64,000 bases of DNA. Source: Maribacter stanieri. Lineage in GTDB: Bacteria; Bacteroidota; Bacteroidia; Flavobacteriales; Flavobacteriaceae. The position numbers were made by a program, and so were the translations under genes. Below the pieces are notes generated by a model. The model worked only from the letters and a program-made list of their open reading frames with translations. It did not search any database and had not been told where the DNA came from. Shown one piece after another: positions 1-64,000 of this stretch (positions are counted from its first letter, which is position 1; every line of letters starts with the position of its first letter). The stretch covers positions 1 to 64,000 of the forward strand of contig NZ_FOYX01000002.1 in assembly GCF_900112245.1 (NCBI RefSeq), given 5' to 3'.

Positions 1-81
1 TACTCTTTTGCTGTTCTTAAAACTTGAAAAGAATGTATTCCTTCTTGTTTCTGTCGGTGTGTTTCTGATAAAAGTTCTCAT
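1..81 (-). CDS. Possible 5' end of a leftward gene, partial
   Basis: On the minus strand an ATG at 81 opens a reading frame of 27 codons that reaches the window edge without a stop. It begins MRTFIRNTPTETRRN and is rich in Arg, Thr, Phe and Ser. The leader is A-rich, as is usual here, but I see no convincing promoter. Nothing identifies a family. It may be the start of a real gene or a chance opening, since 27 open codons are not rare. Confidence 0.3.
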   Translation of the reverse strand, partial: MRTFIRNTPTETRRNTFFSSFKNSKRV

Positions 82-588
82 GATGTTCGTTTTTATATTG
101 ATGATTAATAATTTTGTTATACTAAGTAGACGACGATAAATAAGTTTTGTTACAGTACTATGCATAAAAAGGTACTATTTTTAACATATACATAAATCGA
201 AATACTCATAAGTAATTAAATTACAGCTGTTTATGATTTATATTTTTTTTGATGTTTTAACAAAAATTCTTTATTTTTAAAAAATTAGATGGATTAAAGA
301 GTAGGGGATTTCAATAAATATTTCTAAAAAACATACTATAATAGGAATTGATTTTTAAATTAATATTAGGTCTTTTAAAAGTTTGCTAGTTTGAGTACTA
401 GTAATGCTAAATAATTGAAATACAAATCATATCTTTGCAGAACTTTAGAGGGATGCAGATGATTCTTGCAATGACCTTACAACAAGTGGAAAAAATAGTT
501 TACTCAAAAAGCTTACCATTTGTTATACACGTCACCACGTATTTCAATTCCTTTACAGTAAAATCTATTATTATCATTAAAATTACGA
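82..588. other. Intergenic region and long cold-shock leader
   Basis: There is no supportable gene on either strand. The left part is very A+T-rich. The right part holds the promoter box at 430-438 and then about 145 bases of apparently transcribed leader before the ATG at 589. A long untranslated leader suits a cold-shock gene whose mRNA structure may control translation. I did not find a clear stable hairpin by eye. Confidence 0.5.
430..438 (+). promoter_or_regulatory. -7 box TATCTTTGC for the long cold-shock gene
   Basis: The box matches the Bacteroidetes sigma-A -7 consensus TAnnTTTG exactly. A TTG at 415-417 lies closer than the usual -33 spacing, so the upstream element is weak or absent. 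Confidence 0.5.
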
Positions 589-1047
589 ATGGCAAAATCG
601 CAACAAACATTTAATAAAACTGAAAAAGAAAAAAAGCGCTTAAAAAAGCGTGAAGAAAAGAAGAAAAAAATGCTTGCTCGTAAAGCAGCTGCAAAAGAAA
701 GTGGTACTTCTGGTATTCCACTTGCTTATGTAGATTTCAACGGAAACTTAGTGGACACTCCGCCAGATCCGGCAATGAAAGTGGAAATTGAAGCAGAAGA
801 TATCGTTTTAGGTATTCCAAAGAAAGAAGAGGGAGATGTTGAGGAATTTGATCCGGTAAGAAACGGAAAGGTTTCTTTCTTTGACACTACTAAAGGTTTT
901 GGTTTCATAATTGATGCTGAAAACAACGAAAAATACTTTGTTCACGTAAGTGGTCTTATAGATGAGATCATGGAGAACGACAAAGTTTCTTACGAGCTAG
1001 AAAAAGGCATGAAGGGCATGAACGCCGTTCGTGTTAAGAAGATTTAG
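589..1047 (+). CDS. Cold-shock-domain protein with lysine-rich N-terminal extension
   Basis: 152 residues. Residues about 91-152 form a cold-shock domain with RNP1 KGFGFI at 102-107 and RNP2 YFVHV at 116-120, the surface that binds single-stranded RNA or DNA. The first 36 residues are almost wholly Lys, Arg, Glu and Ala, and residues about 40-90 form an acidic linker, so the protein is more than twice the size of a plain Csp. The basic tail probably adds nucleic-acid or ribosome affinity (inference). The ATG at 589 follows a long leader. The DMT transporter gene starts 15 bases after the stop and may be co-transcribed. Similar extended cold-shock proteins occur in flavobacteria; an RNA chaperone role is likely but the target is unknown. 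Confidence 0.9.
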   Translation: MAKSQQTFNKTEKEKKRLKKREEKKKKMLARKAAAKESGTSGIPLAYVDFNGNLVDTPPDPAMKVEIEAEDIVLGIPKKEEGDVEEFDPVRNGKVSFFDTTKGFGFIIDAENNEKYFVHVSGLIDEIMENDKVSYELEKGMKGMNAVRVKKI

Positions 1048-1062
1048 TTTTAAAATTTTTTA

Positions 1063-2010
1063 ATGGTGAAAATGCAACGTAACACCGTTCTGGTAGTATT
1101 GTCATTTTTCGCCATTTACTTCATATGGGGATCTACCTATTTATGGAATAAAATTGCAGTAACGGAATTACCTGCCTTTATGTTGGCAGGTATTCGTTTT
1201 GTAACTGCAGGTTGCCTAATTTTTATTATTTCAAAAGCATTAGGCTTTTCTTTAAAAATTACAAAAAAACAATTTAAGAATACAATAATTGCTGGCTTTC
1301 TATTTCTAACTTTTGGAAATGGGGTAGTAGTTTGGGCTTTAAAATATGTTGATAGCAGCTTTGCTGCTTTAGAAGTTTCTGCACAACCATTAGTAGTGCT
1401 AATAATGATGCGCATATTACATGGAAAAAAAATTCAGCCTATGTCCATTATAGGTGTAATTCTTGGTATAAGCGGAATTTTTTTACTTGTTGGACAAAAA
1501 GAAATTATAGCACAAGATGGGGCTATTCTAGGGATGGTTTTAATATTCATTTGTATGTTAAGCTGGTCTTATGGCAGTCTATTTGTTGGTAAGGCAGATT
1601 TACCAAAGAATTTCTTTGTGAATACGGGTTACCAAATGCTAACTAGCGGATTATCACTACTTATAATTAGTACCATTTTCGGAGAACAGTGGACATCACC
1701 AACCACCTGGAACACTCCTGTTATTTGGTCTATGCTATTGCTAATAGTATTTGGTAGTATTGTGACATTTACAGCGTTTAATTATTTATTACGAATTGTA
1801 TCTCCAGAAAAAGTAGCTACTTCAACTTATGTAAATCCCATTATTGCAATGATTCTAGGTTGGTATTTTTTAAAGGAAAATATTAGTATGCAATCAGCAT
1901 TGGCTTCTATTGTACTTTTAACCGGTGTGTATTTTATTAATACTAAAAAGAGTTTGACCATTTTTTCTAGATTCTCGGGAAAACGTATTCCTAAGAAGGC
2001 GGCAGATTAA
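1063..2010 (+). CDS. DMT-superfamily transporter (EamA family)
   Basis: 315 residues with about ten hydrophobic segments in two repeated EamA halves. The first half carries the family-typical start of FAIYFIWGSTYLWNKIA near residue 16, and the second half begins near residue 155. It is an inner-membrane drug/metabolite-type exporter, often for amino acids or other small metabolites; the substrate cannot be read from sequence. An alternative start is Met4, three codons downstream. It lies 15 bases after the cold-shock gene on the same strand. Its last 20 bases overlap the convergent pseudouridine synthase gene. Confidence 0.88.
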   Translation: MVKMQRNTVLVVLSFFAIYFIWGSTYLWNKIAVTELPAFMLAGIRFVTAGCLIFIISKALGFSLKITKKQFKNTIIAGFLFLTFGNGVVVWALKYVDSSFAALEVSAQPLVVLIMMRILHGKKIQPMSIIGVILGISGIFLLVGQKEIIAQDGAILGMVLIFICMLSWSYGSLFVGKADLPKNFFVNTGYQMLTSGLSLLIISTIFGEQWTSPTTWNTPVIWSMLLLIVFGSIVTFTAFNYLLRIVSPEKVATSTYVNPIIAMILGWYFLKENISMQSALASIVLLTGVYFINTKKSLTIFSRFSGKRIPKKAAD

Positions 2011-2575
2011 TCTTAAGAGGAAGTACATCTGTAGGGTTCATATTTTGTAATTCAATTTCACCTATACGAATACGTACCAAACGCAAAGTTGGGAAACCTA
2101 CGGCTGCAGTCATTTTGCGTACTTGCCTAAATTTACCTTCTTTAATTATAATACGAAGCCAAGAAGTTGGTCTGTGCCTACCAATACGCATAGCAGAATT
2201 AGCATCGGGCAGGGTAGGAGCCTCATTTAAAAGAGTGGCTAAACAAGGCATTGTAACATATTTTTTACCGAAAACACCTATAGATATTCCTTTAGAAATT
2301 TCTTTTATGGCTGCTGTAGTGATTAAACCATCTACTTGTGCTAAATACTCTTTTTCTATTCCAGATCGGTTTATAGTATCACTCAATTTACCATCAGTGG
2401 TCATTAAGAGTAAGCCTTCAGATTTCTCATCTAACCGACCAATAGGCATTATTCCATCAGGAAAATCAAAAAGTTCACTTAGAAAACGTTTTTTACGAAG
2501 TTGACGGTCTTCTCCAGAAGTCATCTGGCTTAACATTCCATAAGGTTTATAGACTTGAAAATGGAAATGCTCCAT
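1991..2575 (-). CDS. rRNA pseudouridine synthase, RluE/RsuA family without S4 domain
   Basis: 194 residues from the chosen ATG at 2575. The frame is open upstream to 2701, but the family N-terminus (FQVYKPYGMLSQ) begins just after Met at 2575. The catalytic motif GRLDEKSEGLLLMTTDG is intact, with the Asp that attacks uridine. The C-terminal GKFRQVRKMTAAVGFPTLRL is the conserved second motif. With no N-terminal S4 domain it resembles RluE, which modifies 23S rRNA, but the exact uridine is not known. Its 3' end overlaps the transporter gene by 20 bases, tail to tail. It is divergent from the helicase gene, with 120 bases between starts. Confidence 0.9.
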   Translation of the reverse strand: MEHFHFQVYKPYGMLSQMTSGEDRQLRKKRFLSELFDFPDGIMPIGRLDEKSEGLLLMTTDGKLSDTINRSGIEKEYLAQVDGLITTAAIKEISKGISIGVFGKKYVTMPCLATLLNEAPTLPDANSAMRIGRHRPTSWLRIIIKEGKFRQVRKMTAAVGFPTLRLVRIRIGEIELQNMNPTDVLPLKINLPPS

Positions 2576-2667
2576 AAATTTTATCCTATACTGTTTATTT
2601 TGGTTACATATGGTCGCAAAAGATACCCTTTTTAACCCATGAATTAGTAATGTAATGTTGATAATGT

Positions 2668-2675
2668 TACCTTTG
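2668..2675 (+). promoter_or_regulatory. -7 box TACCTTTG for the helicase gene
   Basis: Exact TAnnTTTG match 20 bases before the ATG at 2696, in the divergent interval with the pseudouridine synthase gene. No clear -33 TTG is seen at normal spacing. Confidence 0.45.
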
Positions 2676-2695
2676 TACACTCCAGAGAAGATTTT

Positions 2696-4249
2696 ATGCA
2701 AGAGACAGTTTTTGAATTACAGGATAGAAAGACCGATAAGGAACTTTACAGCTATCAACAAGGTGCAATTCAACAAATTTTTGATAAGTTCGATTCAGAA
2801 CGAGATGATTATCACCTTTTATACCAATTACCAACCGGTGGTGGTAAAACAGTGATTTTTTCGGAAATGGTACGTCAATACCTCAAAAACCACAATAAGA
2901 AGGTTTTGGTAATGACGCATCGTATTGAACTTTGTAACCAAACTTCTGCCATGCTTACTAGTTTTGGCGTTGTTAATAAGGTAGTAAACAGCAAGGCTAA
3001 TCTTGATGATCATGAACGTTACAGCTGTTATGTAGCCATGGTTGAAACCTTAAACAACAGGTTGAACGATGACCAATTAGATATTTCTGATGTAGGTCTT
3101 GTTATTATTGATGAAGCCCACTATAATTCTTTTACTAAACTTTTTAAGTTCTTTGAAAATTCATTTGTTCTTGGTGTAACGGCAACCCCGTTAAGCTCAA
3201 ACAAAGATTTACCAATGAATAAAAACTATGATGAGCTTATACCAGGCGAAACCATAGAAAATTTAATTGCCAACGATTTCTTGGCAAGGGCAGAGGTATT
3301 TCAATATGACATGGGACTTACATCTCTAGAAATTGGTTCTAACGGAGATTATACCGTTAAATCATCAGCTGATTTATATACGAGTCCGGCAATGTTAAGT
3401 AAGCTTTTAGAAGCTTACATGAAACATTCTAAAAACAAAAAGACATTAATTTTCAATAATGGTATAGAAACATCTATTCAAGTATACCATACTTTTCATG
3501 CAGCAGGTTTAAACATTAGACACCTTGATAATACCGCTACCAAAAAACAGCGTAAACAAATATTAAAATGGTTTAAAGAAACACCTGATGCCATTTTAAC
3601 ATCTGTAAGTATATTGACTACGGGTTTTGATGAACCTACTATTGATACTATTATTCTAAACAGAGCTACAAAATCGCTTACACTTTATTACCAAATGATA
3701 GGTAGGGGTTCTAGGGTTTTGAATAACAAATCGAAATTTACGGTTATAGATTTAGGGAACAACCTTTATCGTTTTGGACCATGGGGTGCAGATTTAGATT
3801 GGGGTGCTATTTTCAAGTCTCCTAACTTCTACATGGATCGTATTAAGGACGATGAGGATATTGAGAGTGATTTTAAACTTGAACTTTCTGATGAAGTTAA
3901 AGAAGAATTTAAAAACTCTAAGGAAACTTATTTTGATATTAAAGAAACCTACGAAACTGCAACGTTTGCAGGCGAATCTTCCAAAGTAGTTTTAGAACGC
4001 TCTATTGCTCACCATGCATATATGTGTATTGAAAATAGTGAAGATGTATATGATGCATTGGCATTGGCTAAGCTATTGAAAGAAGATATTGATAATCGTA
4101 TCCATGTATACGGTAAATGCATAAGTAAGAGTACTTATAATTTTTTAAGCTGGTTGAAAGATGATTATCAAAAGAAATTGAACGCTTACTTACGTGAAAA
4201 TTTCGATACTGTTTTTGAAGAAATTCATGGTCATCCGCCAGAAGATTAA
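2696..4249 (+). CDS. DEAH-type superfamily 2 helicase
   Basis: 517 residues. Motif I PTGGGKT is at 46-52, motif II DEAH at 139-142, motif III TATP at 162-165, and the motif VI region reads QMIGRGSR in the second RecA-like domain. The layout (N-terminal type III restriction/DEAD core, helicase C domain, then about 130 residues without recognised motifs) matches the stand-alone RadD-like/SSL2 helicases that unwind DNA in repair; the RadD link is inference. No methylase or nuclease lies nearby, so it is not part of a restriction system here. A strong bidirectional terminator follows. Confidence 0.85.
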   Translation: MQETVFELQDRKTDKELYSYQQGAIQQIFDKFDSERDDYHLLYQLPTGGGKTVIFSEMVRQYLKNHNKKVLVMTHRIELCNQTSAMLTSFGVVNKVVNSKANLDDHERYSCYVAMVETLNNRLNDDQLDISDVGLVIIDEAHYNSFTKLFKFFENSFVLGVTATPLSSNKDLPMNKNYDELIPGETIENLIANDFLARAEVFQYDMGLTSLEIGSNGDYTVKSSADLYTSPAMLSKLLEAYMKHSKNKKTLIFNNGIETSIQVYHTFHAAGLNIRHLDNTATKKQRKQILKWFKETPDAILTSVSILTTGFDEPTIDTIILNRATKSLTLYYQMIGRGSRVLNNKSKFTVIDLGNNLYRFGPWGADLDWGAIFKSPNFYMDRIKDDEDIESDFKLELSDEVKEEFKNSKETYFDIKETYETATFAGESSKVVLERSIAHHAYMCIENSEDVYDALALAKLLKEDIDNRIHVYGKCISKSTYNFLSWLKDDYQKKLNAYLRENFDTVFEEIHGHPPED

Positions 4250-4274
4250 GCAAAGATTTAATATTACAAAACAT

Positions 4275-4308
4275 AAAAAGGGCTGTTCATAAATGAACAG
4301 CCCTTTTT
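4275..4308. terminator. Bidirectional intrinsic terminator
   Basis: A perfect stem of GGGCTGTTCAT and its complement around a two-base centre is flanked by A5 and T5. It lies between the helicase gene (plus) and the cupredoxin-like gene (minus) and can serve both. Confidence 0.85.
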
Positions 4309-4327
4309 ATATATAGCTAATTACTTG

Positions 4328-4714
4328 TTATTCAACAATAAGACTGTATTGTGGAGTCGGATTTAAAGGGCAGAAATATACATATTCTCCTTTATCTAAT
4401 TTAGTTTCTTTAGAATGACCTACAGTGTTATTCTTTACAGCAGCAGTTACATATGCAGTCTGAATATGGTTTTCTGGTTTAGATGCATCTTTACCTTTTT
4501 TCACCAATACTAAACCAACATCTTTACCTACATTGTTGTTTGCAACATCGAAAACATAAGTTCCTTCGCTAACAGTAATTGATTTCTGCGTAAACTCACC
4601 AGTTGTTTGCTCTAAGGCAATCTTCTTAACTGGTTGCTTCATCATTTTATCTTGAGCGTTTGCGCTAAATGAGAATGCTAGTACGATAACTAAAATTGAT
4701 AATACTTTTTTCAT
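4328..4714 (-). CDS. Secreted cupredoxin-like protein
   Basis: 128 residues with a clear signal peptide (residues 1-20, ending SANA before QDK). The rest looks like a small beta-sandwich of the cupredoxin type, ending in YFCPLNPTPQYSLIVE. Cys115 sits where type 1 copper proteins carry their cysteine ligand, but the usual downstream His and Met are absent (Gln122 is at the equivalent place). His83 and His100 are other possible ligands. It may therefore bind metal differently or not at all. It is a periplasmic or surface protein on the same strand as the AhpD-like gene 64 bases upstream, and could share its transcript. Confidence 0.7.
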   Translation of the reverse strand: MKKVLSILVIVLAFSFSANAQDKMMKQPVKKIALEQTTGEFTQKSITVSEGTYVFDVANNNVGKDVGLVLVKKGKDASKPENHIQTAYVTAAVKNNTVGHSKETKLDKGEYVYFCPLNPTPQYSLIVE

Positions 4715-4778
4715 GTGTTTTAAATTTAAAGAGCTCTTGCTCTAATGGATAGATTAATAATTATTGTTTGTTTATTGT

Positions 4779-5312
4779 TTATAATGATGGTGCTACAGGA
4801 AAATCAACTGGTACCTGCGTAGTGCTATGAATATAGTTCGATATTGTTTTGTCACCTACTAATGAAATGGTGTCAATTAAATTTGCTTTTGTATAACCTG
4901 CTGCAAAATAGTTTTCTAAAACCTTTTCGTCTGTACGACCTCTGTTTTCAGTAACATTTTTAGCTAATTGTGCTAATGCATTTAATTTAGAATCAAATGA
5001 TGCCTTACCTGCTCTTAGTTCAAGAATTTGCTCGTCATTGAATCCGTTCATTTTACCTATTGCCGTGTGTGCAGATAAACAATAAATACAGTCGTTTACT
5101 TGACTAACTGCAAGGTTTACAACCTCTTTTTCTTTAGCTGATAATGTTGTTTTAGCATTAGCAAAATTTAAATAATTTTCTAAAGCTGTATCACTATTTG
5201 CATAGGTTGCATATAAGTTTGGTACAAAGCCCAATGCTTTTTTAAGGTTATCGAAAATTGCTTGATTGTTTTCACTTACTTCGTCTCGTGTTAATACTTT
5301 AAATGTGCTCAT
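4779..5312 (-). CDS. AhpD-like carboxymuconolactone decarboxylase family protein
   Basis: 177 residues. The CMD/AhpD motif is intact: Cys75-Ile-Tyr-Cys78 with His82 four residues on, the redox-active thiol pair and proton relay of alkylhydroperoxidase-type enzymes. The protein has the length of the peroxidase-related subfamily and no signal peptide, so it acts in the cytoplasm. Peroxide or other hydroperoxide reduction is the likely role, but family members also act on other substrates. The AraC regulator on the same strand upstream (start at 6538) may control it (inference). Confidence 0.85.
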   Translation of the reverse strand: MSTFKVLTRDEVSENNQAIFDNLKKALGFVPNLYATYANSDTALENYLNFANAKTTLSAKEKEVVNLAVSQVNDCIYCLSAHTAIGKMNGFNDEQILELRAGKASFDSKLNALAQLAKNVTENRGRTDEKVLENYFAAGYTKANLIDTISLVGDKTISNYIHSTTQVPVDFPVAPSL

Positions 5313-5695
5313 GTTTTTATTTTTTTAATATTTCGAAAAATTTATTTGTTGTATTTCTTCTACAAAAATATAATTGGGAGTATGTTCAAAACATGTGAAG
5401 ACTTCCTTTTAGTTTGTCAATTCTTCCTTTATAAAAAAGAACCGAATGCGCTATTAAATTTTGAAGAGTTATCAGACTCACAGTAGTAATCTGATAAGTG
5501 GTTATGTTTACAATGTTTTTCTACATTGATTGTATTAGCAACAACTACCTTTCTCGAAGTGAATATTTCTATTAAATTGAAAATTGATTTGTGTTTTAAG
5601 TTCATGTCTTTACTGTTTAAATTCTACAGCACAAAGATCTAGATATTATAAACCTTAAAACGGGCGATATTACCCAAGTAATTGTCAATACTTCC
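5313..5695. other. Spacer between AhpD-like and AraC genes
   Basis: This 383-base interval holds one candidate small gene on the minus strand at 5429-5605, described separately. The rest is A+T-rich with no terminator or strong promoter box that I can see. Confidence 0.5.
5429..5605 (-). CDS. Candidate small protein, 58 residues
   Basis: An ATG at 5605 opens a frame to a TAA at 5429-5431. The product is hydrophilic, begins MNLKHKSIFNLIEIFTSRKV and contains a His/Cys-rich middle (EKHCKHNHLSDYYCE). The leader just before the ATG reads CAGTAAAGAC, an acceptable A-rich site for this lineage. The frame has varied amino acids rather than the Lys/Asn/Phe monotony of chance A+T-rich frames. There is no signal peptide or membrane segment, and I do not recognise a family. 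The clustered Cys and His residues could bind a metal (speculative). Confidence 0.4.
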   Translation of the reverse strand: MNLKHKSIFNLIEIFTSRKVVVANTINVEKHCKHNHLSDYYCESDNSSKFNSAFGSFL

Positions 5696-6538
5696 CTAAT
5701 ATGCTTTTTTAAGTTGCTTCTTAAATTCAGATGGGGAATACTGGGTTTGCTTCTTAAATAAACGACTTAGATGAGATGCATCTTCAAAACCAATTTCATA
5801 TGCAATTTCTTTTGCAGTCTTATCTGTATAAATAAGTAATCGTTTTGCCTCTAACACAATACGCTCATGAATTATTTGCAGGGGAGTGGTATTAAATTTA
5901 GAAAAGGTATTAGAAAGAGTTTTAGGAGACTTAAATAATTTTTCTGCATAAAATGAAACCGAGTGCTCTGATTTATAATGTGCTTCTACTAATAAATTAA
6001 AACCTCTTAAAAGGTCAACCTTTACATCATTAGCAGCATTACTAAAGCCTTCTTTAGCTTTCAGAAGCCTTGTACTCATTATCATAAAACGCGCCATTAG
6101 CATCCGTAGCATTTCTGCCTGAATTGTATCTTGCGTATCTAATTCGTCTACAAATACCTCGTGTAACGTATCAAACTTTTGTTGTTCTTTTTCCCCTAAA
6201 TCAATTAGAGGAACATGGGCGTTTCCAAAAAATAATAGTCCCGCACAACTTACTTCTTGGTCATGATCCTTTATGCAATAAAATTCTCTATTAAATTGAT
6301 ATACAATTAAGTTTTTACCCTCAGTAAAATGTATAAATTGAATGGGAGTCAATGCAAGCAGACTATGTTCTGAAATGATATATGGTATGCCATCTACCTC
6401 AATAGTGGCTTTATTACTTGTAGTTCTAATAAAAATATAGAGTCCGGCTTGTTTTGGTTTTCTATAAGTTTCTAATAGTAATTCATTACCTATTTTAAGC
6501 AAACCATCAGTACTAAAATCTTTGAAAACTTCTTGCAT
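5696..6538 (-). CDS. AraC-family transcriptional regulator
   Basis: 280 residues. The last 95 or so hold two helix-turn-helix motifs of the AraC type, with the conserved KEIAYEIGFEDASHLSRLFKKQTQYSPSEFKK region (second HTH and C-terminal signature). The N-terminal 180 residues look like a cupin-type sensor without a recognisable ligand. The start at 6538 is the first ATG. The gene is divergent from the FAD oxidoreductase at 6647 and lies upstream of the AhpD-like and cupredoxin-like genes on its own strand; either could be its target (inference). Confidence 0.88.
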   Translation of the reverse strand: MQEVFKDFSTDGLLKIGNELLLETYRKPKQAGLYIFIRTTSNKATIEVDGIPYIISEHSLLALTPIQFIHFTEGKNLIVYQFNREFYCIKDHDQEVSCAGLLFFGNAHVPLIDLGEKEQQKFDTLHEVFVDELDTQDTIQAEMLRMLMARFMIMSTRLLKAKEGFSNAANDVKVDLLRGFNLLVEAHYKSEHSVSFYAEKLFKSPKTLSNTFSKFNTTPLQIIHERIVLEAKRLLIYTDKTAKEIAYEIGFEDASHLSRLFKKQTQYSPSEFKKQLKKAY

Positions 6539-6646
6539 GATTTCTTGGTCTCAAATTTAAGTAAATCATTACAATAGCTAATTTAATAGACTAAAGTTTG
6601 AATTGAAATTGAGAAAAGAACAAGGTCAATTGATTATTTTTAAACA

Positions 6647-7885
6647 ATGGAAAAGAAATCTACCGAAATTGCTATTATTGGTGCCGGAGTTAGCGGATTA
6701 ATTGCGGCAATTGTTTTAGAACAAAATGGTTATTCACCAACCATCTATGAGCAATCTAAAAGTGTAGGTGGTCGTGTTAAAACCGATATTGTTGACGGTT
6801 ATCAATTAGACCATGGTTTTCAGGTTTTATTAGATGCCTATCCAATGGCAAAGAAATATTTGGATTTCGAAGCTTTAGATTTACAAAAGTTTCTTCCTGG
6901 AGCTTATATATTTAAAAATAATAAAAGCGCTGTAATTGGTGACCCACTTAGAAGCTTAGGCTTATTATTCCCTACATTACTTTCAAACATTGGAAGCTTT
7001 ACAGACAAAATTAAAATTCTAAGATTAAACCTTACTGTCAAGCAAAAAACTAATGAAGATATTTTTAATGAACCAGAAACATCTACACTAGTCTTTTTAA
7101 AAGCACAAGGCTTCTCAGAACAAATTATAAGGGACTTCTTTAAACCATTTTTTTCTGGAATTTTTTTAGAGCCAAACTTGGAGACCTCTTCCCGTATGTT
7201 TCAGTTTGTATATAAAATGTTTGGCTCGGGTAGTGCTGTTTTACCCGTCGCAGGAATTGGGGCTATCACAGAATTCTTATCCTCCAAACTGAATAAAACA
7301 ACAATTGAATTTAATTCTACGGTTGTAAGTTGTACAGATGGCTCCATAGAATTCTCCGACGGCAAAAAAATACAAACAGATTACACAATAATAGCTACAG
7401 ATGCGTCACCATTAGTTCCAAATTTGAGGAAACAAAAACTTTCTTGGCATTCTTCCGATACCTTGTATTTCACTTGTAAGACTCGTAAAATCAAAAAACC
7501 TTTAATTGGGTTAATAGCTGATCCAGAGTCATTGATTAACAATATTTTTTATCACACATCGATAAATACATTGAATAAAGGTGATGATGAGTTATTATCC
7601 GTAACCGTGGTTAAAAAACATTTCCTTAGTGAATATGAACTTATTCAAAAAGTAAAAGAAGATTTAAATACCTACTGCGACATTACTATCGAGCGTTATA
7701 TAAAACATTACGAAATTAAAAGAGCGCTACCTAAACTGAACGATTTTCGGTATACCTTGTCACCAAGCGAAACACGATTGACGGAACGTACTTTTTTGGC
7801 GGGTGATTACTTACTTAATGGTTCTCTTAATGCAGCCATGACTTCTGGAGAAATGGCTGCATATGGTCTTTTAGAAGTGATATGA
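6647..7885 (+). CDS. FAD-dependent oxidoreductase (amine oxidase / protoporphyrinogen-oxidase-like)
   Basis: 412 residues. The N-terminal dinucleotide fold has GAGVSGL at 12-18, the acidic residue of IYEQ about 20 residues later, then the GG-R doublet of SVGGRV that marks amine-oxidase-type flavoproteins. The C-terminal TFLAGDYLLNGSLNAAM is the second FAD-binding motif. There is no signal peptide, so it is cytoplasmic. The overall pattern resembles protoporphyrinogen oxidase, phytoene desaturase and amine oxidases; the substrate is undetermined and no haem or carotenoid genes sit beside it. It is convergent with the TonB receptor gene (9 bases between ends). Confidence 0.85.
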   Translation: MEKKSTEIAIIGAGVSGLIAAIVLEQNGYSPTIYEQSKSVGGRVKTDIVDGYQLDHGFQVLLDAYPMAKKYLDFEALDLQKFLPGAYIFKNNKSAVIGDPLRSLGLLFPTLLSNIGSFTDKIKILRLNLTVKQKTNEDIFNEPETSTLVFLKAQGFSEQIIRDFFKPFFSGIFLEPNLETSSRMFQFVYKMFGSGSAVLPVAGIGAITEFLSSKLNKTTIEFNSTVVSCTDGSIEFSDGKKIQTDYTIIATDASPLVPNLRKQKLSWHSSDTLYFTCKTRKIKKPLIGLIADPESLINNIFYHTSINTLNKGDDELLSVTVVKKHFLSEYELIQKVKEDLNTYCDITIERYIKHYEIKRALPKLNDFRYTLSPSETRLTERTFLAGDYLLNGSLNAAMTSGEMAAYGLLEVI

Positions 7886-7894
7886 GCAAAAGAT

Positions 7895-10147
7895 TTAAAA
7901 TCTAACGGAAACCTTACCTCTTAAGTAAAAAGGAGTTCCGGGAGTAAAGTGAATTTCCTCGACGGATGCAGTTTCATTGAATAATCTACTTTCTGTAGCA
8001 AATTGTGTTTCGTTCCATTCAGTATCAAAAAGGTTCTCTACAATTATGCCAACTGTCCAGTTTTTTATACTGTAGTTAAGATTTAAATCGGTTACAAAAT
8101 AACCTTCTGCAACAATACTATTATCTTCATTTGCCGCTCTATCACCCAAATATCTATAGTTTAAATTACCGGAAAAATTGCCTAAATCGGTAATTGATAG
8201 TCCGCCTACTGCCGTAAAATCTGGTGCAAGGGGAATATAATCTTCACCATCTGGTTCTTCTGTACTTCTAGCATATGTATAGTTAACATCACTATAAAGG
8301 TATAACCAATCTGATAACTGATAGCGCCCTCCAAGTTCTACACCGACTCTTCTCGTTTTTCCACTAGGTTCTACAATACCAGCATCACCTACATACACAA
8401 ATTCTTGATCTAAAAATAAGCCCCATAACGTAGCATTCAATACTAGCTTATCAACCGGTTTAATTATGGTTCCAAAATCAACACCATAAGCTTTAGGTAA
8501 TACATCTCTACCCTCATTTGCAGTAACTACACGTGCATCATTAGAGTGAAAGCCCATACCTGTTTTTAAGAATAATTGCCAGTTGCGGTTTAGTGCATAT
8601 AAAGTATTTAGCTTCGGACTAATAATTGCTTTGCTTTCACTTTTATTATCGTAAAGATTACTCAGTTTATTTTCATAATCGAAGTTGAAATAATCTACTC
8701 GAACAGAGGGATTAAAGGTCCAATTACCTGTTTTATATTCACCATTTACAAAACCATATACATTAGTTTCATCTACATCACCAAACGCATATTGTTCTAG
8801 CACTGTTTTTCTATTTAATGTATGTTCTAAGGTGACATCATCTACATTATCATTTCTAAAACCGATACCACCAGAATATTTAAAGGTGTCATTTTCGCCA
8901 ACAACTATATTGATTTGCTCAAATACCGTTTCAGCACCCATAATGGTTCTATCTTCATACTGGCGAATTTGATCACCATTTACAGGGTCTTCCAAAAAGA
9001 AGGTAAAATTAGAGAACAGCTCAAAATCATATTTGCTCACAAAAGCCCTTGTCTTAAGAAATTGTTCTTCGCCTAAAAACTTTGTGTGATTCAGCATTAA
9101 GTTTGATCTACTTGTTTGTCCGCCTTCGGTATCATCTATAGCACCGAAACGACCAATTATGTTTTGGTCGATCGCGCGTTGGGGCACCTGACCAGAGGCA
9201 TCCCATTTACTTTGAAAATGCGAAGCAGTTAACGTCAATTCTTCTTTACCTATATCTTTATAATGATAACGACCTAGAATATTTATACGATTAAAGTTTT
9301 GTGGCGAATCAAAAGGACCATCGGTGAGGTAAAGCTCAGAGGCTATATACGCATCACTTTTACTACTTTCTAAAATATTAAAAAGGCCTACAAATCTATT
9401 GGTATTGAATTGCCCTGCTTCATAAGACAACATGCTCTTATCTATACTTTTTTTAAGGTTTAAATCAACAAAACCTGCGGTATTGAAATCTCCTTTATCC
9501 GCGTAATACGGACCTTTTCCAAAATTGATATTATCTATAGTTTCTGGAATGACAAAATGCAAATCTGCATACCCTTGACCATGGGCGTGCGACACCATAT
9601 TTACCGGCATGCCATCTACACTAATAGCAACATCGGTACCGTGGTCAATATCAAATCCTCTTAAAAATATTTGTTCTGCTTTACCACCACCGGCATGTTG
9701 CCCTATTAGAAGTCCGGGAACTTTTCGTAAAATTTCTTGTGATGATTTAACTGGGTCGTTCTGTATATCTACATTTACAATTCTGCTCATTGCATCTACT
9801 TTAGATACGACGACCACTTGGTCTAAGTTAATACTAGATTCCTCTAATATCACTTCAACACCTTCGCTCAAATGATTTTGATTCACTACCAAAACAAAAG
9901 TTTTATAACCTAAATTAGAGAAGTAAATAGAATCGTTGATTTGACTTGAAGGAAGTGAAAATAACCCAGATAGGTTGGTATGACTATGTTGACCAGAGGT
10001 TTGGTTAAAAATACCAACATTTTCCAATAAGGCACCACTAGTATCAGTAACAACACCTTTAAGATTTTGCGCGTTGGTAATATTGAATGCCCCAATAATG
10101 AGAAATATTGTTAACAGCCTAAGTGCCCAATTACTGCTATAATTCAT
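7895..10147 (-). CDS. TonB-dependent outer-membrane receptor
   Basis: 750 residues. It has a signal peptide (about 1-26), then a carboxypeptidase-regulatory-like beta-sandwich (about 28-105), a plug domain (about 110-225, with IFLRGFDIDHGTDVAISVDG), and a long beta-barrel ending in an aromatic residue (GKVSVRF), as required for outer-membrane insertion. It is shorter than the SusC class and no SusD partner is adjacent, so it is more likely a receptor for a metal chelate, cofactor or small molecule than for a polysaccharide. A His-rich plug stretch (MVSHAHGQG) could contact a metal (speculative). It appears to be transcribed alone. Confidence 0.93.
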   Translation of the reverse strand: MNYSSNWALRLLTIFLIIGAFNITNAQNLKGVVTDTSGALLENVGIFNQTSGQHSHTNLSGLFSLPSSQINDSIYFSNLGYKTFVLVVNQNHLSEGVEVILEESSINLDQVVVVSKVDAMSRIVNVDIQNDPVKSSQEILRKVPGLLIGQHAGGGKAEQIFLRGFDIDHGTDVAISVDGMPVNMVSHAHGQGYADLHFVIPETIDNINFGKGPYYADKGDFNTAGFVDLNLKKSIDKSMLSYEAGQFNTNRFVGLFNILESSKSDAYIASELYLTDGPFDSPQNFNRINILGRYHYKDIGKEELTLTASHFQSKWDASGQVPQRAIDQNIIGRFGAIDDTEGGQTSRSNLMLNHTKFLGEEQFLKTRAFVSKYDFELFSNFTFFLEDPVNGDQIRQYEDRTIMGAETVFEQINIVVGENDTFKYSGGIGFRNDNVDDVTLEHTLNRKTVLEQYAFGDVDETNVYGFVNGEYKTGNWTFNPSVRVDYFNFDYENKLSNLYDNKSESKAIISPKLNTLYALNRNWQLFLKTGMGFHSNDARVVTANEGRDVLPKAYGVDFGTIIKPVDKLVLNATLWGLFLDQEFVYVGDAGIVEPSGKTRRVGVELGGRYQLSDWLYLYSDVNYTYARSTEEPDGEDYIPLAPDFTAVGGLSITDLGNFSGNLNYRYLGDRAANEDNSIVAEGYFVTDLNLNYSIKNWTVGIIVENLFDTEWNETQFATESRLFNETASVEEIHFTPGTPFYLRGKVSVRF

Positions 10148-10359
10148 AAAATAATATTTAAATAAAGTTTGTTTTCAATAGTACTTACGACAAAAACCAC
10201 GGATGGTTTTATGGTTTTAAAAAAAACGCCAAAATAAAAATATTAAAGGGATAGGGAAATTATTTACGCTTAATGACAATGATTAAACTATAAGAGTCAA
10301 TAGACATTCGTAGTTATTCAGAACTTTGCATTTATAACAGAATTTTAAAAAATAAAACA

Positions 10360-11469
10360 ATGAGTACACAGATATTATTAACACCTTATCATAAAAATTT
10401 AGATTTAAAGAATAGGGTTGTCATGGCACCTATGACAAGAAGCAGAGCTGCAAACGATGGCAATGTACCAACAGAAGATTTACACGTACCATATTATGTT
10501 CAAAGAGCATCTGCAGGTTTAATTATTACAGAAGGTTCACAAGTCTCTAAACAAGCAGTAGGTTATGTAAACACTGCAGGAATTTATTCCAAAGAACAAG
10601 TGGAAGGATGGAAAAAAGTTACAAAAGAAGTTCATGACAAAGGTGGAAAAATCTTTATTCAATTATGGCACGTTGGGCGTATGTCTCACCCAGATTTTCA
10701 TAATGGCGAATTACCATTAGCTCCGTCTGCAATAAACCCTAATGCGAAATCTTATACGCCAGAGGGTTTTAAAGATACCGTAACACCAAAAGCCATGTCT
10801 ATTGAAGAAATTAAACAAACCGTAGAAGATTTTAAAAATGCAGCTAAAAATGCTATTGAAGCTGGTTTTGACGGAGTAGAAATACATTCATCTAACGGAT
10901 ATTTATTTCACCAATTTTTTAACGGAACTTCAAATACTAGAACAGATGATTATGGGGGAACAATTGAGAATAGAGCTCGTTTCTTTTTTGAAGTTTTAGA
11001 TGCCATGACCAAAGTTATTCCAGAACAAAAAATAGGAGCAAGATTTAACCCTTCGTTAAACGGAATGTTCGGTATTACAATGGATGAGGATACCATACCA
11101 ACATTTGAATATATTATTAAAAAACTGAATGATTATGATTTAGCTTATATTCATTTGTCTGAACCTTTTACAGATGTTTCTGATATTTCATACGCTGTAA
11201 AAAACATTTCTAAACACTTTAGACCTTTATATAATGGTACTTTAATGATTAATGCAGGATTTGATCAAGAGTCCGGAAACAAGGTCATTGAAGAAGGAAA
11301 CGCAGATTTAGTAGCTTATGGTAAACCATTTATTTCAAATCCAGACTTGGTCGAGCGATTTGCTAATGGATATGATTTAGCAGATTGGAATGAAGAAACT
11401 TTTTACACACCAGGCAAAGAAGGCTATTTAGATTATCCTAAATACAATGAAGAAAAAGAACTCGCATAA
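10360..11469 (+). CDS. Old Yellow Enzyme family alkene reductase
   Basis: 369 residues, full family length. FMN-site motif APMTRSR is at 23-29 and QLWHVGR at 101-107. The active-site pattern His176-x-x-Asn179-x-Tyr181 matches the substrate-anchoring His/Asn pair and proton-donating Tyr of OYE/NemA enzymes. NTRTDDYGGTIENR is also typical. It is a cytoplasmic, FMN-bound, NAD(P)H-dependent reductase of activated C=C bonds in unsaturated carbonyls, and often acts on nitro compounds. A GAACTTTGC near-match to the -7 consensus lies about 30 bases before the ATG. A strong terminator follows, so it is monocistronic. The other electrophile-defence genes at the right end of the window make a detoxification role plausible. 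Confidence 0.93.
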   Translation: MSTQILLTPYHKNLDLKNRVVMAPMTRSRAANDGNVPTEDLHVPYYVQRASAGLIITEGSQVSKQAVGYVNTAGIYSKEQVEGWKKVTKEVHDKGGKIFIQLWHVGRMSHPDFHNGELPLAPSAINPNAKSYTPEGFKDTVTPKAMSIEEIKQTVEDFKNAAKNAIEAGFDGVEIHSSNGYLFHQFFNGTSNTRTDDYGGTIENRARFFFEVLDAMTKVIPEQKIGARFNPSLNGMFGITMDEDTIPTFEYIIKKLNDYDLAYIHLSEPFTDVSDISYAVKNISKHFRPLYNGTLMINAGFDQESGNKVIEEGNADLVAYGKPFISNPDLVERFANGYDLADWNEETFYTPGKEGYLDYPKYNEEKELA

Positions 11470-11491
11470 CTTAAAATAGTAGTTATTGTTC

Positions 11492-11523
11492 AAAAAAAAA
11501 GCAGCCATCTGGCTGCTTTTTTT
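11492..11523 (+). terminator. Intrinsic terminator after the OYE gene
   Basis: A stem of GCAGCC and GGCTGC with a four-base loop, preceded by A9 and followed by T7. It can act in both directions and also ends the convergent small gene at 11541. Confidence 0.85.
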
Positions 11524-11540
11524 ATACAATCATGTACTGA

Positions 11541-11828
11541 CTATTTAATATGGTCAGTATTTCTTTCTAAATCTTCATTTCCATCAGCTCCTTGACTATA
11601 CAGTTGGTTCTCTTCGTCCTTTAAAATCTTATGCGTTTTGTTTTGGGGTAAATCACGTCCTGGAACATCCAAATCTTTTCCTGCAAAATCAACCTCTTTT
11701 TCACGACTGTTGAGTTGGCCATCGTCTCCATTATCTGTTCTTATATTTTTAGTTCTTTCTCCTAAAGCTTGCAAATCTGCTTCTGTTATATCAGAATTAT
11801 ATTTATCGTTTGTTTTGTCTTTTTTCAT
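11541..11828 (-). CDS. Small hydrophilic protein of unknown function
   Basis: 95 residues, highly charged (Asp, Glu, Lys, Asn) with no hydrophobic core, no Cys and no signal peptide; probably largely disordered. Such short acidic proteins are common in Bacteroidetes and some are stress-induced, but I cannot assign a role. The start at 11828 is the only good ATG (MKKDKTNDKYNSD). It is convergent with the OYE gene and shares its terminator. Confidence 0.7.
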   Translation of the reverse strand: MKKDKTNDKYNSDITEADLQALGERTKNIRTDNGDDGQLNSREKEVDFAGKDLDVPGRDLPQNKTHKILKDEENQLYSQGADGNEDLERNTDHIK

Positions 11829-12035
11829 AGCTGTAATTTTATATAATTAGATTCTCAAATTACAATTTCTATGATGTATACATTATCGCTTTCCATAGAT
11901 ATTTAAGCTCATATCAAGGCAACAATTCTTTTTACAGTGTATTAATTCTACAGTGTGTATTCGTGTTAATATAATTAGTTAACGCATTAATGCTTACTAT
12001 AGTTATTACGGAACTTGCTGAAAAATTATTAGAAG

Positions 12036-12665
12036 ATGGAAAATGTATTAGTAGCTGGTGCTAACGGTACCACAGGAAAAAAAATAATAAACCTTTTAAA
12101 AAACTCTCAATACTTTCAACCAGTAGCCATGGTTCGTAAAGAAGAACAAAAAGAGCAATTTGAAAAGGAAAATATAAGAACAGTATTAGGAGATTTAGAA
12201 AAAGACCTATCGCATACGGTTGATAATATTGATAAGGTAATTTTTGCCGCAGGTTCTGGTGGTAAAAAAGTTGTGGAAGTAGATCAAGAAGGAGCAAAAA
12301 ACTTAATTGACGTTTCAAAAAAAGCAAATATTAAAAAGTTTGTAATGCTTAGTTCTATGGGAGCAGACAATCCTGAAGAAGCAGATGATCTAAAAGACTA
12401 TTTAAAGGCAAAACATAATGCTGATGAGTATCTAAAATCAACAAATTTAGTACATGCAATTGTTAGACCTGGGTCATTAACAAATGATGCAGGTACAGGT
12501 AAAATTGAATTGCAGACAAAATTGAACAAACAAGGTTCAATTTCAAGAGACGATGTAGCGCAAACCTTAGTGCGTTCTTTACATGATAATGATGCCATTA
12601 ATAGTACGTTTGAAATTATACAAGGTGATACTCTTATTGGAAAAGCAATGGAATCAAATGCCTAA
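12036..12665 (+). CDS. NAD(P)-binding atypical SDR (NAD(P)H-binding family)
   Basis: 209 residues. The N-terminal VLVAGANGTTGKKI contains the GxxGxxG motif (8-14) of atypical short-chain dehydrogenases. The protein continues with VMLSSMGAD and a C-terminus compatible with the YwnB/BVR-B-like subgroup of about 210 residues. The classical YxxxK is not obvious, as in most of this subgroup. These proteins act as cytoplasmic NADPH-dependent reductases or redox sensors; the substrate is unknown. It is monocistronic, with a good terminator downstream. Confidence 0.85.
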   Translation: MENVLVAGANGTTGKKIINLLKNSQYFQPVAMVRKEEQKEQFEKENIRTVLGDLEKDLSHTVDNIDKVIFAAGSGGKKVVEVDQEGAKNLIDVSKKANIKKFVMLSSMGADNPEEADDLKDYLKAKHNADEYLKSTNLVHAIVRPGSLTNDAGTGKIELQTKLNKQGSISRDDVAQTLVRSLHDNDAINSTFEIIQGDTLIGKAMESNA

Positions 12666-12693
12666 ATTCAATCGAATTCTATAATTTAACTGA

Positions 12694-12727
12694 GCCAATT
12701 CTAATACTATTAGAATTGGCTTTTTTA
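12694..12727 (+). terminator. Intrinsic terminator after the SDR gene
   Basis: A 12-base-pair stem (GCCAATTCTAAT and its complement) with an ACT loop, followed by T6. Confidence 0.85.
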
Positions 12728-12781
12728 TTCATAAATTTTCAATAACTAATTTTAATAATTTAATTACAAAACCATGTTGTG

Positions 12782-12789
12782 TATCTTCG
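12782..12789 (+). promoter_or_regulatory. -7-like box TATCTTCG for the sorbosone-dehydrogenase-like gene
   Basis: Seven of eight positions fit TAnnTTTG, counting the free ones. It lies 23 bases before the ATG at 12813. Confidence 0.35.
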
Positions 12790-12812
12790 TGGGGAACTAA
12801 ACAACCTAAAAA

Positions 12813-14000
12813 ATGAAAATACCCTTTCTAAAAATGACTTTAGCGCTAGCCTTGGTTATTGCGTTACATTCTTGCAAAGAGAACAAAAAAGAAGATTTAA
12901 AAAATACAGCTGAGAAAGTTGAACTTGACAGTACTGATTTAGCTCTGTTGGATTTAAATCTACCAGAAGGATTTCAAATCGAAGTTTATGCAAGGGGAGT
13001 AGATGGTGCACGTTCTATGGCAATGGGTGATAACGGAACATTGTTCGTGGGTACTAGAACAGAAAATAATGTATATGCCATACAAGATACCGATGGTGAT
13101 TTTAAGGCTGACAATATCATGGTTTTAGATACCATGGAAGTACCAAATGGTATTGCTATGCGAAATGGTGATCTGTACGTAGCGCAAGTTGGTAGTCTTT
13201 GGAAATATCCAAATATTGAAGAACAATTAGGAGGCGATTTAGAAAAGGAACTGATTTACGATGACTTTCCGACAGAATTTCATCACGGATGGAAATACAT
13301 TGCTTTTGGTCCTGATGACAAACTATATGTGCCTGTTGGGGCACCTTGTAATATTTGTAACCGTACAGATGAGGATGAGCGATATGCAACTATTTCAAGA
13401 ATGGACCCAGATGGTAGCAATCGTGAAATATATGCGCGAGGAGTTAGAAACTCTGTAGGGTTCACTTGGCACCCAGATACTAAAGAAATGTGGTTTACAG
13501 ATAATGGCCGCGATATGTTAGGAGATGATATTCCGCCTTGCGAATTAAATAAGGTTACAGAAGTTGGACAACATTTTGGTTACCCTTTCTGTCATGGCGG
13601 TATTGTTAAAGATCCTGAGTTTGGTGATTTACACCCTTGTTCAGATTTTGTATCTCCAGCATTACAATTAGATGCACACGTTGCTCCATTAGGCATTAAA
13701 TTTTACACAGGAAACATGTTTCCATCAGAATATAAAGGAAAGGCATTTATTGCTGAACACGGTTCTTGGAACAGAAGTAAAAAAGTAGGTTACAGAATTA
13801 TGATGGTAAACATAGAGTATGGTGAAGCTGTAAGTACAGAACCATTTATTGATGGTTGGTTAAATGAAGTTGAGCAGAAAGCTACCGGAAGACCTGTAGA
13901 CATATTATTATTAAAAGATGGTTCTATGTTGATTTCAGATGATTATGGCGATGCCATTTATCGTGTTTCTTATAGTGAAACAGCACTTGCCAATAACTAA
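12813..14000 (+). CDS. Secreted sorbosone-dehydrogenase-like beta-propeller lipoprotein
   Basis: 395 residues. A type II signal ends at the lipobox ALHSC (Cys21), so the mature protein is lipid-anchored, probably on the outer membrane. The body is a six-bladed propeller of the soluble glucose/L-sorbosone dehydrogenase family: LPEGFQIEVYARGV opens it, then VPVGAPCNICNR, an ARGVRNSVGFTWHP segment and the late IAEHGSWNRSKKVGYR. Family members use PQQ to oxidise sugars or aldehydes, but many Bacteroidetes members have no proven activity. A terminator follows. Together with the secreted sugar enzymes at 37.9-39.8 kb it suggests periplasmic oxidation of carbohydrates. Confidence 0.87.
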   Translation: MKIPFLKMTLALALVIALHSCKENKKEDLKNTAEKVELDSTDLALLDLNLPEGFQIEVYARGVDGARSMAMGDNGTLFVGTRTENNVYAIQDTDGDFKADNIMVLDTMEVPNGIAMRNGDLYVAQVGSLWKYPNIEEQLGGDLEKELIYDDFPTEFHHGWKYIAFGPDDKLYVPVGAPCNICNRTDEDERYATISRMDPDGSNREIYARGVRNSVGFTWHPDTKEMWFTDNGRDMLGDDIPPCELNKVTEVGQHFGYPFCHGGIVKDPEFGDLHPCSDFVSPALQLDAHVAPLGIKFYTGNMFPSEYKGKAFIAEHGSWNRSKKVGYRIMMVNIEYGEAVSTEPFIDGWLNEVEQKATGRPVDILLLKDGSMLISDDYGDAIYRVSYSETALANN

Positions 14001-14022
14001 ATTTAGATATACATTTATAGAA

Positions 14023-14050
14023 GAAAAGCAGCCAAATTTGGCTGCTTTTT
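14023..14050 (+). terminator. Intrinsic terminator after the propeller lipoprotein
   Basis: The stem AAAAGCAGCCAAA and its complement is followed by T5. Its core GCAGCCA/TGGCTGC is the same as that of the terminator at 11492. Confidence 0.85.
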
Positions 14051-14126
14051 CATTTCTTATTCATCTTATTCCCGTTTCCAATTCTTATATTTATACTCCT
14101 TTTTTTGTCATCAATAATATATCATC

Positions 14127-15026
14127 ATGAACGACTATAACTCACGTAGAACATTTCTAAAACAAACGGGTATATTATCAGTAAGTTCAATGCTACCATT
14201 ATCCGTACTTCCAATAGATTATAAATATAAAATGGGACTTCAATTGTTCACTATTCGTGATGCCATGGCTAAAGACCCAATTGGCAGTATAAAATATGCC
14301 AGAGAGCTAGGGTATGAAGACGGGGAGATATATGGTTATGATGGCAAAAACGATACATACTACGGAATAAAATCTCAAGAGTTTAAAAAGCAACTGGTCG
14401 ATTTAGATTTCACTATATCTAGTGGTCATTATGATTTCTCAAGTCTTTTTAATGAGCCTATGGATTATCTTAAGCGCTATGTAGACCAATGTATTAAAGG
14501 TTCTAAAACCCTAGATAGTAAATATATAACATGGCCTTGGTTAGCTCCAGAATTTAGAACTATTGAAAATTTTAAAATTTTAGCAGATAAATTAAATACA
14601 ATAGGGGAGCGGGTTAGTAAAGCAGGATTACAGTTTGCCTATCACAATCATGATTTTGAATTTACCGACCATAATGGCAAACAGGGCTATGATATTATTC
14701 TTAAAAACACTGAACCCAGTTTAGTTAAACTACAAATGGATATGTATTGGGTAGAACATTCTTCTAATAAAAATATTCATGAGTTAATTACAGAAAATCC
14801 TGGGCGTTATGTTATGTGGCATATTAAGGATATGGATAAAGTTACCCGCGATTATTCAGAAATGGGCAATGGCTCTATTGATTATAAGTCCCTATTATCT
14901 TCTGTAGATATGGAGGATTTACAATACTACTATATTGAACAAGGTGGTAATTTTGCCGATAACTCCATGCAAAGCATTACAGATAGTGCTGTTTATTTTA
15001 AAAAACATTTGCAAAGATTTCTTTAA
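14127..15026 (+). CDS. Tat-exported sugar phosphate isomerase/epimerase-like TIM barrel
   Basis: 299 residues. The N-terminus carries a twin-arginine signal (SRRTFLKQTG, residues 6-15, then a hydrophobic stretch), so it is probably exported folded. The barrel shows the xylose-isomerase-like AP endonuclease family pattern with metal-ligand candidates in YHNHDFEF, WHIKDMD and YIEQGG. Related secreted proteins process sugars or keto-sugars in Bacteroidetes; the exact substrate is unknown. The aminotransferase gene starts 3 bases after its stop, so they share a transcript although their products act in different compartments. Confidence 0.87.
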   Translation: MNDYNSRRTFLKQTGILSVSSMLPLSVLPIDYKYKMGLQLFTIRDAMAKDPIGSIKYARELGYEDGEIYGYDGKNDTYYGIKSQEFKKQLVDLDFTISSGHYDFSSLFNEPMDYLKRYVDQCIKGSKTLDSKYITWPWLAPEFRTIENFKILADKLNTIGERVSKAGLQFAYHNHDFEFTDHNGKQGYDIILKNTEPSLVKLQMDMYWVEHSSNKNIHELITENPGRYVMWHIKDMDKVTRDYSEMGNGSIDYKSLLSSVDMEDLQYYYIEQGGNFADNSMQSITDSAVYFKKHLQRFL

Positions 15027-15029
15027 TTC

Positions 15030-15869
15030 ATGAAATACCCAGAAAAAGTTTATTTGAACGGAAGCATAGTACCCCATCAAGATGCTAAAATTTCAGTGTT
15101 TGATCGCGGATTTATTTTTGGCGATGGTATTTATGAGGTAATGGTTCAAATTAATGGTTCATTCTTTTATAAAGAAGCGCACTTAAATCGTTTAAAAGAT
15201 GGACTTCAAAAAGTCAATATTAAATTTGATGTTGATATCCTTCCAAAGGAAATATCAAAATTACTTGAGGCATCTGAACTTACCAATAAAGATTGCATGC
15301 TTTATATTCAGATTACCAGAGGTGTAGCCCCACGACAGCATTCCTATCCAGCAGATATACTGCCAACGGTAATGATGTACGCCATACCTAAAGTATTACC
15401 TGATATTAATGAAATAGATGCTAAAGTCATTACTCGAGATGATTTTAGATGGTCTCGTTGCGATATTAAAATGACATCGCTTTTAGGTAACGTAATGTTG
15501 AATGAAGAAGCCATGCAGTATGATTGCTACGAAACTATTATGCATCGTAATGGCTTATATACAGAAGCATCTCATAGTAATGTATTTTTTGTGAAAGATA
15601 ATGTTGTTTACACGCATCCTGCGGATGAGTATATTCTAAACGGAATTACCAGAATTATTGTTTTAGATTTATGCAAATCGCTAAATATCGAAATAAATGA
15701 ATCACCTATTTCTATTGATGACTTAACTACTATAGATGAAGCATTCTTAACTGGTACCATCACACAAATCGCATCAATTAAGCAAATTGACGAGCATATA
15801 TTATATACAGGAAATAAAAAAGGCCCCATTACAAGAAAATTGCAAGAGGCCTTATTAAAACTTAAGTGA
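15030..15869 (+). CDS. Class IV aminotransferase, D-amino-acid transaminase-like
   Basis: 279 residues, the usual length. The start VYLNGSIVPHQDAKISVFDRGFIFGDG is the fold-type IV PLP signature. Lys147 in RCDIK is the Schiff-base lysine, and Glu179 in YTEASHSN lies at the position that contacts the PLP ring nitrogen. The spacing agrees with Bacillus D-amino-acid transaminase. It interconverts D-alanine and D-glutamate with their keto acids, feeding the cell wall; branched-chain or 4-amino-4-deoxychorismate activity cannot be ruled out. It is cytoplasmic and closely coupled to the gene upstream. Its end is 5 bases from the convergent gene at 15875. Confidence 0.9.
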   Translation: MKYPEKVYLNGSIVPHQDAKISVFDRGFIFGDGIYEVMVQINGSFFYKEAHLNRLKDGLQKVNIKFDVDILPKEISKLLEASELTNKDCMLYIQITRGVAPRQHSYPADILPTVMMYAIPKVLPDINEIDAKVITRDDFRWSRCDIKMTSLLGNVMLNEEAMQYDCYETIMHRNGLYTEASHSNVFFVKDNVVYTHPADEYILNGITRIIVLDLCKSLNIEINESPISIDDLTTIDEAFLTGTITQIASIKQIDEHILYTGNKKGPITRKLQEALLKLK

Positions 15870-15874
15870 TTTAT

Positions 15875-16717
15875 TTATTCTACGCTGAAATAAGTAAAGA
15901 ATTCGTCTGAGTTCTTAATATCCATTAAATTTAAAATATAACATACTTCAGATAAATCGGAAAAGTCCAATCCACCTTCAGCTACACTTTCGTTAAGGTA
16001 TCTACCATCTATGCCATTGTATTGGTTTCCTAAACGAATAGCTGTATTCCAAACTTGGGTTAAATGTTCATCATTTAATTTAGATTCCCAATCAACTTTT
16101 CCGTCGGACTTAAAACCTGGTGTACCATTACCTACGGCGTTACCATCAGCAATTTTGTGATAATCGGTTATAGTTTGGGCATATTTTAATTTGGTAGGTT
16201 CGGTAACAGATTCATTCCAATCGCTATGCTGAACCACATGAATTTTCTCTTTTACATTTAAAGAAGGATTCTTTTCTACCAGTTTCATAACCCAGTCAGC
16301 AGTAAAGTCTGACTGACCAGCCTCTGCAACCCAAACAGACCCACCATTATCGATGACTTTTTGAGCTTTTTTGGCAATCATTTTCACAGATGCCTTCCAT
16401 TCTTTATCAGCATCTACCCAATTTTTATTAAATGCCAGTTTCATTAATTCATTTGGTGGCACATATAAACCTTCTTGTATGCCATAAGTACCTGCAATAG
16501 CTACATAGTTTAAATCTTTATAATCCGGGTGATCTAACAAAGTTGCCAAACCAGCGGCAGTGTGTAAATCATCAATATCAGTTTTTGAATCTAATTGTAC
16601 CAAAAGTAAATCTGTTTCAATATTGAAATTGGGTTCTTGAGATTTTAAACTAATGCTAAAAAGCAAAGTGAGTAACATACAGCTAAAGACGCTTTTTAAA
16701 TGTAACCTGTTTTTCAT
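15875..16717 (-). CDS. Secreted nucleoside-hydrolase-like protein
   Basis: 280 residues with a signal peptide (about 1-26, ending LKSQ). The segment DSKTDIDD at 43-50 resembles the calcium-binding DTDPGxDD signature of nucleoside hydrolases but differs at the third to fifth positions. VWVAEAGQSDFTADW and the later conserved region suggest the wider secreted nucleoside-hydrolase-like group found in Bacteroidetes. Activity on a nucleoside is uncertain; a sugar-linked substrate is equally possible. It is preceded by a 145-base gap and then the Lacal_2735-type gene on the same strand. Confidence 0.65.
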   Translation of the reverse strand: MKNRLHLKSVFSCMLLTLLFSISLKSQEPNFNIETDLLLVQLDSKTDIDDLHTAAGLATLLDHPDYKDLNYVAIAGTYGIQEGLYVPPNELMKLAFNKNWVDADKEWKASVKMIAKKAQKVIDNGGSVWVAEAGQSDFTADWVMKLVEKNPSLNVKEKIHVVQHSDWNESVTEPTKLKYAQTITDYHKIADGNAVGNGTPGFKSDGKVDWESKLNDEHLTQVWNTAIRLGNQYNGIDGRYLNESVAEGGLDFSDLSEVCYILNLMDIKNSDEFFTYFSVE

Positions 16718-16862
16718 TTTGTTGAGTAAAATAAGTTGATTAATAATTTGTTGTTAATAATGGTGTTAGAGTATTCTTATTTTTAAAATAGAACTCCTTT
16801 GTTTAGCCTTCTAAAATAGAAAATAATACCATAACCTACATTAAAGGTGAATAATGATAAAT

Positions 16863-17030
16863 TCAATTATCCAAAGCTTCAATCTGTTTTAATATGGCAT
16901 CTGCCTCAGCTGCTTTACTGTCACTTTTAGAACGATTTTGAGTAGATAAGTCATAAGACTCCTTTAGTAATTTCTCGTACTGCTCTTGTAATTTTTCCTT
17001 TTGAGATTTCTTTTTAAATAGTCCGAACAT
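16863..17030 (-). CDS. Lacal_2735-family small protein
   Basis: 55 residues, too short for many gene finders. It begins MFGLFKKKSQKEKLQEQYEK and continues as a charged helix with LLKESYDLSTQNRSKSDSKA, the hallmark layout of the flavobacterial Lacal_2735 family (short basic start, coiled helix, Ser/Asp/Lys-rich middle). The function of the family is unknown. There is no signal peptide, and a peripheral membrane helix at the N-terminus is possible. It is a stand-alone gene. Confidence 0.8.
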   Translation of the reverse strand: MFGLFKKKSQKEKLQEQYEKLLKESYDLSTQNRSKSDSKAAEADAILKQIEALDN

Positions 17031-17307
17031 AGTTTTTGTTTTGAAGTTAGCACATTAGTAGCATTTCAAGGAAGTTTTTAAATAAAACATAATCTCATAT
17101 TCCTGAATTTCGCGGCTATTTAATAACAATGTTGGTAATAAAAATGGCTGATTTGACTTGGGAAATTGATAAATCTCAACTTTTAGGGTACGGTTTACAA
17201 AATTAGGAACTTAGAAAAAACCGATAAAAGGCTATAAATTGCCGATAAACTCTTAAATGTTTGCCAATTTATGTAATTAAACAAACTTAAAACATTGTTT
17301 GTCAACT

Positions 17308-17325
17308 ATTGGCGTCATCTTTGCT
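17308..17325 (+). promoter_or_regulatory. Probable -7 region CATCTTTGC of the short csp gene
   Basis: CATCTTTGC matches TAnnTTTG at all but the first base. TTTG a little over 20 bases upstream could be the -33 element. The transcript would have only a 40-base leader, unlike the first cold-shock gene. Confidence 0.35.
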
Positions 17326-17359
17326 ACTTAATAAGTATTATAAATTAAATTACATTACA

Positions 17360-17551
17360 ATGAGTAAAGGAACAGTAAAATTTTTCAACGACACAAAAGG
17401 ATTCGGTTTTATCACTGAAGAAGGAGTTGAAAAAGACCACTTTGTACACATTTCAGGTTTGATCGATGAAATTCGTGAAGGCGATGAAGTTGAATTCGAA
17501 TTAAAAGAAGGAAACAAAGGATTAAACGCAGTGAACGTAAAAGTTATCTAA
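17360..17551 (+). CDS. Cold-shock protein, CspA type
   Basis: 63 residues from the ATG at 17360. The frame is open further upstream, but MSKGTVKFFNDTKGFGFI is the universal Csp start. RNP1 KGFGFI is at 13-18 and RNP2 HFVHI at 27-31. It is an RNA chaperone that melts mRNA structure at low temperature. Its ISGLIDEI segment is nearly the same as the VSGLIDEI segment of the long cold-shock protein at 589, so the two are close paralogues. It is monocistronic with a strong terminator. Confidence 0.95.
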   Translation: MSKGTVKFFNDTKGFGFITEEGVEKDHFVHISGLIDEIREGDEVEFELKEGNKGLNAVNVKVI

Positions 17552-17574
17552 ACATATATACTTTCAAGTTTAAG

Positions 17575-17607
17575 AAAAAGCCTTTCACATAGTGAAAGGC
17601 TTTTTTA
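17575..17607 (+). terminator. Intrinsic terminator after the short csp gene
   Basis: A perfect GCCTTTCAC stem with an ATA loop, flanked by A5 and T6. Confidence 0.88.
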
Positions 17608-17667
17608 TTACCGTTCATTTTTAAGTCTATCAAAATATTTTTCCAATTGAAATAACTTATCTTCTAG
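17608..17667 (-). pseudogene. Possible C-terminal gene remnant (leftward)
   Basis: Read on the minus strand, the last 20 codons before the TAA at 17608-17610 give LEDKLFQLEKYFDRLKNER, a convincing coiled-coil-like protein end. No start can be found upstream: the frame runs into the opposite-strand remnant at 17668, where the reading becomes Phe/Ile/Asn-rich and loses protein character. This looks like the tail of a lost gene, but 20 codons are weak evidence. Confidence 0.3.
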
Positions 17668-17862
17668 GGTAAAATTGATAATCTTTCCACAGAAAAAGAT
17701 GAACGTTGGACCTCTATTAAGGAACAGTTTGTAAAGAATAATAAAATTAAAAGTTTTGGCAACGCCAACGAGATGGCGCAAGTACTTTCACAAATGATGG
17801 AATTTTCTGAAAACTTAGAAGGTATTAAGTCCGTTTTAGAAAAAGGGCTTAATAATGACTAA
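17668..17862 (+). pseudogene. Possible C-terminal gene remnant (rightward)
   Basis: A frame of 64 codons, closed by a TAG immediately upstream (17665-17667), has no ATG until codon 36. It still reads like a normal soluble protein: KDERWTSIKEQFVKNNK, then SFGNANEMAQVLSQMMEFSE and KSVLEKGLNND at the end. It could be the 3' end of a truncated gene, or a short protein of about 29 residues starting at the internal ATG. I do not recognise the family. Confidence 0.35.
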
Positions 17863-17929
17863 CATTTAATAAGGTGGTTATTTTTTCTTTTATTCCTGAA
17901 ATTCAAGCTTTCACGTCAAAATAAAGATG

Positions 17930-17938
17930 TAGTTTTGC
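17930..17938 (+). promoter_or_regulatory. -7 box TAGTTTTGC for the J-domain gene
   Basis: Exact TAnnTTTG match 21 bases before the ATG at 17959. It overlaps the in-frame TTG at 17935, which argues that translation starts at 17959 and not at the TTG. Confidence 0.5.
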
Positions 17939-17958
17939 ACCCGCAAAAAAGCTGTATT

Positions 17959-18405
17959 ATGAAGCGCATTAATGAATACAAGAAACTCTTCGGGGTTGAA
18001 AAAGAGATTGAACTTAAAGCACTTAAGTCCACGTATAGAGGTTTAGTTAAAGAATGGCACCCAGACAAGTTTCAAGAAGGTGACGAAAAAAGAGAAGAAG
18101 CTGAAGTTCAGAGTCGTCGTATTATTGACGGATACCACTTTTTAGTGAGTATCGCTCCTGAAACCAAAGAAGCTAATAAAGAAGTATACAACGAGTCTAT
18201 AAACTCTGGTGTTGCTGATTTTCAGCATAATGGGTTGGTTTTAGAAGTTACTTTCGTTGATGGTGCTACGTATGAGTACTTCGGTGTAACGAAGCCTATT
18301 TTCCAGAAAATGATCAATTCTAACAAATTGAACAGATTTGCGAAAAGAAGTATTTTCCCAAATTATTTGTACAGAAAATCGAAACGTGACCTTCAAGAGG
18401 CATAA
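17959..18405 (+). CDS. J-domain protein with C-terminal KTSC domain
   Basis: 148 residues. Residues about 5-62 form a short J domain with the invariant His34-Pro35-Asp36, needed to stimulate the ATPase of DnaK-type Hsp70. Residues about 84-142 form a KTSC domain (YEYFGVTKPIFQKMINSNKLNR, then the basic FPNYLYRK), a small module often linked to RNA or ribosome-related proteins. The fusion suggests a factor that recruits Hsp70 to a nucleoprotein target (inference). The DEAD-box helicase starts 30 bases downstream on the same strand and probably shares the transcript, which supports an RNA-related role. Confidence 0.85.
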   Translation: MKRINEYKKLFGVEKEIELKALKSTYRGLVKEWHPDKFQEGDEKREEAEVQSRRIIDGYHFLVSIAPETKEANKEVYNESINSGVADFQHNGLVLEVTFVDGATYEYFGVTKPIFQKMINSNKLNRFAKRSIFPNYLYRKSKRDLQEA

Positions 18406-18435
18406 TCGTATATAATTAATGGTTATCAAAAACGC

Positions 18436-19737
18436 ATGAAAAATCAAAAAGAGATTTTATCAAAATTGAATATTGATGCGTTAAATCCGATGCAAGAAAG
18501 TGCGTTAGATGCTATCTCATCATCGAATAATACCATTTTACTTTCTCCGACTGGTACAGGAAAAACGTTGGCTTTTCTTTTACCGGTTTTAGATTTTATG
18601 GACCATGACAATCCTGAAGTTCAGGTATTGATTTTAGTTCCTTCTCGCGAATTGGCTATTCAGATAGAACAGGTTATTCGTAATATGGGTACTGGTTTTA
18701 AAGTGAATGCCATTTATGGTGGTAGAGCTATGTCTAAAGATAAGATAGAGCTAAAACATACTCCTGCAATTTTAGTTGGAACGCCTGGCAGAATTCTTGA
18801 CCATTTTATGGCAAATCGTTTTACCAAAGAGCATATTAATACTTTAGTTCTTGACGAATTCGATAAGTCTTTAGAAGTCGGATTTGAAGAGGAGATGACT
18901 GAAATTCTTGCGGAATTACCAAATCTTAAAAAACGTATTCTTACTTCTGCAACGGAAGCTGTTAAAATTCCCAAGTTTGTGGGAATGGAAAATCCAAAGC
19001 GCATAAACTTTCTTAAGAAGGCAGCACCATCTCAATTAACAATCAGAACTGTTATAGCGGAAGATAAAGATAAACTGAAAACGTTAGTTCAGTTACTAAA
19101 ATTTATAGGAGAACAACCTGGTATTATCTTTTGTAATTTAAAGGATAGTATTGAAACTGTTAGTTCTTTTCTAAGTCAGAAACATATTCTACATGAGTGC
19201 TTTTCTGGTGGTATGGAACAGAAAGACCGCGAACGTGCTTTAATTAAATTTAGAAATGGTAGTAGTCGTATTTTAGTTGCAACTGATCTAGCTGGTAGAG
19301 GTATTGATATCCCTGAATTAAAATTTATCATTCATTACGAATTACCACAACGTGTTGAAGAATTTACCCATCGTAATGGTAGAACCGCTCGTGTAAATGA
19401 AGCAGGTACCGCATATGTTGTAAAATGGGATAAAGAATCGTTACCTGGGTTTATTTCAAATTCAAAACCAATTAATATCGGTAAAACCAATAGGTTAGGT
19501 GACCCATTTTGGGAAACCTTATTTATATCTGGTGGACGAAAAGATAAAATATCAAAAGGAGATATAGCCGGACTTTTCTTTAAACAAGGTGGTTTGAACA
19601 GAGATGAATTGGGAGACATAGAACTAAAACAAGATTGTGCTTTTGTAGCAGTACCGAAAAGTAAATCTCAAGAACTCGTAAGCGAGTTAAATAATTCTAG
19701 ATTAAAAAAGAAGAAAGTACGTATTACCGTACTTTAA
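18436..19737 (+). CDS. DEAD-box RNA helicase with DbpA-type RNA-binding domain
   Basis: 433 residues. Q-motif region NPMQESAL at 17-24, motif I SPTGTGKT at 37-44, Ia PSREL at 69-73, Ib GTPGR at 115-119, motif II DEFD at 140-143 (instead of DEAD), motif III SAT at 171-173, and motif VI HRNGRTAR. Residues about 365-433 (GDIAGLFFKQGGLNRDELG onwards) match the DbpA-type RRM that targets 23S rRNA helix 92 in E. coli DbpA. A role in large-subunit assembly is likely, although the core is shorter than DbpA and the DEFD variant is unusual. It follows the J-domain/KTSC gene closely. Confidence 0.9.
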   Translation: MKNQKEILSKLNIDALNPMQESALDAISSSNNTILLSPTGTGKTLAFLLPVLDFMDHDNPEVQVLILVPSRELAIQIEQVIRNMGTGFKVNAIYGGRAMSKDKIELKHTPAILVGTPGRILDHFMANRFTKEHINTLVLDEFDKSLEVGFEEEMTEILAELPNLKKRILTSATEAVKIPKFVGMENPKRINFLKKAAPSQLTIRTVIAEDKDKLKTLVQLLKFIGEQPGIIFCNLKDSIETVSSFLSQKHILHECFSGGMEQKDRERALIKFRNGSSRILVATDLAGRGIDIPELKFIIHYELPQRVEEFTHRNGRTARVNEAGTAYVVKWDKESLPGFISNSKPINIGKTNRLGDPFWETLFISGGRKDKISKGDIAGLFFKQGGLNRDELGDIELKQDCAFVAVPKSKSQELVSELNNSRLKKKKVRITVL

Positions 19738-19747
19738 TCATTGTTAG

Positions 19748-19756
19748 TATTTTTGC
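19748..19756 (+). promoter_or_regulatory. -7 box TATTTTTGC for the zinc-ribbon SDR gene
   Basis: Exact TAnnTTTG match 11 bases after the helicase stop and 15 bases before the ATG at 19772. The gene can be transcribed on its own with a very short leader. Confidence 0.45.
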
Positions 19757-19771
19757 CCTTTTTAAGGTAGT

Positions 19772-21325
19772 ATGATGAAGGATAAACAGCACGAGAACGA
19801 AACTGAAATCGATTTAAACGAGATTGAAAGTTGTATTGAAATTTTAAATCGTTTGGTAACAGATACCAATCAAATTTTTGAGATTCCTGAAGATAGAAGA
19901 ATTGCCTTAATTAAAGTTGCCGGTCAGCTTTCTCGTCCTAATAAGCAAGAGTTTGCTAAACGGGTTAAAGATGCCAAACGTAACGAAAAAAGAAAGCAAG
20001 CAGTTCGCGATAAGCATGCCCGTAAAGAGACAGGTATTCGTAGCGCTCGTGAAGCACATGTTTTTGTAGCTCCTAAATTATTACCTGCTGCAGAATTAGC
20101 TAGCAAAGATTTACCAGAACTTACCACTCCTCGTAACTGTTACGTATGTAAGACAGAGTTCACGAAACTTCACCATTTTTACGACACCATGTGTACAGAT
20201 TGTGGTGATTTCAATTATGCAAAAAGATTTCAGAATGCCAATGTAAAAGGGCAAGTGGCGGTTATTACCGGATCACGCTTAAAAATTGGTTACCATATTA
20301 CTTTAATGCTTTTGCGTGGCGGAGCTACCGTTATTGCTACCACACGTTTCCCTGTAGATTCTGCCCTTCGTTTTTCTAAGGAGGAAGATTTTATGGAGTG
20401 GGGGCATCGACTAAAAATTCACGGTTTAGATTTACGCCACATCCCTAGTGTTGAGATATTCTGCAATTTTATTGAGCAGCAATATGACAAGCTTGATATA
20501 TTAATAAACAACGCAGCACAAACGGTACGTAGACCAGCAGGATTTTACCATCACTTAATGGAAAATGAAGAACGTGAATTTTCTTCATTGCCAAAGTTTG
20601 CCCAAATGGTATTGAGTGACCATGAAAGTTGTTTAGACGAATTAAAATCATTCAGTTCTAAAGCTTCTCCTAATCAAAACATGCCGGTTACTTGGCACGG
20701 ACCAGAACCTGGCATTGGTTTACGAGCCTCTGCAAAGCTGTCTCAGATTCCATATAGTTTTGATAATGCCTTGGTTGCCCAAGAGGTTTTCCCAACAGGA
20801 GAATTGGATGCAGATTTGCAACAGGTAGATTTACGTAAAACCAATAGCTGGAGGTTAAAGTTAGGTGAAATTGAAACCACCGAAATGATTGAGGTACAGT
20901 TGGTTAATTCAGTAGCACCATTTGTGTTATGCAACCGTTTGGCAGAATTGATGAAAAAAGAAAATACGGGTCAGAAACATATAATTAATGTCACGGCCAT
21001 GGAGGGTAAATTCCACCGTTTCTTCAAAGAATCGCGTCATCCACATACCAACATGGCGAAGGCTGCATTGAATATGTTAACACATACTGCTGCTGGTGAA
21101 CTAGCAAAAGACGGAATTTTTATGAATGCTGTTGATACCGGTTGGGTAACCGATGAAGACCCTGCAGAATTAGCTAAAAAGAAACAAGAAGTACACGATT
21201 TTCAACCGCCTTTAGATATCGTCGATGGTGCCGCTAGAGTAATGGACCCATTATTCGATGGTATAAATACAGGAAAACATTGGTGTGGAAAATTTCTAAA
21301 AGACTATTTTCCAATAGATTGGTAG
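19772..21325 (+). CDS. SDR-fold protein with N-terminal zinc ribbon and degenerate active site
   Basis: 517 residues, twice the size of a normal SDR. Residues 1-120 are charged and helical. Cys123-x-x-Cys126 and Cys141-x-x-Cys144 form a probable zinc ribbon (NCYVCK, then [12 protein letters not shown]). A Rossmann domain follows, with TGSRLKIG at 166-173 and the DILINNAA segment. The usual Ser and Tyr-x-x-x-Lys are altered: the strand that normally carries Ser reads NVTAMEG, and the motif reads Thr-Asn-Met-Ala-Lys, keeping the Lys only. It may reduce a special substrate or act as a binding protein. A second start is one codon downstream (Met2). It follows the helicase gene, so a link to RNA is conceivable but unproven. 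Confidence 0.85.
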
Positions 21326-21452
21326 TTATATTATTCTTAGAATAAGTTAATATTATTACTGTATTCTAAATTGTTTAATAACATTTAATAAAAAGTTAAA
21401 ATTCTTACTCTTCTAATTTATTAGTCTGAATCTATTTTCGTTTTTTTGCGGC

Positions 21453-23411
21453 ATGATTAGGCTAATTATCAAACCATTACTACAATTTCTTGTATTTTTA
21501 GTTGTCGGAATTTCTATTCCGATGAGCGGTCAAGAAACCCAAACGTATAACGGACCTTTACAAATAGGTAAGTATAACGGTAAAGCAACGTATTCTTATA
21601 AACTTGTCGAGAACGATACTGTTCTCGATGGCGATTTTACGGTACTACGTTCCAACCTTCAAGAGCTATTACAGAAACAAGATTATTCATTTCAATTTAA
21701 GGGAGCTTTCGTTGATGGCACCGCAAACGGACCATGGAAGTTTCAATTCGGGAAATTCAACTCCCAGAGTCAATCTGAAATCATAGATTACCAATACCGC
21801 GTTTTGGTAAGTGGAATTCAAAAATCCGCTAGCGGAAAAATTCAAATGGGTAAACCCAATGGTAAATGGACCATTTTAGAAGAACAAATTGAAAATTCTG
21901 AAATATCAAATACCATATTTAAAAGCGTTATTTTTTTTGAAAATGGCGTTCCGCAGAAGAATTTTAGCATAAATAATGAAAACTATACATTAGTAGGTAG
22001 ATTTCTACGAGATGGTTTGGCTCATGATGAGTGGTCTTTATTTCCTTCAAACGGAATGGACCAATCTGAAAGCTGGTATTTTAAAGATGGCTTATTGCAA
22101 TCGATTAGGGTGGATGACGAAAGTGATCATAAAACCATAAAGGGATACAAAGGCTATAACGGGCAAACTAAAATCATTAATCTAAATGCGGGTTATATTA
22201 ATGCCTTAGAAATTCAACTTTCGCAAGTAGATGTTGACATTCTACATCATAATAGTTTACCTGAACTTTTAAAGCAAAATGCAGCACGTTACCAAGAGGT
22301 TGATGATATATTATCTGAATTAGGTAAGTCAGAATTTCTTCCTGAATTTAAAGTTAAGGTTCCTTATTATGCGTTAGATTCTTTAGAAGTCTCTAAAGTT
22401 GATAGCATCGTATCCTATTACAAAAAAGCAAATGAATTAAGTGAATCTATACTACACAATTCACAATTAAATATTCTAAAATTATCTGATACCAATACAG
22501 CGTATCAGTACAACACCGTACTTCACCTAAAAGAAAATTTTCTTACCCCTATTCAAGAAATTGTAAGTTATGATTCTTTGGGTATTTTAGAATATACATC
22601 GCGCCAACAGTTAATAAACCATGTATTTCCGGCAGGAATGCCAAAATCTAAAGTGGATATTGAGATGCAAATAGATAGTGTAATATCTTCTAAGCCGTAT
22701 ACAATTACTTCAAATGCTGTAACCAATACCGATAATTCTAGCATAGCGAATATTGAAGCTGTTGCTAAAATGGGATATGACGGTATTCTGTCTATCGCCA
22801 ACGAGGTTAAAGAAACATTAGCGCAAGAAAAAAGACAAAATGAGTTGGCTAGTTTAGAAGAGGAAATCATATTACAGAACGATTCATTAGTAACTTTTAT
22901 TGAAGCGATAAACGATAGTATTCCACTAAAATATGCCAAATCTTTACATCAAATTAAATCTTTTGCTAGTACAACATTGAACGATTACTCTAAAGTAAAA
23001 TCTGCTCAAAACAGATTATATGCTGCTAGAAATACGGTTGAATGTCTTGACAATTTAAACGATTTATCAAGAACGGTTTCGCAAATGCCAGTTTACCATA
23101 CGGCTATTAAAGAAAGTTATACCGATCGTATTTGGAATCCGTTTATGGCAACATTGATGGATGAGGATATTAAAAAGAAAATTACATCAGCTTATTCCAA
23201 AATTTTAGAGCCTTACTTCTTAACTGAAATAGAACAACATATATCGTGTGAGACTATTGAAAATTTAAATAATACTATTACGGCTACCTACCAAAAAGTT
23301 CTAGAACTAAAAGATCAAGACACCAAAAAGCTGGAACGAAAGCTCAAAAAAGAAAAAGACCCTGTTACTGTATTAGAGATGTTGAATGTACAAAACACTA
23401 CAAAGCAATAG
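21453..23411 (+). CDS. Secreted protein of unknown function with MORN-like N-terminal half
   Basis: 652 residues with a signal peptide (about 1-27, ending MSGQ). Residues about 30-250 hold loosely repeated GxxNGxW-type units (TANGPWKFQFG, KPNGKWTILE, LAHDEWSLFP) like degenerate MORN motifs. Residues about 260-640 are long, charged and largely helical, with coiled-coil character (SLEEEIILQNDSL, KLERKLKKEKD). There is no membrane segment after the signal. The DUF2490 gene starts 3 bases after the stop and the MORN gene follows, so the three form one operon. The product is probably a periplasmic scaffold; I do not recognise a named family. Confidence 0.8.
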   Translation: MIRLIIKPLLQFLVFLVVGISIPMSGQETQTYNGPLQIGKYNGKATYSYKLVENDTVLDGDFTVLRSNLQELLQKQDYSFQFKGAFVDGTANGPWKFQFGKFNSQSQSEIIDYQYRVLVSGIQKSASGKIQMGKPNGKWTILEEQIENSEISNTIFKSVIFFENGVPQKNFSINNENYTLVGRFLRDGLAHDEWSLFPSNGMDQSESWYFKDGLLQSIRVDDESDHKTIKGYKGYNGQTKIINLNAGYINALEIQLSQVDVDILHHNSLPELLKQNAARYQEVDDILSELGKSEFLPEFKVKVPYYALDSLEVSKVDSIVSYYKKANELSESILHNSQLNILKLSDTNTAYQYNTVLHLKENFLTPIQEIVSYDSLGILEYTSRQQLINHVFPAGMPKSKVDIEMQIDSVISSKPYTITSNAVTNTDNSSIANIEAVAKMGYDGILSIANEVKETLAQEKRQNELASLEEEIILQNDSLVTFIEAINDSIPLKYAKSLHQIKSFASTTLNDYSKVKSAQNRLYAARNTVECLDNLNDLSRTVSQMPVYHTAIKESYTDRIWNPFMATLMDEDIKKKITSAYSKILEPYFLTEIEQHISCETIENLNNTITATYQKVLELKDQDTKKLERKLKKEKDPVTVLEMLNVQNTTKQ

Positions 23412-23414
23412 CCT

Positions 23415-24248
23415 ATGAAAACGTTTCGTACACATATCGTAAAGCTTTCTTTTTTAATGCTTTTTGCCTTTATTTTTAAAGGATTAGCACAAGAAAAAGA
23501 AGCCGTAGAATTGCCAGAATATTCGAAGTATAAAGATTTAGGTACCAAAACCTGGATCAATACTTATGGGAATATTAGAATAAGCAAACGCTTATTTTGG
23601 GATGCACAAACACATTTAAGATTAGAAGAAACGGAAGCTACACCATTTTTTGGGCAAGTAGCTCAGGTTTATAATAGACACGCTATTGGGTATATACACT
23701 CAAAATATTTCAATGTTCGTTTAGGCGGAGTATTGCGTTTAAACTTCAATACAGATGAAGCCTCTACGGATCGTAATTTAGTACCTGAATGGCGTATTTG
23801 GCATCAGTATCAATTTGCGCAGTCATTGGCGAGTATGATGATTTATCACCGTATTCGTATTGAACATCGTTGGACACAAAGTTTTGTGGAGAATAGTGAA
23901 TACATATTTAGAAACCGATGGAGGTATATGTTCAGAATGAAAATCCCTTTGAACAATCATAAGCTAAAACCTAAGACTTTTTATGTAGCTCCTGAGGCTG
24001 AATTAATCATGCAAAGTGGAAAAGCGGTTGTTGCTAGCCCTATGGAAGATTTACGATTAACGACTACTTTGGGTTATATTCTTACACCAAGATTAACCGT
24101 TGCGGCAGGAGCCATGTATTCTCAAGGTCAAGATCTAAAGAACGGCGGATATTATAAACAAAGTTGGGCGATGCGTTTTCACGTATACTATTCACCAGAT
24201 TTTAGAAAGGTGAAAAACAAGCTTCCAGAAATTCACTTAACAGATTAA
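23415..24248 (+). CDS. DUF2490 outer-membrane protein
   Basis: 277 residues with a signal peptide (about 1-25, ending GLAQ). The mature part matches DUF2490: TWINTYGNIRISKRLFWDAQ, regular alternating strands, and a C-terminal FHVYYSPDF strand, consistent with a small outer-membrane beta-barrel. Function unknown. It is the middle gene of the three-gene operon (gaps of 3 and 22 bases), so it probably works with the two MORN-type proteins at the envelope. Confidence 0.85.
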   Translation: MKTFRTHIVKLSFLMLFAFIFKGLAQEKEAVELPEYSKYKDLGTKTWINTYGNIRISKRLFWDAQTHLRLEETEATPFFGQVAQVYNRHAIGYIHSKYFNVRLGGVLRLNFNTDEASTDRNLVPEWRIWHQYQFAQSLASMMIYHRIRIEHRWTQSFVENSEYIFRNRWRYMFRMKIPLNNHKLKPKTFYVAPEAELIMQSGKAVVASPMEDLRLTTTLGYILTPRLTVAAGAMYSQGQDLKNGGYYKQSWAMRFHVYYSPDFRKVKNKLPEIHLTD

Positions 24249-24270
24249 TACCATAGATCAAACAAACACT

Positions 24271-25107
24271 ATGAAAAAAAGAGATGTAACATTGTACGGT
24301 CTGCTAGCCATCACATCTGTATTGGCAATTTATTTTGGCATCAAATCAAGCTCGCTGCAAAATGAAATAGGGGAGAGTAGCAAGGCAAAAAAGGAGTTAG
24401 ATGTTCTTGTAACTGGCAATAAAGAATTAATCGCAATCGATTCTGTTTTAATGAAAGGCGATTATAATAAAGCTATTGAATCTTATAATACCACGCTTCA
24501 AAATCATGAAGAGCTGAACAGCGTTATTCCATTACGTATTGCTCTTGCTAAAAAGTTAATGCAAAACAATATTGTAAATGCTTCTGATGAGGAAACCAAA
24601 AAAACATCCATCGATTCAATTGCTATTGCCCCAGTTGCGCAAAGTGAAATTAGAAGTATAGATTCTTTAAGTTTCGCATTAGAAAAAGCTCGCGTTCAAC
24701 TAAGTAATATGCGTAAGCAACTGAACAATAAATCATTTGGAGAATACCTTAGTTTTACTAGTAAGAAAGGAACTGGATTGCATTATGTTGGTCAAGTAAA
24801 AAACAACAAGGCCAATGGTATCGGCATTGCCGTACTTGAAACGGGTAGCAGGTATGAAGGCGAATGGAAAGACAATCTACGCGAAGGTAATGGCACATTT
24901 TACTGGCCTGACGGTGAATATTATATTGGTAGTTACAAAGATGATATGCGAAATGGTGAAGGCACTTATTTTTGGCCTAACGGTGAAAAATACAAAGGAC
25001 AGTGGAAAAACGACAAGCGAAATGGAAAAGGTATTTTTCATAAGAAAGAAGGCTCTGTTATAAGTGGTATTTGGGAAAATGACAAGCTTAAAGATACTGA
25101 CAAGTAG
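24271..25107 (+). CDS. Membrane-anchored MORN-repeat protein
   Basis: 278 residues. An N-terminal transmembrane helix (about 9-27, LYGLLAITSVLAIYFGI) leads to a helical region (about 30-150) and then at least four MORN repeats (about 170-265): YEGEWKDNLREGNGTF, YIGSYKDDMRNGEGTY and YKGQWKNDKRNGKGIF are the clearest, each 23 residues apart. MORN repeats usually bind membranes or partner proteins. The repeats lie after the membrane helix, so they are probably periplasmic. Last gene of the operon; the gene upstream has diverged MORN-like units. Confidence 0.88.
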   Translation: MKKRDVTLYGLLAITSVLAIYFGIKSSSLQNEIGESSKAKKELDVLVTGNKELIAIDSVLMKGDYNKAIESYNTTLQNHEELNSVIPLRIALAKKLMQNNIVNASDEETKKTSIDSIAIAPVAQSEIRSIDSLSFALEKARVQLSNMRKQLNNKSFGEYLSFTSKKGTGLHYVGQVKNNKANGIGIAVLETGSRYEGEWKDNLREGNGTFYWPDGEYYIGSYKDDMRNGEGTYFWPNGEKYKGQWKNDKRNGKGIFHKKEGSVISGIWENDKLKDTDK

Positions 25108-25274
25108 ATATACGCTATAATAGCAGCATATTATATAATTTTCAGCAACGAGATTACGTCAAATCTCAGTATGTAATTGTCAAATTAAGAAAATCGTAAA
25201 AATGATTTTCAATATATGTTATACGTATCAGTTTAAGTAACTTTAGGTTTTAACCAACCTATTATTTAAGCTAA

Positions 25275-28200
25275 ATGAAAACCTTTGTTCGTTTCCTTTC
25301 CATTTCTACATTTTTACTAAGTACAACCTTAGTTCTTGCCCAAGATTTTTCCGCATTTGAATACCGTACTATTGGTCCCTCTAGAGGTGGTCGTGTTACT
25401 ACGGTTACTGGTACTCCTGTTTTGCCAGGTACTTTTTACCTAGGTGCATCTGGTGCCGGTGTTTGGAAAACAGATGATTATGGCACATCTTGGAATAATA
25501 TTTCTGACGGATTTTTTGATACTCCTTCTATTGGTGCTATTGAAGTTGCTCTTAATGACCCTAATATCGTTTATGTGGGTACTGGTTCTGACGGACTGCG
25601 TAGTAACATCATCAGCGGAAAAGGAGTTTATAAATCTATAGATGCCGGAAAAACTTGGGACCATATCGGTTTGGCAAAAGCCGGACAAATTGGTGCCGTG
25701 GAAATTGACCCTACCAATAGTAATATAGTTTGGGTAGCGGCAATTGGTGATGCTTTTAAAGCTAATGAAGAACGTGGTATCTATAAAACTATAGATGGTG
25801 GTGCTACTTGGGAAAAAATGCTTCACATATCTAATACAACCGGATTTGCAGATTTAGAACTTTTACCCGGCAACCCTAATGTTGTTTATGCAGCTGCTTG
25901 GAAAGCACAACGTACTCCTTGGACAATTATATCTGGTGGAGCGAACAAAGAAGGCGGTATTTATAAATCAGTTAATGGAGGTAAAGATTGGATAAAGCTG
26001 GAAACAGGATTGCCAAAAGGATTGATAGGTAAAATAGATTTGGCAGTATCGGCCGTAGATTCTAGTATACTTTATGCAGTAATAGAAGCTCCAGGCGATG
26101 AAGGCGGAGTTTACAAATCTGTTGATCAAGGAAAAACATTTGTTCAAACGTCAAGTAATAAAGGTTTGGTCAACAGACCATTTTATTATACAAACATAGA
26201 GTTAGACCCCACCAATCCTGATATTGTGTATTCTAATGCCAATCCGTTATTAAAGTCTACGGATGGTGGTAAGAACTGGACAATGATGGCTGTACCACAT
26301 GGCGATAACCATGATATCTGGATAAACCCCAATAATCCTGATTTATTAATTCAGTGTAATGATGGTGGCGCCAATGTATCGCATAACGGAGGCAAAACAT
26401 GGTCCTCACAATTCAACCAACCAACAGCTGAAATTTATCAGGTAGCGGTAGATGATCAATATCCTTATTGGATCTATGGTGCACAACAAGATAATACTAC
26501 CATTGCAATTCCAAGTTCGGCTCCAAGTGGAACTTCTGTTCAAGGTACACAGGTAATGATTGAAGTTGGTGGCTGTGAAACAGGTCCGTCAATTCCAAAA
26601 CCTGGCAATCACAATATTGTTTACAACAATTGTAAAGGACGCTTTAGTGTTTATAATAAAATAACCGGTACAGGTAGAGAATACTCTATAGGTGCTTCCA
26701 ATATTTACGGTCACAACCCTAAAGATTTAAAATACAGGTTTCAACGTGTAGCTCCTGTTCACGTATCTCCACATGATCCTGATGTCGTTTACATGGGTTC
26801 TCAATTTGTGCATAAAACAAGAAATGACGGAGTTATTTGGGAAACCATTTCTCCAGATTTAACTGCCTTTGAAGCAGATAAGCAGGTTATTTCAGGAAGT
26901 CCAATAACTAGAGACATTACCGGTGAAGAATATTACAGTACAATTTATTCGATAAGAGAATCTAAAATAAAGAAAGACCTTATTTGGACGGGATCTAATG
27001 ACGGTGTTGTTTCAATAACCCAAGATGGCGGACAAACATGGTCAAATGTTACACCTAAGAAAATGCCAAAAGGCGGAAGAGTTGAATCAATTGAACCTTC
27101 TCAATTTGACCCTGCAAAAGCATATATTTCGGTAGACAGACATTTGTTAGGTGATGCTACTCCGTATTTCTATAAAACAGCGGATTATGGTAAAACTTGG
27201 GAATTGATAAGTACCACTACAAATGGAATTCCAGCTGACTATACAGCTAAAGTATTACGTGAAGATCCAGAAACTGCTGGACTTTTATATGCAGGTACAG
27301 AATACGGAATGTTTGTTTCTCTGGATGACGGTAAACAATGGAAATCGTTTCAACAAAACTTACCCGTTACACCTATTACCGATATCATTATTAAAAGAGG
27401 AGATTTGGTTTTAAGTACCATGGGGCGTGGTTTTTGGGTATTAGATAATATTACCACCTTAAGAAATGTAGATATTACGACACTAGCGGATTCCCCTGTT
27501 TTGTTCAAACCAGATAATACGATAAGATATCGTACACCAAGAAGAGCAAAAGGTTTTCCTGATTACCCAACAACCGGAGTTTTAATTGATTATTACTTGC
27601 CAAAGGAATTTAAAAGCGAGGTGCAATTAGAAATTTTAAACGCCAACAAACAGTCTGTCGCTTCTATTTTAAGTGATTCTACAAAGATTAAATCTAGCAA
27701 GGAAGAAGTTGAAAATATGGGGCTTAGTATGACTTTTAGTTACTTTGATGCAAAGCTTGAAACCAAAAAAGGTATTAATAGATTTCAATGGGATATGCGC
27801 CAAAAAGGTGCATGGAGCGATAAAGAATCTAGAAGGTATAAAAATGGACCTATAGTACCACCAGGTTCTTACATTGCTAAATTAACAGTAGGAGAGAAGA
27901 CGTTGGAACAGCCTTTTGAAATTTTGGTAGATCCACGTTTAACAGAAGAAGGTATAGATAATACTATCATTCTTGATCACTTAGCTTTTGAGAATAAAGT
28001 GCTTGATTTATTAACGGAAGCCAGAAAGTTTCAGTCAGAATTAGAGGCACAGATTAAGAAAACTAAAGGAGATGAAAAAGCTTCCTTAGAGACTGTTTTA
28101 AAAGAAATAAAAAATGATGAAGGTGCATATCCTCAACAAATGCTGGTTGCCCAAATATCCTATTTATCCTATATCGTTGGTGGTGCAGATAAAGTGCCTG

Positions 28201-28277
28201 GCAATGAAGAAGTAGAACGTCTTAAAGAGTTACAACAACAGTTTAATTCTGTGAAAAATAAAGTAAAACTTAACTAA
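25275..28277 (+). CDS. Secreted VPS10/BNR-repeat beta-propeller protein
   Basis: 1000 residues with a signal peptide (about 1-22, ending VLAQ). Around ten Asp-box (SxDxGxTW) motifs are visible, for example SIDAGKTW, TIDGGATW, STDGGKNW, TQDGGQTW and TADYGKTW. They form two linked sortilin/VPS10-type propellers over about residues 25-760, followed by a region of about 240 residues with a possible beta-sandwich and helices. Databases often label such proteins glycosyl hydrolase, but Asp boxes alone do not show catalysis. It is probably an extracellular or periplasmic binding or hydrolytic protein. It stands alone, with a TAACTTTAG near-match to the -7 consensus about 28 bases before the ATG. Confidence 0.85.
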   Translation: MKTFVRFLSISTFLLSTTLVLAQDFSAFEYRTIGPSRGGRVTTVTGTPVLPGTFYLGASGAGVWKTDDYGTSWNNISDGFFDTPSIGAIEVALNDPNIVYVGTGSDGLRSNIISGKGVYKSIDAGKTWDHIGLAKAGQIGAVEIDPTNSNIVWVAAIGDAFKANEERGIYKTIDGGATWEKMLHISNTTGFADLELLPGNPNVVYAAAWKAQRTPWTIISGGANKEGGIYKSVNGGKDWIKLETGLPKGLIGKIDLAVSAVDSSILYAVIEAPGDEGGVYKSVDQGKTFVQTSSNKGLVNRPFYYTNIELDPTNPDIVYSNANPLLKSTDGGKNWTMMAVPHGDNHDIWINPNNPDLLIQCNDGGANVSHNGGKTWSSQFNQPTAEIYQVAVDDQYPYWIYGAQQDNTTIAIPSSAPSGTSVQGTQVMIEVGGCETGPSIPKPGNHNIVYNNCKGRFSVYNKITGTGREYSIGASNIYGHNPKDLKYRFQRVAPVHVSPHDPDVVYMGSQFVHKTRNDGVIWETISPDLTAFEADKQVISGSPITRDITGEEYYSTIYSIRESKIKKDLIWTGSNDGVVSITQDGGQTWSNVTPKKMPKGGRVESIEPSQFDPAKAYISVDRHLLGDATPYFYKTADYGKTWELISTTTNGIPADYTAKVLREDPETAGLLYAGTEYGMFVSLDDGKQWKSFQQNLPVTPITDIIIKRGDLVLSTMGRGFWVLDNITTLRNVDITTLADSPVLFKPDNTIRYRTPRRAKGFPDYPTTGVLIDYYLPKEFKSEVQLEILNANKQSVASILSDSTKIKSSKEEVENMGLSMTFSYFDAKLETKKGINRFQWDMRQKGAWSDKESRRYKNGPIVPPGSYIAKLTVGEKTLEQPFEILVDPRLTEEGIDNTIILDHLAFENKVLDLLTEARKFQSELEAQIKKTKGDEKASLETVLKEIKNDEGAYPQQMLVAQISYLSYIVGGADKVPGNEEVERLKELQQQFNSVKNKVKLN

Positions 28278-28285
28278 ATATTTAC

Positions 28286-28318
28286 TGGGCAATTGTTACG
28301 AATAACAACAATTGCCCA
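28286..28318 (+). terminator. Hairpin after the propeller gene
   Basis: TGGGCAATTGTT pairs with AACAATTGCCCA around a nine-base loop. No T-run follows, so it may be an mRNA-end stabiliser or a weak terminator. Confidence 0.5.
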
Positions 28319-28436
28319 AAAATCTCGTCGATAGAATAAAGGTTTCCGTATAAACAAAAGAGCCAGACTTCTATTACATTCTACCAGAAAAGTATAAAGT
28401 TTCATTTTTGAAGTGTTAATTAAAAACACGCTTTAA

Positions 28437-29768
28437 ATGAAACAATATATAATCATAGCAAGCATTTTATTTGCTCACTTTGCTTTTGCACAGGATGTAG
28501 AAACCAATACCGCCTCTAAAATTTGGTCTTTAGAAGATTGTATTTCTTACGCAATTGAAAATAACATTACTGTAAAAGATGCTGATTTAAATACCAGTAT
28601 TTCTGAAGTAAATTATAACAAAGCAAAATCTGCTAAGCTTCCAAACTTATTTGGTAGTGCTTCCCAAAACTTCTCTAGTGGTACATCTATTGACCCAATT
28701 ACGAGCGATTATGTTTCTGATCAAATACATAGTACCAATCTTGGTATTAATAGCTCCGTAACACTCTTTCAAGGAAATCAATTAAGTAATCAGGTAAAGC
28801 AAAATCAACTATTAATAGAACAGAATAGTTTATTGGCACAAGAAGCTAAAAACAATATTGTAATAAGCATTCTAGAAACTTACCTGCAAACCCTATATAC
28901 TAAAGAAGGGATTAGCATTGCAGAAAATAATCTAATTGCTTCAGAAAAGGAAGTACTACGTGCCAAATCAAGATTAGATGCAGGGACTATTGCATTAAGT
29001 GATTATACAGAAGCTCAAAGCCAGGCAGCAACTAATAAATACAACGTAATTACAGCAAAAAATGATTACGAGCTTAACATCATCAACCTAAAACAATTAC
29101 TTGAATTATCGCCCTTAGAGGATTTAACTATTGAAACGGTTGATGAGAATCAAGACTTAATAAATCCAGAACTAAACAAAGAAGCTATTTACACCAATGC
29201 CTTATCGTATTTACCAGAGGTAGAGGCTAGCAAAACAAATATTCTAGTTAACGAAAAAGAATTAGAAATAGCGAAAGGTGGATATTTACCAACCCTTGCT
29301 TTAACAGGAAGTCTTGGTTCTGGTTACACTAGTATAAGTGACAATACTTTCACCGATCAATTAGATGTCAATTTTAATCAAAGGTTAGGGCTAAGTTTAA
29401 ACATACCTATTTTCAATAGAAACCAGACAAAATCTGCTGTACAAACAGCTGCTTTTAATATAGAAAAAGCTGAGATTCAGAAACAAACTATTGAAAAGGA
29501 AGTAATTAAAAAGGTGGAAACTGCCTACCAAAATGCGCTTTCATCACAAGAACAATTAGTGGCGGCAGAAGTCTCCCAAGATGCAGCAGAACAGTCTTAT
29601 AATCTAGCACAGAAAAAATATGAGCTGGGCGACTTAAGTACTACAGATCTGGTAATTAGTCAAAACACTTTTACCAATGCACAACAGAACTATTTACAAT
29701 CCAAATACCTAAATATTTTATACCATCAATTATTACAATTCTATCAAGGAAACGATATTAAACTTTAA
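28437..29768 (+). CDS. TolC-family outer-membrane efflux channel
   Basis: 443 residues with a signal peptide (about 1-18, ending AFAQ). The body shows the duplicated TolC pattern of long helices and short strands, opening with WSLEDCISYAIENNITVKDA and ending with YELGDLSTTDLVISQNTF, the OEP family signature. It forms the trimeric outer-membrane duct of an efflux pump. The adaptor gene follows after 5 bases, then the MacB-like ATPase, permease and histidine kinase, so it is the first gene of a tripartite ABC exporter operon. Confidence 0.93.
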   Translation: MKQYIIIASILFAHFAFAQDVETNTASKIWSLEDCISYAIENNITVKDADLNTSISEVNYNKAKSAKLPNLFGSASQNFSSGTSIDPITSDYVSDQIHSTNLGINSSVTLFQGNQLSNQVKQNQLLIEQNSLLAQEAKNNIVISILETYLQTLYTKEGISIAENNLIASEKEVLRAKSRLDAGTIALSDYTEAQSQAATNKYNVITAKNDYELNIINLKQLLELSPLEDLTIETVDENQDLINPELNKEAIYTNALSYLPEVEASKTNILVNEKELEIAKGGYLPTLALTGSLGSGYTSISDNTFTDQLDVNFNQRLGLSLNIPIFNRNQTKSAVQTAAFNIEKAEIQKQTIEKEVIKKVETAYQNALSSQEQLVAAEVSQDAAEQSYNLAQKKYELGDLSTTDLVISQNTFTNAQQNYLQSKYLNILYHQLLQFYQGNDIKL

Positions 29769-29773
29769 TCAAA

Positions 29774-30997
29774 ATGAAAAATAAAACAAAAATCATAATA
29801 GGAGGATTAGCGCTGTTAGTCTTAGCTTTTGTAGCATATAGCTTTATAAAAGGTGATGACAGTGTTTCTATTGAAGCGAAAACCATAGCAGCTAAAAAAG
29901 GGGACGTTACCACTATGGTAACTGCAACAGGTACTATTGAGCCTATAAACCAAGTTGATGTTGGTACGCAAGTCTCTGGTGTTGTGGAGAAAGTATATGT
30001 TGATTACAATAGTGAAGTTAAAGAGGGGCAATTAATTGCGGAATTAGATAAAACAAATCTTAAAGCTTCCACTACACAAGCACAAGCTTCTTATGACAAT
30101 GCTATTAGTCAAAGAAACTATTTGCAAACCATTTATGAAAGACAGAAATCGTTATACGACAATCAGGTAATTAGCAAATCTGATTTTGATGATGCTGTTT
30201 ACAATTACGAAACTGCAAAAGGTACCGTTACACAACGTTTGTCTGACTTGCAACAGGCAAAAACAAACTTAGGCTATGCAAATATCTATTCTCCTATAGA
30301 TGGTGTGGTACTTTCAAGAGATATTGATGAGGGGCAAACAGTAGCCGCAAGCTACAGTACACCTACACTTTTTACCATTGCACAAGATTTACAGGAAATG
30401 CAGGTAGAGGCAGATGTTGATGAGGCAGATATAGGGGTTGTAAAAGAAGGACAACGAGTAAGTTTTACTGTTGATGCTTACCAAGGTCAAGAATTTGAAG
30501 GTGAAGTAACGCAGGTAAGATTAGATCCAACCATTACTTCAAATGTAGTTACCTACACAGTGGTTATCAAAGCTGATAATCCTGATTTGAAACTTAAACC
30601 GGGTTTAACGGCAACCATTTCGATTTACACCCTCGAACTAAAAGATGTGTTATCGGTAGAAGCAAAAGCTATCAATTTTAAGCCTACACAACCAGAAATG
30701 ATGGCATATAATGAGCAGGAGAAGTTAACGGCAGAGCGTCCCAAAAATGGACCAAGAACAGCTGATAAAGAAGAAGTTACTAAAGTTTGGGTTTTAGAAT
30801 CTAATGGAGCTATAACTCCGAAAGAAGTGAAATTAGGTGCGAGTGATGGAGTAAACGTTCAAATTTTAAGTGGTATTAATGAAGGTGACAAATTGGTATA
30901 TAGTTTAAAATCTGTAACTACTCAATCTGGTGCCCCAGCAGGTGGTACAGAAGAGAGTCCATTTATGCCACAACGCCCAGGAGGTAAAAAGAAATAA
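29774..30997 (+). CDS. MacA-like periplasmic adaptor (membrane fusion protein)
   Basis: 407 residues. One N-terminal membrane helix (about 6-24), then split lipoyl halves (VDVGTQVSGVVEKVYVDYNS and GYANIYSPIDGVVLSRDIDE) around an alpha-hairpin of about 90 residues, then beta-barrel and membrane-proximal domains. The C-terminus is Pro/Gly/Lys-rich. It is of the MacA class, which bridges a TolC duct and a MacB transporter. It lies 5 bases after the TolC gene and 2 bases before the ATPase gene. Confidence 0.92.
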   Translation: MKNKTKIIIGGLALLVLAFVAYSFIKGDDSVSIEAKTIAAKKGDVTTMVTATGTIEPINQVDVGTQVSGVVEKVYVDYNSEVKEGQLIAELDKTNLKASTTQAQASYDNAISQRNYLQTIYERQKSLYDNQVISKSDFDDAVYNYETAKGTVTQRLSDLQQAKTNLGYANIYSPIDGVVLSRDIDEGQTVAASYSTPTLFTIAQDLQEMQVEADVDEADIGVVKEGQRVSFTVDAYQGQEFEGEVTQVRLDPTITSNVVTYTVVIKADNPDLKLKPGLTATISIYTLELKDVLSVEAKAINFKPTQPEMMAYNEQEKLTAERPKNGPRTADKEEVTKVWVLESNGAITPKEVKLGASDGVNVQILSGINEGDKLVYSLKSVTTQSGAPAGGTEESPFMPQRPGGKKK

Positions 30998-30999
30998 GC

Positions 31000-31743
31000 A
31001 TGAGTAAAGAAATCATTAAAATAGAAGACTTAAAACGTGAGTTCGTCATGGGCACAGAAACTGTTCATGCGCTACGTGGAATATCATTCTCTATAAAGGA
31101 AGGGGAGTTTGTAACTATTATGGGCTCTAGTGGTTCTGGCAAAAGTACTATGCTTAACATATTGGGCTGCTTAGATCAACCCACATCAGGTACTTACGAG
31201 ATCGATGGCGTAAGTATGAAAGATTTAAGTAGAAATGAACTGGCTACAATTAGAAATGAGAAAATAGGATTCATTTTTCAATCTTATAACCTTTTAGCTA
31301 GAACATCCGCAATAGAAAATGTAGAGTTACCATTGTTATATAACAGCAAGGTATCTACAGAGGAGCGAAGAGAACGGGCTATTAAAGCTTTAGAAATGGT
31401 TGGTTTGGGAGATAGATTACATCATACACCTTCTCAACTTTCTGGTGGTCAACAACAACGTGTTGCCATTGCTAGATCACTAGTAAACAACCCAGTAATG
31501 ATTTTAGCAGATGAGGCAACGGGTAATTTAGATACACGTACTTCTTATGAAATTATGTCTTTATTTCAAGAATTGAACAAGAAAGGTATCACCATCACCT
31601 TTGTTACTCACGAGCCTGATATAGCTACGTTTAGTAGTAGAACAATTGTATTAAAAGACGGGGATATCATGCAAGATTATCAAAATCATAAAATACAATC
31701 CGCAGCAGCAGAATTGGCAAAATTGCCTAAACAAGACGATTAA
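31000..31743 (+). CDS. MacB-type ABC transporter ATP-binding protein
   Basis: 247 residues. Walker A GSSGSGKST at 42-50, signature LSGGQQQRVAIARSL, Walker B MILADEATGNLD and the switch His in FVTHEPD. It is of the LolD/MacB class. In most proteobacteria this domain is fused to the permease in MacB; here it is a separate polypeptide, the common Bacteroidetes arrangement. The permease starts 2 bases downstream. Confidence 0.94.
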   Translation: MSKEIIKIEDLKREFVMGTETVHALRGISFSIKEGEFVTIMGSSGSGKSTMLNILGCLDQPTSGTYEIDGVSMKDLSRNELATIRNEKIGFIFQSYNLLARTSAIENVELPLLYNSKVSTEERRERAIKALEMVGLGDRLHHTPSQLSGGQQQRVAIARSLVNNPVMILADEATGNLDTRTSYEIMSLFQELNKKGITITFVTHEPDIATFSSRTIVLKDGDIMQDYQNHKIQSAAAELAKLPKQDD

Positions 31744-31745
31744 TT

Positions 31746-32966
31746 ATGAGACTATTAAATCTATTTAAAATCGCTTTCAAAGCTATAATTCTAAACAAAA
31801 CAAGAACTTTGTTGACCATGTTAGGGATTATCATTGGCGTAGCTTCGGTAATTGCCATGTTAGCTATAGGTGAAGGTTCTAAAGAGAGTATTAGAAGTAC
31901 CATTTCAAGTATGGGATCTAATATGATAACTATACGTCCTGGGGCAGATGATAGAGGTCCTGCAAGGGGTAGTGGTGGTGATGTACAAACTCTAACGCTT
32001 GCTAATTATGAAACGATAAAAAATCAATCTACACTTCTAAGTTATATAACACCTATTGTTAATGGCGGCGGACAAGTAATAAACGGTGCCAATAACTGGC
32101 CAAGTACCATCTATGGTGTTAACCCAGAATATTTGGAGATTAAAGTTGTGGGGCTTCAAAGCGGGAGTATGTTCACCGATGCCGAAGTAAAATCTGCCTC
32201 TAAAGTTGTTGTTCTTGGACAAACCGTTGTAGACAATGTATTTCCTGATGGTCAAGACCCTGTAGGTCAAATGATTCGTTTTGATAATATTCCGTTTAAA
32301 GTTATTGGAGTTTTAGAAGAAAAAGGGGAGAATACATTTGGGCAAGATCAAGATGATGTGGTTATCGCTCCTTACACCACGGTACAAAAACGAATTCTGG
32401 CTATTGATTATTTGAATCAGATCATGGCATCTGCCATTAGTGAAGATGATGCACCCGATGCTGTAATAGAGGTTACCGACATTTTACGTGCAGAACATAA
32501 GTTAATGTATACCGAAGATGATGATTTTACGGTTCGTTCCATGGAGGAGCTAATTTCAACATTTAGCTCTACCAGTGAAATGCTTACTATTCTTTTAGTT
32601 GCAGTTGCCAGTATTTCATTATTAATTGGTGGTATAGGCATTATGAATATCATGTACGTATCGGTAAAAGAGCGAACAAAAGAAATAGGACTTCGTATGG
32701 CTGTTGGCGGTAAAGGTTCTGATATTTTGATGCAATTTCTTATTGAAGCAATTTTAATAAGTATTACTGGTGGACTACTTGGTGTAATCTTAGGTTTAGG
32801 TGCTACCGTTTTTATAGAAAAGTTCTTACATTGGCCTACAAGTGTGGCATTGTATTCAATAATAATATCGTTTGCCGTTTGTGCGGTAACAGGTATTTTC
32901 TTTGGATGGTATCCTGCAAGAAAAGCATCGTCACTAGATCCTATCACAGCATTACGTTATGAATAA
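31746..32966 (+). CDS. MacB-type ABC transporter permease
   Basis: 406 residues. One transmembrane helix near residues 20-42, a periplasmic MacB_PCD domain (about 50-240), and three helices in the last 130 residues (LLVAVASISLLIGGIGIMNI, then two more), with the FtsX-family signature RTKEIGLRMAVGG. It acts as a mechanotransmission transporter that pushes periplasmic substrates through TolC (known for MacB); the substrate here is unknown. The LytS gene follows after 6 bases. Confidence 0.93.
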   Translation: MRLLNLFKIAFKAIILNKTRTLLTMLGIIIGVASVIAMLAIGEGSKESIRSTISSMGSNMITIRPGADDRGPARGSGGDVQTLTLANYETIKNQSTLLSYITPIVNGGGQVINGANNWPSTIYGVNPEYLEIKVVGLQSGSMFTDAEVKSASKVVVLGQTVVDNVFPDGQDPVGQMIRFDNIPFKVIGVLEEKGENTFGQDQDDVVIAPYTTVQKRILAIDYLNQIMASAISEDDAPDAVIEVTDILRAEHKLMYTEDDDFTVRSMEELISTFSSTSEMLTILLVAVASISLLIGGIGIMNIMYVSVKERTKEIGLRMAVGGKGSDILMQFLIEAILISITGGLLGVILGLGATVFIEKFLHWPTSVALYSIIISFAVCAVTGIFFGWYPARKASSLDPITALRYE

Positions 32967-32972
32967 ATAATT

Positions 32973-34007
32973 ATGTACAAGAATAAAAAAATAATCATAG
33001 TTCAGCATCTACTAATATGGCTGGTGCTGTTCAGCATACCTTTTGTTTTATCATACGGTCAAGAATTGGACAATAATAGATTAATTGCCCATTTCTTAAT
33101 ACCGATGTTGTTCTATGCAATCATATTTTATCTGAATTATTTCATACTAATAGACAAATTCCTTTTTTCGAATAAAACGGTAGTATTTATTCTTATCAAT
33201 TTAGTGATTATCGGTTTTTTTATTTTGATGAAAGAATTTATTGAGGATAATTATTTTGCCGAACTCATAAAGAAACGTCCGCCAGAGGATAATAGGGAAG
33301 GACCTCCATTTAAACTGTTCTTATATGTACAAATGTTATCCTATGCTGCTCCTTTACTTTTTTCAATAGCCATTAAGACCACTAAAAGATGGGTTAGAAC
33401 TGAAGCAGAGAAAAAGGAAGCGGATAACTTTAAATTACAAACGGAACTGCAACATCTTAGATATCAGCTACAACCCCATTTCTTTTTCAATTCTTTGAAT
33501 AATATTTATTCACTTGTAGATATATCTCCAGATAAAGCAAAATCTACTATTCATAGTTTAGGCAAGCTAATGCGCTATTTGCTATATGAAACAAGTACTG
33601 AATTAGTTCCTCTTTCAAAGGAAATTGAATTCATGAGAAAGTATATCGACTTAATGAATCTTCGTTTAACAGATAAAACAACCGTAGAATCTAGTTTTCC
33701 AATTAGTGAGCCACAGACTAAAATTGCTCCATTACTGTTCATCTCTCTAATTGAAAATGCTTTTAAACATGGGGTTTCTGCCAGTAAAGAGAGTGTAATT
33801 TCAATAGATATGATTACTAATGAAAATGTAGTGATTTTTAAAATCGAAAATTACAATTTCCCTAAACAAATAAATGATAAAAGTGGTTCTGGTATTGGTC
33901 TACCCAACCTTAAGAAAAGATTAGAGTTATTATACCCTGGCAAACATCTTTTTCAGCAAGAAATCAAGAACGGAATTTATTCTGTGTATTTAAAAATTGA
34001 AATTTAA
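32973..34007 (+). CDS. LytS-type sensor histidine kinase (locus A)
   Basis: 344 residues. Four transmembrane helices lie in the first 135 residues. A short extracytoplasmic or loop stretch reads KKRPPEDNREGPPFK (about 100-114). The histidine-kinase domain has phospho-acceptor His169 in LQPHFFFNSLNN, the N-box LIENAFKHG and the G-box GSGIGLPNLKKRL. It probably phosphorylates the LytTR regulator at 37036, from which it is separated by three surface-protein genes. It is co-directional with the MacAB-TolC genes and may sense their substrate or envelope stress (inference). Confidence 0.92.
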   Translation: MYKNKKIIIVQHLLIWLVLFSIPFVLSYGQELDNNRLIAHFLIPMLFYAIIFYLNYFILIDKFLFSNKTVVFILINLVIIGFFILMKEFIEDNYFAELIKKRPPEDNREGPPFKLFLYVQMLSYAAPLLFSIAIKTTKRWVRTEAEKKEADNFKLQTELQHLRYQLQPHFFFNSLNNIYSLVDISPDKAKSTIHSLGKLMRYLLYETSTELVPLSKEIEFMRKYIDLMNLRLTDKTTVESSFPISEPQTKIAPLLFISLIENAFKHGVSASKESVISIDMITNENVVIFKIENYNFPKQINDKSGSGIGLPNLKKRLELLYPGKHLFQQEIKNGIYSVYLKIEI

Positions 34008-34038
34008 AACACTGAAAAAGAATATAGAACCCCAATCA

Positions 34039-35367
34039 ATGAATCACAAAAAATATACATTTCTAATTTGCATTTTTCTTCTAATAAGTAATTCTATTTC
34101 CGCTCATGAAGGCGGACATGGAATTCCATCCAAACAATGGGAGTTAACTACAAATGAACTATTCAAGGCTCATTTTATTTCATATGAAAATGGTGAAGTT
34201 TGGCTTATGGACGGCAACCATAGTATTCAAACTTTTCAAATTACAGACTTTGCAGAAGCTGATCAAAAGTTTATTAAAACAAAAAATGAGTTCATTCATT
34301 CATTAAATAGCAGAACAGCTATTCAACTTGGTTCACAATCATTATCAATTTTTGATTGGGCGCTTATTGGTTTCGGTATTCTTCTTTTGTCTTTTTCTGT
34401 TTTTAAGCTGATAAAACAAAAAACAGTAGTGTACCTAACACATGGAGTACTTGGTTTAGGGGTTATTTTGATTGTATCCTGTAAAAATGTGAATTCTACT
34501 AAAACCAATAATTTAGAAGTACCAGAAAACAACGTTGCAGAGATGCGAGCTTTTTTTGAGAGATTTGAAGATGTCAGTACACATTCGGACGAAAACTATC
34601 TTTATGTTTCATCCAATGGCTTACCAGATCATGATATGATGGTTGGTATTACAAACTGGCAACAACAAGTGCCTATTAAGCAAAATTATACCGGTGACAA
34701 TAGTTGGGCAATACCTACGCATCCAAAAATGGCTGAACATCCGTTATCTACAAAAACCAATTTGTTAAAAGGAGCAATTGCTGTTGCGGTGAATGGAATA
34801 CCCATTTTCAACCCTTTAAATAACAGAGGCGAAGATGCCAATGCTATTGGAGAATTAGATAATTGGGGCGGACATTGTGGTCGTGCAGATGATTATCACT
34901 ACCATTTACCACCTCTACATTTGCAGGACCAAGTTGGTGCGTGGAATCCAGTTGCTTATGCTGTTGATGGTTTTCCGGTTTATGGAGAAACCACAGATAC
35001 ATTAGATGAATATTTAGGAAAAACAAATCCAGATGGTTCGTATCAATATCACACCATTAAAGAATATCCCTATTTTATTGCAGGTATGCGGGGCGAAGTA
35101 CAATTAGACCCAAAAACAAAAGCACCTGAAAACCAAGTGTATCCGCAACCTAGAACACAAGAATTAAGACCTGCGTTAAGACCGTTACGAGGTGCGGAGA
35201 TTATTGATTTTAAATTCTTAGGAGAGAACTCATATTCCTTAACCTACAGTTTAGATTCCAAAGAATATATTATCAATTATAATTGGGACAGCGAAGATAA
35301 TTATAGCTATCAATTTATAAATCCTGATGGTTCTTCAAAACTTGAAACCTATACCCCAAGAAAATGA
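34039..35367 (+). CDS. YHYH protein with SHD1-like N-terminus and transmembrane segments
   Basis: 442 residues from the ATG at 34039. An ATG at 33997 overlaps the kinase gene and would put 14 charged residues before the signal peptide, so it is less likely. The signal peptide ends near SISA; next is His-rich HEGGHG and a domain resembling SHD1 (LFKAHFISYENGEVWL, then ADQKF). A hydrophobic stretch spans about 95-145, ending in VSCKN. The C-terminal half is the YHYH domain, with the motif at 286-289 (DDYHYHLPPLHLQ) after GGHCGRAD. YHYH domains are of unknown function; the His cluster suggests metal binding. The next gene overlaps its stop by 4 bases. Confidence 0.8.
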   Translation: MNHKKYTFLICIFLLISNSISAHEGGHGIPSKQWELTTNELFKAHFISYENGEVWLMDGNHSIQTFQITDFAEADQKFIKTKNEFIHSLNSRTAIQLGSQSLSIFDWALIGFGILLLSFSVFKLIKQKTVVYLTHGVLGLGVILIVSCKNVNSTKTNNLEVPENNVAEMRAFFERFEDVSTHSDENYLYVSSNGLPDHDMMVGITNWQQQVPIKQNYTGDNSWAIPTHPKMAEHPLSTKTNLLKGAIAVAVNGIPIFNPLNNRGEDANAIGELDNWGGHCGRADDYHYHLPPLHLQDQVGAWNPVAYAVDGFPVYGETTDTLDEYLGKTNPDGSYQYHTIKEYPYFIAGMRGEVQLDPKTKAPENQVYPQPRTQELRPALRPLRGAEIIDFKFLGENSYSLTYSLDSKEYIINYNWDSEDNYSYQFINPDGSSKLETYTPRK

Positions 35368-35963
35368 AATATTCAAAATTTATAGTTCCCTTTCTTTTTA
35401 TTTGCTTATTGTCTTGTAAAAATAGTAACAGAGAAATAACAGAAGTAAATCATGATGACTTTAAAACAATTCATTCAGATTTTAAACTAACTAGTATCGC
35501 CATAAAGAATGGTGTTTTATTGGATGATTATAAATGTGAAGAGAAGGTAAATGATGTTGAAAATTCCATTCCTCTTTCATGGGAAAATGTTCCAGAAGGC
35601 AATAAATCGTTAGCAGTTGTCATGTATCATTATCCAAAGAAAAATGATAGAACAGAGATTAATTCATATCTGCTATTATGGGATATAAATCCAGAAACCA
35701 CAGGAATACCATATAAAATGGCTTCTAAAGGAAATTGGTTTATGGGAGTCAATAAAGATGGTACTGCAATATCATATACATCTCCATGTTCTCTTGGAAA
35801 AGGCAAGCATGAGTATACTCTAGCTCTTTATGCCCTTTCAGAAACGCCAAGTAGTTTACCAAAAAAACATAGTTTAAATGTAGATTACAATGTATTTATG
35901 AATGCATTGGCTACGGTGAAAATTATTGATAGAACAACATTAACCTTTATAGACTCAAATTAA
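35364..35963 (+). CDS. PEBP/YbhB-family lipoprotein
   Basis: 199 residues. A type II signal ends at the lipobox LLSC (Cys18). The body fits the YbhB/YbcL Raf-kinase-inhibitor-like (PEBP) fold: IPLSWENVPEGNKSLAVVMYH carries the phospholipid/phosphate-pocket signature, and SPCSLGKGKHEYTLALYAL the conserved C-terminal part. In bacteria the role is unclear, with ligand or inhibitor binding proposed. ATGA overlap with the YHYH gene shows translational coupling, so the two envelope proteins are probably made together. Confidence 0.88.
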   Translation: MKYSKFIVPFLFICLLSCKNSNREITEVNHDDFKTIHSDFKLTSIAIKNGVLLDDYKCEEKVNDVENSIPLSWENVPEGNKSLAVVMYHYPKKNDRTEINSYLLLWDINPETTGIPYKMASKGNWFMGVNKDGTAISYTSPCSLGKGKHEYTLALYALSETPSSLPKKHSLNVDYNVFMNALATVKIIDRTTLTFIDSN

Positions 35964-35976
35964 AAATAACAATTCA

Positions 35977-36993
35977 ATGATATACTTAAAGAACACTTTA
36001 CTACTCTTTGTTTTCGCTTCTTTAACGATGACAGCTTGTAAAAATGGTCAAAACAGTAAAAATACAACACCTGATAATTCAGAAACTTATACAGGATCAG
36101 CGTCTGTATCTCAAGGGTCAGCAACCGTTCTTACTGAAAACATTTTTGAGTGTGATAGGGGCAGAGAAGCACCAATTGGTACGTCTACTGCTACAGATGG
36201 CAGTGAATGGACGGTTCCTGCAGAAGTGAATTTTACCAATGAAAGTTTTCCTTTTGCATCAGATTTATTTAATCCGTGTACAAAGGTAGAATATACATCT
36301 GCAGATGAAGCATTAGCCGCTTTAGACGGAACAGATGTTATAGAAGTTGATACTGATGGTGAAATAATTACAGCATACATATTTGCCGATAACTATTTTG
36401 AAATGTACATCAATGGTATTGAAGTAGGCAAAGACAATGTTCCTTTTACTCAATTCAATTCTAATATCGTTCGCTTTAAGGTAAACACGCCTTTTACAAT
36501 AGCTATGAAATTGGTAGACTGGGAAGAAAATAGTGGTTTAGGATCAGAGGCAAATAGGGGGCAAGCGTTTCACCCAGGAGATGGTGGTATAGTCGCTGTT
36601 TTTAAAAATTCTAAAGATGATATAATTGCTACTACAAATTCTGCATGGAAAGCCCAAACATTTTACACAGCACCTTTAAAGGATTTGTCTTGTGCTTCTG
36701 AAGAAGGATCTTTAAGATTAAGTGATGCTTGCAGTACTGAAGATTCTAATGATGGTACTTCTTATTATGCTTTGCATTGGAAAACACCATCAAATTGGGA
36801 ATCGGCAGATTTTGATGATAGTGATTGGCCAAATGCAACCGAGTTTTCAAATAATACCATAGGTGTGGATAATAAACCTGCCTATACTAACTTTATTGAT
36901 GTGTTTGATAATAATGAAGAAGATGCTCAATTTATATGGTCAACAAATGTAATTTTAGATAACGAAGTATTAGTTAGATATACCGTAAAATAA
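35977..36993 (+). CDS. Lipoprotein of unknown function
   Basis: 338 residues. The lipobox MTAC gives lipid-modified Cys21, followed by a Ser/Thr/Asn-rich spacer. The mature part is acidic, rich in Asp, Asn and aromatic residues. The pattern FADNYFEMYINGIEVGKDN and FKVNTPFTIAMKLVDWEE resembles the galactose-binding-type beta-sandwich seen in carbohydrate-binding lectin-like domains. A later W-rich part reads ALHWKTPSNWESADFDDSDWPNATEF (first 20 residues form the core), typical of such folds. Several Cys (CDRG, NPC, LSC, DAC) could form disulphides. I do not recognise a named family. It lies between the PEBP gene and the LytTR regulator. Confidence 0.72.
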   Translation: MIYLKNTLLLFVFASLTMTACKNGQNSKNTTPDNSETYTGSASVSQGSATVLTENIFECDRGREAPIGTSTATDGSEWTVPAEVNFTNESFPFASDLFNPCTKVEYTSADEALAALDGTDVIEVDTDGEIITAYIFADNYFEMYINGIEVGKDNVPFTQFNSNIVRFKVNTPFTIAMKLVDWEENSGLGSEANRGQAFHPGDGGIVAVFKNSKDDIIATTNSAWKAQTFYTAPLKDLSCASEEGSLRLSDACSTEDSNDGTSYYALHWKTPSNWESADFDDSDWPNATEFSNNTIGVDNKPAYTNFIDVFDNNEEDAQFIWSTNVILDNEVLVRYTVK

Positions 36994-37035
36994 ATACAGA
37001 AAAATCTTTTAGACTATTAAAATTAGAAACCTGAT

Positions 37036-37773
37036 ATGGAAAGCATACAAATTACTTGCATGATTGTTGACGATGAGCCTATGGCTGTTAACCTAGTAGA
37101 AAGTTATGTAGAGAAAACTCCGTATTTAACGTTGAAAAAGAAATGCAATAGCGCCATAGAAGCCATGCAGTTTTTAAATACTGAAAAAGTAGACCTATTA
37201 TTTCTGGATATTCAAATGCCGGATTTAACTGGAATAGAATTTTCTAAAATGCTTCCAAAACATTCTAGAGTAATTTTTACAACTGCTTTTGACCAATATG
37301 CATTAGAGGGTTTTAAAGTGGAGGCTTTAGATTATTTGCTAAAACCGTTTGATTATGCCGAGTTCTTAACCGCTGCCAACAAAGCCTTAGAATGGTTCTC
37401 TTTGGTAAAAGGCAATACACAACCTTCTATAGTATCTGATGAAAAGGAATTCCTTTTTGTAAAATCAGAATACAAACAATTGCGCATTAAATTGGCTGAC
37501 GTCCAATATTTTGAAGGATTGAAGGACTACATAAAAATATGGATAAAAGATAACCCTAAGCCAATTCTAACTTTAATGAGTTTAAAGAGTTTAGAAGAAG
37601 AATTACCCAACTCTAATTTTATGCGTGTACACCGCTCTTTTATTGTATCTCTAAAGTATGTTGAAGTAATTGAGCGTAGTCAAATCATTATCAACAAACA
37701 ACGCATCACCGTTTCTGAACAATACAAGTCCCGGTTTTTAGAATATATAAACGATAATTCATTGAATTCTTAG
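37036..37773 (+). CDS. LytTR-family response regulator (locus A)
   Basis: 245 residues. The receiver domain has the acidic pair Asp12-Asp13, phospho-acceptor Asp58 in LLFLDIQMP and the conserved Lys in YLLKPFDY. The C-terminal LytTR DNA-binding domain (about 140-240) has FMRVHRSFIVSLKYV. It binds direct repeats upstream of target genes. It probably pairs with the LytS kinase at 32973. The two lie in one co-directional gene run but are not adjacent. Confidence 0.92.
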   Translation: MESIQITCMIVDDEPMAVNLVESYVEKTPYLTLKKKCNSAIEAMQFLNTEKVDLLFLDIQMPDLTGIEFSKMLPKHSRVIFTTAFDQYALEGFKVEALDYLLKPFDYAEFLTAANKALEWFSLVKGNTQPSIVSDEKEFLFVKSEYKQLRIKLADVQYFEGLKDYIKIWIKDNPKPILTLMSLKSLEEELPNSNFMRVHRSFIVSLKYVEVIERSQIIINKQRITVSEQYKSRFLEYINDNSLNS

Positions 37774-37867
37774 TATTTCATATTAGAAGTAGATTACAAC
37801 AAGTAGATTTAAATAATCATACTTATTTTTCAGTACATTTAAAATTGATTTTTAATTCTGTCTGAAA

Positions 37868-38698
37868 ATGAATATCCATTCTACATTTACCAAAGTATTT
37901 TTTGTCATTTCATTAGTGCTGTCAATTTCTTGTGGAAACAAAAAGGTACCTAATACCACAAGTTCTGCAATTAAGCTAGATGCTGCCAAAACTGAAACAA
38001 GATGGGTTTCTATTTTTAATGGAAATGACTTAACTGGATGGACCATTAAAATTCCTGGACATGAATTAGGTGAAAATTTCGGCAATACCTTAAGGGTAGA
38101 AGATGGTATTCTAAAAGTTAGGTATGATGAATACGGACCGGAATTTGGCGATAGGTTCGGTACAGTATATTATGATAAATATCTTACCAATTATAGATTA
38201 AGGGTTGTGTATAGATTTGTGGGAGAAACGGCACCAGGTGCTCCAACTTGGGGTTATCGTGATAGTGGAATTCAATTTCATGGCCAACCGCCAGCAACTC
38301 AAAAGTTAGATCAAGCCTTTCCTGTTTGTTTAGAATATAATTTTCATGGAGGAAATGGAACAGACGAACGCCCTTTAGGTGCTGCATGCACTAACGGAAT
38401 GTTCATAGAGCATAATGGAGTACAGAATAAAACAACTTGCATACCTGCTGATGTTTTAAAAACATTTCACGGGGATCAATGGGTTACTGCTGAAATTGAT
38501 ATTAAAGATGGTTTAATTATCCACTATGTTAATGGTGAAGAAATTTTAAGATACTCCAACCCAACTTATAATAGTGAAAACGCTACAGCAAAATTGTTGA
38601 TGACCAATGGGGACAAAAAAGTAAAAGGTGGCTTTATCTCCTTACAGTCAAACAGCCACCCTATTGATTTTCGTTCTATTGAACTTATGGAGTATTAA
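37868..38698 (+). CDS. DUF1080 (3-keto-disaccharide hydrolase) lipoprotein
   Basis: 276 residues. The lipobox LSISC gives Cys22. The body is a DUF1080 concanavalin-like domain: WVSIFNGNDLTGWTIK at the start, the YRLRVVYRF strand, then WGYRDSGIQFHGQPP. The family cleaves 3-keto-disaccharides or 3-keto-glycosides in some Bacteroidetes, though many members are untested. The convergent secreted Gfo/Idh/MocA oxidoreductase (ends touch at 38698/38699) is the type of enzyme that makes 3-keto sugars, which supports a joint periplasmic pathway (inference). Confidence 0.87.
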   Translation: MNIHSTFTKVFFVISLVLSISCGNKKVPNTTSSAIKLDAAKTETRWVSIFNGNDLTGWTIKIPGHELGENFGNTLRVEDGILKVRYDEYGPEFGDRFGTVYYDKYLTNYRLRVVYRFVGETAPGAPTWGYRDSGIQFHGQPPATQKLDQAFPVCLEYNFHGGNGTDERPLGAACTNGMFIEHNGVQNKTTCIPADVLKTFHGDQWVTAEIDIKDGLIIHYVNGEEILRYSNPTYNSENATAKLLMTNGDKKVKGGFISLQSNSHPIDFRSIELMEY

Positions 38699-39805
38699 TT
38701 ACAAGGTAACTTTCTCTCCGGTTTTTGCCGCTAAGAAAATTGCATCTATAATTTTCATATCCTTAACACCTTCCTCTCCGTCAACTGGTACAATGGGTTG
38801 TACACCATCAAAAATTAACGCTGCCATACCGTCCATTTGTAATGTTTGGTGCGTAATGTGTGGTTGGGTCAATTTTCCTTCATGGGTGCGCCCCTCTATA
38901 GGTCCATATCCTGTGGAAGGTTGCATTTCAACAAAACCTTTAGATCCAGTCATATAAAACCTGTCTAAATTGCTCATGTTATAAGTTGAAAGGCAATTTG
39001 CCACTGCACCACTAGGGAAACCCATTTGAAACTGAATGGTTTCATCAATACCTTCTTTGAATTTTACCGGATCCGTTTTTGTTTCCTGTGCGGTAACCCA
39101 AATAGGTTCTTCGCCTAGCATATATCTAGCTCCGTTTATAGAGTAAATACCAATATCCATCATGGCACCACCACCAGACAATTCCTTATTTAAACGCCAT
39201 TGCGTAGGATCACCAATGGTAAATCCAGATTGACCTTGAAAAAATTTAGTATCACCAAATACACCGTCTTTTCGCATTTGAATAACTGCTACTGTTTTAG
39301 GTTCAAAATGCATTCTATACCCGATCAGTAATTTTACATTAGCTGCTTTACAAGCATCAACCATTTGCTGACCTTCCTCGGCATTAATACCCATTGGCTT
39401 TTCAGAAATTACATGCTTACCAGCTTTAGCTACTCGTAACGTCTGATCTTTATGCAACCCATTTGGAGTAATAATGTAGACTGCATCAATATCTGGATTA
39501 TCTTTTATGGCATCGAAATTTTCATAGTTATAGCAGTTCTTTGCCGGAATACTATATTTAGATTGCCATTGCTTGACCTTAGAGGGAGTTCCGCTAATGA
39601 CACCCACCAACTTAGCTCTTTTACAAGATGTCATTGCTTCTGCTACTCGTGTACCATAACTACCTAATCCCATAATAGCAACCTTTAAAATTGGTCCATC
39701 ATAAGGTTGCGTATCATTGGCAAATAGTTGTGCCGGACTATATAATAGTGGTAAACCTATTGCGGTAACAGATAATTTTTCTATAAAATTTCTTCTTGAG
39801 CTCAT
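38699..39805 (-). CDS. Tat-exported Gfo/Idh/MocA-family oxidoreductase
   Basis: 368 residues. The N-terminus SSRRNFIEKLSVTAIGLPLL is a twin-arginine-type signal, so the protein is exported with its NAD(P) cofactor. The dinucleotide motif is VAIMGLGSYGTRVAEAM, and the catalytic-region EKP is intact in HVISEKPMGI. Members oxidise or reduce sugars and inositols, and the exported form can act through tightly bound cofactor. Its end abuts the DUF1080 gene. It is monocistronic on this strand. Confidence 0.9.
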   Translation of the reverse strand: MSSRRNFIEKLSVTAIGLPLLYSPAQLFANDTQPYDGPILKVAIMGLGSYGTRVAEAMTSCKRAKLVGVISGTPSKVKQWQSKYSIPAKNCYNYENFDAIKDNPDIDAVYIITPNGLHKDQTLRVAKAGKHVISEKPMGINAEEGQQMVDACKAANVKLLIGYRMHFEPKTVAVIQMRKDGVFGDTKFFQGQSGFTIGDPTQWRLNKELSGGGAMMDIGIYSINGARYMLGEEPIWVTAQETKTDPVKFKEGIDETIQFQMGFPSGAVANCLSTYNMSNLDRFYMTGSKGFVEMQPSTGYGPIEGRTHEGKLTQPHITHQTLQMDGMAALIFDGVQPIVPVDGEEGVKDMKIIDAIFLAAKTGEKVTL

Positions 39806-40001
39806 ATTTTGTTGTTGTTTATTAAGTACCTAAATATAATGAAACTGGAAGTGTAATAATCACATTGAATTTGAATTTATTGTTAGGAATAGGATATGCT
39901 ACCTTCCATTCATTAAAAATTACCAATTGAGGTAATTAAATATTGAATCTCATTAATGCTACCCATGCCCAGTGGCTAACTTTATTCTAAATTACAGAGT
40001 A

Positions 40002-40508
40002 ATGAGTAGAGGGTTCGTAAAAGAAGAAGATCAAGAAGAAATACCAATGGTACCGCCAAGGGCAGATTTACCTGTAGGAGCAGTTAATTACGTGACTAAA
40101 AATGGATTTAATAAGCTGTTAGAAGAACGACAAAAATTACAAAATGAAAAGGAATCTTTACCAAATGACAATGAAAAGGAACGTCGTATAACCAGTAATT
40201 TAATAAACGCCAAATTACAATTATTGAATGAACGCATTTCTAGTGCAAAAATGGTAAACCTAGAAGAACAACCCAAAAATGAAGTTAGGTTTGGAGCAAC
40301 GGTCTCTTTATTGATTGATTCTGCTAAAACTGATCAAGAGTTTCAAATTGTAGGGGTTGATGAAGCAAATATTGCTGAAAATAAAATATCGTTTCTTTCT
40401 CCTATTGCCAGAATATTGATTTCTAAAAAAGTAGGTGATACTGCAATTTTAAATTTAGGTAAGGTAGAACGGTTGTTTAAAATCACTAATATATCTTATT
40501 CCAATTGA
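40002..40508 (+). CDS. GreA/GreB-family transcription elongation factor
   Basis: 168 residues from the ATG at 40002; an upstream GTG at 39972 is possible, but the extra ten residues have no family match. The acidic start MSRGFVKEEDQEE, a coiled-coil (about 40-85, with KLLEERQKLQNEKESL) and a C-terminal globular domain with FLSPIARILISKKVGDTA are those of Gre factors, which help stalled RNA polymerase cleave its transcript. It is closer to GreB in layout. It appears to be transcribed alone. Gre-like variants that bind other polymerase surfaces also exist, so the precise action is inferred. Confidence 0.85.
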   Translation: MSRGFVKEEDQEEIPMVPPRADLPVGAVNYVTKNGFNKLLEERQKLQNEKESLPNDNEKERRITSNLINAKLQLLNERISSAKMVNLEEQPKNEVRFGATVSLLIDSAKTDQEFQIVGVDEANIAENKISFLSPIARILISKKVGDTAILNLGKVERLFKITNISYSN

Positions 40509-40676
40509 ATTCAATTCACCTATTATTTTTTTGAACTATAAACTCTTAAGATTCAATCCTACAAAGATATAACTACATCATTTATTCTTATTTGAGCTCT
40601 TTTTATTTTTTTCACAGCTAATCATAACTACTGGTTACTTATAATTTTATTGTTCAGAATAAAACATCCTAACACT

Positions 40677-42806
40677 ATGAAGAACGATAAAACTGACACT
40701 AAAAAAATTAAGGATTTAGAGAAGTCCAAAAAGGATATGTCCGGTAAAGCATTGACAACCAACCAAGGTTTAAAAGTCAATGACACAAATAACAGCTTAA
40801 AATCTGGTGAGCGTGGATCAACGTTATTAGAAGATTTTTTACTACGTGAAAAAATAACAAATTTTGACCATGAAAGAATACCAGAACGCATTGTACATGC
40901 TCGTGGTAGCGCGGCTCATGGATATTTTGAGCTTTATGATAGTTTAGAAGAATATAGTAAAGCTGGTATTTTCACTGATACTGCAAGAAAGACTCCTGTT
41001 TTTGCACGTTTTTCAACGGTTGCAGGCTCTAAAGGCTCTCCAGATTTGGCAAGAGATGTAAGAGGTTTTGCTGTAAAATTCTATACACAAGAAGGCACAT
41101 GGGATTTGGTTGGGAACAACATGCCCATATTTTTTATTCAAGATGCCATGAAATTTCCTGATTTAATTCATTCGGTTAAACCAGAACCTAATAAAGAAAT
41201 TCCACAAGCTGCCTCAGCGCATGATACTTTTTATGATTTCGTTTCTTTAACTACAGAAACTCTTCATAATCATATTTGGGTGATGAGCGACCGTGCAATT
41301 CCAAGAAGTTTACGAATGATGGAAGGTTTTGGAATTCATACGTTCAGATTGATCAATGATAAAGGGGAAGCTAATTTCGTTAAATTTCATTGGAAACCAA
41401 AATTGGGTGTACATTCAGTTACTTGGGAAGAAGCTGTAAAAATAAATGGTGCAGATCCAGATTTTCATCGTAGAGATTTATGGGATGCTATTGAATCAGG
41501 ACACTACCCAGAATGGGAATTAGGTGTACAAATTGTACCTGAAGAAGATGAGCATAAATATGATTTTGATTTATTGGATCCAACAAAGTTAATACCTGAA
41601 GAAATGGTGCCTGTTAAAATAATAGGTAAAATGACTTTGAACAGAAATCCAGAAAACTTTTTTGCAGAGACGGAACAGGTTGCATTTTTACCTGGGCATA
41701 TAGTTCCTGGTATAGATTTTACAAATGATCCTTTATTACAAGGGCGTTTATTTTCTTATCGTGATACTCAGTTATCTAGATTGGGTAGTCCTAATTTTCA
41801 TCAAATTCCAATTAATCGTCCTATTGTGGAAACGCATAATAATCAGCGTGATGCCCATATGCAGATGGATATACCTAAAGGACAAACAGCATATTTCCCA
41901 AATAGTTTAAGTGGGGGTTGTCCACATCTTTCAAAAATGGCTGAAGGAGCTTTTCATTCTTATGAAGAGCGTATTGATGCTAAGAAAATAAGAACAAGGA
42001 GTGAAAGTTTTAATGACCACTTCTCACAGCCTGCATTGTTTTACAGAAGTCTAGCAGATTGGGAAAAGGAGCATGTAGTTGCCGCATATACTTTTGAATT
42101 AGGAAAATGTAACCATGATCATATTAAACAACGTATGCTTTGGCTGATTTCACAAATTGATACCGACCTCTCTAAAGAAGTAGCGGAAGGACTTGGTATG
42201 GAAATACCATCTACTATAGATAAACCTATTAATCAAGCCATAGGAGCAGATGCGGATATAGAAAAACACCAACCTGGTAAGAAGAAAATTTATTTAGAGA
42301 AGTCTGAAGCACTGAGCATGGCCAACACCAAATTTGACAGTATTGCTACTAGACAAATAGCTGTATTAGCAGCCGATGGATTTAGCATGAAGAATTTCAA
42401 ACCTTTTAAACAAACATTAGAAGAAGAAGGTGCTGTAGTTAAAATTGTAGCTCCACACGGTGGTTCCATAAAGTGTGACGAAGGTATGTCACATAAAGTT
42501 GATGCTGCAATTGCGACTACCGAAAGTGTACTATTTGATGCAATCTACATTCCTGGTGGTGAGAAATCCATAAATACATTGCTTAATAATGGAAAATATT
42601 TAAAGTTTATAAATGAGACTTTTAAGTATTGCAAAGCCATTGCTGTAAATGATGAAGGTGAGGAGCTATTAAATGCTTCCTTCGTAGTTGATTTTAAAGA
42701 AGACAAAGCTATTCATGTTAATGACACTGCATCTAATTTTGTAAGCAGTATCGCTAAACATAGAAATTGGGAAAGAAGACAACATACCAATAACGTTCCG
42801 GTATAA
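40677..42806 (+). CDS. katE: Large-subunit catalase (HPII/KatE type)
   Basis: 709 residues from the ATG at 40677 (the frame opens with a TTG at 40650, less likely). The distal haem His is His74 in RIVHARGSAAHG, the conserved Asn is in VGNNMPIFF, and the proximal Tyr is in FSYRDTQLSRLG. Residues about 560-709 form the extra flavodoxin/DJ-1-like domain (QIAVLAADGFSMKNF, then AIYIPGGEKSINTLL) found only in large-subunit catalases. It decomposes hydrogen peroxide in the cytoplasm. The first 45 residues are Lys/Asp-rich and likely disordered. The gene is not joined to its neighbours. Confidence 0.95.
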   Translation: MKNDKTDTKKIKDLEKSKKDMSGKALTTNQGLKVNDTNNSLKSGERGSTLLEDFLLREKITNFDHERIPERIVHARGSAAHGYFELYDSLEEYSKAGIFTDTARKTPVFARFSTVAGSKGSPDLARDVRGFAVKFYTQEGTWDLVGNNMPIFFIQDAMKFPDLIHSVKPEPNKEIPQAASAHDTFYDFVSLTTETLHNHIWVMSDRAIPRSLRMMEGFGIHTFRLINDKGEANFVKFHWKPKLGVHSVTWEEAVKINGADPDFHRRDLWDAIESGHYPEWELGVQIVPEEDEHKYDFDLLDPTKLIPEEMVPVKIIGKMTLNRNPENFFAETEQVAFLPGHIVPGIDFTNDPLLQGRLFSYRDTQLSRLGSPNFHQIPINRPIVETHNNQRDAHMQMDIPKGQTAYFPNSLSGGCPHLSKMAEGAFHSYEERIDAKKIRTRSESFNDHFSQPALFYRSLADWEKEHVVAAYTFELGKCNHDHIKQRMLWLISQIDTDLSKEVAEGLGMEIPSTIDKPINQAIGADADIEKHQPGKKKIYLEKSEALSMANTKFDSIATRQIAVLAADGFSMKNFKPFKQTLEEEGAVVKIVAPHGGSIKCDEGMSHKVDAAIATTESVLFDAIYIPGGEKSINTLLNNGKYLKFINETFKYCKAIAVNDEGEELLNASFVVDFKEDKAIHVNDTASNFVSSIAKHRNWERRQHTNNVPV

Positions 42807-42929
42807 ATTCAATATTCCTCACATATTAAAATCCATTGAATGTAACATACTTTAATAGAATATTTCAATGCAAGACAATAATAGAAATCTAAGTTAAAAT
42901 AGTACGTAAATAAATAAACATAGTTAATT

Positions 42930-43568
42930 ATGAAAACTCGAAATATTAAAAATTTAGTTTGTATTGCTGTAGTAGTTCTTGCTTTGAGCTCATGTAAAGA
43001 CCAAGCAAAAAAAGACGCTGATAAAAAAGCTATGGAAGAGAAAATTTCCATGGAAGAAAGTAATATGAAAGCTGAAGAGGCTAAAGTAAAAGAAGAAACG
43101 AAGAAAAAAGAAATGATGGCAACCAGTATTGCAGCAGTAGCTAGCAATAACGAAGAACTATCTACATTGGTTTCTGCTTTGAAAGCTGCAGATTTAGATA
43201 AAATGTTATCGGAACCTGGAAGTTATACTGTTTTTGCTCCTTCAAATAATGCTTTTGAGAAGCTACCTAAAAAAATGTCTATTGCAGAATTAGGAAAACC
43301 AGATAACAAAGAATTATTGACCCAGGTACTTCAGTATCATGTAGTTTCTGGAGTAATTACTAGCGATAAACTGGTAGAAGCTATAAAGGGAGCAAATGGA
43401 AAGTATACATTTACAACGGTTGGCGGAAAAGATTTAACGGCAAGTCTTAATGGAGATAAAATTGTTTTAAAAGATGAAAAAGGGAATAAGACTGAAGTTG
43501 TTCTTGGAAATGTAAAAGCTTCTAATGGTGTAGTACACGTTATAAACGACGTACTTATAATGAAATAA
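42930..43568 (+). CDS. Fasciclin-domain lipoprotein
   Basis: 212 residues. The lipobox LSSC gives Cys22. Residues 23-65 are an extremely charged Lys/Glu/Met helix, probably a coiled-coil spacer from the membrane. Residues about 70-212 are one fasciclin (FAS1) domain with YTVFAPSNNAFEKLP and VLQYHVVSG, ending VVHVINDVLIM. FAS1 domains mediate adhesion or bind small ligands. The protein is probably surface-exposed. A strong terminator follows. Confidence 0.9.
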   Translation: MKTRNIKNLVCIAVVVLALSSCKDQAKKDADKKAMEEKISMEESNMKAEEAKVKEETKKKEMMATSIAAVASNNEELSTLVSALKAADLDKMLSEPGSYTVFAPSNNAFEKLPKKMSIAELGKPDNKELLTQVLQYHVVSGVITSDKLVEAIKGANGKYTFTTVGGKDLTASLNGDKIVLKDEKGNKTEVVLGNVKASNGVVHVINDVLIMK

Positions 43569-43587
43569 GAGAATTATTATTTTAAAC

Positions 43588-43618
43588 AAAAAGGAGGACC
43601 TAATTGGTCCTCTTTTTT
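43588..43618 (+). terminator. Intrinsic terminator after the fasciclin gene
   Basis: A stem of GAGGACC and GGTCCTC with a TAATT loop, flanked by A5 and T7. It can also end the convergent TIM-barrel gene. Confidence 0.87.
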
Positions 43619-43634
43619 TATGTTCAAACTCATT

Positions 43635-44468
43635 TTAATAAATAGTTATTTTTCGTTTTAAGAAGTCTCGCATTTCAATATTTAATTCTTGCTGATTTGC
43701 CAATGGCATCTGGTTAAACGGAGTTTGTGGCATATATGGATAAGGTCCAAATTCTGGAGTAATGGTATAATCTTCCATATTTTGATGCTCATTTATTATT
43801 TGTTGCCACCAAACCGTAAATTGATTTAAACTATCTTCCCATTCAAGCGCAAACGGATTGTTTACTTGTGGACTCTGCTCGAAACCTATTCGGGCATGAA
43901 TGTGCTTAATACGTGGAAAAATCTTTTGGAGAATGTGTTCTTGATCTTGCAACATGCTTTCAGAGGTTACACACCAATGAGACAAATCTCCCACTAATTT
44001 CAAATCAGGATATTTTTCTAAATAGGCAAGGGTAGTAGTGGAATGAAAAGTAAATCTACCCCTATGTATTTCATGATAAATTGGAATATTATTTATATCT
44101 GAAAATGATTCTACTGCTTCTATGATTTTACAATTTTCATCAAAAGAATAATGGTCTTTTCCTGTATGAGAATTTATAAAATCTGGCTGATATGGCAATG
44201 TTCGTTTTAATTGTTTTAAAACATTTGAAATATATTCATCAACTGTTTCTGCTTCTACTGGTAAAACTTGCTGCAAAACAACTGTGAAATTTGGATATAG
44301 GTTTCTTGCTTTTTGTAATTCATCTAATAGTTCAATTTCAAAGACGTTATCATTTGGTAGATTCATTTCTATACCTTGAAAACCATGATCAGTTATCAAT
44401 TTAATAAATCCCGCTGCTGTTAAATGTTCACTTCCCCAATGAGGATATAAATAGTTGATGGTATTCAT
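43635..44468 (-). CDS. Sugar phosphate isomerase/epimerase-like TIM barrel
   Basis: 277 residues without signal peptide, so cytoplasmic. The xylose-isomerase-like barrel opens with NYLYPHWGSEHLTAAGFIKL. Candidate metal ligands lie in NSHTGKDHYSF, YHEIHRGRF, VGDLSHWC, KHIHARIGF and ITPEFGPYPYM, close to the pattern of this family. It starts one base after the stop of the phytanoyl-dioxygenase-like gene upstream on the minus strand, so they are one transcript. Its substrate is unknown, but the partner oxygenase suggests it handles the oxidised product (inference). Confidence 0.85.
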   Translation of the reverse strand: MNTINYLYPHWGSEHLTAAGFIKLITDHGFQGIEMNLPNDNVFEIELLDELQKARNLYPNFTVVLQQVLPVEAETVDEYISNVLKQLKRTLPYQPDFINSHTGKDHYSFDENCKIIEAVESFSDINNIPIYHEIHRGRFTFHSTTTLAYLEKYPDLKLVGDLSHWCVTSESMLQDQEHILQKIFPRIKHIHARIGFEQSPQVNNPFALEWEDSLNQFTVWWQQIINEHQNMEDYTITPEFGPYPYMPQTPFNQMPLANQQELNIEMRDFLKRKITIY

Positions 44469-45275
44469 TTAATATAAAATAGGGTTCAATGGTGAATTTA
44501 TTATTTCACCAATTTTAACTCCGGGACACCAAGTATCCCAATCGTTCTGTTGACCCTCATTACTAGGTGCTTTTAGCTTCATATCCTTATCCATATATAT
44601 TACGGTCATAACCTTTCGTATATTATTGGTTGTATTAGCTCCTGCACGATGAAAAATCCAACCGGAGTGAAAACTAATTTCTCCAATATCAAAAGGCTCT
44701 ATAACATGTTCAAAATCAGTAACCTTTAATCGGTTCTGAATTGCTTTTTCACTTTCATCGCTTATAGATAAGTCTCTACCATCCATTATTTCATGACTGC
44801 CAGCACTAAACTCTAATGGTCCCATAGACAACGGAGTTTCTTGAAGTGGAATCCAAGCGGTTATAGTTTTATCTGTTTCTAATGGCCAATAGTATTGATC
44901 TGCATGCCAAGGGGTAATACCACCGCCAGCTTCTTTAAACAATGCTTGATCATGATATAATCGTACACCATCAACTTGTAATAAATCTGATGCAATCTTT
45001 GCCATGCGTTCAGAAAATACAAATGATTTAATTTCATCATCCTCTTGCCATAAGTTGAATAACTGCACAAAAGCTTTACCATAAGTATCCCTTTTTTCTA
45101 AGGGCTTAGGAGCTCTATTTAACTCTATAACCTTCTTTGAAATTACATTGTTAAAATAGGATAAGGTTTCTGAATCAAAAACATCTTTCAATTTAATATA
45201 TCTATTTTTTTGATAAAAATCTTTCTGTTCTTTTGAAAGCTTATAATGTCTGTCAAGCAAATCATGTTCTTGCAT
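44469..45275 (-). CDS. Phytanoyl-CoA dioxygenase (PhyH)-family oxygenase
   Basis: 268 residues. The double-stranded beta-helix carries the iron-binding His124-x-Asp126 in TPWHADQYYW and a distal His in GWIFHRAGANTT, followed by the Arg expected to hold 2-oxoglutarate (IRKVMTVIYMD). It is therefore a probable Fe(II)/2-oxoglutarate hydroxylase; known substrates in the family range from lipids to ectoine and sugars. It heads a two-gene operon with the TIM-barrel gene and is divergent from the AraC regulator at 45404, which probably controls it. Confidence 0.88.
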   Translation of the reverse strand: MQEHDLLDRHYKLSKEQKDFYQKNRYIKLKDVFDSETLSYFNNVISKKVIELNRAPKPLEKRDTYGKAFVQLFNLWQEDDEIKSFVFSERMAKIASDLLQVDGVRLYHDQALFKEAGGGITPWHADQYYWPLETDKTITAWIPLQETPLSMGPLEFSAGSHEIMDGRDLSISDESEKAIQNRLKVTDFEHVIEPFDIGEISFHSGWIFHRAGANTTNNIRKVMTVIYMDKDMKLKAPSNEGQQNDWDTWCPGVKIGEIINSPLNPILY

Positions 45276-45403
45276 AGTCCTAATTTTAGTTCTGTAAATT
45301 TAGAAATGTCATTTGCCTTTTAGTTTTTCTATTTTAACCAATACTATGCATATTTAAACATTATTAACTAAATTCATTCTTATTATATGTTTATATAAGA
45401 TAT

Positions 45404-46237
45404 ATGAAACTTGTTATAGAAAAAATTGGATTACAAGAAACCAAGAGTTCATTTCACTTTTTTACACTAGAAGTAGATGCTTTTAAACCTTTTTGGCATT
45501 ATCATCCTGAGTTAGAACTTACATTTATAATAAAGGGGCAAGGCACCCGATTTGTAGGCAATAGTATCATGCCTTTTTTTGAAAATGATTTAATGCTTTT
45601 GGGCGCTAACCTACCACATAATTATACCTCGCTGGTTCAAGATACGAAGCAAAAGTATGAGGCTATGGTACTACAGTTTCATGCTGCTATTTTTAGTTCT
45701 TTAAAAGAATGTGATATGTTATTTCCTTTATATAAAGAAGCGGAAAGAGGTATTCAGTTTATTACTCCTGATGAAGAAACGCTACGGTTACTACATGGTT
45801 TTGTAGCTTTGCACAAGGTAGATCAGTTAGCCGTTTTACTTCAAATATTACATCGCCTATTTAAAGATACGAATAGAAAATACCTCTCTTCAAAGACCTA
45901 TCATAGTTCTATTATAAACTTAAAAGGGCAGAGCAAGATAAAGTCTACTACCAGCTATATTCTTGAAAATTTAGATAAAAAACTAACGGTACCACAAATG
46001 GCTCAGCGCACAAATATGGTAGAACAATCCTTTTGTCGCTGGTTTAAAAGTGCTGTTGGTCATTCATTTGTTACCTTTTTAAATTTGGCAAGAATAGAAC
46101 AAGCCTGTATGTATTTGTCTACTACGGACAAATACATACAGGCTATTGCTTTTGATTGTGGCTTTGAAAATCTATCTCATTTTAACCGAACCTTTAAAAA
46201 AATAAAAGGTAAAAGCCCTAGAGAATTTAGGTCTTAA
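45404..46237 (+). CDS. AraC-family regulator with cupin sensor
   Basis: 277 residues. The N-terminal cupin has FWHYHPELELTFIIKGQGTR, a typical sugar-sensing fold. The last 100 residues hold two HTH motifs ending AIAFDCGFENLSHFNRTFKK (the AraC signature). Its position head-to-head with the PhyH-TIM-barrel operon, with 128 bases between starts, makes that operon its likely target, in response to the compound those enzymes degrade. Its end overlaps the convergent DUF4494 gene by 4 bases. Confidence 0.9.
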   Translation: MKLVIEKIGLQETKSSFHFFTLEVDAFKPFWHYHPELELTFIIKGQGTRFVGNSIMPFFENDLMLLGANLPHNYTSLVQDTKQKYEAMVLQFHAAIFSSLKECDMLFPLYKEAERGIQFITPDEETLRLLHGFVALHKVDQLAVLLQILHRLFKDTNRKYLSSKTYHSSIINLKGQSKIKSTTSYILENLDKKLTVPQMAQRTNMVEQSFCRWFKSAVGHSFVTFLNLARIEQACMYLSTTDKYIQAIAFDCGFENLSHFNRTFKKIKGKSPREFRS

Positions 46238-46797
46238 GCTTCTACTTCCGCCTCGGTTTCAGCTTCAATAGGATCTTCCTCAATAACTTCTGCTACTGCA
46301 GGTATAGAATCCTTAATAATATTGAATTTTTCTACACGCTCCATATCATCCTCTTCACCAGAGAAATAAGGAAAAACATCCATAATTGGAGATTCCGCAA
46401 TAGAAGGTACAGAGTATTCACCCATTGTATCTTTCATAACACTAATGGTATTATCATAAGCTTCCTTTACGTCGTTAGCCTGTATCAATAAATACATATT
46501 GGTTTTACGTTCTTTGCCACTTTCTTCATCAAAAGCAATTAACGATACTTTTGATTTAAACCATCTGTCTGAATTCTCGAACGGATGAATTTCAGCAAAA
46601 TTAGCAACCTTAATATTCGTAATTTTTATTTCTTCGGTATCGCTTAAATAAGCCGACATTTCTTCTGTAATTCTGCTTTCTGCTTCGGTATACGAAATAG
46701 CATCAACCAAAAAAGGTTCTGTTTTCACTTTCAACATACCTGAAGCTTCATCAAGCTTTCTATATTTTATTTTACACTCATACCAAGTTGCGCTCAT
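46234..46797 (-). CDS. DUF4494 protein
   Basis: 187 residues. Matches DUF4494, a Bacteroidetes family: ATWYECKIKYRKLDEASG at the start, EPFLVDAISYTEAESRITEE, and a duplicated ferredoxin-like pattern with a second WFKSKVSLIAFDEESGKE. The C-terminal 25 residues are Glu/Ala-rich. There is no signal peptide; cytoplasmic function unknown. It is a single gene, convergent and overlapping with the AraC gene by 4 bases. Confidence 0.88.
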   Translation of the reverse strand: MSATWYECKIKYRKLDEASGMLKVKTEPFLVDAISYTEAESRITEEMSAYLSDTEEIKITNIKVANFAEIHPFENSDRWFKSKVSLIAFDEESGKERKTNMYLLIQANDVKEAYDNTISVMKDTMGEYSVPSIAESPIMDVFPYFSGEEDDMERVEKFNIIKDSIPAVAEVIEEDPIEAETEAEVEA

Positions 46798-46985
46798 ATT
46801 TTCTATTTTTTTTGGGGTGCTAAATATACTCGTTAGCCATAGTTTGCAACGTCAAAAAATGTAATAGATATTCACAATTTAACGGTCGTGATGATAGTAC
46901 GCTAAAAATTAGACACTTAGAGATATGTTGAATAATTCATAAATTTTAAACTATTGCAAAGCATAAGAATGGAAAGGAATCTCGA

Positions 46986-47660
46986 TTAAAACAATTCTTC
47001 TTTTACTTGGTCATAATACGAATCGCTTACAGGTATAATAACATCAGAAAGAAGTAAGTCTCTACCTTTTAATCCCGTTACGCTATTCTTATTAATAATA
47101 TAAGATCGATGAACTCTCATGAACATAGAACTCGGCAGTTCTTGTTCTAAAGCTTTTAATCGCTGATTGCTAATTATTTTCTTATCACCTAAATGGAAGG
47201 TAACATACTCACTATCACTAACTACATAAAGAATATCTTCATATTTTACTTTATGTAGGTCATAGCCAGATTTTATAGTAATGGTATCGGTCTTTTCAAT
47301 GATTTTACCCGGTTTCACTTTATTTACGGCAGTAACAAAACGCTCAAACGTTATTGGTTTTAATAGGTAATCAACTGCATTTAACTCATAGCCTTCTAAG
47401 GCGTATTGTGAGTATGCTGTGGTAAAAATTATCTTAGTATTGGAATCAACCATTTTGGCAAAATCTGTTCCTTTAATTTCGGGCATTTGTATATCCAAGA
47501 ACAAAACGTCTACGTCATGTTCTTTCATTAATTGTAAAGCCTCTAACGGATTCTCAGCCTGGCCTACCAAATTTAAATAATCTAACTTTTTTATATAAGT
47601 TATTAGTAGGGCACGTGCCAATTCTTCGTCATCTACGACTATACAATTTATACTATTCAT
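46986..47660 (-). CDS. LytTR-family response regulator (locus B)
   Basis: 224 residues. The receiver domain has the acidic pair Asp10-Asp11, phospho-acceptor Asp56 in VLFLDIQMP and Lys in YLLKPITF. The LytTR DNA-binding domain (about 125-224) has FMRVHRSYIINKNSV. It starts inside the end of the kinase gene (8-base overlap), so the pair is translationally coupled. Its target is probably the divergent surface-protein operon starting at 48938 (inference from position). Confidence 0.93.
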   Translation of the reverse strand: MNSINCIVVDDEELARALLITYIKKLDYLNLVGQAENPLEALQLMKEHDVDVLFLDIQMPEIKGTDFAKMVDSNTKIIFTTAYSQYALEGYELNAVDYLLKPITFERFVTAVNKVKPGKIIEKTDTITIKSGYDLHKVKYEDILYVVSDSEYVTFHLGDKKIISNQRLKALEQELPSSMFMRVHRSYIINKNSVTGLKGRDLLLSDVIIPVSDSYYDQVKEELF

Positions 47661-48747
47661 TCAATTGTAATTTTAAATTCACTTTAAAAGCTTGCGAGGT
47701 CTCGTTTATTACTAATTCATGTCGATTTGGATATAGAATTGCCAAACGTTTTTTTACATTTTCAATTCCAATACCACCAACATCATCCTTTACGACTTTA
47801 AATTCTGGCTTGCTATTCTCTAGTTCAAAATCAATACTATTTTCGGTAGCATTAATTTTTAGATTAATAAATGTGCCCGTTACTTTTTCAATATTACTAT
47901 GCTTTAAGGCATTTTCCAAAAAAGGAATCAATAACATGGGTACAATTTGAATATTCTGGTTTTCTATAGAAAAAGAAGTCGTTATAGGATATGTTTTACT
48001 GCTTTTAAGACAAAACAATTTTATATAATTTTCAATATAGTCTATCTCTTTATAAAGCGGTACAATCTCTTGCTCACACTCATATAATACATACCTAAGC
48101 ATATCAGACAAATAACTAATACTCTGTTGTGTTCTTCCAGAATCTATTGCAGACAATGCATATATGTTATTTAAGGCATTGAATAAAAAATGTGGATTAA
48201 TTTGTGATTTCAACAGCTTCAATTCTGTTTGTAAAGCTTCATTTTTATTGATAACTATTTCCTCTTCTTTTCGTTGAGCAAATAGAAATATTTCAACAAG
48301 CGTGGCTATCACATAAGCAATTGCAATCAATAACAGATTAATGAAAAAACGTGATGGTGGCCTACGGTTAACATCTAATGGCGGTCCGTCTTCAAATCTA
48401 GGTCCGGCCGCTGGTCCGCCAGCTCCCGGTCCCGGTCCAAATCTAGGTCCTGGCACCTGGTCTACGTTTTCTAACCCAAGTATCTGGTTTGGTAAAACGT
48501 TAGTCAACACTAAGGTGACTACAAAAACTGTGATCAAAGAGACAATAGTAAATGCTATATACTTTTTCTTTAATAATAATTGAGGAACCGTATAGTAGAT
48601 TAATATGGCAATAACTAAAATCTGAAATACGAGAGCCATTCCGTTTTCCACTGCAAATTGAATATCACTGCCACTAAAAATCCAAGCAGTTGACCAAATC
48701 AGTAACCATAGCGCTACGTGAAATATAAAATTCTTATGTCTGTTCAT
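47653..48747 (-). CDS. LytS-type sensor histidine kinase with Pro/Gly-rich loop (locus B)
   Basis: 364 residues. About four transmembrane helices lie in the first 155 residues. Between the third and fourth lies a 34-residue loop (about 98-131) made almost wholly of Pro, Gly, Arg, Phe and Ala (PGPRFGPGPGAGGPAAG). The kinase domain has phospho-acceptor His186 in INPHFLFNALNN, N-box FLENALKHS and a Gly-rich GGIGIENVKKRL. It phosphorylates the overlapping LytTR regulator. The loop is probably extracytoplasmic by helix count and may be a sensing element. The start at 48747 is 190 bases from the divergent EF-hand gene. Confidence 0.92.
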   Translation of the reverse strand: MNRHKNFIFHVALWLLIWSTAWIFSGSDIQFAVENGMALVFQILVIAILIYYTVPQLLLKKKYIAFTIVSLITVFVVTLVLTNVLPNQILGLENVDQVPGPRFGPGPGAGGPAAGPRFEDGPPLDVNRRPPSRFFINLLLIAIAYVIATLVEIFLFAQRKEEEIVINKNEALQTELKLLKSQINPHFLFNALNNIYALSAIDSGRTQQSISYLSDMLRYVLYECEQEIVPLYKEIDYIENYIKLFCLKSSKTYPITTSFSIENQNIQIVPMLLIPFLENALKHSNIEKVTGTFINLKINATENSIDFELENSKPEFKVVKDDVGGIGIENVKKRLAILYPNRHELVINETSQAFKVNLKLQLNE

Positions 48748-48937
48748 GTTGCAAATAAAAGGAATAATAATTCAAACAAACCCCGTAAACAAGGCTATAA
48801 ACCGGTGAAACTAAAGTGTTCGCTGTCTAAAATATGTCTTTCACTTAAAAGTAAACGGCAAACACTTAATGCGCTCATATTACATTGAAGTTTCTCACAT
48901 CTTTGTTCTGGAATATTAATTATTAAAATTAAAACAT

Positions 48938-49219
48938 ATGAAACGTATTACATTAAAAACAGGATTATTATTTGCCATGTTAGTTGCATTTGGAACAGTA
49001 GCAGTTAACGCACAGTCTAAAGGCGAAAAAAAAGAGCCCCCAACATTTACTGAGCTTTTAAAGCAAATGGATAAGGACGAAGATGGTCAACTTTCTAAAG
49101 ATGAAGTAAAAGGACCTTTAAAAGATGATTTCGATAAAATTGATACTGATGAAGATGGTTTTCTTACTGAAGAAGAATTAGAAAAAGCTCCTAAACCAAA
49201 AGGAAGACCTAGAAACTAA
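48938..49219 (+). CDS. Secreted EF-hand protein
   Basis: 93 residues with a signal peptide (about 1-25, ending VNAQ). Two canonical 12-residue EF-hand loops are complete: 45-56 (DKDEDGQLSKDE) and 69-80 (DTDEDGFLTEEE), each with Asp at 1, 3 and 5, Gly at 6 and Glu at 12, so calcium binding is very likely. The tail is Lys/Pro/Arg-rich. It is the first gene of the divergent operon and is followed by the CotH-like gene after 27 bases. A periplasmic calcium sensor or buffer is the simplest role. Confidence 0.9.
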   Translation: MKRITLKTGLLFAMLVAFGTVAVNAQSKGEKKEPPTFTELLKQMDKDEDGQLSKDEVKGPLKDDFDKIDTDEDGFLTEEELEKAPKPKGRPRN

Positions 49220-49246
49220 TTCAAATTAACCCTTAAAATTTTACAC

Positions 49247-50710
49247 ATGAGTTATAAAGATATCAAGTCTGTTTTTCCGATTGAAAAGATCTTATTTTTC
49301 ATATTCATTTCTGTTTTTATTGCCTGTAGTGATGATGACACAGTAACAAGTACTGACGAGGATGATGAAGAAATAGTTGAAGAGGAAGAAGTTAGTACTA
49401 CTGTTGACGATACCGATTTTGAAGCTACAGATTGGACCACGGCAACACACAGTAAAGATGCCGACCCAGATTTTGACGAGGTATTTGAAGATAATGCGGT
49501 AAAGCGCCTTGATATCGTTATAACCGAGGATCGTTGGGAAAGTATGTTAGATAACATGACATCTCTTTATGGTTCCTTTGGCGGATCTAGCCAAGGAGGC
49601 GGACCAGTGGGCACTACATCAACTGATGAGGATCCTATATTTGTTCCTGCAGAAGTATTCTATGAAGGTATAGAATGGTATAGAGTTGGTGTTCGATTTA
49701 AAGGTAATTCTAGCTTACAATCTACTTGGCAAGCAGGAAACTTAAAACTTTCCTTTAAACTAGATTTTGATGAGTTTGAAGATGATTACCCCCAAATTGA
49801 TAATCAACGTTTTTATGGATTTAAAAAATTAAGCCTTAAAAACAACTTTGACGATAAATCAATGCTACGTGAAAAAGTAGCTGCAGATGTATTTCGTAAT
49901 GCCGGTTTAGCAGTTTCTAACACTGCATTTTATACGGTTTATGTTGATCATGGAGATGGTCCTATTTATTTTGGACTATATACCCTTGTAGAAGAGGTTG
50001 ATGATACCGTAATAGATGAGCAGTTTTCTGACGATGATGGAAATTTGTATAAGCCAGATGGTGATGCCGCTACTTTTGCCGCAGGTACTTATGATGAAGA
50101 TGAATATGTTAAAAAGACAAATGAAGATGATGCCGATTTTTCTGATGTAGAAAGTCTTTTAAATATTCTACATGATGCGTCAAGAACAACAGATGCTGCA
50201 GCATGGAGAACAAATTTAGATGCAACACTTGATACAGATGTGTTCTTGAAATACTTGGCAACCAATACCGTTATACAAAATTGGGATACTTATGGTAGAA
50301 TGTCTCACAACTACTATCTATATAATAATCCCGATAACAGTAAGTTAACGTGGATACCATGGGACAATAATGAAGCTCTACAAACAGGTAAACAACAAGG
50401 CTCTGCAGCGTTAGATTTCTCAAATATTACAGCATCTCAATGGCCATTAATATCATACTTGTATACTGATGATGTTTACCAAGCTAAGTATGATGCCTAC
50501 GTTCAAGAAGTTATTGAAGGTCCTTTTAACGAGGCAACGGTACAAGCATTATATGCTAGCTATTCTGCGCTAATTGAACCTTATGCAACTTCTGAAACTG
50601 AAGGGTATACCTTTTTAAACTCTAGTGCAGATTTTCAGAATGCGGTGAATGAATTAAATGCCCATGCCACAAGTAGAACTGCGGCAGTAAATAGTTACCT
50701 AAATAGATAA
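49247..50710 (+). CDS. CotH-kinase-family lipoprotein
   Basis: 487 residues. The lipobox FIAC gives Cys27, followed by a long acidic Asp/Glu/Thr/Ser spacer. The CotH domain (about 75-400) shows GVRFKGNSS, KLSLKNNFDDKSMLREKVA and YFGLYTLVEEVDD, then a NLYKPDGDAATF segment and WIPWDNNEAL. CotH is an atypical protein kinase fold first known in spore coats; Bacteroidetes homologues are secreted and uncharacterised. A Gly-rich SSQGGGPVG stretch interrupts the N-terminal part. Its neighbours are the calcium-binding EF-hand protein and YHYH lipoproteins, so it may phosphorylate surface partners (speculative). Confidence 0.88.
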   Translation: MSYKDIKSVFPIEKILFFIFISVFIACSDDDTVTSTDEDDEEIVEEEEVSTTVDDTDFEATDWTTATHSKDADPDFDEVFEDNAVKRLDIVITEDRWESMLDNMTSLYGSFGGSSQGGGPVGTTSTDEDPIFVPAEVFYEGIEWYRVGVRFKGNSSLQSTWQAGNLKLSFKLDFDEFEDDYPQIDNQRFYGFKKLSLKNNFDDKSMLREKVAADVFRNAGLAVSNTAFYTVYVDHGDGPIYFGLYTLVEEVDDTVIDEQFSDDDGNLYKPDGDAATFAAGTYDEDEYVKKTNEDDADFSDVESLLNILHDASRTTDAAAWRTNLDATLDTDVFLKYLATNTVIQNWDTYGRMSHNYYLYNNPDNSKLTWIPWDNNEALQTGKQQGSAALDFSNITASQWPLISYLYTDDVYQAKYDAYVQEVIEGPFNEATVQALYASYSALIEPYATSETEGYTFLNSSADFQNAVNELNAHATSRTAAVNSYLNR

Positions 50711-50804
50711 TAATTGTTGTTGATGTTAGCTCAAAGCTTCGTGAGAAATCATGGAGCTTTATTTAAACACAAAAGTCTTACAACGGATTACAAAATAGCT
50801 TTCA

Positions 50805-51557
50805 ATGGTATTGTTCAGAAAGGTTAGAAGTAAATTATTAAGGCTAGAAAAATTTAAAACATACTTTATTTACGCGCTTGGCGAAATAGCGTTAATAGTA
50901 GTAGGTCTATTGATTGCCTGGAAAATCAACAACTTAAACGAAATTAAAAAAAATAGGGTTGTAGAGCTTAAAATTTATAAAAGTTTAAGTCAAGAGCTGG
51001 ATACAAATTTAATTGTATTGGATAGTGCTATTGTAGATTATACAAAGAGCATACAAATGCTTCAAAACACAATTAACTATCTAGGTGTACAGCCAAAAGA
51101 ATTAACGCAAGACGCCAAAAAGTTAATTGTTAATCTCAACTATGAGAAAACCATTGTAAGAAACGAGGCTATTAATTCCATAAACGCTACTAACAAATTT
51201 GAATTTATTGAAAGTGACTCTCTTAAATATTTGATTGCTGCTTACCCTAACGAGTTAGATAGCTTTAATAATCAACAAATTAAAATTGAAAATATTATTA
51301 CCAATCGGTTAAAACCGGTAATAGAAAAATATATTTCGTTATTAGAAATTTTACCTGAAAATAGTTACAACTACAAGCGAGTTAAAAACTATGGTAATCA
51401 ATCTAATTATCCAGAATTATTGGTTAGTAGAGAATATCAAAACGGTGTTATAGATAGACTTTTAAGAACCAAAGATCAATTATCGATTGCCAAAAATTTA
51501 AGGTTCAAAACTGAGACTATTGCAACAAAATTAGATCAAGAATTACATAGACCTTAA
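50805..51557 (+). CDS. DUF6090-like membrane protein
   Basis: 250 residues. The start FRKVRSKLLRLEKFKTYFIY leads into one transmembrane helix (about 26-43, ALGEIALIVVGLLIAWKI) and NNLNE, the DUF6090 signature common in Bacteroidetes. The remaining 200 residues are helical and charged, and probably periplasmic. Function unknown. It lies in the same direction as the CotH-like and YHYH genes (gaps of 94 and 32 bases). Confidence 0.8.
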   Translation: MVLFRKVRSKLLRLEKFKTYFIYALGEIALIVVGLLIAWKINNLNEIKKNRVVELKIYKSLSQELDTNLIVLDSAIVDYTKSIQMLQNTINYLGVQPKELTQDAKKLIVNLNYEKTIVRNEAINSINATNKFEFIESDSLKYLIAAYPNELDSFNNQQIKIENIITNRLKPVIEKYISLLEILPENSYNYKRVKNYGNQSNYPELLVSREYQNGVIDRLLRTKDQLSIAKNLRFKTETIATKLDQELHRP

Positions 51558-51589
51558 TCAAATTAAATAATAATCTAAAACTCAATATC

Positions 51590-52639
51590 ATGATAGAAAA
51601 AAATAAATACTTTGTTTTAACCTGCTTCCTATTGGCTTTTACAGCTATTGGTTTTATTAGCTGTAGTAGCGATGATTCTTCAACTTCAGATGAGGCTGTA
51701 ATTGAAGAGGATGACACAGAAACTGACAATGACGCTACCGATGAAGATACAAATACAGTAAGTGTTGACGCTTCTTATTTTTATACGACTGACGGTTCGG
51801 TCACTATCACAACGGTGCCGTGTACTTTATCAGATGGCACATCTACAGATTGTTATCAGATAGTTACGACCAGTCTACCTGGAGATCACGAAATGGGACC
51901 ATGGTGCCCTGGTAATATTGAAGATGATGCTACAGCAGGTGGTATTTGGCTTGAAGGTGGAGAAGTATATGATGTAGATGGTGCTTTCGTTGAAAATATG
52001 GCAACATTCTATAATGATCCAAATTGGATGATGTACGATGCAAACGGAGATATTTATATTACAGATACCCAAGAAGATTGTGAAAATGCCGCCAACCCTG
52101 ATGTTGGTGAAGAATACGAAAATTTTTGTGTTGAATGTCTTCCTTCCTACATTACAGATTTAACACAAACTTGGACAATTCCTATCACTCCCGTTGCGCA
52201 AGATTCTCCTGTGCTATTTACTACCGCAGGTGGTGGACCAGGTGGACCAGGAATAACTACAGCTCCTTCAACACGTGGAGTAGCATTAAACGGTATTGAG
52301 TTTTCTGCGCCTGCTCCCGTAGACAACATTCTGGGTGCCTATACTTTAGCTCCATTTGATGATGCTGGCGGACATATAAATGTTCACCAAGGGTATCATT
52401 ACCACGCAGCAACAGGATTTAGTACTAAAATAGCACAAGATGACGGGCATGCTGCCTTAATTGGCTATGCTCTGGACGGATATGGAATTTATGAATTGGC
52501 AGATAGTAGTGGTGTAGAGGCTACAGACTTAGATGAATTAAGAGGACATTCTGATGATACTAGAGGTTACCATTACCATGTAGATGCAGCTGGTAATAAC
52601 AACTTTATTGATGGATTAAAAGGTGCTTACGTAAACTAA
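51590..52639 (+). CDS. YHYH lipoprotein (first of locus B)
   Basis: 349 residues. The lipobox FISC gives Cys25, followed by a Ser/Asp/Glu/Thr-rich spacer of about 40 residues. The YHYH domain carries two copies of the motif, at 269-272 (HQGYHYHAATG) and 327-330 (RGYHYHVDAAG), with GGHINVH just before the first. Eight or so Cys in the middle (TVPC, TDC, GPWCPG, EDC, CVEC) may form disulphides or bind metal. A Gly/Pro-rich loop (GGGPGGPG) precedes the domain. The function of the family is unknown. The next gene begins 6 bases downstream. Confidence 0.85.
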   Translation: MIEKNKYFVLTCFLLAFTAIGFISCSSDDSSTSDEAVIEEDDTETDNDATDEDTNTVSVDASYFYTTDGSVTITTVPCTLSDGTSTDCYQIVTTSLPGDHEMGPWCPGNIEDDATAGGIWLEGGEVYDVDGAFVENMATFYNDPNWMMYDANGDIYITDTQEDCENAANPDVGEEYENFCVECLPSYITDLTQTWTIPITPVAQDSPVLFTTAGGGPGGPGITTAPSTRGVALNGIEFSAPAPVDNILGAYTLAPFDDAGGHINVHQGYHYHAATGFSTKIAQDDGHAALIGYALDGYGIYELADSSGVEATDLDELRGHSDDTRGYHYHVDAAGNNNFIDGLKGAYVN

Positions 52640-52645
52640 ATAGAT

Positions 52646-53278
52646 ATGAAAAAGTATATCTTATTATTGATTTTTTTATGGACAACTATGGGCAGTTTTG
52701 CCCATAGTCCCGATGCGTCAACCATTGTTTTAGCAGAGCAAAAGAACAACGTATGGGTTTTACAAATCAACGCATCGTTGACTGCTTTTCAACAAGAGGT
52801 TAGAACTCATTTTGCTGAGACCCCTTATAAAACACCAGAGGAGTTTCAAGAAATGGTTATATCCCATATTAAAAATAATCTTCAGTTTACTTTTAATAAT
52901 GGCGAGCAAATTATTTTAGGTAAAGGCGTGGTTAAACTAGGGCATGAAACTAAAGTTGTATTTGAGGTTTTGAATTTACCGACAGAGATAACTTCCGTAA
53001 ATGTTTCTAACAAAGTATTTAGCGATATCAATAGAAATCAAAGTACCCTGATGATATTTAAAGAAGGCTTTGCTAAAGATCATTTTACCCTAGATAAAAC
53101 CAATGACCATACTATTACTTTGGTGGTAAAGGACAATAAGTTCATTGAAAAAACCGAACAAAGTGCAGGCGTATCTTCTTCTTTAATCATCTTAGGTTTA
53201 ATAGCAAGTATTTGTTTAGGTCTATTGATTAAAAATATACTGCTATTGAGAGAAAAATCGGTGAGCGAAAATATATAA
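52646..53278 (+). CDS. Periplasmic protein with C-terminal membrane anchor, unknown function
   Basis: 210 residues. A signal peptide (about 1-19) is followed by AHSPDAS, giving an N-terminal His after cleavage that could join metal binding. Residues 25-165 look beta-rich with no family I can name. A single transmembrane helix (about 175-196, SSLIILGLIASICLGLLIKN) anchors the C-terminus, leaving a short cytoplasmic tail. Remotely, the AHxxD start and layout recall the extracytoplasmic domain fused to HupE/UreJ metal transporters; this is weak. It sits between two YHYH lipoprotein genes and probably belongs to their system. Confidence 0.7.
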   Translation: MKKYILLLIFLWTTMGSFAHSPDASTIVLAEQKNNVWVLQINASLTAFQQEVRTHFAETPYKTPEEFQEMVISHIKNNLQFTFNNGEQIILGKGVVKLGHETKVVFEVLNLPTEITSVNVSNKVFSDINRNQSTLMIFKEGFAKDHFTLDKTNDHTITLVVKDNKFIEKTEQSAGVSSSLIILGLIASICLGLLIKNILLLREKSVSENI

Positions 53279-53401
53279 TCTTAATCTAAAACCAGATTCA
53301 CTTAATAGAACGCGGAGTTCACTGATTTTTGAAATCTGGTATATACTTAGTTATTAGTATTGTAGTGTTAAATCGCTGAAATCAAGCTCAAATTAAATAT
53401 T

Positions 53402-54196
53402 ATGAAAAAAAATAGTCTAAAAAGAATTCCCCAAGTGTCATTTGTTTTGGCATTATCATTCATCACATTAATTGCATGTAGTAGCGATAGTATTGATGAT
53501 GACATTACAGAAGAGATTGCCAGTACTGATGACTCTGAAGATGAATCTGAAGAAGTTGTAACAGAATTACATCCTGCATATGCTGCCTTTAATTCAGATG
53601 CGGTAACTGTATATTTAGATGGTTCTGAAGTTGTAATTGAAACAACAGGTTTACCAAATCATGAAACCGTTTATTGGGGAGAAGGTAACGCCTTATACAG
53701 AGAAGAATCTGACGTCGCTACGACACCTAGCATTATGTCTAGTAATAATAATGCGACTACCATTCGTGTAGATGCTACTCCTAATTTAACTGGTAGTACT
53801 GTTGAAACAGAATTGAATACTATTGGTATCGCTGTAAGTGGCTCTTCTATTTTTAATGATCAAGAAGGTGGTGGTGCTTTAGACCAAGCTGCGGCTAGTT
53901 TAGATTGGACAGGGGCTCATATTGGTCCAGGTGTTTATCACTATCACTTAGAGCCAAAAGCGTTCTCGGATGATGATGAAAATTTAGTAGGTGTATTGTT
54001 AGACGGTGTTTTTCTTTATGGCCGTAAATGTAATTCAACAGGAGATTATCCTTCAGATCTTGATGCTTCTGGCGGACATACCACTACTACTCAATACACT
54101 GATGGTGAAGAAGAATATCATTACCATATTATAAATGAAGTTTATTCAACAACAGGATCATACTTAGCATTTGCAGGTCCTTACCAAGGATATTAA
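53402..54196 (+). CDS. YHYH lipoprotein (second of locus B)
   Basis: 264 residues. The lipobox LIAC gives Cys26, followed by an acidic spacer. It again has two YHYH motifs, at 179-182 (GVYHYHLEP) and 239-242 (EEYHYHIIN), with a conserved GGHTTTT between them. It is shorter than the first YHYH lipoprotein and lacks its Cys-rich middle, so the two are diverged paralogues with different partners or ligands. The MORN-variant lipoprotein gene starts 2 bases after the stop. Confidence 0.87.
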   Translation: MKKNSLKRIPQVSFVLALSFITLIACSSDSIDDDITEEIASTDDSEDESEEVVTELHPAYAAFNSDAVTVYLDGSEVVIETTGLPNHETVYWGEGNALYREESDVATTPSIMSSNNNATTIRVDATPNLTGSTVETELNTIGIAVSGSSIFNDQEGGGALDQAAASLDWTGAHIGPGVYHYHLEPKAFSDDDENLVGVLLDGVFLYGRKCNSTGDYPSDLDASGGHTTTTQYTDGEEEYHYHIINEVYSTTGSYLAFAGPYQGY

Positions 54197-54198
54197 TA

Positions 54199-54825
54199 AT
54201 GAGAATAGTTCACTTCCATATCATATGTTTTATACTGATTTTTCAAGTTGGTTGTAAGAATATAACAGAGCCCAAAACTTTGGTGGATAAACCAATAGAA
54301 ATTAAGCAAGAAACTAAATTTAAAGAAGAGTTGACATTAAATCAATTGGAAGGAACTTGGTATTATAAAAACTCACCTTATGATGGTTATTCAATAGCCT
54401 TACATGAAAATGGTATTTTGGCAGAAAAGGTGGGTTTTATAAAAGGTAAAAGAGAAGGTGAAGCCCAAAAATGGTCTCAAGCCGGAGTTTTACGAGTGGC
54501 ATATCACTATAAAAATAACCGACTTGAAGGTTCTTATAAAAGCTGGTGGGAAAATGGTCAATTAGCGCAAGATGCTAATTACGTTAATGGTAATATGAAC
54601 GGGGTTGAAAAGAAATGGTATCCAGACGGGCAATTGGCAAAAGAAAGACAATTGTTAAATGGAAAGGAAGAGGGTTTACAAAAAGCATGGTTACAAAATG
54701 GAACCTTGTATGTAAATTACGAAGCCAAAAACGGACGTATTTTTGGGTTACGAAGAGCCAATTCTTGCTATCAATTAGAAGATGAAGTTGTTATTAGGGA
54801 TGAAATCGCGAAAAGAGATGAATAA
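54199..54825 (+). CDS. MORN-variant (YwqK-like) lipoprotein
   Basis: 208 residues. The lipobox VGC gives Cys19. The mature part has at least five repeats of the MORN-variant type (for example GFIKGKREGEAQKWSQAGVL, YKSWWENGQLAQDANYVNGN and KKWYPDGQLAKERQLLNGK), often annotated as YwqK antitoxin-like, though no toxin is present and the lipoprotein signal argues against an antitoxin. It is probably a surface or periplasmic scaffold. The SCO gene overlaps its stop by 8 bases. Confidence 0.83.
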   Translation: MRIVHFHIICFILIFQVGCKNITEPKTLVDKPIEIKQETKFKEELTLNQLEGTWYYKNSPYDGYSIALHENGILAEKVGFIKGKREGEAQKWSQAGVLRVAYHYKNNRLEGSYKSWWENGQLAQDANYVNGNMNGVEKKWYPDGQLAKERQLLNGKEEGLQKAWLQNGTLYVNYEAKNGRIFGLRRANSCYQLEDEVVIRDEIAKRDE

Positions 54826-55492
54826 GTCAATTGTAATAATACTGTTTTTTATAATTTTTGCTAGTTGTAAAGAAGCAGTGAAAAAGGAAAATATTCAGAT
54901 AACTGAAACCAGTAGGGTAGAGCACTTGCCATATTACAATGGTGAATCGTTTACACCTCATTGGATAACTCCAAATACTGAAGAAGAAAAACAATTTCAC
55001 AAAATTCCAGATTTTAAATTGGTGGATCAATTAGGAGATACATTGACGCAAAAATCATTTAATAATCAAATTTATATTACGGACTTCTTTTTTACGAGTT
55101 GTCCAGGTATTTGTTTGAAGATGACCAATAATATGACGAAGGTGCAAGAAGCCTTTTTAGATCATCCGGAAGTAGCTATTCTTTCACATTCCGTTACTCC
55201 ATCCATAGATTCGGTTTCTGTTCTTAAAACATATGCTGAAAAGAACGGAGTTATAGATTCTAAATGGCACTTGGTTACCGGTGACAAAACTGAAATTTAC
55301 AACTTAGGTAGAAACGAATATTTTGTAGAAAATGATTTAGGTATTCCAAAGGATATCAATGACTTTTTACACACAGAAAACTTCTTATTAATTGATAAGA
55401 ACAAACACATAAGAGGTATTTATAACGGATTAAATAGAGCGTCAATAGCACAATTAATAACCGATGTAAATGCCTTATTAGAAGAAAGTTGA
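54818..55492 (+). CDS. SCO-family copper chaperone lipoprotein
   Basis: 224 residues from the ATG at 54818, whose hydrophobic signal and lipobox FASC (Cys17) support this start over the upstream ATG at 54782. The thioredoxin-like SCO fold has the copper-binding CPGIC (Cys95 and Cys99) and the later conserved His in FLHTENFLLID. SCO proteins deliver copper to the CuA site of cytochrome oxidase or act as thiol oxidoreductases; no oxidase genes are in this window. Translational coupling to the MORN lipoprotein and the YHYH genes suggests that it serves this surface system. A strong terminator follows. Confidence 0.9.
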   Translation: MNKSIVIILFFIIFASCKEAVKKENIQITETSRVEHLPYYNGESFTPHWITPNTEEEKQFHKIPDFKLVDQLGDTLTQKSFNNQIYITDFFFTSCPGICLKMTNNMTKVQEAFLDHPEVAILSHSVTPSIDSVSVLKTYAEKNGVIDSKWHLVTGDKTEIYNLGRNEYFVENDLGIPKDINDFLHTENFLLIDKNKHIRGIYNGLNRASIAQLITDVNALLEES

Positions 55493-55513
55493 TTGCAACT
55501 GTTTGATTAATTA

Positions 55514-55556
55514 TTAAAAAAAAAGCCCGTAAACATAAGTTTACGGGCTTTTTAAA
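55514..55556. terminator. Bidirectional intrinsic terminator
   Basis: A perfect stem (AGCCCGTAAAC and its complement) with an ATAA loop, flanked by A9 and T5. It ends both the SCO operon and the convergent DJ-1 gene. Confidence 0.88.
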
Positions 55557-55573
55557 TTTAACATGAAATGCTA

Positions 55574-56251
55574 TTACTTCAAAGCAGCTAATAATTTCTC
55601 TGCTACTACTTCTGATGAAGCTGGATTCTGACCTGTTATAAGATTTCCATCTTGTACAGCGTAAGAAGCCCAATCTTCTTTCTTAGAATAGATTCCGCCA
55701 TTTTCTTGTAGCATGTTTTCTACCAAGAAAGGAACAACCTCAGTTAACTGAACAGCCGCTTCTTCACTATTTGTGAACCCGGTTACTTTTTTACCATTTA
55801 CTAAAGCTTTACCATCTTTTCCCTTTACACCTTTTAAAGCTGCAGGAGCGTGACATACAAAAGCAATTGGTTTTTCTTGTTCATTGAACGTTTCAATCAA
55901 TTTGATTGAGGTAGCATCGTTTGCTAAATCCCATAGCGGTCCGTGACCACCTGGGTAGAAAACTGCATCAAAATCAGACGCGTCTACTTCGGCTAAAACC
56001 TTTGTATGGTTAATAGCGTCTTGAGCAACTTTATCATCTTTAAAACGCTTCGTATCTTTTGTCTGAGCATCTTCGGTATCACTACTTGGGTCAATTGGTG
56101 CTTGCCCGCCTTTTGGAGTAGCTACTGTAATTTCTACACCTTTATCTAATAATGCGTAATACGGAGCTGCAAACTCTTCAATCCAAAATCCAGTTTTCTT
56201 TCCTGTGTCTCCTAATTGATCGTGAGACGTTAATACAAATAATATTTTCAT
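55574..56251 (-). CDS. DJ-1/PfpI-family glutamine-amidotransferase-like protein (Hsp31-like)
   Basis: 225 residues. The nucleophile elbow is FVCHAPAALK with Cys133-His134, and Glu26 lies at the conserved acidic position (GFWIEEFAAPYYAL). This is the pattern of the Hsp31/glyoxalase III branch, which repairs or removes methylglyoxal adducts without glutathione; chaperone or protease activity has also been claimed for the family. It is cytoplasmic. It lies 42 bases downstream of the MDR oxidoreductase gene on the same strand, so both are probably one transcript dealing with reactive carbonyls. Confidence 0.9.
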   Translation of the reverse strand: MKILFVLTSHDQLGDTGKKTGFWIEEFAAPYYALLDKGVEITVATPKGGQAPIDPSSDTEDAQTKDTKRFKDDKVAQDAINHTKVLAEVDASDFDAVFYPGGHGPLWDLANDATSIKLIETFNEQEKPIAFVCHAPAALKGVKGKDGKALVNGKKVTGFTNSEEAAVQLTEVVPFLVENMLQENGGIYSKKEDWASYAVQDGNLITGQNPASSEVVAEKLLAALK

Positions 56252-56293
56252 TGTTTTTTGTTTTAAGTTATAAATTTATATCAAGTCTTATGT

Positions 56294-57292
56294 TTAGACT
56301 TTAACTATCATTTTTCCTTTATTCTTACCATTCATCATATCTAAGAATGCTTGCGGAGTGTTATCAAATCCTTCTACAATCGTTTCTTTATATGTCAATT
56401 TACCTTCACCCAACCATGTAGATAATTGCTTCATAGCTACAGGGAATTTTTCTGCATAATTAGAAACAATGAACCCTTGCATTAAAGCACTATTCTTAAC
56501 CAAGAAAGGTTGTACAGCAATAGCCATAGGTAGTTCGGTTTTGTTGTAGACCGAAATAGCGCCACAGATGATAATTCGTGCGAACTGATTTATGTTAAAT
56601 AAAACAGCATCGGAAATTGGTCCCCCAACATTATCAAAATAGATATCGACTCCGTTTGGTGCCGCTTCTTTAATGGCAGCTTTCATATCCTTAGTAGTTT
56701 TATAATTGATACCATAGTCGAATCCGAATTCAGATTTCAACATATCAATCTTTTCATCTGTACCAGCAATACCAATAACATTAAGTCCAAGTATTTTACC
56801 GATCTGCCCCACAACACTACCAACTGCACCAGCAGCACCAGATACCACTAAAGTTTCTCCTTTTTTAGGTTTACCTATTTCGTGAAGACCTAAAAAGGCA
56901 GTTAAGCCAGTCATACCAACAATACCTAAGTAGGCACTTAATGATGCTTTACTTTTATCTATTTTTTGTAAGCCTTCGCCAGTAGAAATTTGCTTCTCTT
57001 TCCATTGCAGTAAACCTGATACAAAATCACCTTTTTTGAATTTGTCGTTCTTGGTTTCAATAACTTCAGCTACAATACCTGAGCTAATTGGCTCACCAAC
57101 ATTGAACGGAGGTACATAAGATTTTGCATCGCTCATTCGACCACGCAAATAAGGGTCAACAGATATATATTTTGATTCTAAAAGTATTTCACCTTCAGAT
57201 ACATTTAAGTTATTCTCTAATTCTATAATATCGAAATCTGCTAGGGTAGGAGTACCTACCGGACGTTGTTTTAAATTAATTGACTTATTCAT
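56294..57292 (-). CDS. NADP-dependent MDR oxidoreductase (CurA / 15-oxoprostaglandin reductase-like)
   Basis: 332 residues. LKQRPVGTPTLADFDI at the start and the zinc-free layout fit the leukotriene B4 dehydrogenase/CurA subfamily of medium-chain reductases. The Rossmann motif is VSGAAGAVGSVVGQIGKILG. It reduces alpha,beta-unsaturated ketones and aldehydes with NADPH. It is cytoplasmic. It heads the two-gene transcript with the DJ-1-like gene. Its role overlaps with that of the OYE at 10360. Confidence 0.9.
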   Translation of the reverse strand: MNKSINLKQRPVGTPTLADFDIIELENNLNVSEGEILLESKYISVDPYLRGRMSDAKSYVPPFNVGEPISSGIVAEVIETKNDKFKKGDFVSGLLQWKEKQISTGEGLQKIDKSKASLSAYLGIVGMTGLTAFLGLHEIGKPKKGETLVVSGAAGAVGSVVGQIGKILGLNVIGIAGTDEKIDMLKSEFGFDYGINYKTTKDMKAAIKEAAPNGVDIYFDNVGGPISDAVLFNINQFARIIICGAISVYNKTELPMAIAVQPFLVKNSALMQGFIVSNYAEKFPVAMKQLSTWLGEGKLTYKETIVEGFDNTPQAFLDMMNGKNKGKMIVKV

Positions 57293-57461
57293 AAGTTATT
57301 TATTTAATTTTTAAATATGTCTGAAGTTATCTATGAGTTAATACACGGGATACATCAGAAAATTCAATATGCTATTTTTATACAATTCAAAGGTATTACA
57401 AAAAAAGAATGAACATTCATTTTTTAACTAAAGTTTATAAAAATAGAATTCATATAATAGA

Positions 57462-57489
57462 CAAAAGACAGTCAAATGACTGCCTTTTG
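57462..57489 (-). terminator. Intrinsic terminator for the aldehyde dehydrogenase gene
   Basis: A stem of 12 pairs with one A-C mismatch (CAAAAGaCAGTCA with TGACTGcCTTTTG) and a two-base loop lies just beyond the stop at 57503. The minus-strand side ends in a short T-run. Confidence 0.65.
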
Positions 57490-57502
57490 TTTTGTTGCTT
57501 TT

Positions 57503-58903
57503 TTACTTCTCATCCATTATAATAATAGACTTTACATTAACGAATTCTTTCATTCCAAATCCGCCATGCTCCCTTCCGTATCCTGAATCTTTAACACCGC
57601 CAAAGGGCATAGAAGGCTCTGCTAATCCGAAAGAATTTATGAATACCATCCCTGTATCAAAATGTTTTGCCGCTAGTTCTGTAGCTTTTTTAACATCCAT
57701 AGAGAAAATACCACCACCAAGTCCAAATCTACTATCATTGGCTATACGCATTGCATCTTCATTATCTTTTGCCTTAATTAACGATGCCACAGGACCGAAC
57801 AGCTCATCATCATACGCAGGTTGTCCTGGTGAAACATTTCCTAATATGGTAGCAGGGTAGAAGTAACCTTCACCTTCTGGAATTTTTCCACCACATAAAA
57901 TTTCAGCTCCTTTTTCAATACTTTCTTCCACTTGTTCGTGAATTTTCTTTCTTAAATCTTCACGCGCCATTGGTCCTAATTCGGTCTCTTCCAATTTTGG
58001 GTCACCAACTTTTAAAGCGTTCATAGCGTTCACAAATTTTTCTTTGAACTCATCATAAACTTTTTCGGTAGCTATAAATCGTTTTGCCGCTATACAGGTT
58101 TCTCCATTATTATAAATACGACCCATTACACTTTTTTCAACAGCGAGGTCAATATCCGCATCATCCAAAACTAAATAAGCATCATTACTACCCAATTCTA
58201 GAACAGTCTTTTTAAGTGCTGCACCTGCTTTTTCTCCTATTTTTTCACCAGCTACAGGGCTACCTGTCAAGGTTACACCTCTTACTAATTTATGCTCAAC
58301 AATAGCATTAGATTGTTCATGCTCAATTACCAGTACATTAAAAAGACCTGCTAGCAAACCAGCGGTATCAAAAATGGTTTTTAATAATTTCGCTGTTCCT
58401 GTTACGTTCGAAGCATGTTTTAAAAGAATACTATTACCTGCCATAAGATTTACGATAGTATATCGTAATACTTGATAGCTTGGATAGTTCCAAGGTTGAA
58501 TTCCGTAAATAATTCCCATAGGAGAGTAGTTGATAATTCCTTTTCCCCCATTAGTTAATTGTCGTTCTTCACTCTTTAAAAACTCCGGTGCATGCTCTGC
58601 TGAATAGTTGCAAATTGATGTACATAAGTCAACCTCTTGTTCACTTTGCTTCAATAGTTTTCCCATTTCATCGGTCATCAATTCGGCAAGCTCAGTTTTA
58701 TAATTCTGTAATTCTTTACCTATAGCCTTAATAACCTCGCCACGTTCTTCTACTGTTTTATTTTTCCATTTTAAAAAAGCTTCGTGAGATTGCTGTATAC
58801 TTTCCTCTACTTGATCATCTGTCATATACGTATATGTGGACAGTGTTTTTCCTGTAGTGGGGTTAATTGTTTTGAATGTATCTTGTTTTGTTGTCGTAGA
58901 CAT
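57503..58903 (-). CDS. NAD(P)-dependent succinate-semialdehyde-dehydrogenase-like aldehyde dehydrogenase
   Basis: 466 residues, of the GabD-like class. The conserved Glu lies in KTVLELGSNDAYLVLDDADI and the catalytic Cys in NNGETCIAAKRF. It starts with KTINPTTGKTLSTYTYM and ends with KDSGYGREHGGFGMKEFVN, both typical. It oxidises succinate semialdehyde or a similar aldehyde to the acid; no other GABA genes are adjacent, so the substrate may be a general short-chain aldehyde. The SDR gene upstream (20-base gap) is co-transcribed. Confidence 0.9.
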   Translation of the reverse strand: MSTTTKQDTFKTINPTTGKTLSTYTYMTDDQVEESIQQSHEAFLKWKNKTVEERGEVIKAIGKELQNYKTELAELMTDEMGKLLKQSEQEVDLCTSICNYSAEHAPEFLKSEERQLTNGGKGIINYSPMGIIYGIQPWNYPSYQVLRYTIVNLMAGNSILLKHASNVTGTAKLLKTIFDTAGLLAGLFNVLVIEHEQSNAIVEHKLVRGVTLTGSPVAGEKIGEKAGAALKKTVLELGSNDAYLVLDDADIDLAVEKSVMGRIYNNGETCIAAKRFIATEKVYDEFKEKFVNAMNALKVGDPKLEETELGPMAREDLRKKIHEQVEESIEKGAEILCGGKIPEGEGYFYPATILGNVSPGQPAYDDELFGPVASLIKAKDNEDAMRIANDSRFGLGGGIFSMDVKKATELAAKHFDTGMVFINSFGLAEPSMPFGGVKDSGYGREHGGFGMKEFVNVKSIIIMDEK

Positions 58904-58923
58904 AACTTGTTTTTAAATTTTAT

Positions 58924-59664
58924 TTATTGTTGTTCACTTGGTACCAAATACACATCATTGATGTTTACTCTATTTGGTTGTGTTAAAACATAGTAGATGC
59001 TGTTTGCAATATCTTCTGCTTCTAATGTTTCCATCTTTTGCATTTCTTTCATCATCTCCTTAATATCCTCATCACTAATGGTGCTTGTCAAATTAGTAGC
59101 TACTGCCCCAGGTTCTATAGAGGTAATATTAATTCCGTATTTCGGTGCCAATTCTTGGCGTAGTCCTTCTGAAAACATTTTCACTGCAGATTTGGTTGCA
59201 CAGTACACTGCACCACCTGGAAAATATCTATTTGCAGCCATTGATGAGATATTAATAATATTACCACCTTTGTTGGCTTTTAGTTCAGGTAAAACCGCTG
59301 CAACACCATTCAACACTCCTTTAATGTTGACATCTACCATTTTTTCCCATTCATCTGTCTTTAATTTCTCTACAAATGAAAGTGGCATTAAACCGGCATT
59401 GTTAACCAAGCCTGTTATTTTACCGTATTCTAATTTTGTTCTTGATACTACTTTTTGAAAATCTTCCTTTTTAGTGACATCTCCAGTTGCAACTAAAGCT
59501 TCTCCACCATTTTTTTTGATCTGTGATTTTATATCGTTCAGTTCATCTTCACTTCTTGCCATTAATACAACTTTGGCTCCGTTTTCTGCCAATTTTATTG
59601 CTGTTGCTTTACCAATTCCGCTTGATGCTCCCGTTATTATAATAACCTTATCTTCTAATTTCAT
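58924..59664 (-). CDS. Short-chain dehydrogenase/reductase
   Basis: 246 residues. A complete classical SDR: ITGASSGIGKATAI near residue 10 for NAD(P) binding, LVNNAG, Ser in NIISSM-like NIINISSMAA, and the catalytic YCATKSAVKMF (Tyr-x-x-x-Lys). It resembles the NADP-dependent YdfG-like serine/3-hydroxy-acid dehydrogenases. It heads a two-gene transcript with the aldehyde dehydrogenase. Confidence 0.92.
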   Translation of the reverse strand: MKLEDKVIIITGASSGIGKATAIKLAENGAKVVLMARSEDELNDIKSQIKKNGGEALVATGDVTKKEDFQKVVSRTKLEYGKITGLVNNAGLMPLSFVEKLKTDEWEKMVDVNIKGVLNGVAAVLPELKANKGGNIINISSMAANRYFPGGAVYCATKSAVKMFSEGLRQELAPKYGINITSIEPGAVATNLTSTISDEDIKEMMKEMQKMETLEAEDIANSIYYVLTQPNRVNINDVYLVPSEQQ

Positions 59665-60273
59665 AGTGTGTTTATTTTTGATTTGAATACAAGGTACAGG
59701 TAATGAAAACAGTCTTTTAACTAGATTAAAATAAGAATTGACGTTATTGGTATTGAATTAATTTTTACGGGTTGTGAGTTAATAGTTAAAAGGTTTTACG
59801 ACATAATTATTCTGGTTACAGAAATTATTAATATGTTAAAAAATATATGCATTTATATGATTTTCATTTGACCCATATTTTTAAAATCAGGTAAAAGCTG
59901 TGATGACAAATAAGATGATTCGTATTGTTGGTGGAGTAGTTAGTTGAGCTGGAATTGACTTTATTAAAAAGTATATGATTTTACTAAGGCTACGATTGAC
60001 TGGGAACATTTACTAGTGAACGTGCTTTCGGTTCCTCATAAATATATATATATATATAGAACTAAGTGTTTGTTTGGTGAAATAAATACTGATGGCGAGA
60101 TTGCGATAGCTGAAATTATTGCATTTATAATTGCAAGTAGTTCTAGAGTTATTGGTAATTCTTGTAATACGGCACGTACTAAACCGCTGAATTATAGATG
60201 CCACCACAATATTGAATAGAACATTTATTAAAGAGTCTACACAAATGGAAATGATTGCATGTTATTGATAAAT
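59665..60273. other. Intergenic region, no supported gene
   Basis: This 609-base stretch is A+T-rich and holds a short (TA)n run around 60040-60058. Two overlapping frames of 64-67 codons (60013-60207 minus, 60016-60219 plus from a GTG) are open, but neither has an ATG with a plausible leader. The right half of the plus frame (GEINTDGEIAIAEIIAFIIA) has some protein character and may be a decayed gene. I see no RNA gene or terminator. Confidence 0.45.
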
Positions 60274-61158
60274 TTATCCTGTACATGCATTTCTGGTTAA
60301 TAACATGTAGTTTCCATTAGTTTTAAATTCTTTAATAGATATGCCAACATAACGCTTAAAGGTCTTTGATAAATGACTGACGTCTGTAAACCCTAAATCG
60401 TCTGCTATTTGGGTTAAGGTAAAATCAGAATTAAGCAGTCTAATTTCAACTAATTTCAATTTTGCTTTTATTATATATTCCCGCAACGGCATTTGTACTT
60501 GTTTTTTAAAATACTCACTCACATACGTAGGAGACATCATAAAAACATCTGCTAAATTTTCAACTTTTAACAAGTCGGTTTTATCTATATTCTCATTAAT
60601 ATAGGTTAGCATTTTTGTGATTCTTTCTTCAGATACTTTTGCATCAGTATCAAAATAATTACTCTTTCTAATATTCCTAATTAGTATTTCTAAAATACTG
60701 GTCATTAAGCTGGTAATAAGCGTAACGGACTCTTCTCCATAATTTCTTGTTTCCAATAAAATCATCTCAAATAAATTACCAATATGTAATCTATCGGTTT
60801 CAGATTTTAAAATATCGCCTGGTAATTGATTGTAGTTAGATAATATGTACGAAGCTTCTTTAAACCACTCATTTCTATCAATCTGTATTTTATTTACACC
60901 TCTAAAAAATGAATCTGTAAATTTTAAGAATACAAATTTACTAGTATCGTTAATGGTGAAAGAATGACATTTTAAAGGGGGTAACAAAAAAACGCTTCCC
61001 TCTTTATAAGGTGATTCATTATAGTTTATACACTGGGTTCCTGAGCCAGATTTTACCAAGACCAACTCAAAAAAATTGTTCTTAACCGGGCGTTGCTTCC
61101 ACTCAGATAATTCAATTTCTTGTATTTCAAAAGGTTTATAAGCTTCTAAAACTTCCAT
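60274..61158 (-). CDS. AraC-family regulator with cupin sensor
   Basis: 294 residues. The N-terminal cupin (NFFELVLVKSGSGTQ, then PYKEGSVFLLPPLKCHSF) senses a small molecule. The C-terminal 100 residues hold two HTH motifs with TQIADDLGFTDVSHLSKTFK. It is divergent from the nitroreductase-MDR-cupin genes starting at 61327, with 168 bases between, and probably regulates them. It could also affect the SDR/aldehyde dehydrogenase genes on its own side (inference). Confidence 0.9.
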   Translation of the reverse strand: MEVLEAYKPFEIQEIELSEWKQRPVKNNFFELVLVKSGSGTQCINYNESPYKEGSVFLLPPLKCHSFTINDTSKFVFLKFTDSFFRGVNKIQIDRNEWFKEASYILSNYNQLPGDILKSETDRLHIGNLFEMILLETRNYGEESVTLITSLMTSILEILIRNIRKSNYFDTDAKVSEERITKMLTYINENIDKTDLLKVENLADVFMMSPTYVSEYFKKQVQMPLREYIIKAKLKLVEIRLLNSDFTLTQIADDLGFTDVSHLSKTFKRYVGISIKEFKTNGNYMLLTRNACTG

Positions 61159-61282
61159 ATTTATCTAATTATAGTGTAAAACTATAGTATTTACGTGAAT
61201 ATTTCATTCAGCTAGTCAAATAAACCTTGATTTATACAAACATCACCTTTTTATGTACATGATTAGATATGAGTAATACCAA

Positions 61283-61290
61283 TACATTTG
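61283..61290 (+). promoter_or_regulatory. -7 box TACATTTG for the nitroreductase operon
   Basis: Exact TAnnTTTG match 37 bases before the ATG at 61327, in the divergent interval with the AraC gene. Confidence 0.5.
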
Positions 61291-61326
61291 TATCAAATTA
61301 AAAAAACAACATTTTAAAATATAATA

Positions 61327-62001
61327 ATGAGCACACCAAACATCGCAAAAGAAGAGATCATCAACGCTTTTAACTTTAGACATGCAACAAAGGAATTTGA
61401 TGCTACTAAAACTATCTCTGATGATGACATGAAATTCATCTTAGAAGCAGCACATTTATCACCAAGTTCATTTGGTTTTGAACCATGGCATTTTATAGTA
61501 GTTCAGGATAAAGAATTACGAGAGTTATTAAAACCTGTAGCATGGGGGGCACCTCTAAAATTAGATACTGCTAGCCATTTTGTATTAGGTTTGAGTATGA
61601 AAGCGCCAATGGTAAAGCACGATTCGGAATATATCATGCATATGATGAAGGATGTAAAGCAACTACCTGCTGATGTAATTGAAATGTATTCTAAATTTTA
61701 TAGAGAATTTCAAGAACGTGATTTTGATTTGGACACGGACAAAAAATTGTTTGACTGGTCATCAAAGCAAACGTATATCGCTTTAGGAAATATGATGACC
61801 GCTGCCGCTTTAACAGGAATCGATTCTTGTCCTATTGAAGGTTTTCATCAAGAAAACGCAGAAGCTTTATTGAAGGAGAAATTTGGTGTAGATACCGATA
61901 AATATGGTCTATCGTTTATGACTGCTTTCGGTTACAGAAAAGCAGATCCAGAATTTGGTAAATCTAGAAGAAACTTTGATGATATCGTTACTTGGAAGTA
62001 A
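61327..62001 (+). CDS. NAD(P)H-dependent nitroreductase-family oxidoreductase
   Basis: 224 residues. FMN-binding signatures are RHATKEFD near the start and SPSSFGFEPWHFIVVQD (about 52-68). IGIDSCPIEGFH-like TGIDSCPIEGFHQENAEALL is the conserved C-terminal motif of the NfsB/YfkO-type group. It reduces nitro compounds, quinones or flavins with NAD(P)H in the cytoplasm. First of three co-directional genes (gaps of 27 and 22 bases) divergent from the AraC regulator. Confidence 0.92.
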   Translation: MSTPNIAKEEIINAFNFRHATKEFDATKTISDDDMKFILEAAHLSPSSFGFEPWHFIVVQDKELRELLKPVAWGAPLKLDTASHFVLGLSMKAPMVKHDSEYIMHMMKDVKQLPADVIEMYSKFYREFQERDFDLDTDKKLFDWSSKQTYIALGNMMTAAALTGIDSCPIEGFHQENAEALLKEKFGVDTDKYGLSFMTAFGYRKADPEFGKSRRNFDDIVTWK

Positions 62002-62028
62002 TCTTATCATTCTAAAAAACAACATAAA

Positions 62029-63042
62029 ATGAAAGCAATAGGATACAAGGAGAACCTCCCAATAGAGGATGTAAAATCTCTACAAGACATCGAAATAGAT
62101 ACTCCAAAAGCAATTGGCAAAGACATTCTAGTTGAGATAAAAGCAATTTCTGTAAACCCAGCAGATTATAAAGTAAGAGCAGGAATGCCTGTTGAAGGCG
62201 ATGATTGGAAAATTATTGGTTGGGATGCTACCGGAATTGTAAAAGAAGTTGGAGATGATGTTACGTTATTTAATGTTGGTGACGAAGTTTGGTATGCGGG
62301 CGATTTCACGAGACAAGGAAGTTATGCGCAGTATCAAGTGGTAGATGAGCGTATTGTGGGCAAGAAACCATCTAGCTTATCTTATGCAGAAGCTGCGGCT
62401 TTACCATTAACTTCTCTTACGGCTTGGGAAATGTTGTTTGATAGATTAGAAGTTGCAAACGATGATGCCAGTAAATCTATTCTAGTCATTGGTGCTGCAG
62501 GTGGTGTTGGTTCTATTTTGGTACAATTAGCCAAGAAGCTTACAAAACTGAATATTATAGGAACGGCTTCCCGTGAAGAAACTACAGATTGGTTAAAAGA
62601 ATTGGGTGCTGACTCGGTTATTAATCACAAAAATAAATTGAGTGAGGAATTTGAAAAATACAAGCTACCTGCCCCTGATTATATTGTGAGTTTAAATGCT
62701 ACCGAGCAACACGCAGACGAGATTGTAAAAGTCATTAAACCACAAGGTAAATTTGGTTTTATTGATGACCCTAAGTCATTTAATGTCATGCCTTTTAAAG
62801 GTAAAGCTGTGTCTACTCATATTGAGTTGATGTTCACTCGTTCTATGTTCCAAACGGAAGATATGATTGAGCAACACAACATCTTAAATGAGGTTTCTAA
62901 ATTGATAGACAACGGAACTATTAAAACCACTTTAGGAGAAAATATTGGAACTATTAACGCAGAGCATATGCGTAAAGCCCATGCTTTCTTAGAGACAGGA
63001 AAAGCAAAAGGTAAAATTGTTTTAGAAGGATTTCAAGATTAA
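62029..63042 (+). CDS. Zinc-binding alcohol dehydrogenase family (MDR) protein
   Basis: 337 residues. The Rossmann motif is [19 protein letters not shown]. The N-terminal part, [20 protein letters not shown], then [13 protein letters not shown], fits the ZADH/quinone-reductase-like branch, which lacks the structural-zinc Cys cluster of classical alcohol dehydrogenases. It is an NADPH-dependent reductase of quinones or unsaturated carbonyls. Second gene of the nitroreductase operon. Confidence 0.9.
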
Positions 63043-63064
63043 CTATTTAGATACTGAAAATAAA

Positions 63065-63904
63065 ATGAAAAATATATTAACAATTTTAGCTGTAACGGTG
63101 GTATTTGCAAGTATCAAGATAACTGCACAAACACCAACAACAGATTCGGTAAAATCGGTAAACGAGGTGGTAACTGCAGATAATGTAGAATGGGGTTGGT
63201 TAAATCCGCTTCGAGGTGATAAAAGTCCGGCAGCAGGTGAACTTTGGGGAGACAGAACTAAAAACGAACCAGCGGGATTTTTGGTAAAATTCAAAAAAGG
63301 ATTTTCACCACCACCACATATTCACAATATAACCTATAGAGGTGTGGTAATTAAAGGTTTGTTGCACAATGATGATGAAAATGCCGAAAAACAATGGCTT
63401 CCGGCAGGTTCTTATTGGCAACAGCCAGCAGGCGAAGCGCATATTACTGCTGCTGACGGTGAAGAAAATATGGCGTTGTTAGACATTCAAGAAGGTCCAT
63501 ATTTGGTAAAACCAACATCAGAAGCCTTTGATAATGATGAAAGACCTGTAAATGTTGATAAAACAAACTTGGTTTGGTTAAACGCTAACGACATCCAATG
63601 GGTTTCTGAAAAGAGTAATGTGCAAACTGCCTTTTTATGGGGAAGTCATCAAAAAAATCAGCTACGTGCCGCACTTTTAAAATTGCCAGCTGGTTTTAAT
63701 GGAAAGATTAAAAACTTAAGTCCTAATTTTAGAGCAGTGATAATTTCTGGTGAGATAACACATCAGTTTTCTAAAAAAGATACTAAAAATGAGTTGCAGT
63801 CCGGTTCTTATTTTGGAGCGGAAGAGAATGCGACTTCAATCATTTCTACCGCTAAAGAAACAATTCTTTACATAAGTAGTAATGGAGATTATGAGGTAAA
63901 ATAG
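63065..63904 (+). CDS. Secreted DUF4437 cupin protein
   Basis: 279 residues with a signal peptide (about 1-21, ending KITAQ). The DUF4437 family is a bicupin related to the ChrR anti-sigma cupin. The metal-site motif [17 protein letters not shown] and the following [11 protein letters not shown] give His and Glu ligands in the first cupin, while the second cupin ([18 protein letters not shown]) has lost most ligands. It is periplasmic; enzyme or binding function is unknown. Third gene of the AraC-flanked operon. Confidence 0.87.
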
Positions 63905-63960
63905 ATTACAAACATTATCTTATGTTCAAGCTTATCACTATCTAAACAATCAAACCAATT

Positions 63961-64000
63961 ATGATCGATCCAAAATTTCCTGAATTAACCAATGTTCAGG
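63961..64000 (+). CDS. 5' end of the next gene, partial
   Basis: An ATG at 63961 begins MIDPKFPELTNVQ and runs to the window edge. A short A-rich leader precedes it (CAATCAAACCAATT). Thirteen residues are too few for a family. It may be the fourth gene of the nitroreductase operon, 56 bases after the cupin stop. Confidence 0.45.
   Translation, partial: MIDPKFPELTNVQ

What the first reader, a model, noticed from the sequence alone, without database searches (positions are those of the whole stretch)
46986..55492. Two-component-controlled surface locus: LytTR/LytS facing EF-hand, CotH, DUF6090, YHYH, anchored unknown, YHYH, MORN and SCO genes
Eight co-directional genes all encode exported or membrane proteins, and a coupled LytS/LytTR pair faces them head to head. 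A calcium-binding EF-hand protein, an atypical secreted kinase fold, two double-YHYH lipoproteins and a copper-chaperone fold in one run do not fit any pathway I can name. The last three genes are translationally coupled or nearly so. A copper- or calcium-dependent surface assembly, possibly with protein phosphorylation by the CotH-like protein, is the working idea (inference).
Basis: partly seen in the sequence, partly recalled or inferred. Interest (0 to 1): 0.7.

Follow-up and report, generated by a model that had tools for sequence, protein, structure and literature searches.

The report
Surface metal-handling locus with CotH kinase
A marine bacterium carries a conserved set of eight envelope-protein genes, switched by its own regulator, that most likely handles copper or a similar metal at the cell surface and pairs a secreted-type kinase with a protein family of unknown function.

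Summary
In detail: eight co-directional genes for exported or membrane proteins (EF-hand, CotH, DUF6090-like, YHYH, DUF6702-like, YHYH, MORN, SCO) face an overlapping LytS/LytTR pair in a Maribacter genome. Of 80 CotH-orthologue loci, 53 keep the order YHYH-MORN-SCO within the fetched stretch. One relative fuses CotH and YHYH in one protein; 27 ORFs in 25 of the 80 loci join EF-hand and YHYH. The "anchored unknown" is DUF6702-like, begins with histidine once mature, and its model matches zinc-binding ZrgA and, more weakly, a Cu-bound Ang-1 domain; DUF6702 is a published metal binder. SCO keeps its ligand motifs in 64 of 64 homologues. In the own phylum, 23 of 44 YHYH clusters lie within 6 kb of an SCO, MbnP or multicopper-oxidase gene, far above chance. 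A 21-bp-periodic repeat, probably the LytTR site, precedes operon genes in 10 of 12 LytTR-type loci and in none of 45 loci with a sigma/anti-sigma/c6 regulator instead. Best reading: a metal-handling, probably copper, surface system. Metal binding by YHYH, loading by SCO and phosphorylation by CotH are inferred, not shown.

The parts
46986..47660 (-). LytTR response regulator
   Evidence: PF00072 6e-23, PF04397 9e-20
47653..48747 (-). LytS-type membrane histidine kinase, overlapping the regulator gene by 8 bases
   Evidence: PF06580 1.5e-23
48842..48868 (+). Putative LytTR site: direct repeat CACTTA at 21-bp period, 96 bases before the EF-hand gene
   Evidence: only exact match of the strict pattern in the own genome; conserved in LytTR-type loci
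48938..49219 (+). Secreted EF-hand protein with two EF-hand loops
   Evidence: PF13405 8e-10; loops at residues 45 and 69
49247..50710 (+). CotH-family secreted-type kinase, lipoprotein with an acidic export-type signal (C-SDDD)
   Evidence: PF08757 5e-71; Asp347 and Asp373 align with the QNFD and IPWD aspartates of solved CotH 5jd9
50805..51557 (+). DUF6090-like membrane protein
   Evidence: PF19578 20.6 bits, below cut-off; follows CotH directly in 25 of 80 loci
51590..52639 (+). YHYH lipoprotein 1
   Evidence: PF14240 6e-11
52646..53278 (+). DUF6702-like protein: signal peptide, mature N-terminal His, beta-sandwich, C-terminal membrane helix
   Evidence: PF20420 0.0011, below cut-off; His1, His36, His81 invariant in 14; Foldseek to ZrgA 6e-6 and Cu-bound Ang-1 9.8e-5
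53299..53325 (+). Second putative LytTR site, before YHYH-MORN-SCO
   Evidence: (2 mismatches)
53402..54196 (+). YHYH lipoprotein 2
   Evidence: PF14240 1e-8; seven invariant His and an invariant lipid-anchor Cys in 46 aligned sequences
54199..54825 (+). MORN_2 lipoprotein
   Evidence: PF07661 1e-13
54782..55492 (+). SCO1/SenC copper-chaperone-family lipoprotein
   Evidence: PF02630 2e-22; CxxxC and His aligned with solved SCO proteins
55520..55553 (.). Palindromic terminator-like sequence after SCO
   Evidence: listed on the minus strand; sequence
28437..37773 (+). Related second locus: OEP, HlyD, ABC, MacB, LytS-type kinase, YHYH (33997-35367), PEBP-like (35364-35963), 338-aa protein (35977-36993), LytTR regulator
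   Evidence: relatives of its YHYH and 338-aa proteins are fused to CotH in L239

Best explanation
It is a LytS/LytTR-controlled envelope locus that handles a transition metal, most likely copper, at the cell surface. The YHYH lipoproteins are the central effectors: His-rich proteins probably displayed outside. The SCO lipoprotein, probably on the periplasmic face, prepares them by delivering copper or keeping thiols reduced. The DUF6702-like protein, anchored by its tail, captures metal with its N-terminal histidine. CotH, probably on the surface with intact catalytic residues, acts together with YHYH and EF-hand partners and may phosphorylate them. Shown here by computation: gene content, recurring modules, protein fusions, metal-ligand motifs, alternative regulators, the putative LytTR site. 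Inferred: the metal, loading by SCO, surface display, phosphorylation, and the purpose (acquisition or surface redox use rather than detoxification).
For: YHYH-MORN-SCO in that order in 53 of 80 CotH-orthologue loci. CotH+YHYH+338-aa-like fusion in L239. EF-hand+YHYH: 27 ORFs in 25 of 80 loci by blastp, 5 of 5 scanned confirmed by Pfam. In 28 YHYH-bearing genomes of the own phylum, 44 YHYH clusters: SCO within 6 kb of 13 (0.34 expected), MbnP 7 (0.21), multicopper oxidase 3 (0.16); one of the 13 is the window itself, and 10 of the 13 show no CotH in the fetched stretch. MbnP (PF20243 above cut-off) with CCP_MauG/MbnH-like genes beside YHYH. SCO CxxxC plus His motif in 64 of 64. Mature N-terminal His in 18 of 18 DUF6702-like proteins. 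Model matches Zn-bound ZrgA and Cu-bound Ang-1. DUF6702 and Ang-1 bind Ni, Co or Cu in print (PMC12537917). Sigma/anti-sigma/c6 triplet in 45 of 80 loci, window-type LytTR (at least 55% identity) in 12, both in 0; 11 of 20 c6-type proteins match PF13801 Heavy-metal resistance at E 0.01. LytTR-type repeat before operon genes in 10 of 12 LytTR-type and 0 of 45 sigma-type loci; 44 hits at the 21-bp period against 6-26 at ten other spacings.
Against: No metal binding was measured, and the YHYH model has no match in solved structures (best E 0.78), so its site is unknown. 21 of 44 YHYH clusters have none of the three copper genes within 6 kb, among them the window's own third YHYH gene. In 20 gammaproteobacterial stretches blastp found no SCO or MbnP relative; two have HupE/UreJ neighbours, one an Ang-like neighbour. 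The published DUF6702 prefers Ni over Cu and ZrgA binds Zn, so the metal may not be copper. The window protein misses the DUF6702 cut-off, and the Foldseek TM-scores are modest (0.44-0.46 by query for ZrgA, 0.38 for Ang-1). PMC3621798 (2013, passages) said no data then linked close MbnP relatives to copper. The repeat also precedes CotH in 3 of 23 loci with neither regulator. A surface kinase would need ATP outside the cell. CotH and YHYH can occur apart.
Confidence: 0.5

Rival explanations
1. YHYH is a zinc-dependent surface hydrolase, as proposed for phage tail YHYH domains; SCO acts only as a thiol-disulfide helper, and the locus remodels envelope or surface glycans.
For: PMC7824862 (passage) predicts a Zn site and a hydrolase role. 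YHYH is fused to a sulfatase in L207, and a sulfatase-family cluster occurs in 8 of 80 loci. The YH2 model matches phage YHYH proteins (5.3e-8).
Against: Recurring neighbours of YHYH in the own phylum include SCO, MbnP and multicopper oxidase, copper-associated families rather than hydrolase partners; no catalytic residues are known.
Confidence: 0.2
2. A calcium- and phosphate-centred surface or biofilm system: CotH phosphorylates secreted proteins, EF-hands bind calcium, and the metal genes are incidental.
For: EF-hand gene directly before CotH in 40 of 80 loci. VTC and DUF4956 genes in 12 of 80; CotH, a polyphosphate polymerase and DUF4956 accompany Pel clusters in Gram-positives (PMC7112168, passages). 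CotH catalytic residues intact.
Against: Does not explain SCO, the N-terminal-His protein or Metal_resist-type proteins; YHYH-MORN-SCO occurs without CotH nearby.
Confidence: 0.15
3. A metal-stress or efflux locus: the proteins bind excess metal and protect the envelope.
For: Metal_resist/LTXXQ-type proteins in the sigma-type loci; MacAB-TolC-like genes in the related window locus and next to CotH in Cocleimonas.
Against: No metal P-type ATPase or CusA-type pump among the ten genes scanned; MacAB systems are not specific for metals (recalled).
Confidence: 0.12

Closest known systems
DUF6702 metal sequesterases and Ang-1 anglerase domains (PMC12537917)
   Same: Signal peptide, mature N-terminal His, predicted beta-sandwich; Foldseek match to Cu-bound Ang-1 (E 9.8e-5)
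   Different: Window protein misses the DUF6702 cut-off, has its own C-terminal helix and no permease domain, and sits with YHYH and SCO; the paper names M1 peptidases and HAD proteins among DUF6702 neighbours
SCO1/SenC copper chaperones
   Same: Family profile, CxxxC and His ligands
   Different: Partner is a YHYH-MORN pair; no oxidase gene identified among the ten genes
MbnP/MbnH pair
   Same: Both sit beside YHYH genes in several loci of the own phylum; NCBIfam calls MbnP copper-binding
   Different: Not in this locus; the own genome's MbnP lies on another contig; matches in those loci are below the NCBIfam cut-offs
Bacillus CotH spore-coat kinase
   Same: Pfam family and both catalytic aspartates
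   Different: Here a predicted lipoprotein linked or fused to YHYH and EF-hand proteins, in a group not known to form spores (recalled)
CotH, polyphosphate polymerase and DUF4956 genes beside Pel clusters (PMC7112168)
   Same: CotH with VTC and DUF4956 in 12 of 80 loci
   Different: No VTC or DUF4956 gene in the window locus; added YHYH, SCO and regulators
Phage tail YHYH proteins
   Same: Sequence family; predicted model matches phage YHYH models
   Different: Bacterial lipoproteins with SCO partners instead of tail fusions

Membership tests
SCO1/SenC | Family profile above cut-off | tested here: met
   80 bits vs 22.8
SCO1/SenC | CxxxC and downstream His copper ligands | tested here: met
   Aligned to 4hde and 1xzo; motif in 64 of 64 homologues over 180 aa
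SCO1/SenC | Copper binding or delivery | not testable with these tools
   needs purified protein
CotH kinase | Family profile above cut-off | tested here: met
   240 bits vs 23.8
CotH kinase | Catalytic Asp228 and Asp251 equivalents | tested here: met
   Asp347 and Asp373 align with QNFD and IPWD of 5jd9, whose spacing of 23 fits 228/251; first motif in 80 of 83, both in 79 of 83 homologues
CotH kinase | Kinase activity | not testable with these tools
   needs assay
DUF6702 | Pfam gathering score | tested here: not met
   19.4 vs 24 bits, E 0.0011
DUF6702 | Mature N-terminal His | tested here: met
   18 of 18 by sequence pattern, invariant in 14; cleavage itself not shown
DUF6702 | Tri-histidine metal site | tested here: inconclusive
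ZrgA/Ang-1-like fold | Metal-binding beta-sandwich fold | tested here: met
   Foldseek ZrgA 6e-6 (TM by target 0.57-0.62); Ang-1 9.8e-5 with weaker TM 0.43
YHYH (PF14240) | Profile above cut-off, two HxH motifs | tested here: met
   43.2 and 35.7 bits vs 25
DUF6090 | Pfam gathering score | tested here: not met
   20.6 vs 23.5 bits
LytS/LytTR two-component system | Histidine-kinase, receiver and LytTR profiles | tested here: met
LytS/LytTR two-component system | Direct-repeat binding site at the target | tested here: inconclusive
   conserved repeat; binding not tested
Methanobactin-type MbnP/MbnH locus | MbnP in the locus | tested here: not met
   one MbnP match in the genome, on contig C9

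The most novel reading that the evidence does not exclude
A previously undescribed copper-dependent surface system in which SCO metallates His-rich YHYH proteins and a secreted-type CotH kinase phosphorylates them or their EF-hand partners, shared by Bacteroidota and Gammaproteobacteria and wired in each host to one of two interchangeable regulators.
Probability: 0.25. Interest if true: 0.85.

Novelty: new variant of a known kind. Interest (0 to 1): 0.62.

Why it matters
YHYH is a widespread protein family without an established function, seen in phages, diatom transcripts and bacteria (passages read). Placing it beside copper proteins gives it a testable role, and could do the same for a secreted-type CotH kinase outside spore formation. 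The two alternative regulators, each with its own sensor parts, offer a direct way to find out what the locus senses.

Tried and rejected
Lanmodulin-like lanthanide binding by the EF-hand protein: an NCBIfam hit existed (27.8 bits vs a 135 cut-off); not accepted because the score is far below the cut-off and the loops look like ordinary EF-hands (recalled: lanmodulin has proline at the second loop position). Sigma-70 promoter scan: no excess over shuffles (32 vs mean 40.1). YHYH against solved structures: best sequence E 0.081 and best fold E 0.78. The first LytTR pattern had a spacer one base too short and gave 0 matches in the window; the spacing was right. A fixed eight-gene block was rejected: modules come apart. 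I first took G002 and G023 to have lost YHYH-MORN-SCO, because the fetched 16-kb stretch ended before it; searches show it further downstream, so that claim was dropped. A methanobactin-type locus was rejected. Literature searches for YHYH with CotH (0 papers), 'YHYH domain', YHYH and CotH with Bacteroidetes, lipoprotein and kinase showed, in the titles, abstract starts and passages I looked at, no paper linking YHYH to copper or describing this locus; the library holds open-licence papers only.

Limits of counts: gene labels come from a simple longest-ORF caller and blastp, so starts and small genes can be wrong; 'YH2' means any YHYH protein of the broad cluster that is not closest to YH1. 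Related species are not independent. The 80 loci are the best 80 of 463 relatives found, reach at most 10 kb to each side, and 9 are on short stretches. Chance values use rounded genome sizes. The lipobox scan is a crude regex (CotH 54 of 85, YHYH 100 of 110, SCO 60 of 65, MORN 53 of 59 proteins matched). The one search test used the 28 YHYH-bearing genomes only.
Full report
Observation. The LytS-type kinase and LytTR regulator overlap by 8 bases on the minus strand and face eight plus-strand genes with gaps of 27, 94, 32, 6, 123, 2 and -44 nt. A palindromic terminator-like sequence follows at 55520-55553. By their N-termini, CotH, both YHYH proteins, MORN and SCO look like lipoproteins, the EF-hand and DUF6702-like proteins have cleavable-type signal peptides, and the DUF6090-like protein has a membrane helix (sequence). 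Two labels are weaker than written: the DUF6090 and DUF6702 matches are below Pfam's cut-offs.

Where it occurs. Named relatives place the genome in Maribacter. A CotH match was found in 44 of 149 relatives at E 0.001, distant ones included. In the genus, 16 of 36 genomes have a CotH-family gene and 23 of 36 a YHYH gene: both in 14, YHYH only in 9, CotH only in 2, neither in 11. The best 80 of 463 relatives from named genomes are mostly Flavobacteriaceae by title but include Cocleimonas, a gammaproteobacterium, with about 75% identical CotH. This suggests horizontal transfer; no tree was built.

Neighbourhood. Within the stretches fetched, 60 of the 80 CotH loci hold a YHYH gene of the broad YH2 cluster, 58 SCO, 56 an EF-hand gene, 53 MORN, and 53 the order YHYH-MORN-SCO; the YH1-DUF6702 pair occurs in 11, CotH-DUF6090 in 25, and VTC with DUF4956 in 12. 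14 of 80 showed none of trio, YHYH, sigma triplet, LytTR pair or VTC. G026 keeps EF-hand, YHYH, MORN and SCO beside a CotH remnant with stops. In G002 and G023 about 10 kb of opposite-strand genes lie between the CotH part and YHYH-MORN-SCO; the SCO and MORN genes were seen in both and the YHYH frame in both. So the locus is a set of modules that tend to stay together.

Protein fusions. In L239, from the gammaproteobacterial sample, one 1084-aa frame holds a domain like the window's 338-aa protein (29% identity), a YHYH domain 56% identical to the window's third YHYH protein (33997-35367), and a CotH domain 68% identical to the window's, followed by a YH1-like gene. By blastp, 29 ORFs in the searched sets join EF-hand and YHYH, 27 of them in 25 of the 80 CotH loci; 5 of 5 scanned were confirmed by Pfam, and so was a sulfatase-YHYH fusion. 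These fusions are the strongest evidence that CotH, EF-hand and YHYH work together, and they tie the window's second locus (28437-37773) to the first. In Cocleimonas the two kinds of genes lie in one run.

Metal evidence. SCO aligns with solved SCO proteins at CxxxC and His; 64 of 64 homologues over 180 aa show the motif. The DUF6702-like protein begins with His after the predicted signal peptide in 18 of 18 relatives; His1, His36 and His81 are invariant in 14. Its model (pLDDT 87.8) matches Zn-bound ZrgA (6e-6; TM 0.44 by query, 0.57 by target) and Cu-bound Ang-1 (9.8e-5; TM 0.38 and 0.43). PMC12537917 (sections 7 and 9 and part 1 of 8 read) reports a DUF6702 protein as a metal sequesterase with a modelled three-His site, tightest for Ni, then Cu and Co, and Ang-1 as Cu-binding. 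YH2 relatives keep seven invariant His (46 sequences). The YH2 model (pLDDT 79.3) has no match in solved structures but matches phage YHYH models.

YHYH and copper genes. 28 of 247 sampled genomes of the own phylum have YHYH, in 44 clusters. SCO lies within 6 kb of 13 (0.34 expected), MbnP of 7 (0.21), multicopper oxidase of 3 (0.16); any of these in 23 clusters from 20 genomes; 21 clusters have none. Of the 13 with SCO, 3 (window, G258, G304) have CotH in the fetched stretch and 10 do not. MbnP passes its Pfam cut-off in the three MbnP proteins scanned against Pfam; the partner di-haem genes pass CCP_MauG where scanned against Pfam but stay below the NCBIfam MbnH cut-off, and the NCBIfam MbnP matches are below theirs. 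A HupE/UreJ gene and two multicopper oxidases beside YHYH were confirmed as well. PMC3621798 (passages) cautioned in 2013 that close MbnP relatives had no data linking them to copper. In 20 stretches from 14 of the 16 YHYH-bearing genomes of the gammaproteobacterial sample, two have HupE/UreJ neighbours whose proteins begin with His after the signal peptide, one has an Ang-like neighbour, and blastp finds no SCO or MbnP relative: the link is weaker there.

Regulation. 45 of 80 CotH loci carry an ECF sigma, a small anti-sigma-like and a c6 protein; 12 carry a window-type LytTR pair; none carries both. 11 of 20 c6-type proteins match Heavy-metal resistance PF13801 and 6 match LTXXQ at E 0.01; the one seen with its cut-offs was below them. 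In LytTR-type loci a direct repeat (C/T)AC(A/T)(G/T)A at 21-bp period lies about 95 bases before the first gene. It stands before operon genes in 10 of 12 LytTR-type loci, 0 of 45 sigma-type loci and 3 of 23 others; one sigma-type locus, L082, has two copies before unrelated genes. Of the two misses, L054 has a copy inside a probably miscalled start and L078 none in the stretch searched. Across the 80 loci the 21-bp period gives 44 hits, ten other spacings 6 to 26. The strict pattern has one exact match in the whole genome, at 48842, and a two-mismatch copy at 53299 before YHYH-MORN-SCO; at up to two mismatches the genome total (36) is close to the reversed control (30), so only position and conservation support that second site.

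Topology. PMC5080379 (passages) shows that an acidic signal after the lipid-anchored Cys sends Bacteroidetes lipoproteins to the surface (consensus SDDFE for Flavobacterium johnsoniae). By a crude scan, two or more acidic residues at +2 to +6 occur in 38 of 54 CotH, 49 of 100 YHYH, 12 of 60 SCO and 5 of 53 MORN lipoproteins, and a basic residue in 55 of 60 SCO and 28 of 100 YHYH. This suggests CotH and many YHYH outside and SCO inside; it is an inference.

CotH. PMC7821199 (passages) names Asp228 and Asp251 as needed for activity in Bacillus CotH. The window's Asp347 and Asp373 align with the two aspartates of 5jd9 with that spacing. Activity, donor and substrate are untested. CotH beside polyphosphate-polymerase and DUF4956 genes is known from Pel clusters (PMC7112168, passages).

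Verdict. The finding is real, coherent and conserved. The metal reading rests on several lines, with copper the likeliest metal; the kinase's role and the purpose of the system remain open.

Noticed in passing
window 28437-37773: A second YHYH locus: MacAB-TolC-like genes, LytS-type kinase, YHYH protein with a likely mature N-terminal His, PEBP-like lipoprotein, 338-aa lipoprotein and LytTR regulator.
   Followed up: partly
L239:3518-6772: Single gammaproteobacterial polypeptide joining a 338-aa-like domain, YHYH and CotH.
   Followed up: yes
L207:5375-7846: Sulfatase fused to YHYH in one protein.
   Followed up: partly
L211 (own genome C7:89521-89548): Another near-exact copy of the putative LytTR repeat, starting about 92 bases before an ATG of a gene that reads by eye as an exported protein with Gly-rich stretches.
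   Followed up: no
80 CotH loci, e.g. L064:17403-18455: A BNR-repeat protein gene follows SCO directly in 29 of 80 loci but not in the window.
   Followed up: no
L051 (G026:C3): CotH reduced to a remnant with stops while EF-hand, YHYH, MORN and SCO remain.
   Followed up: partly
L240, L241 (G002, G023): About 10 kb of opposite-strand genes inserted between the CotH part and YHYH-MORN-SCO.
   Followed up: partly
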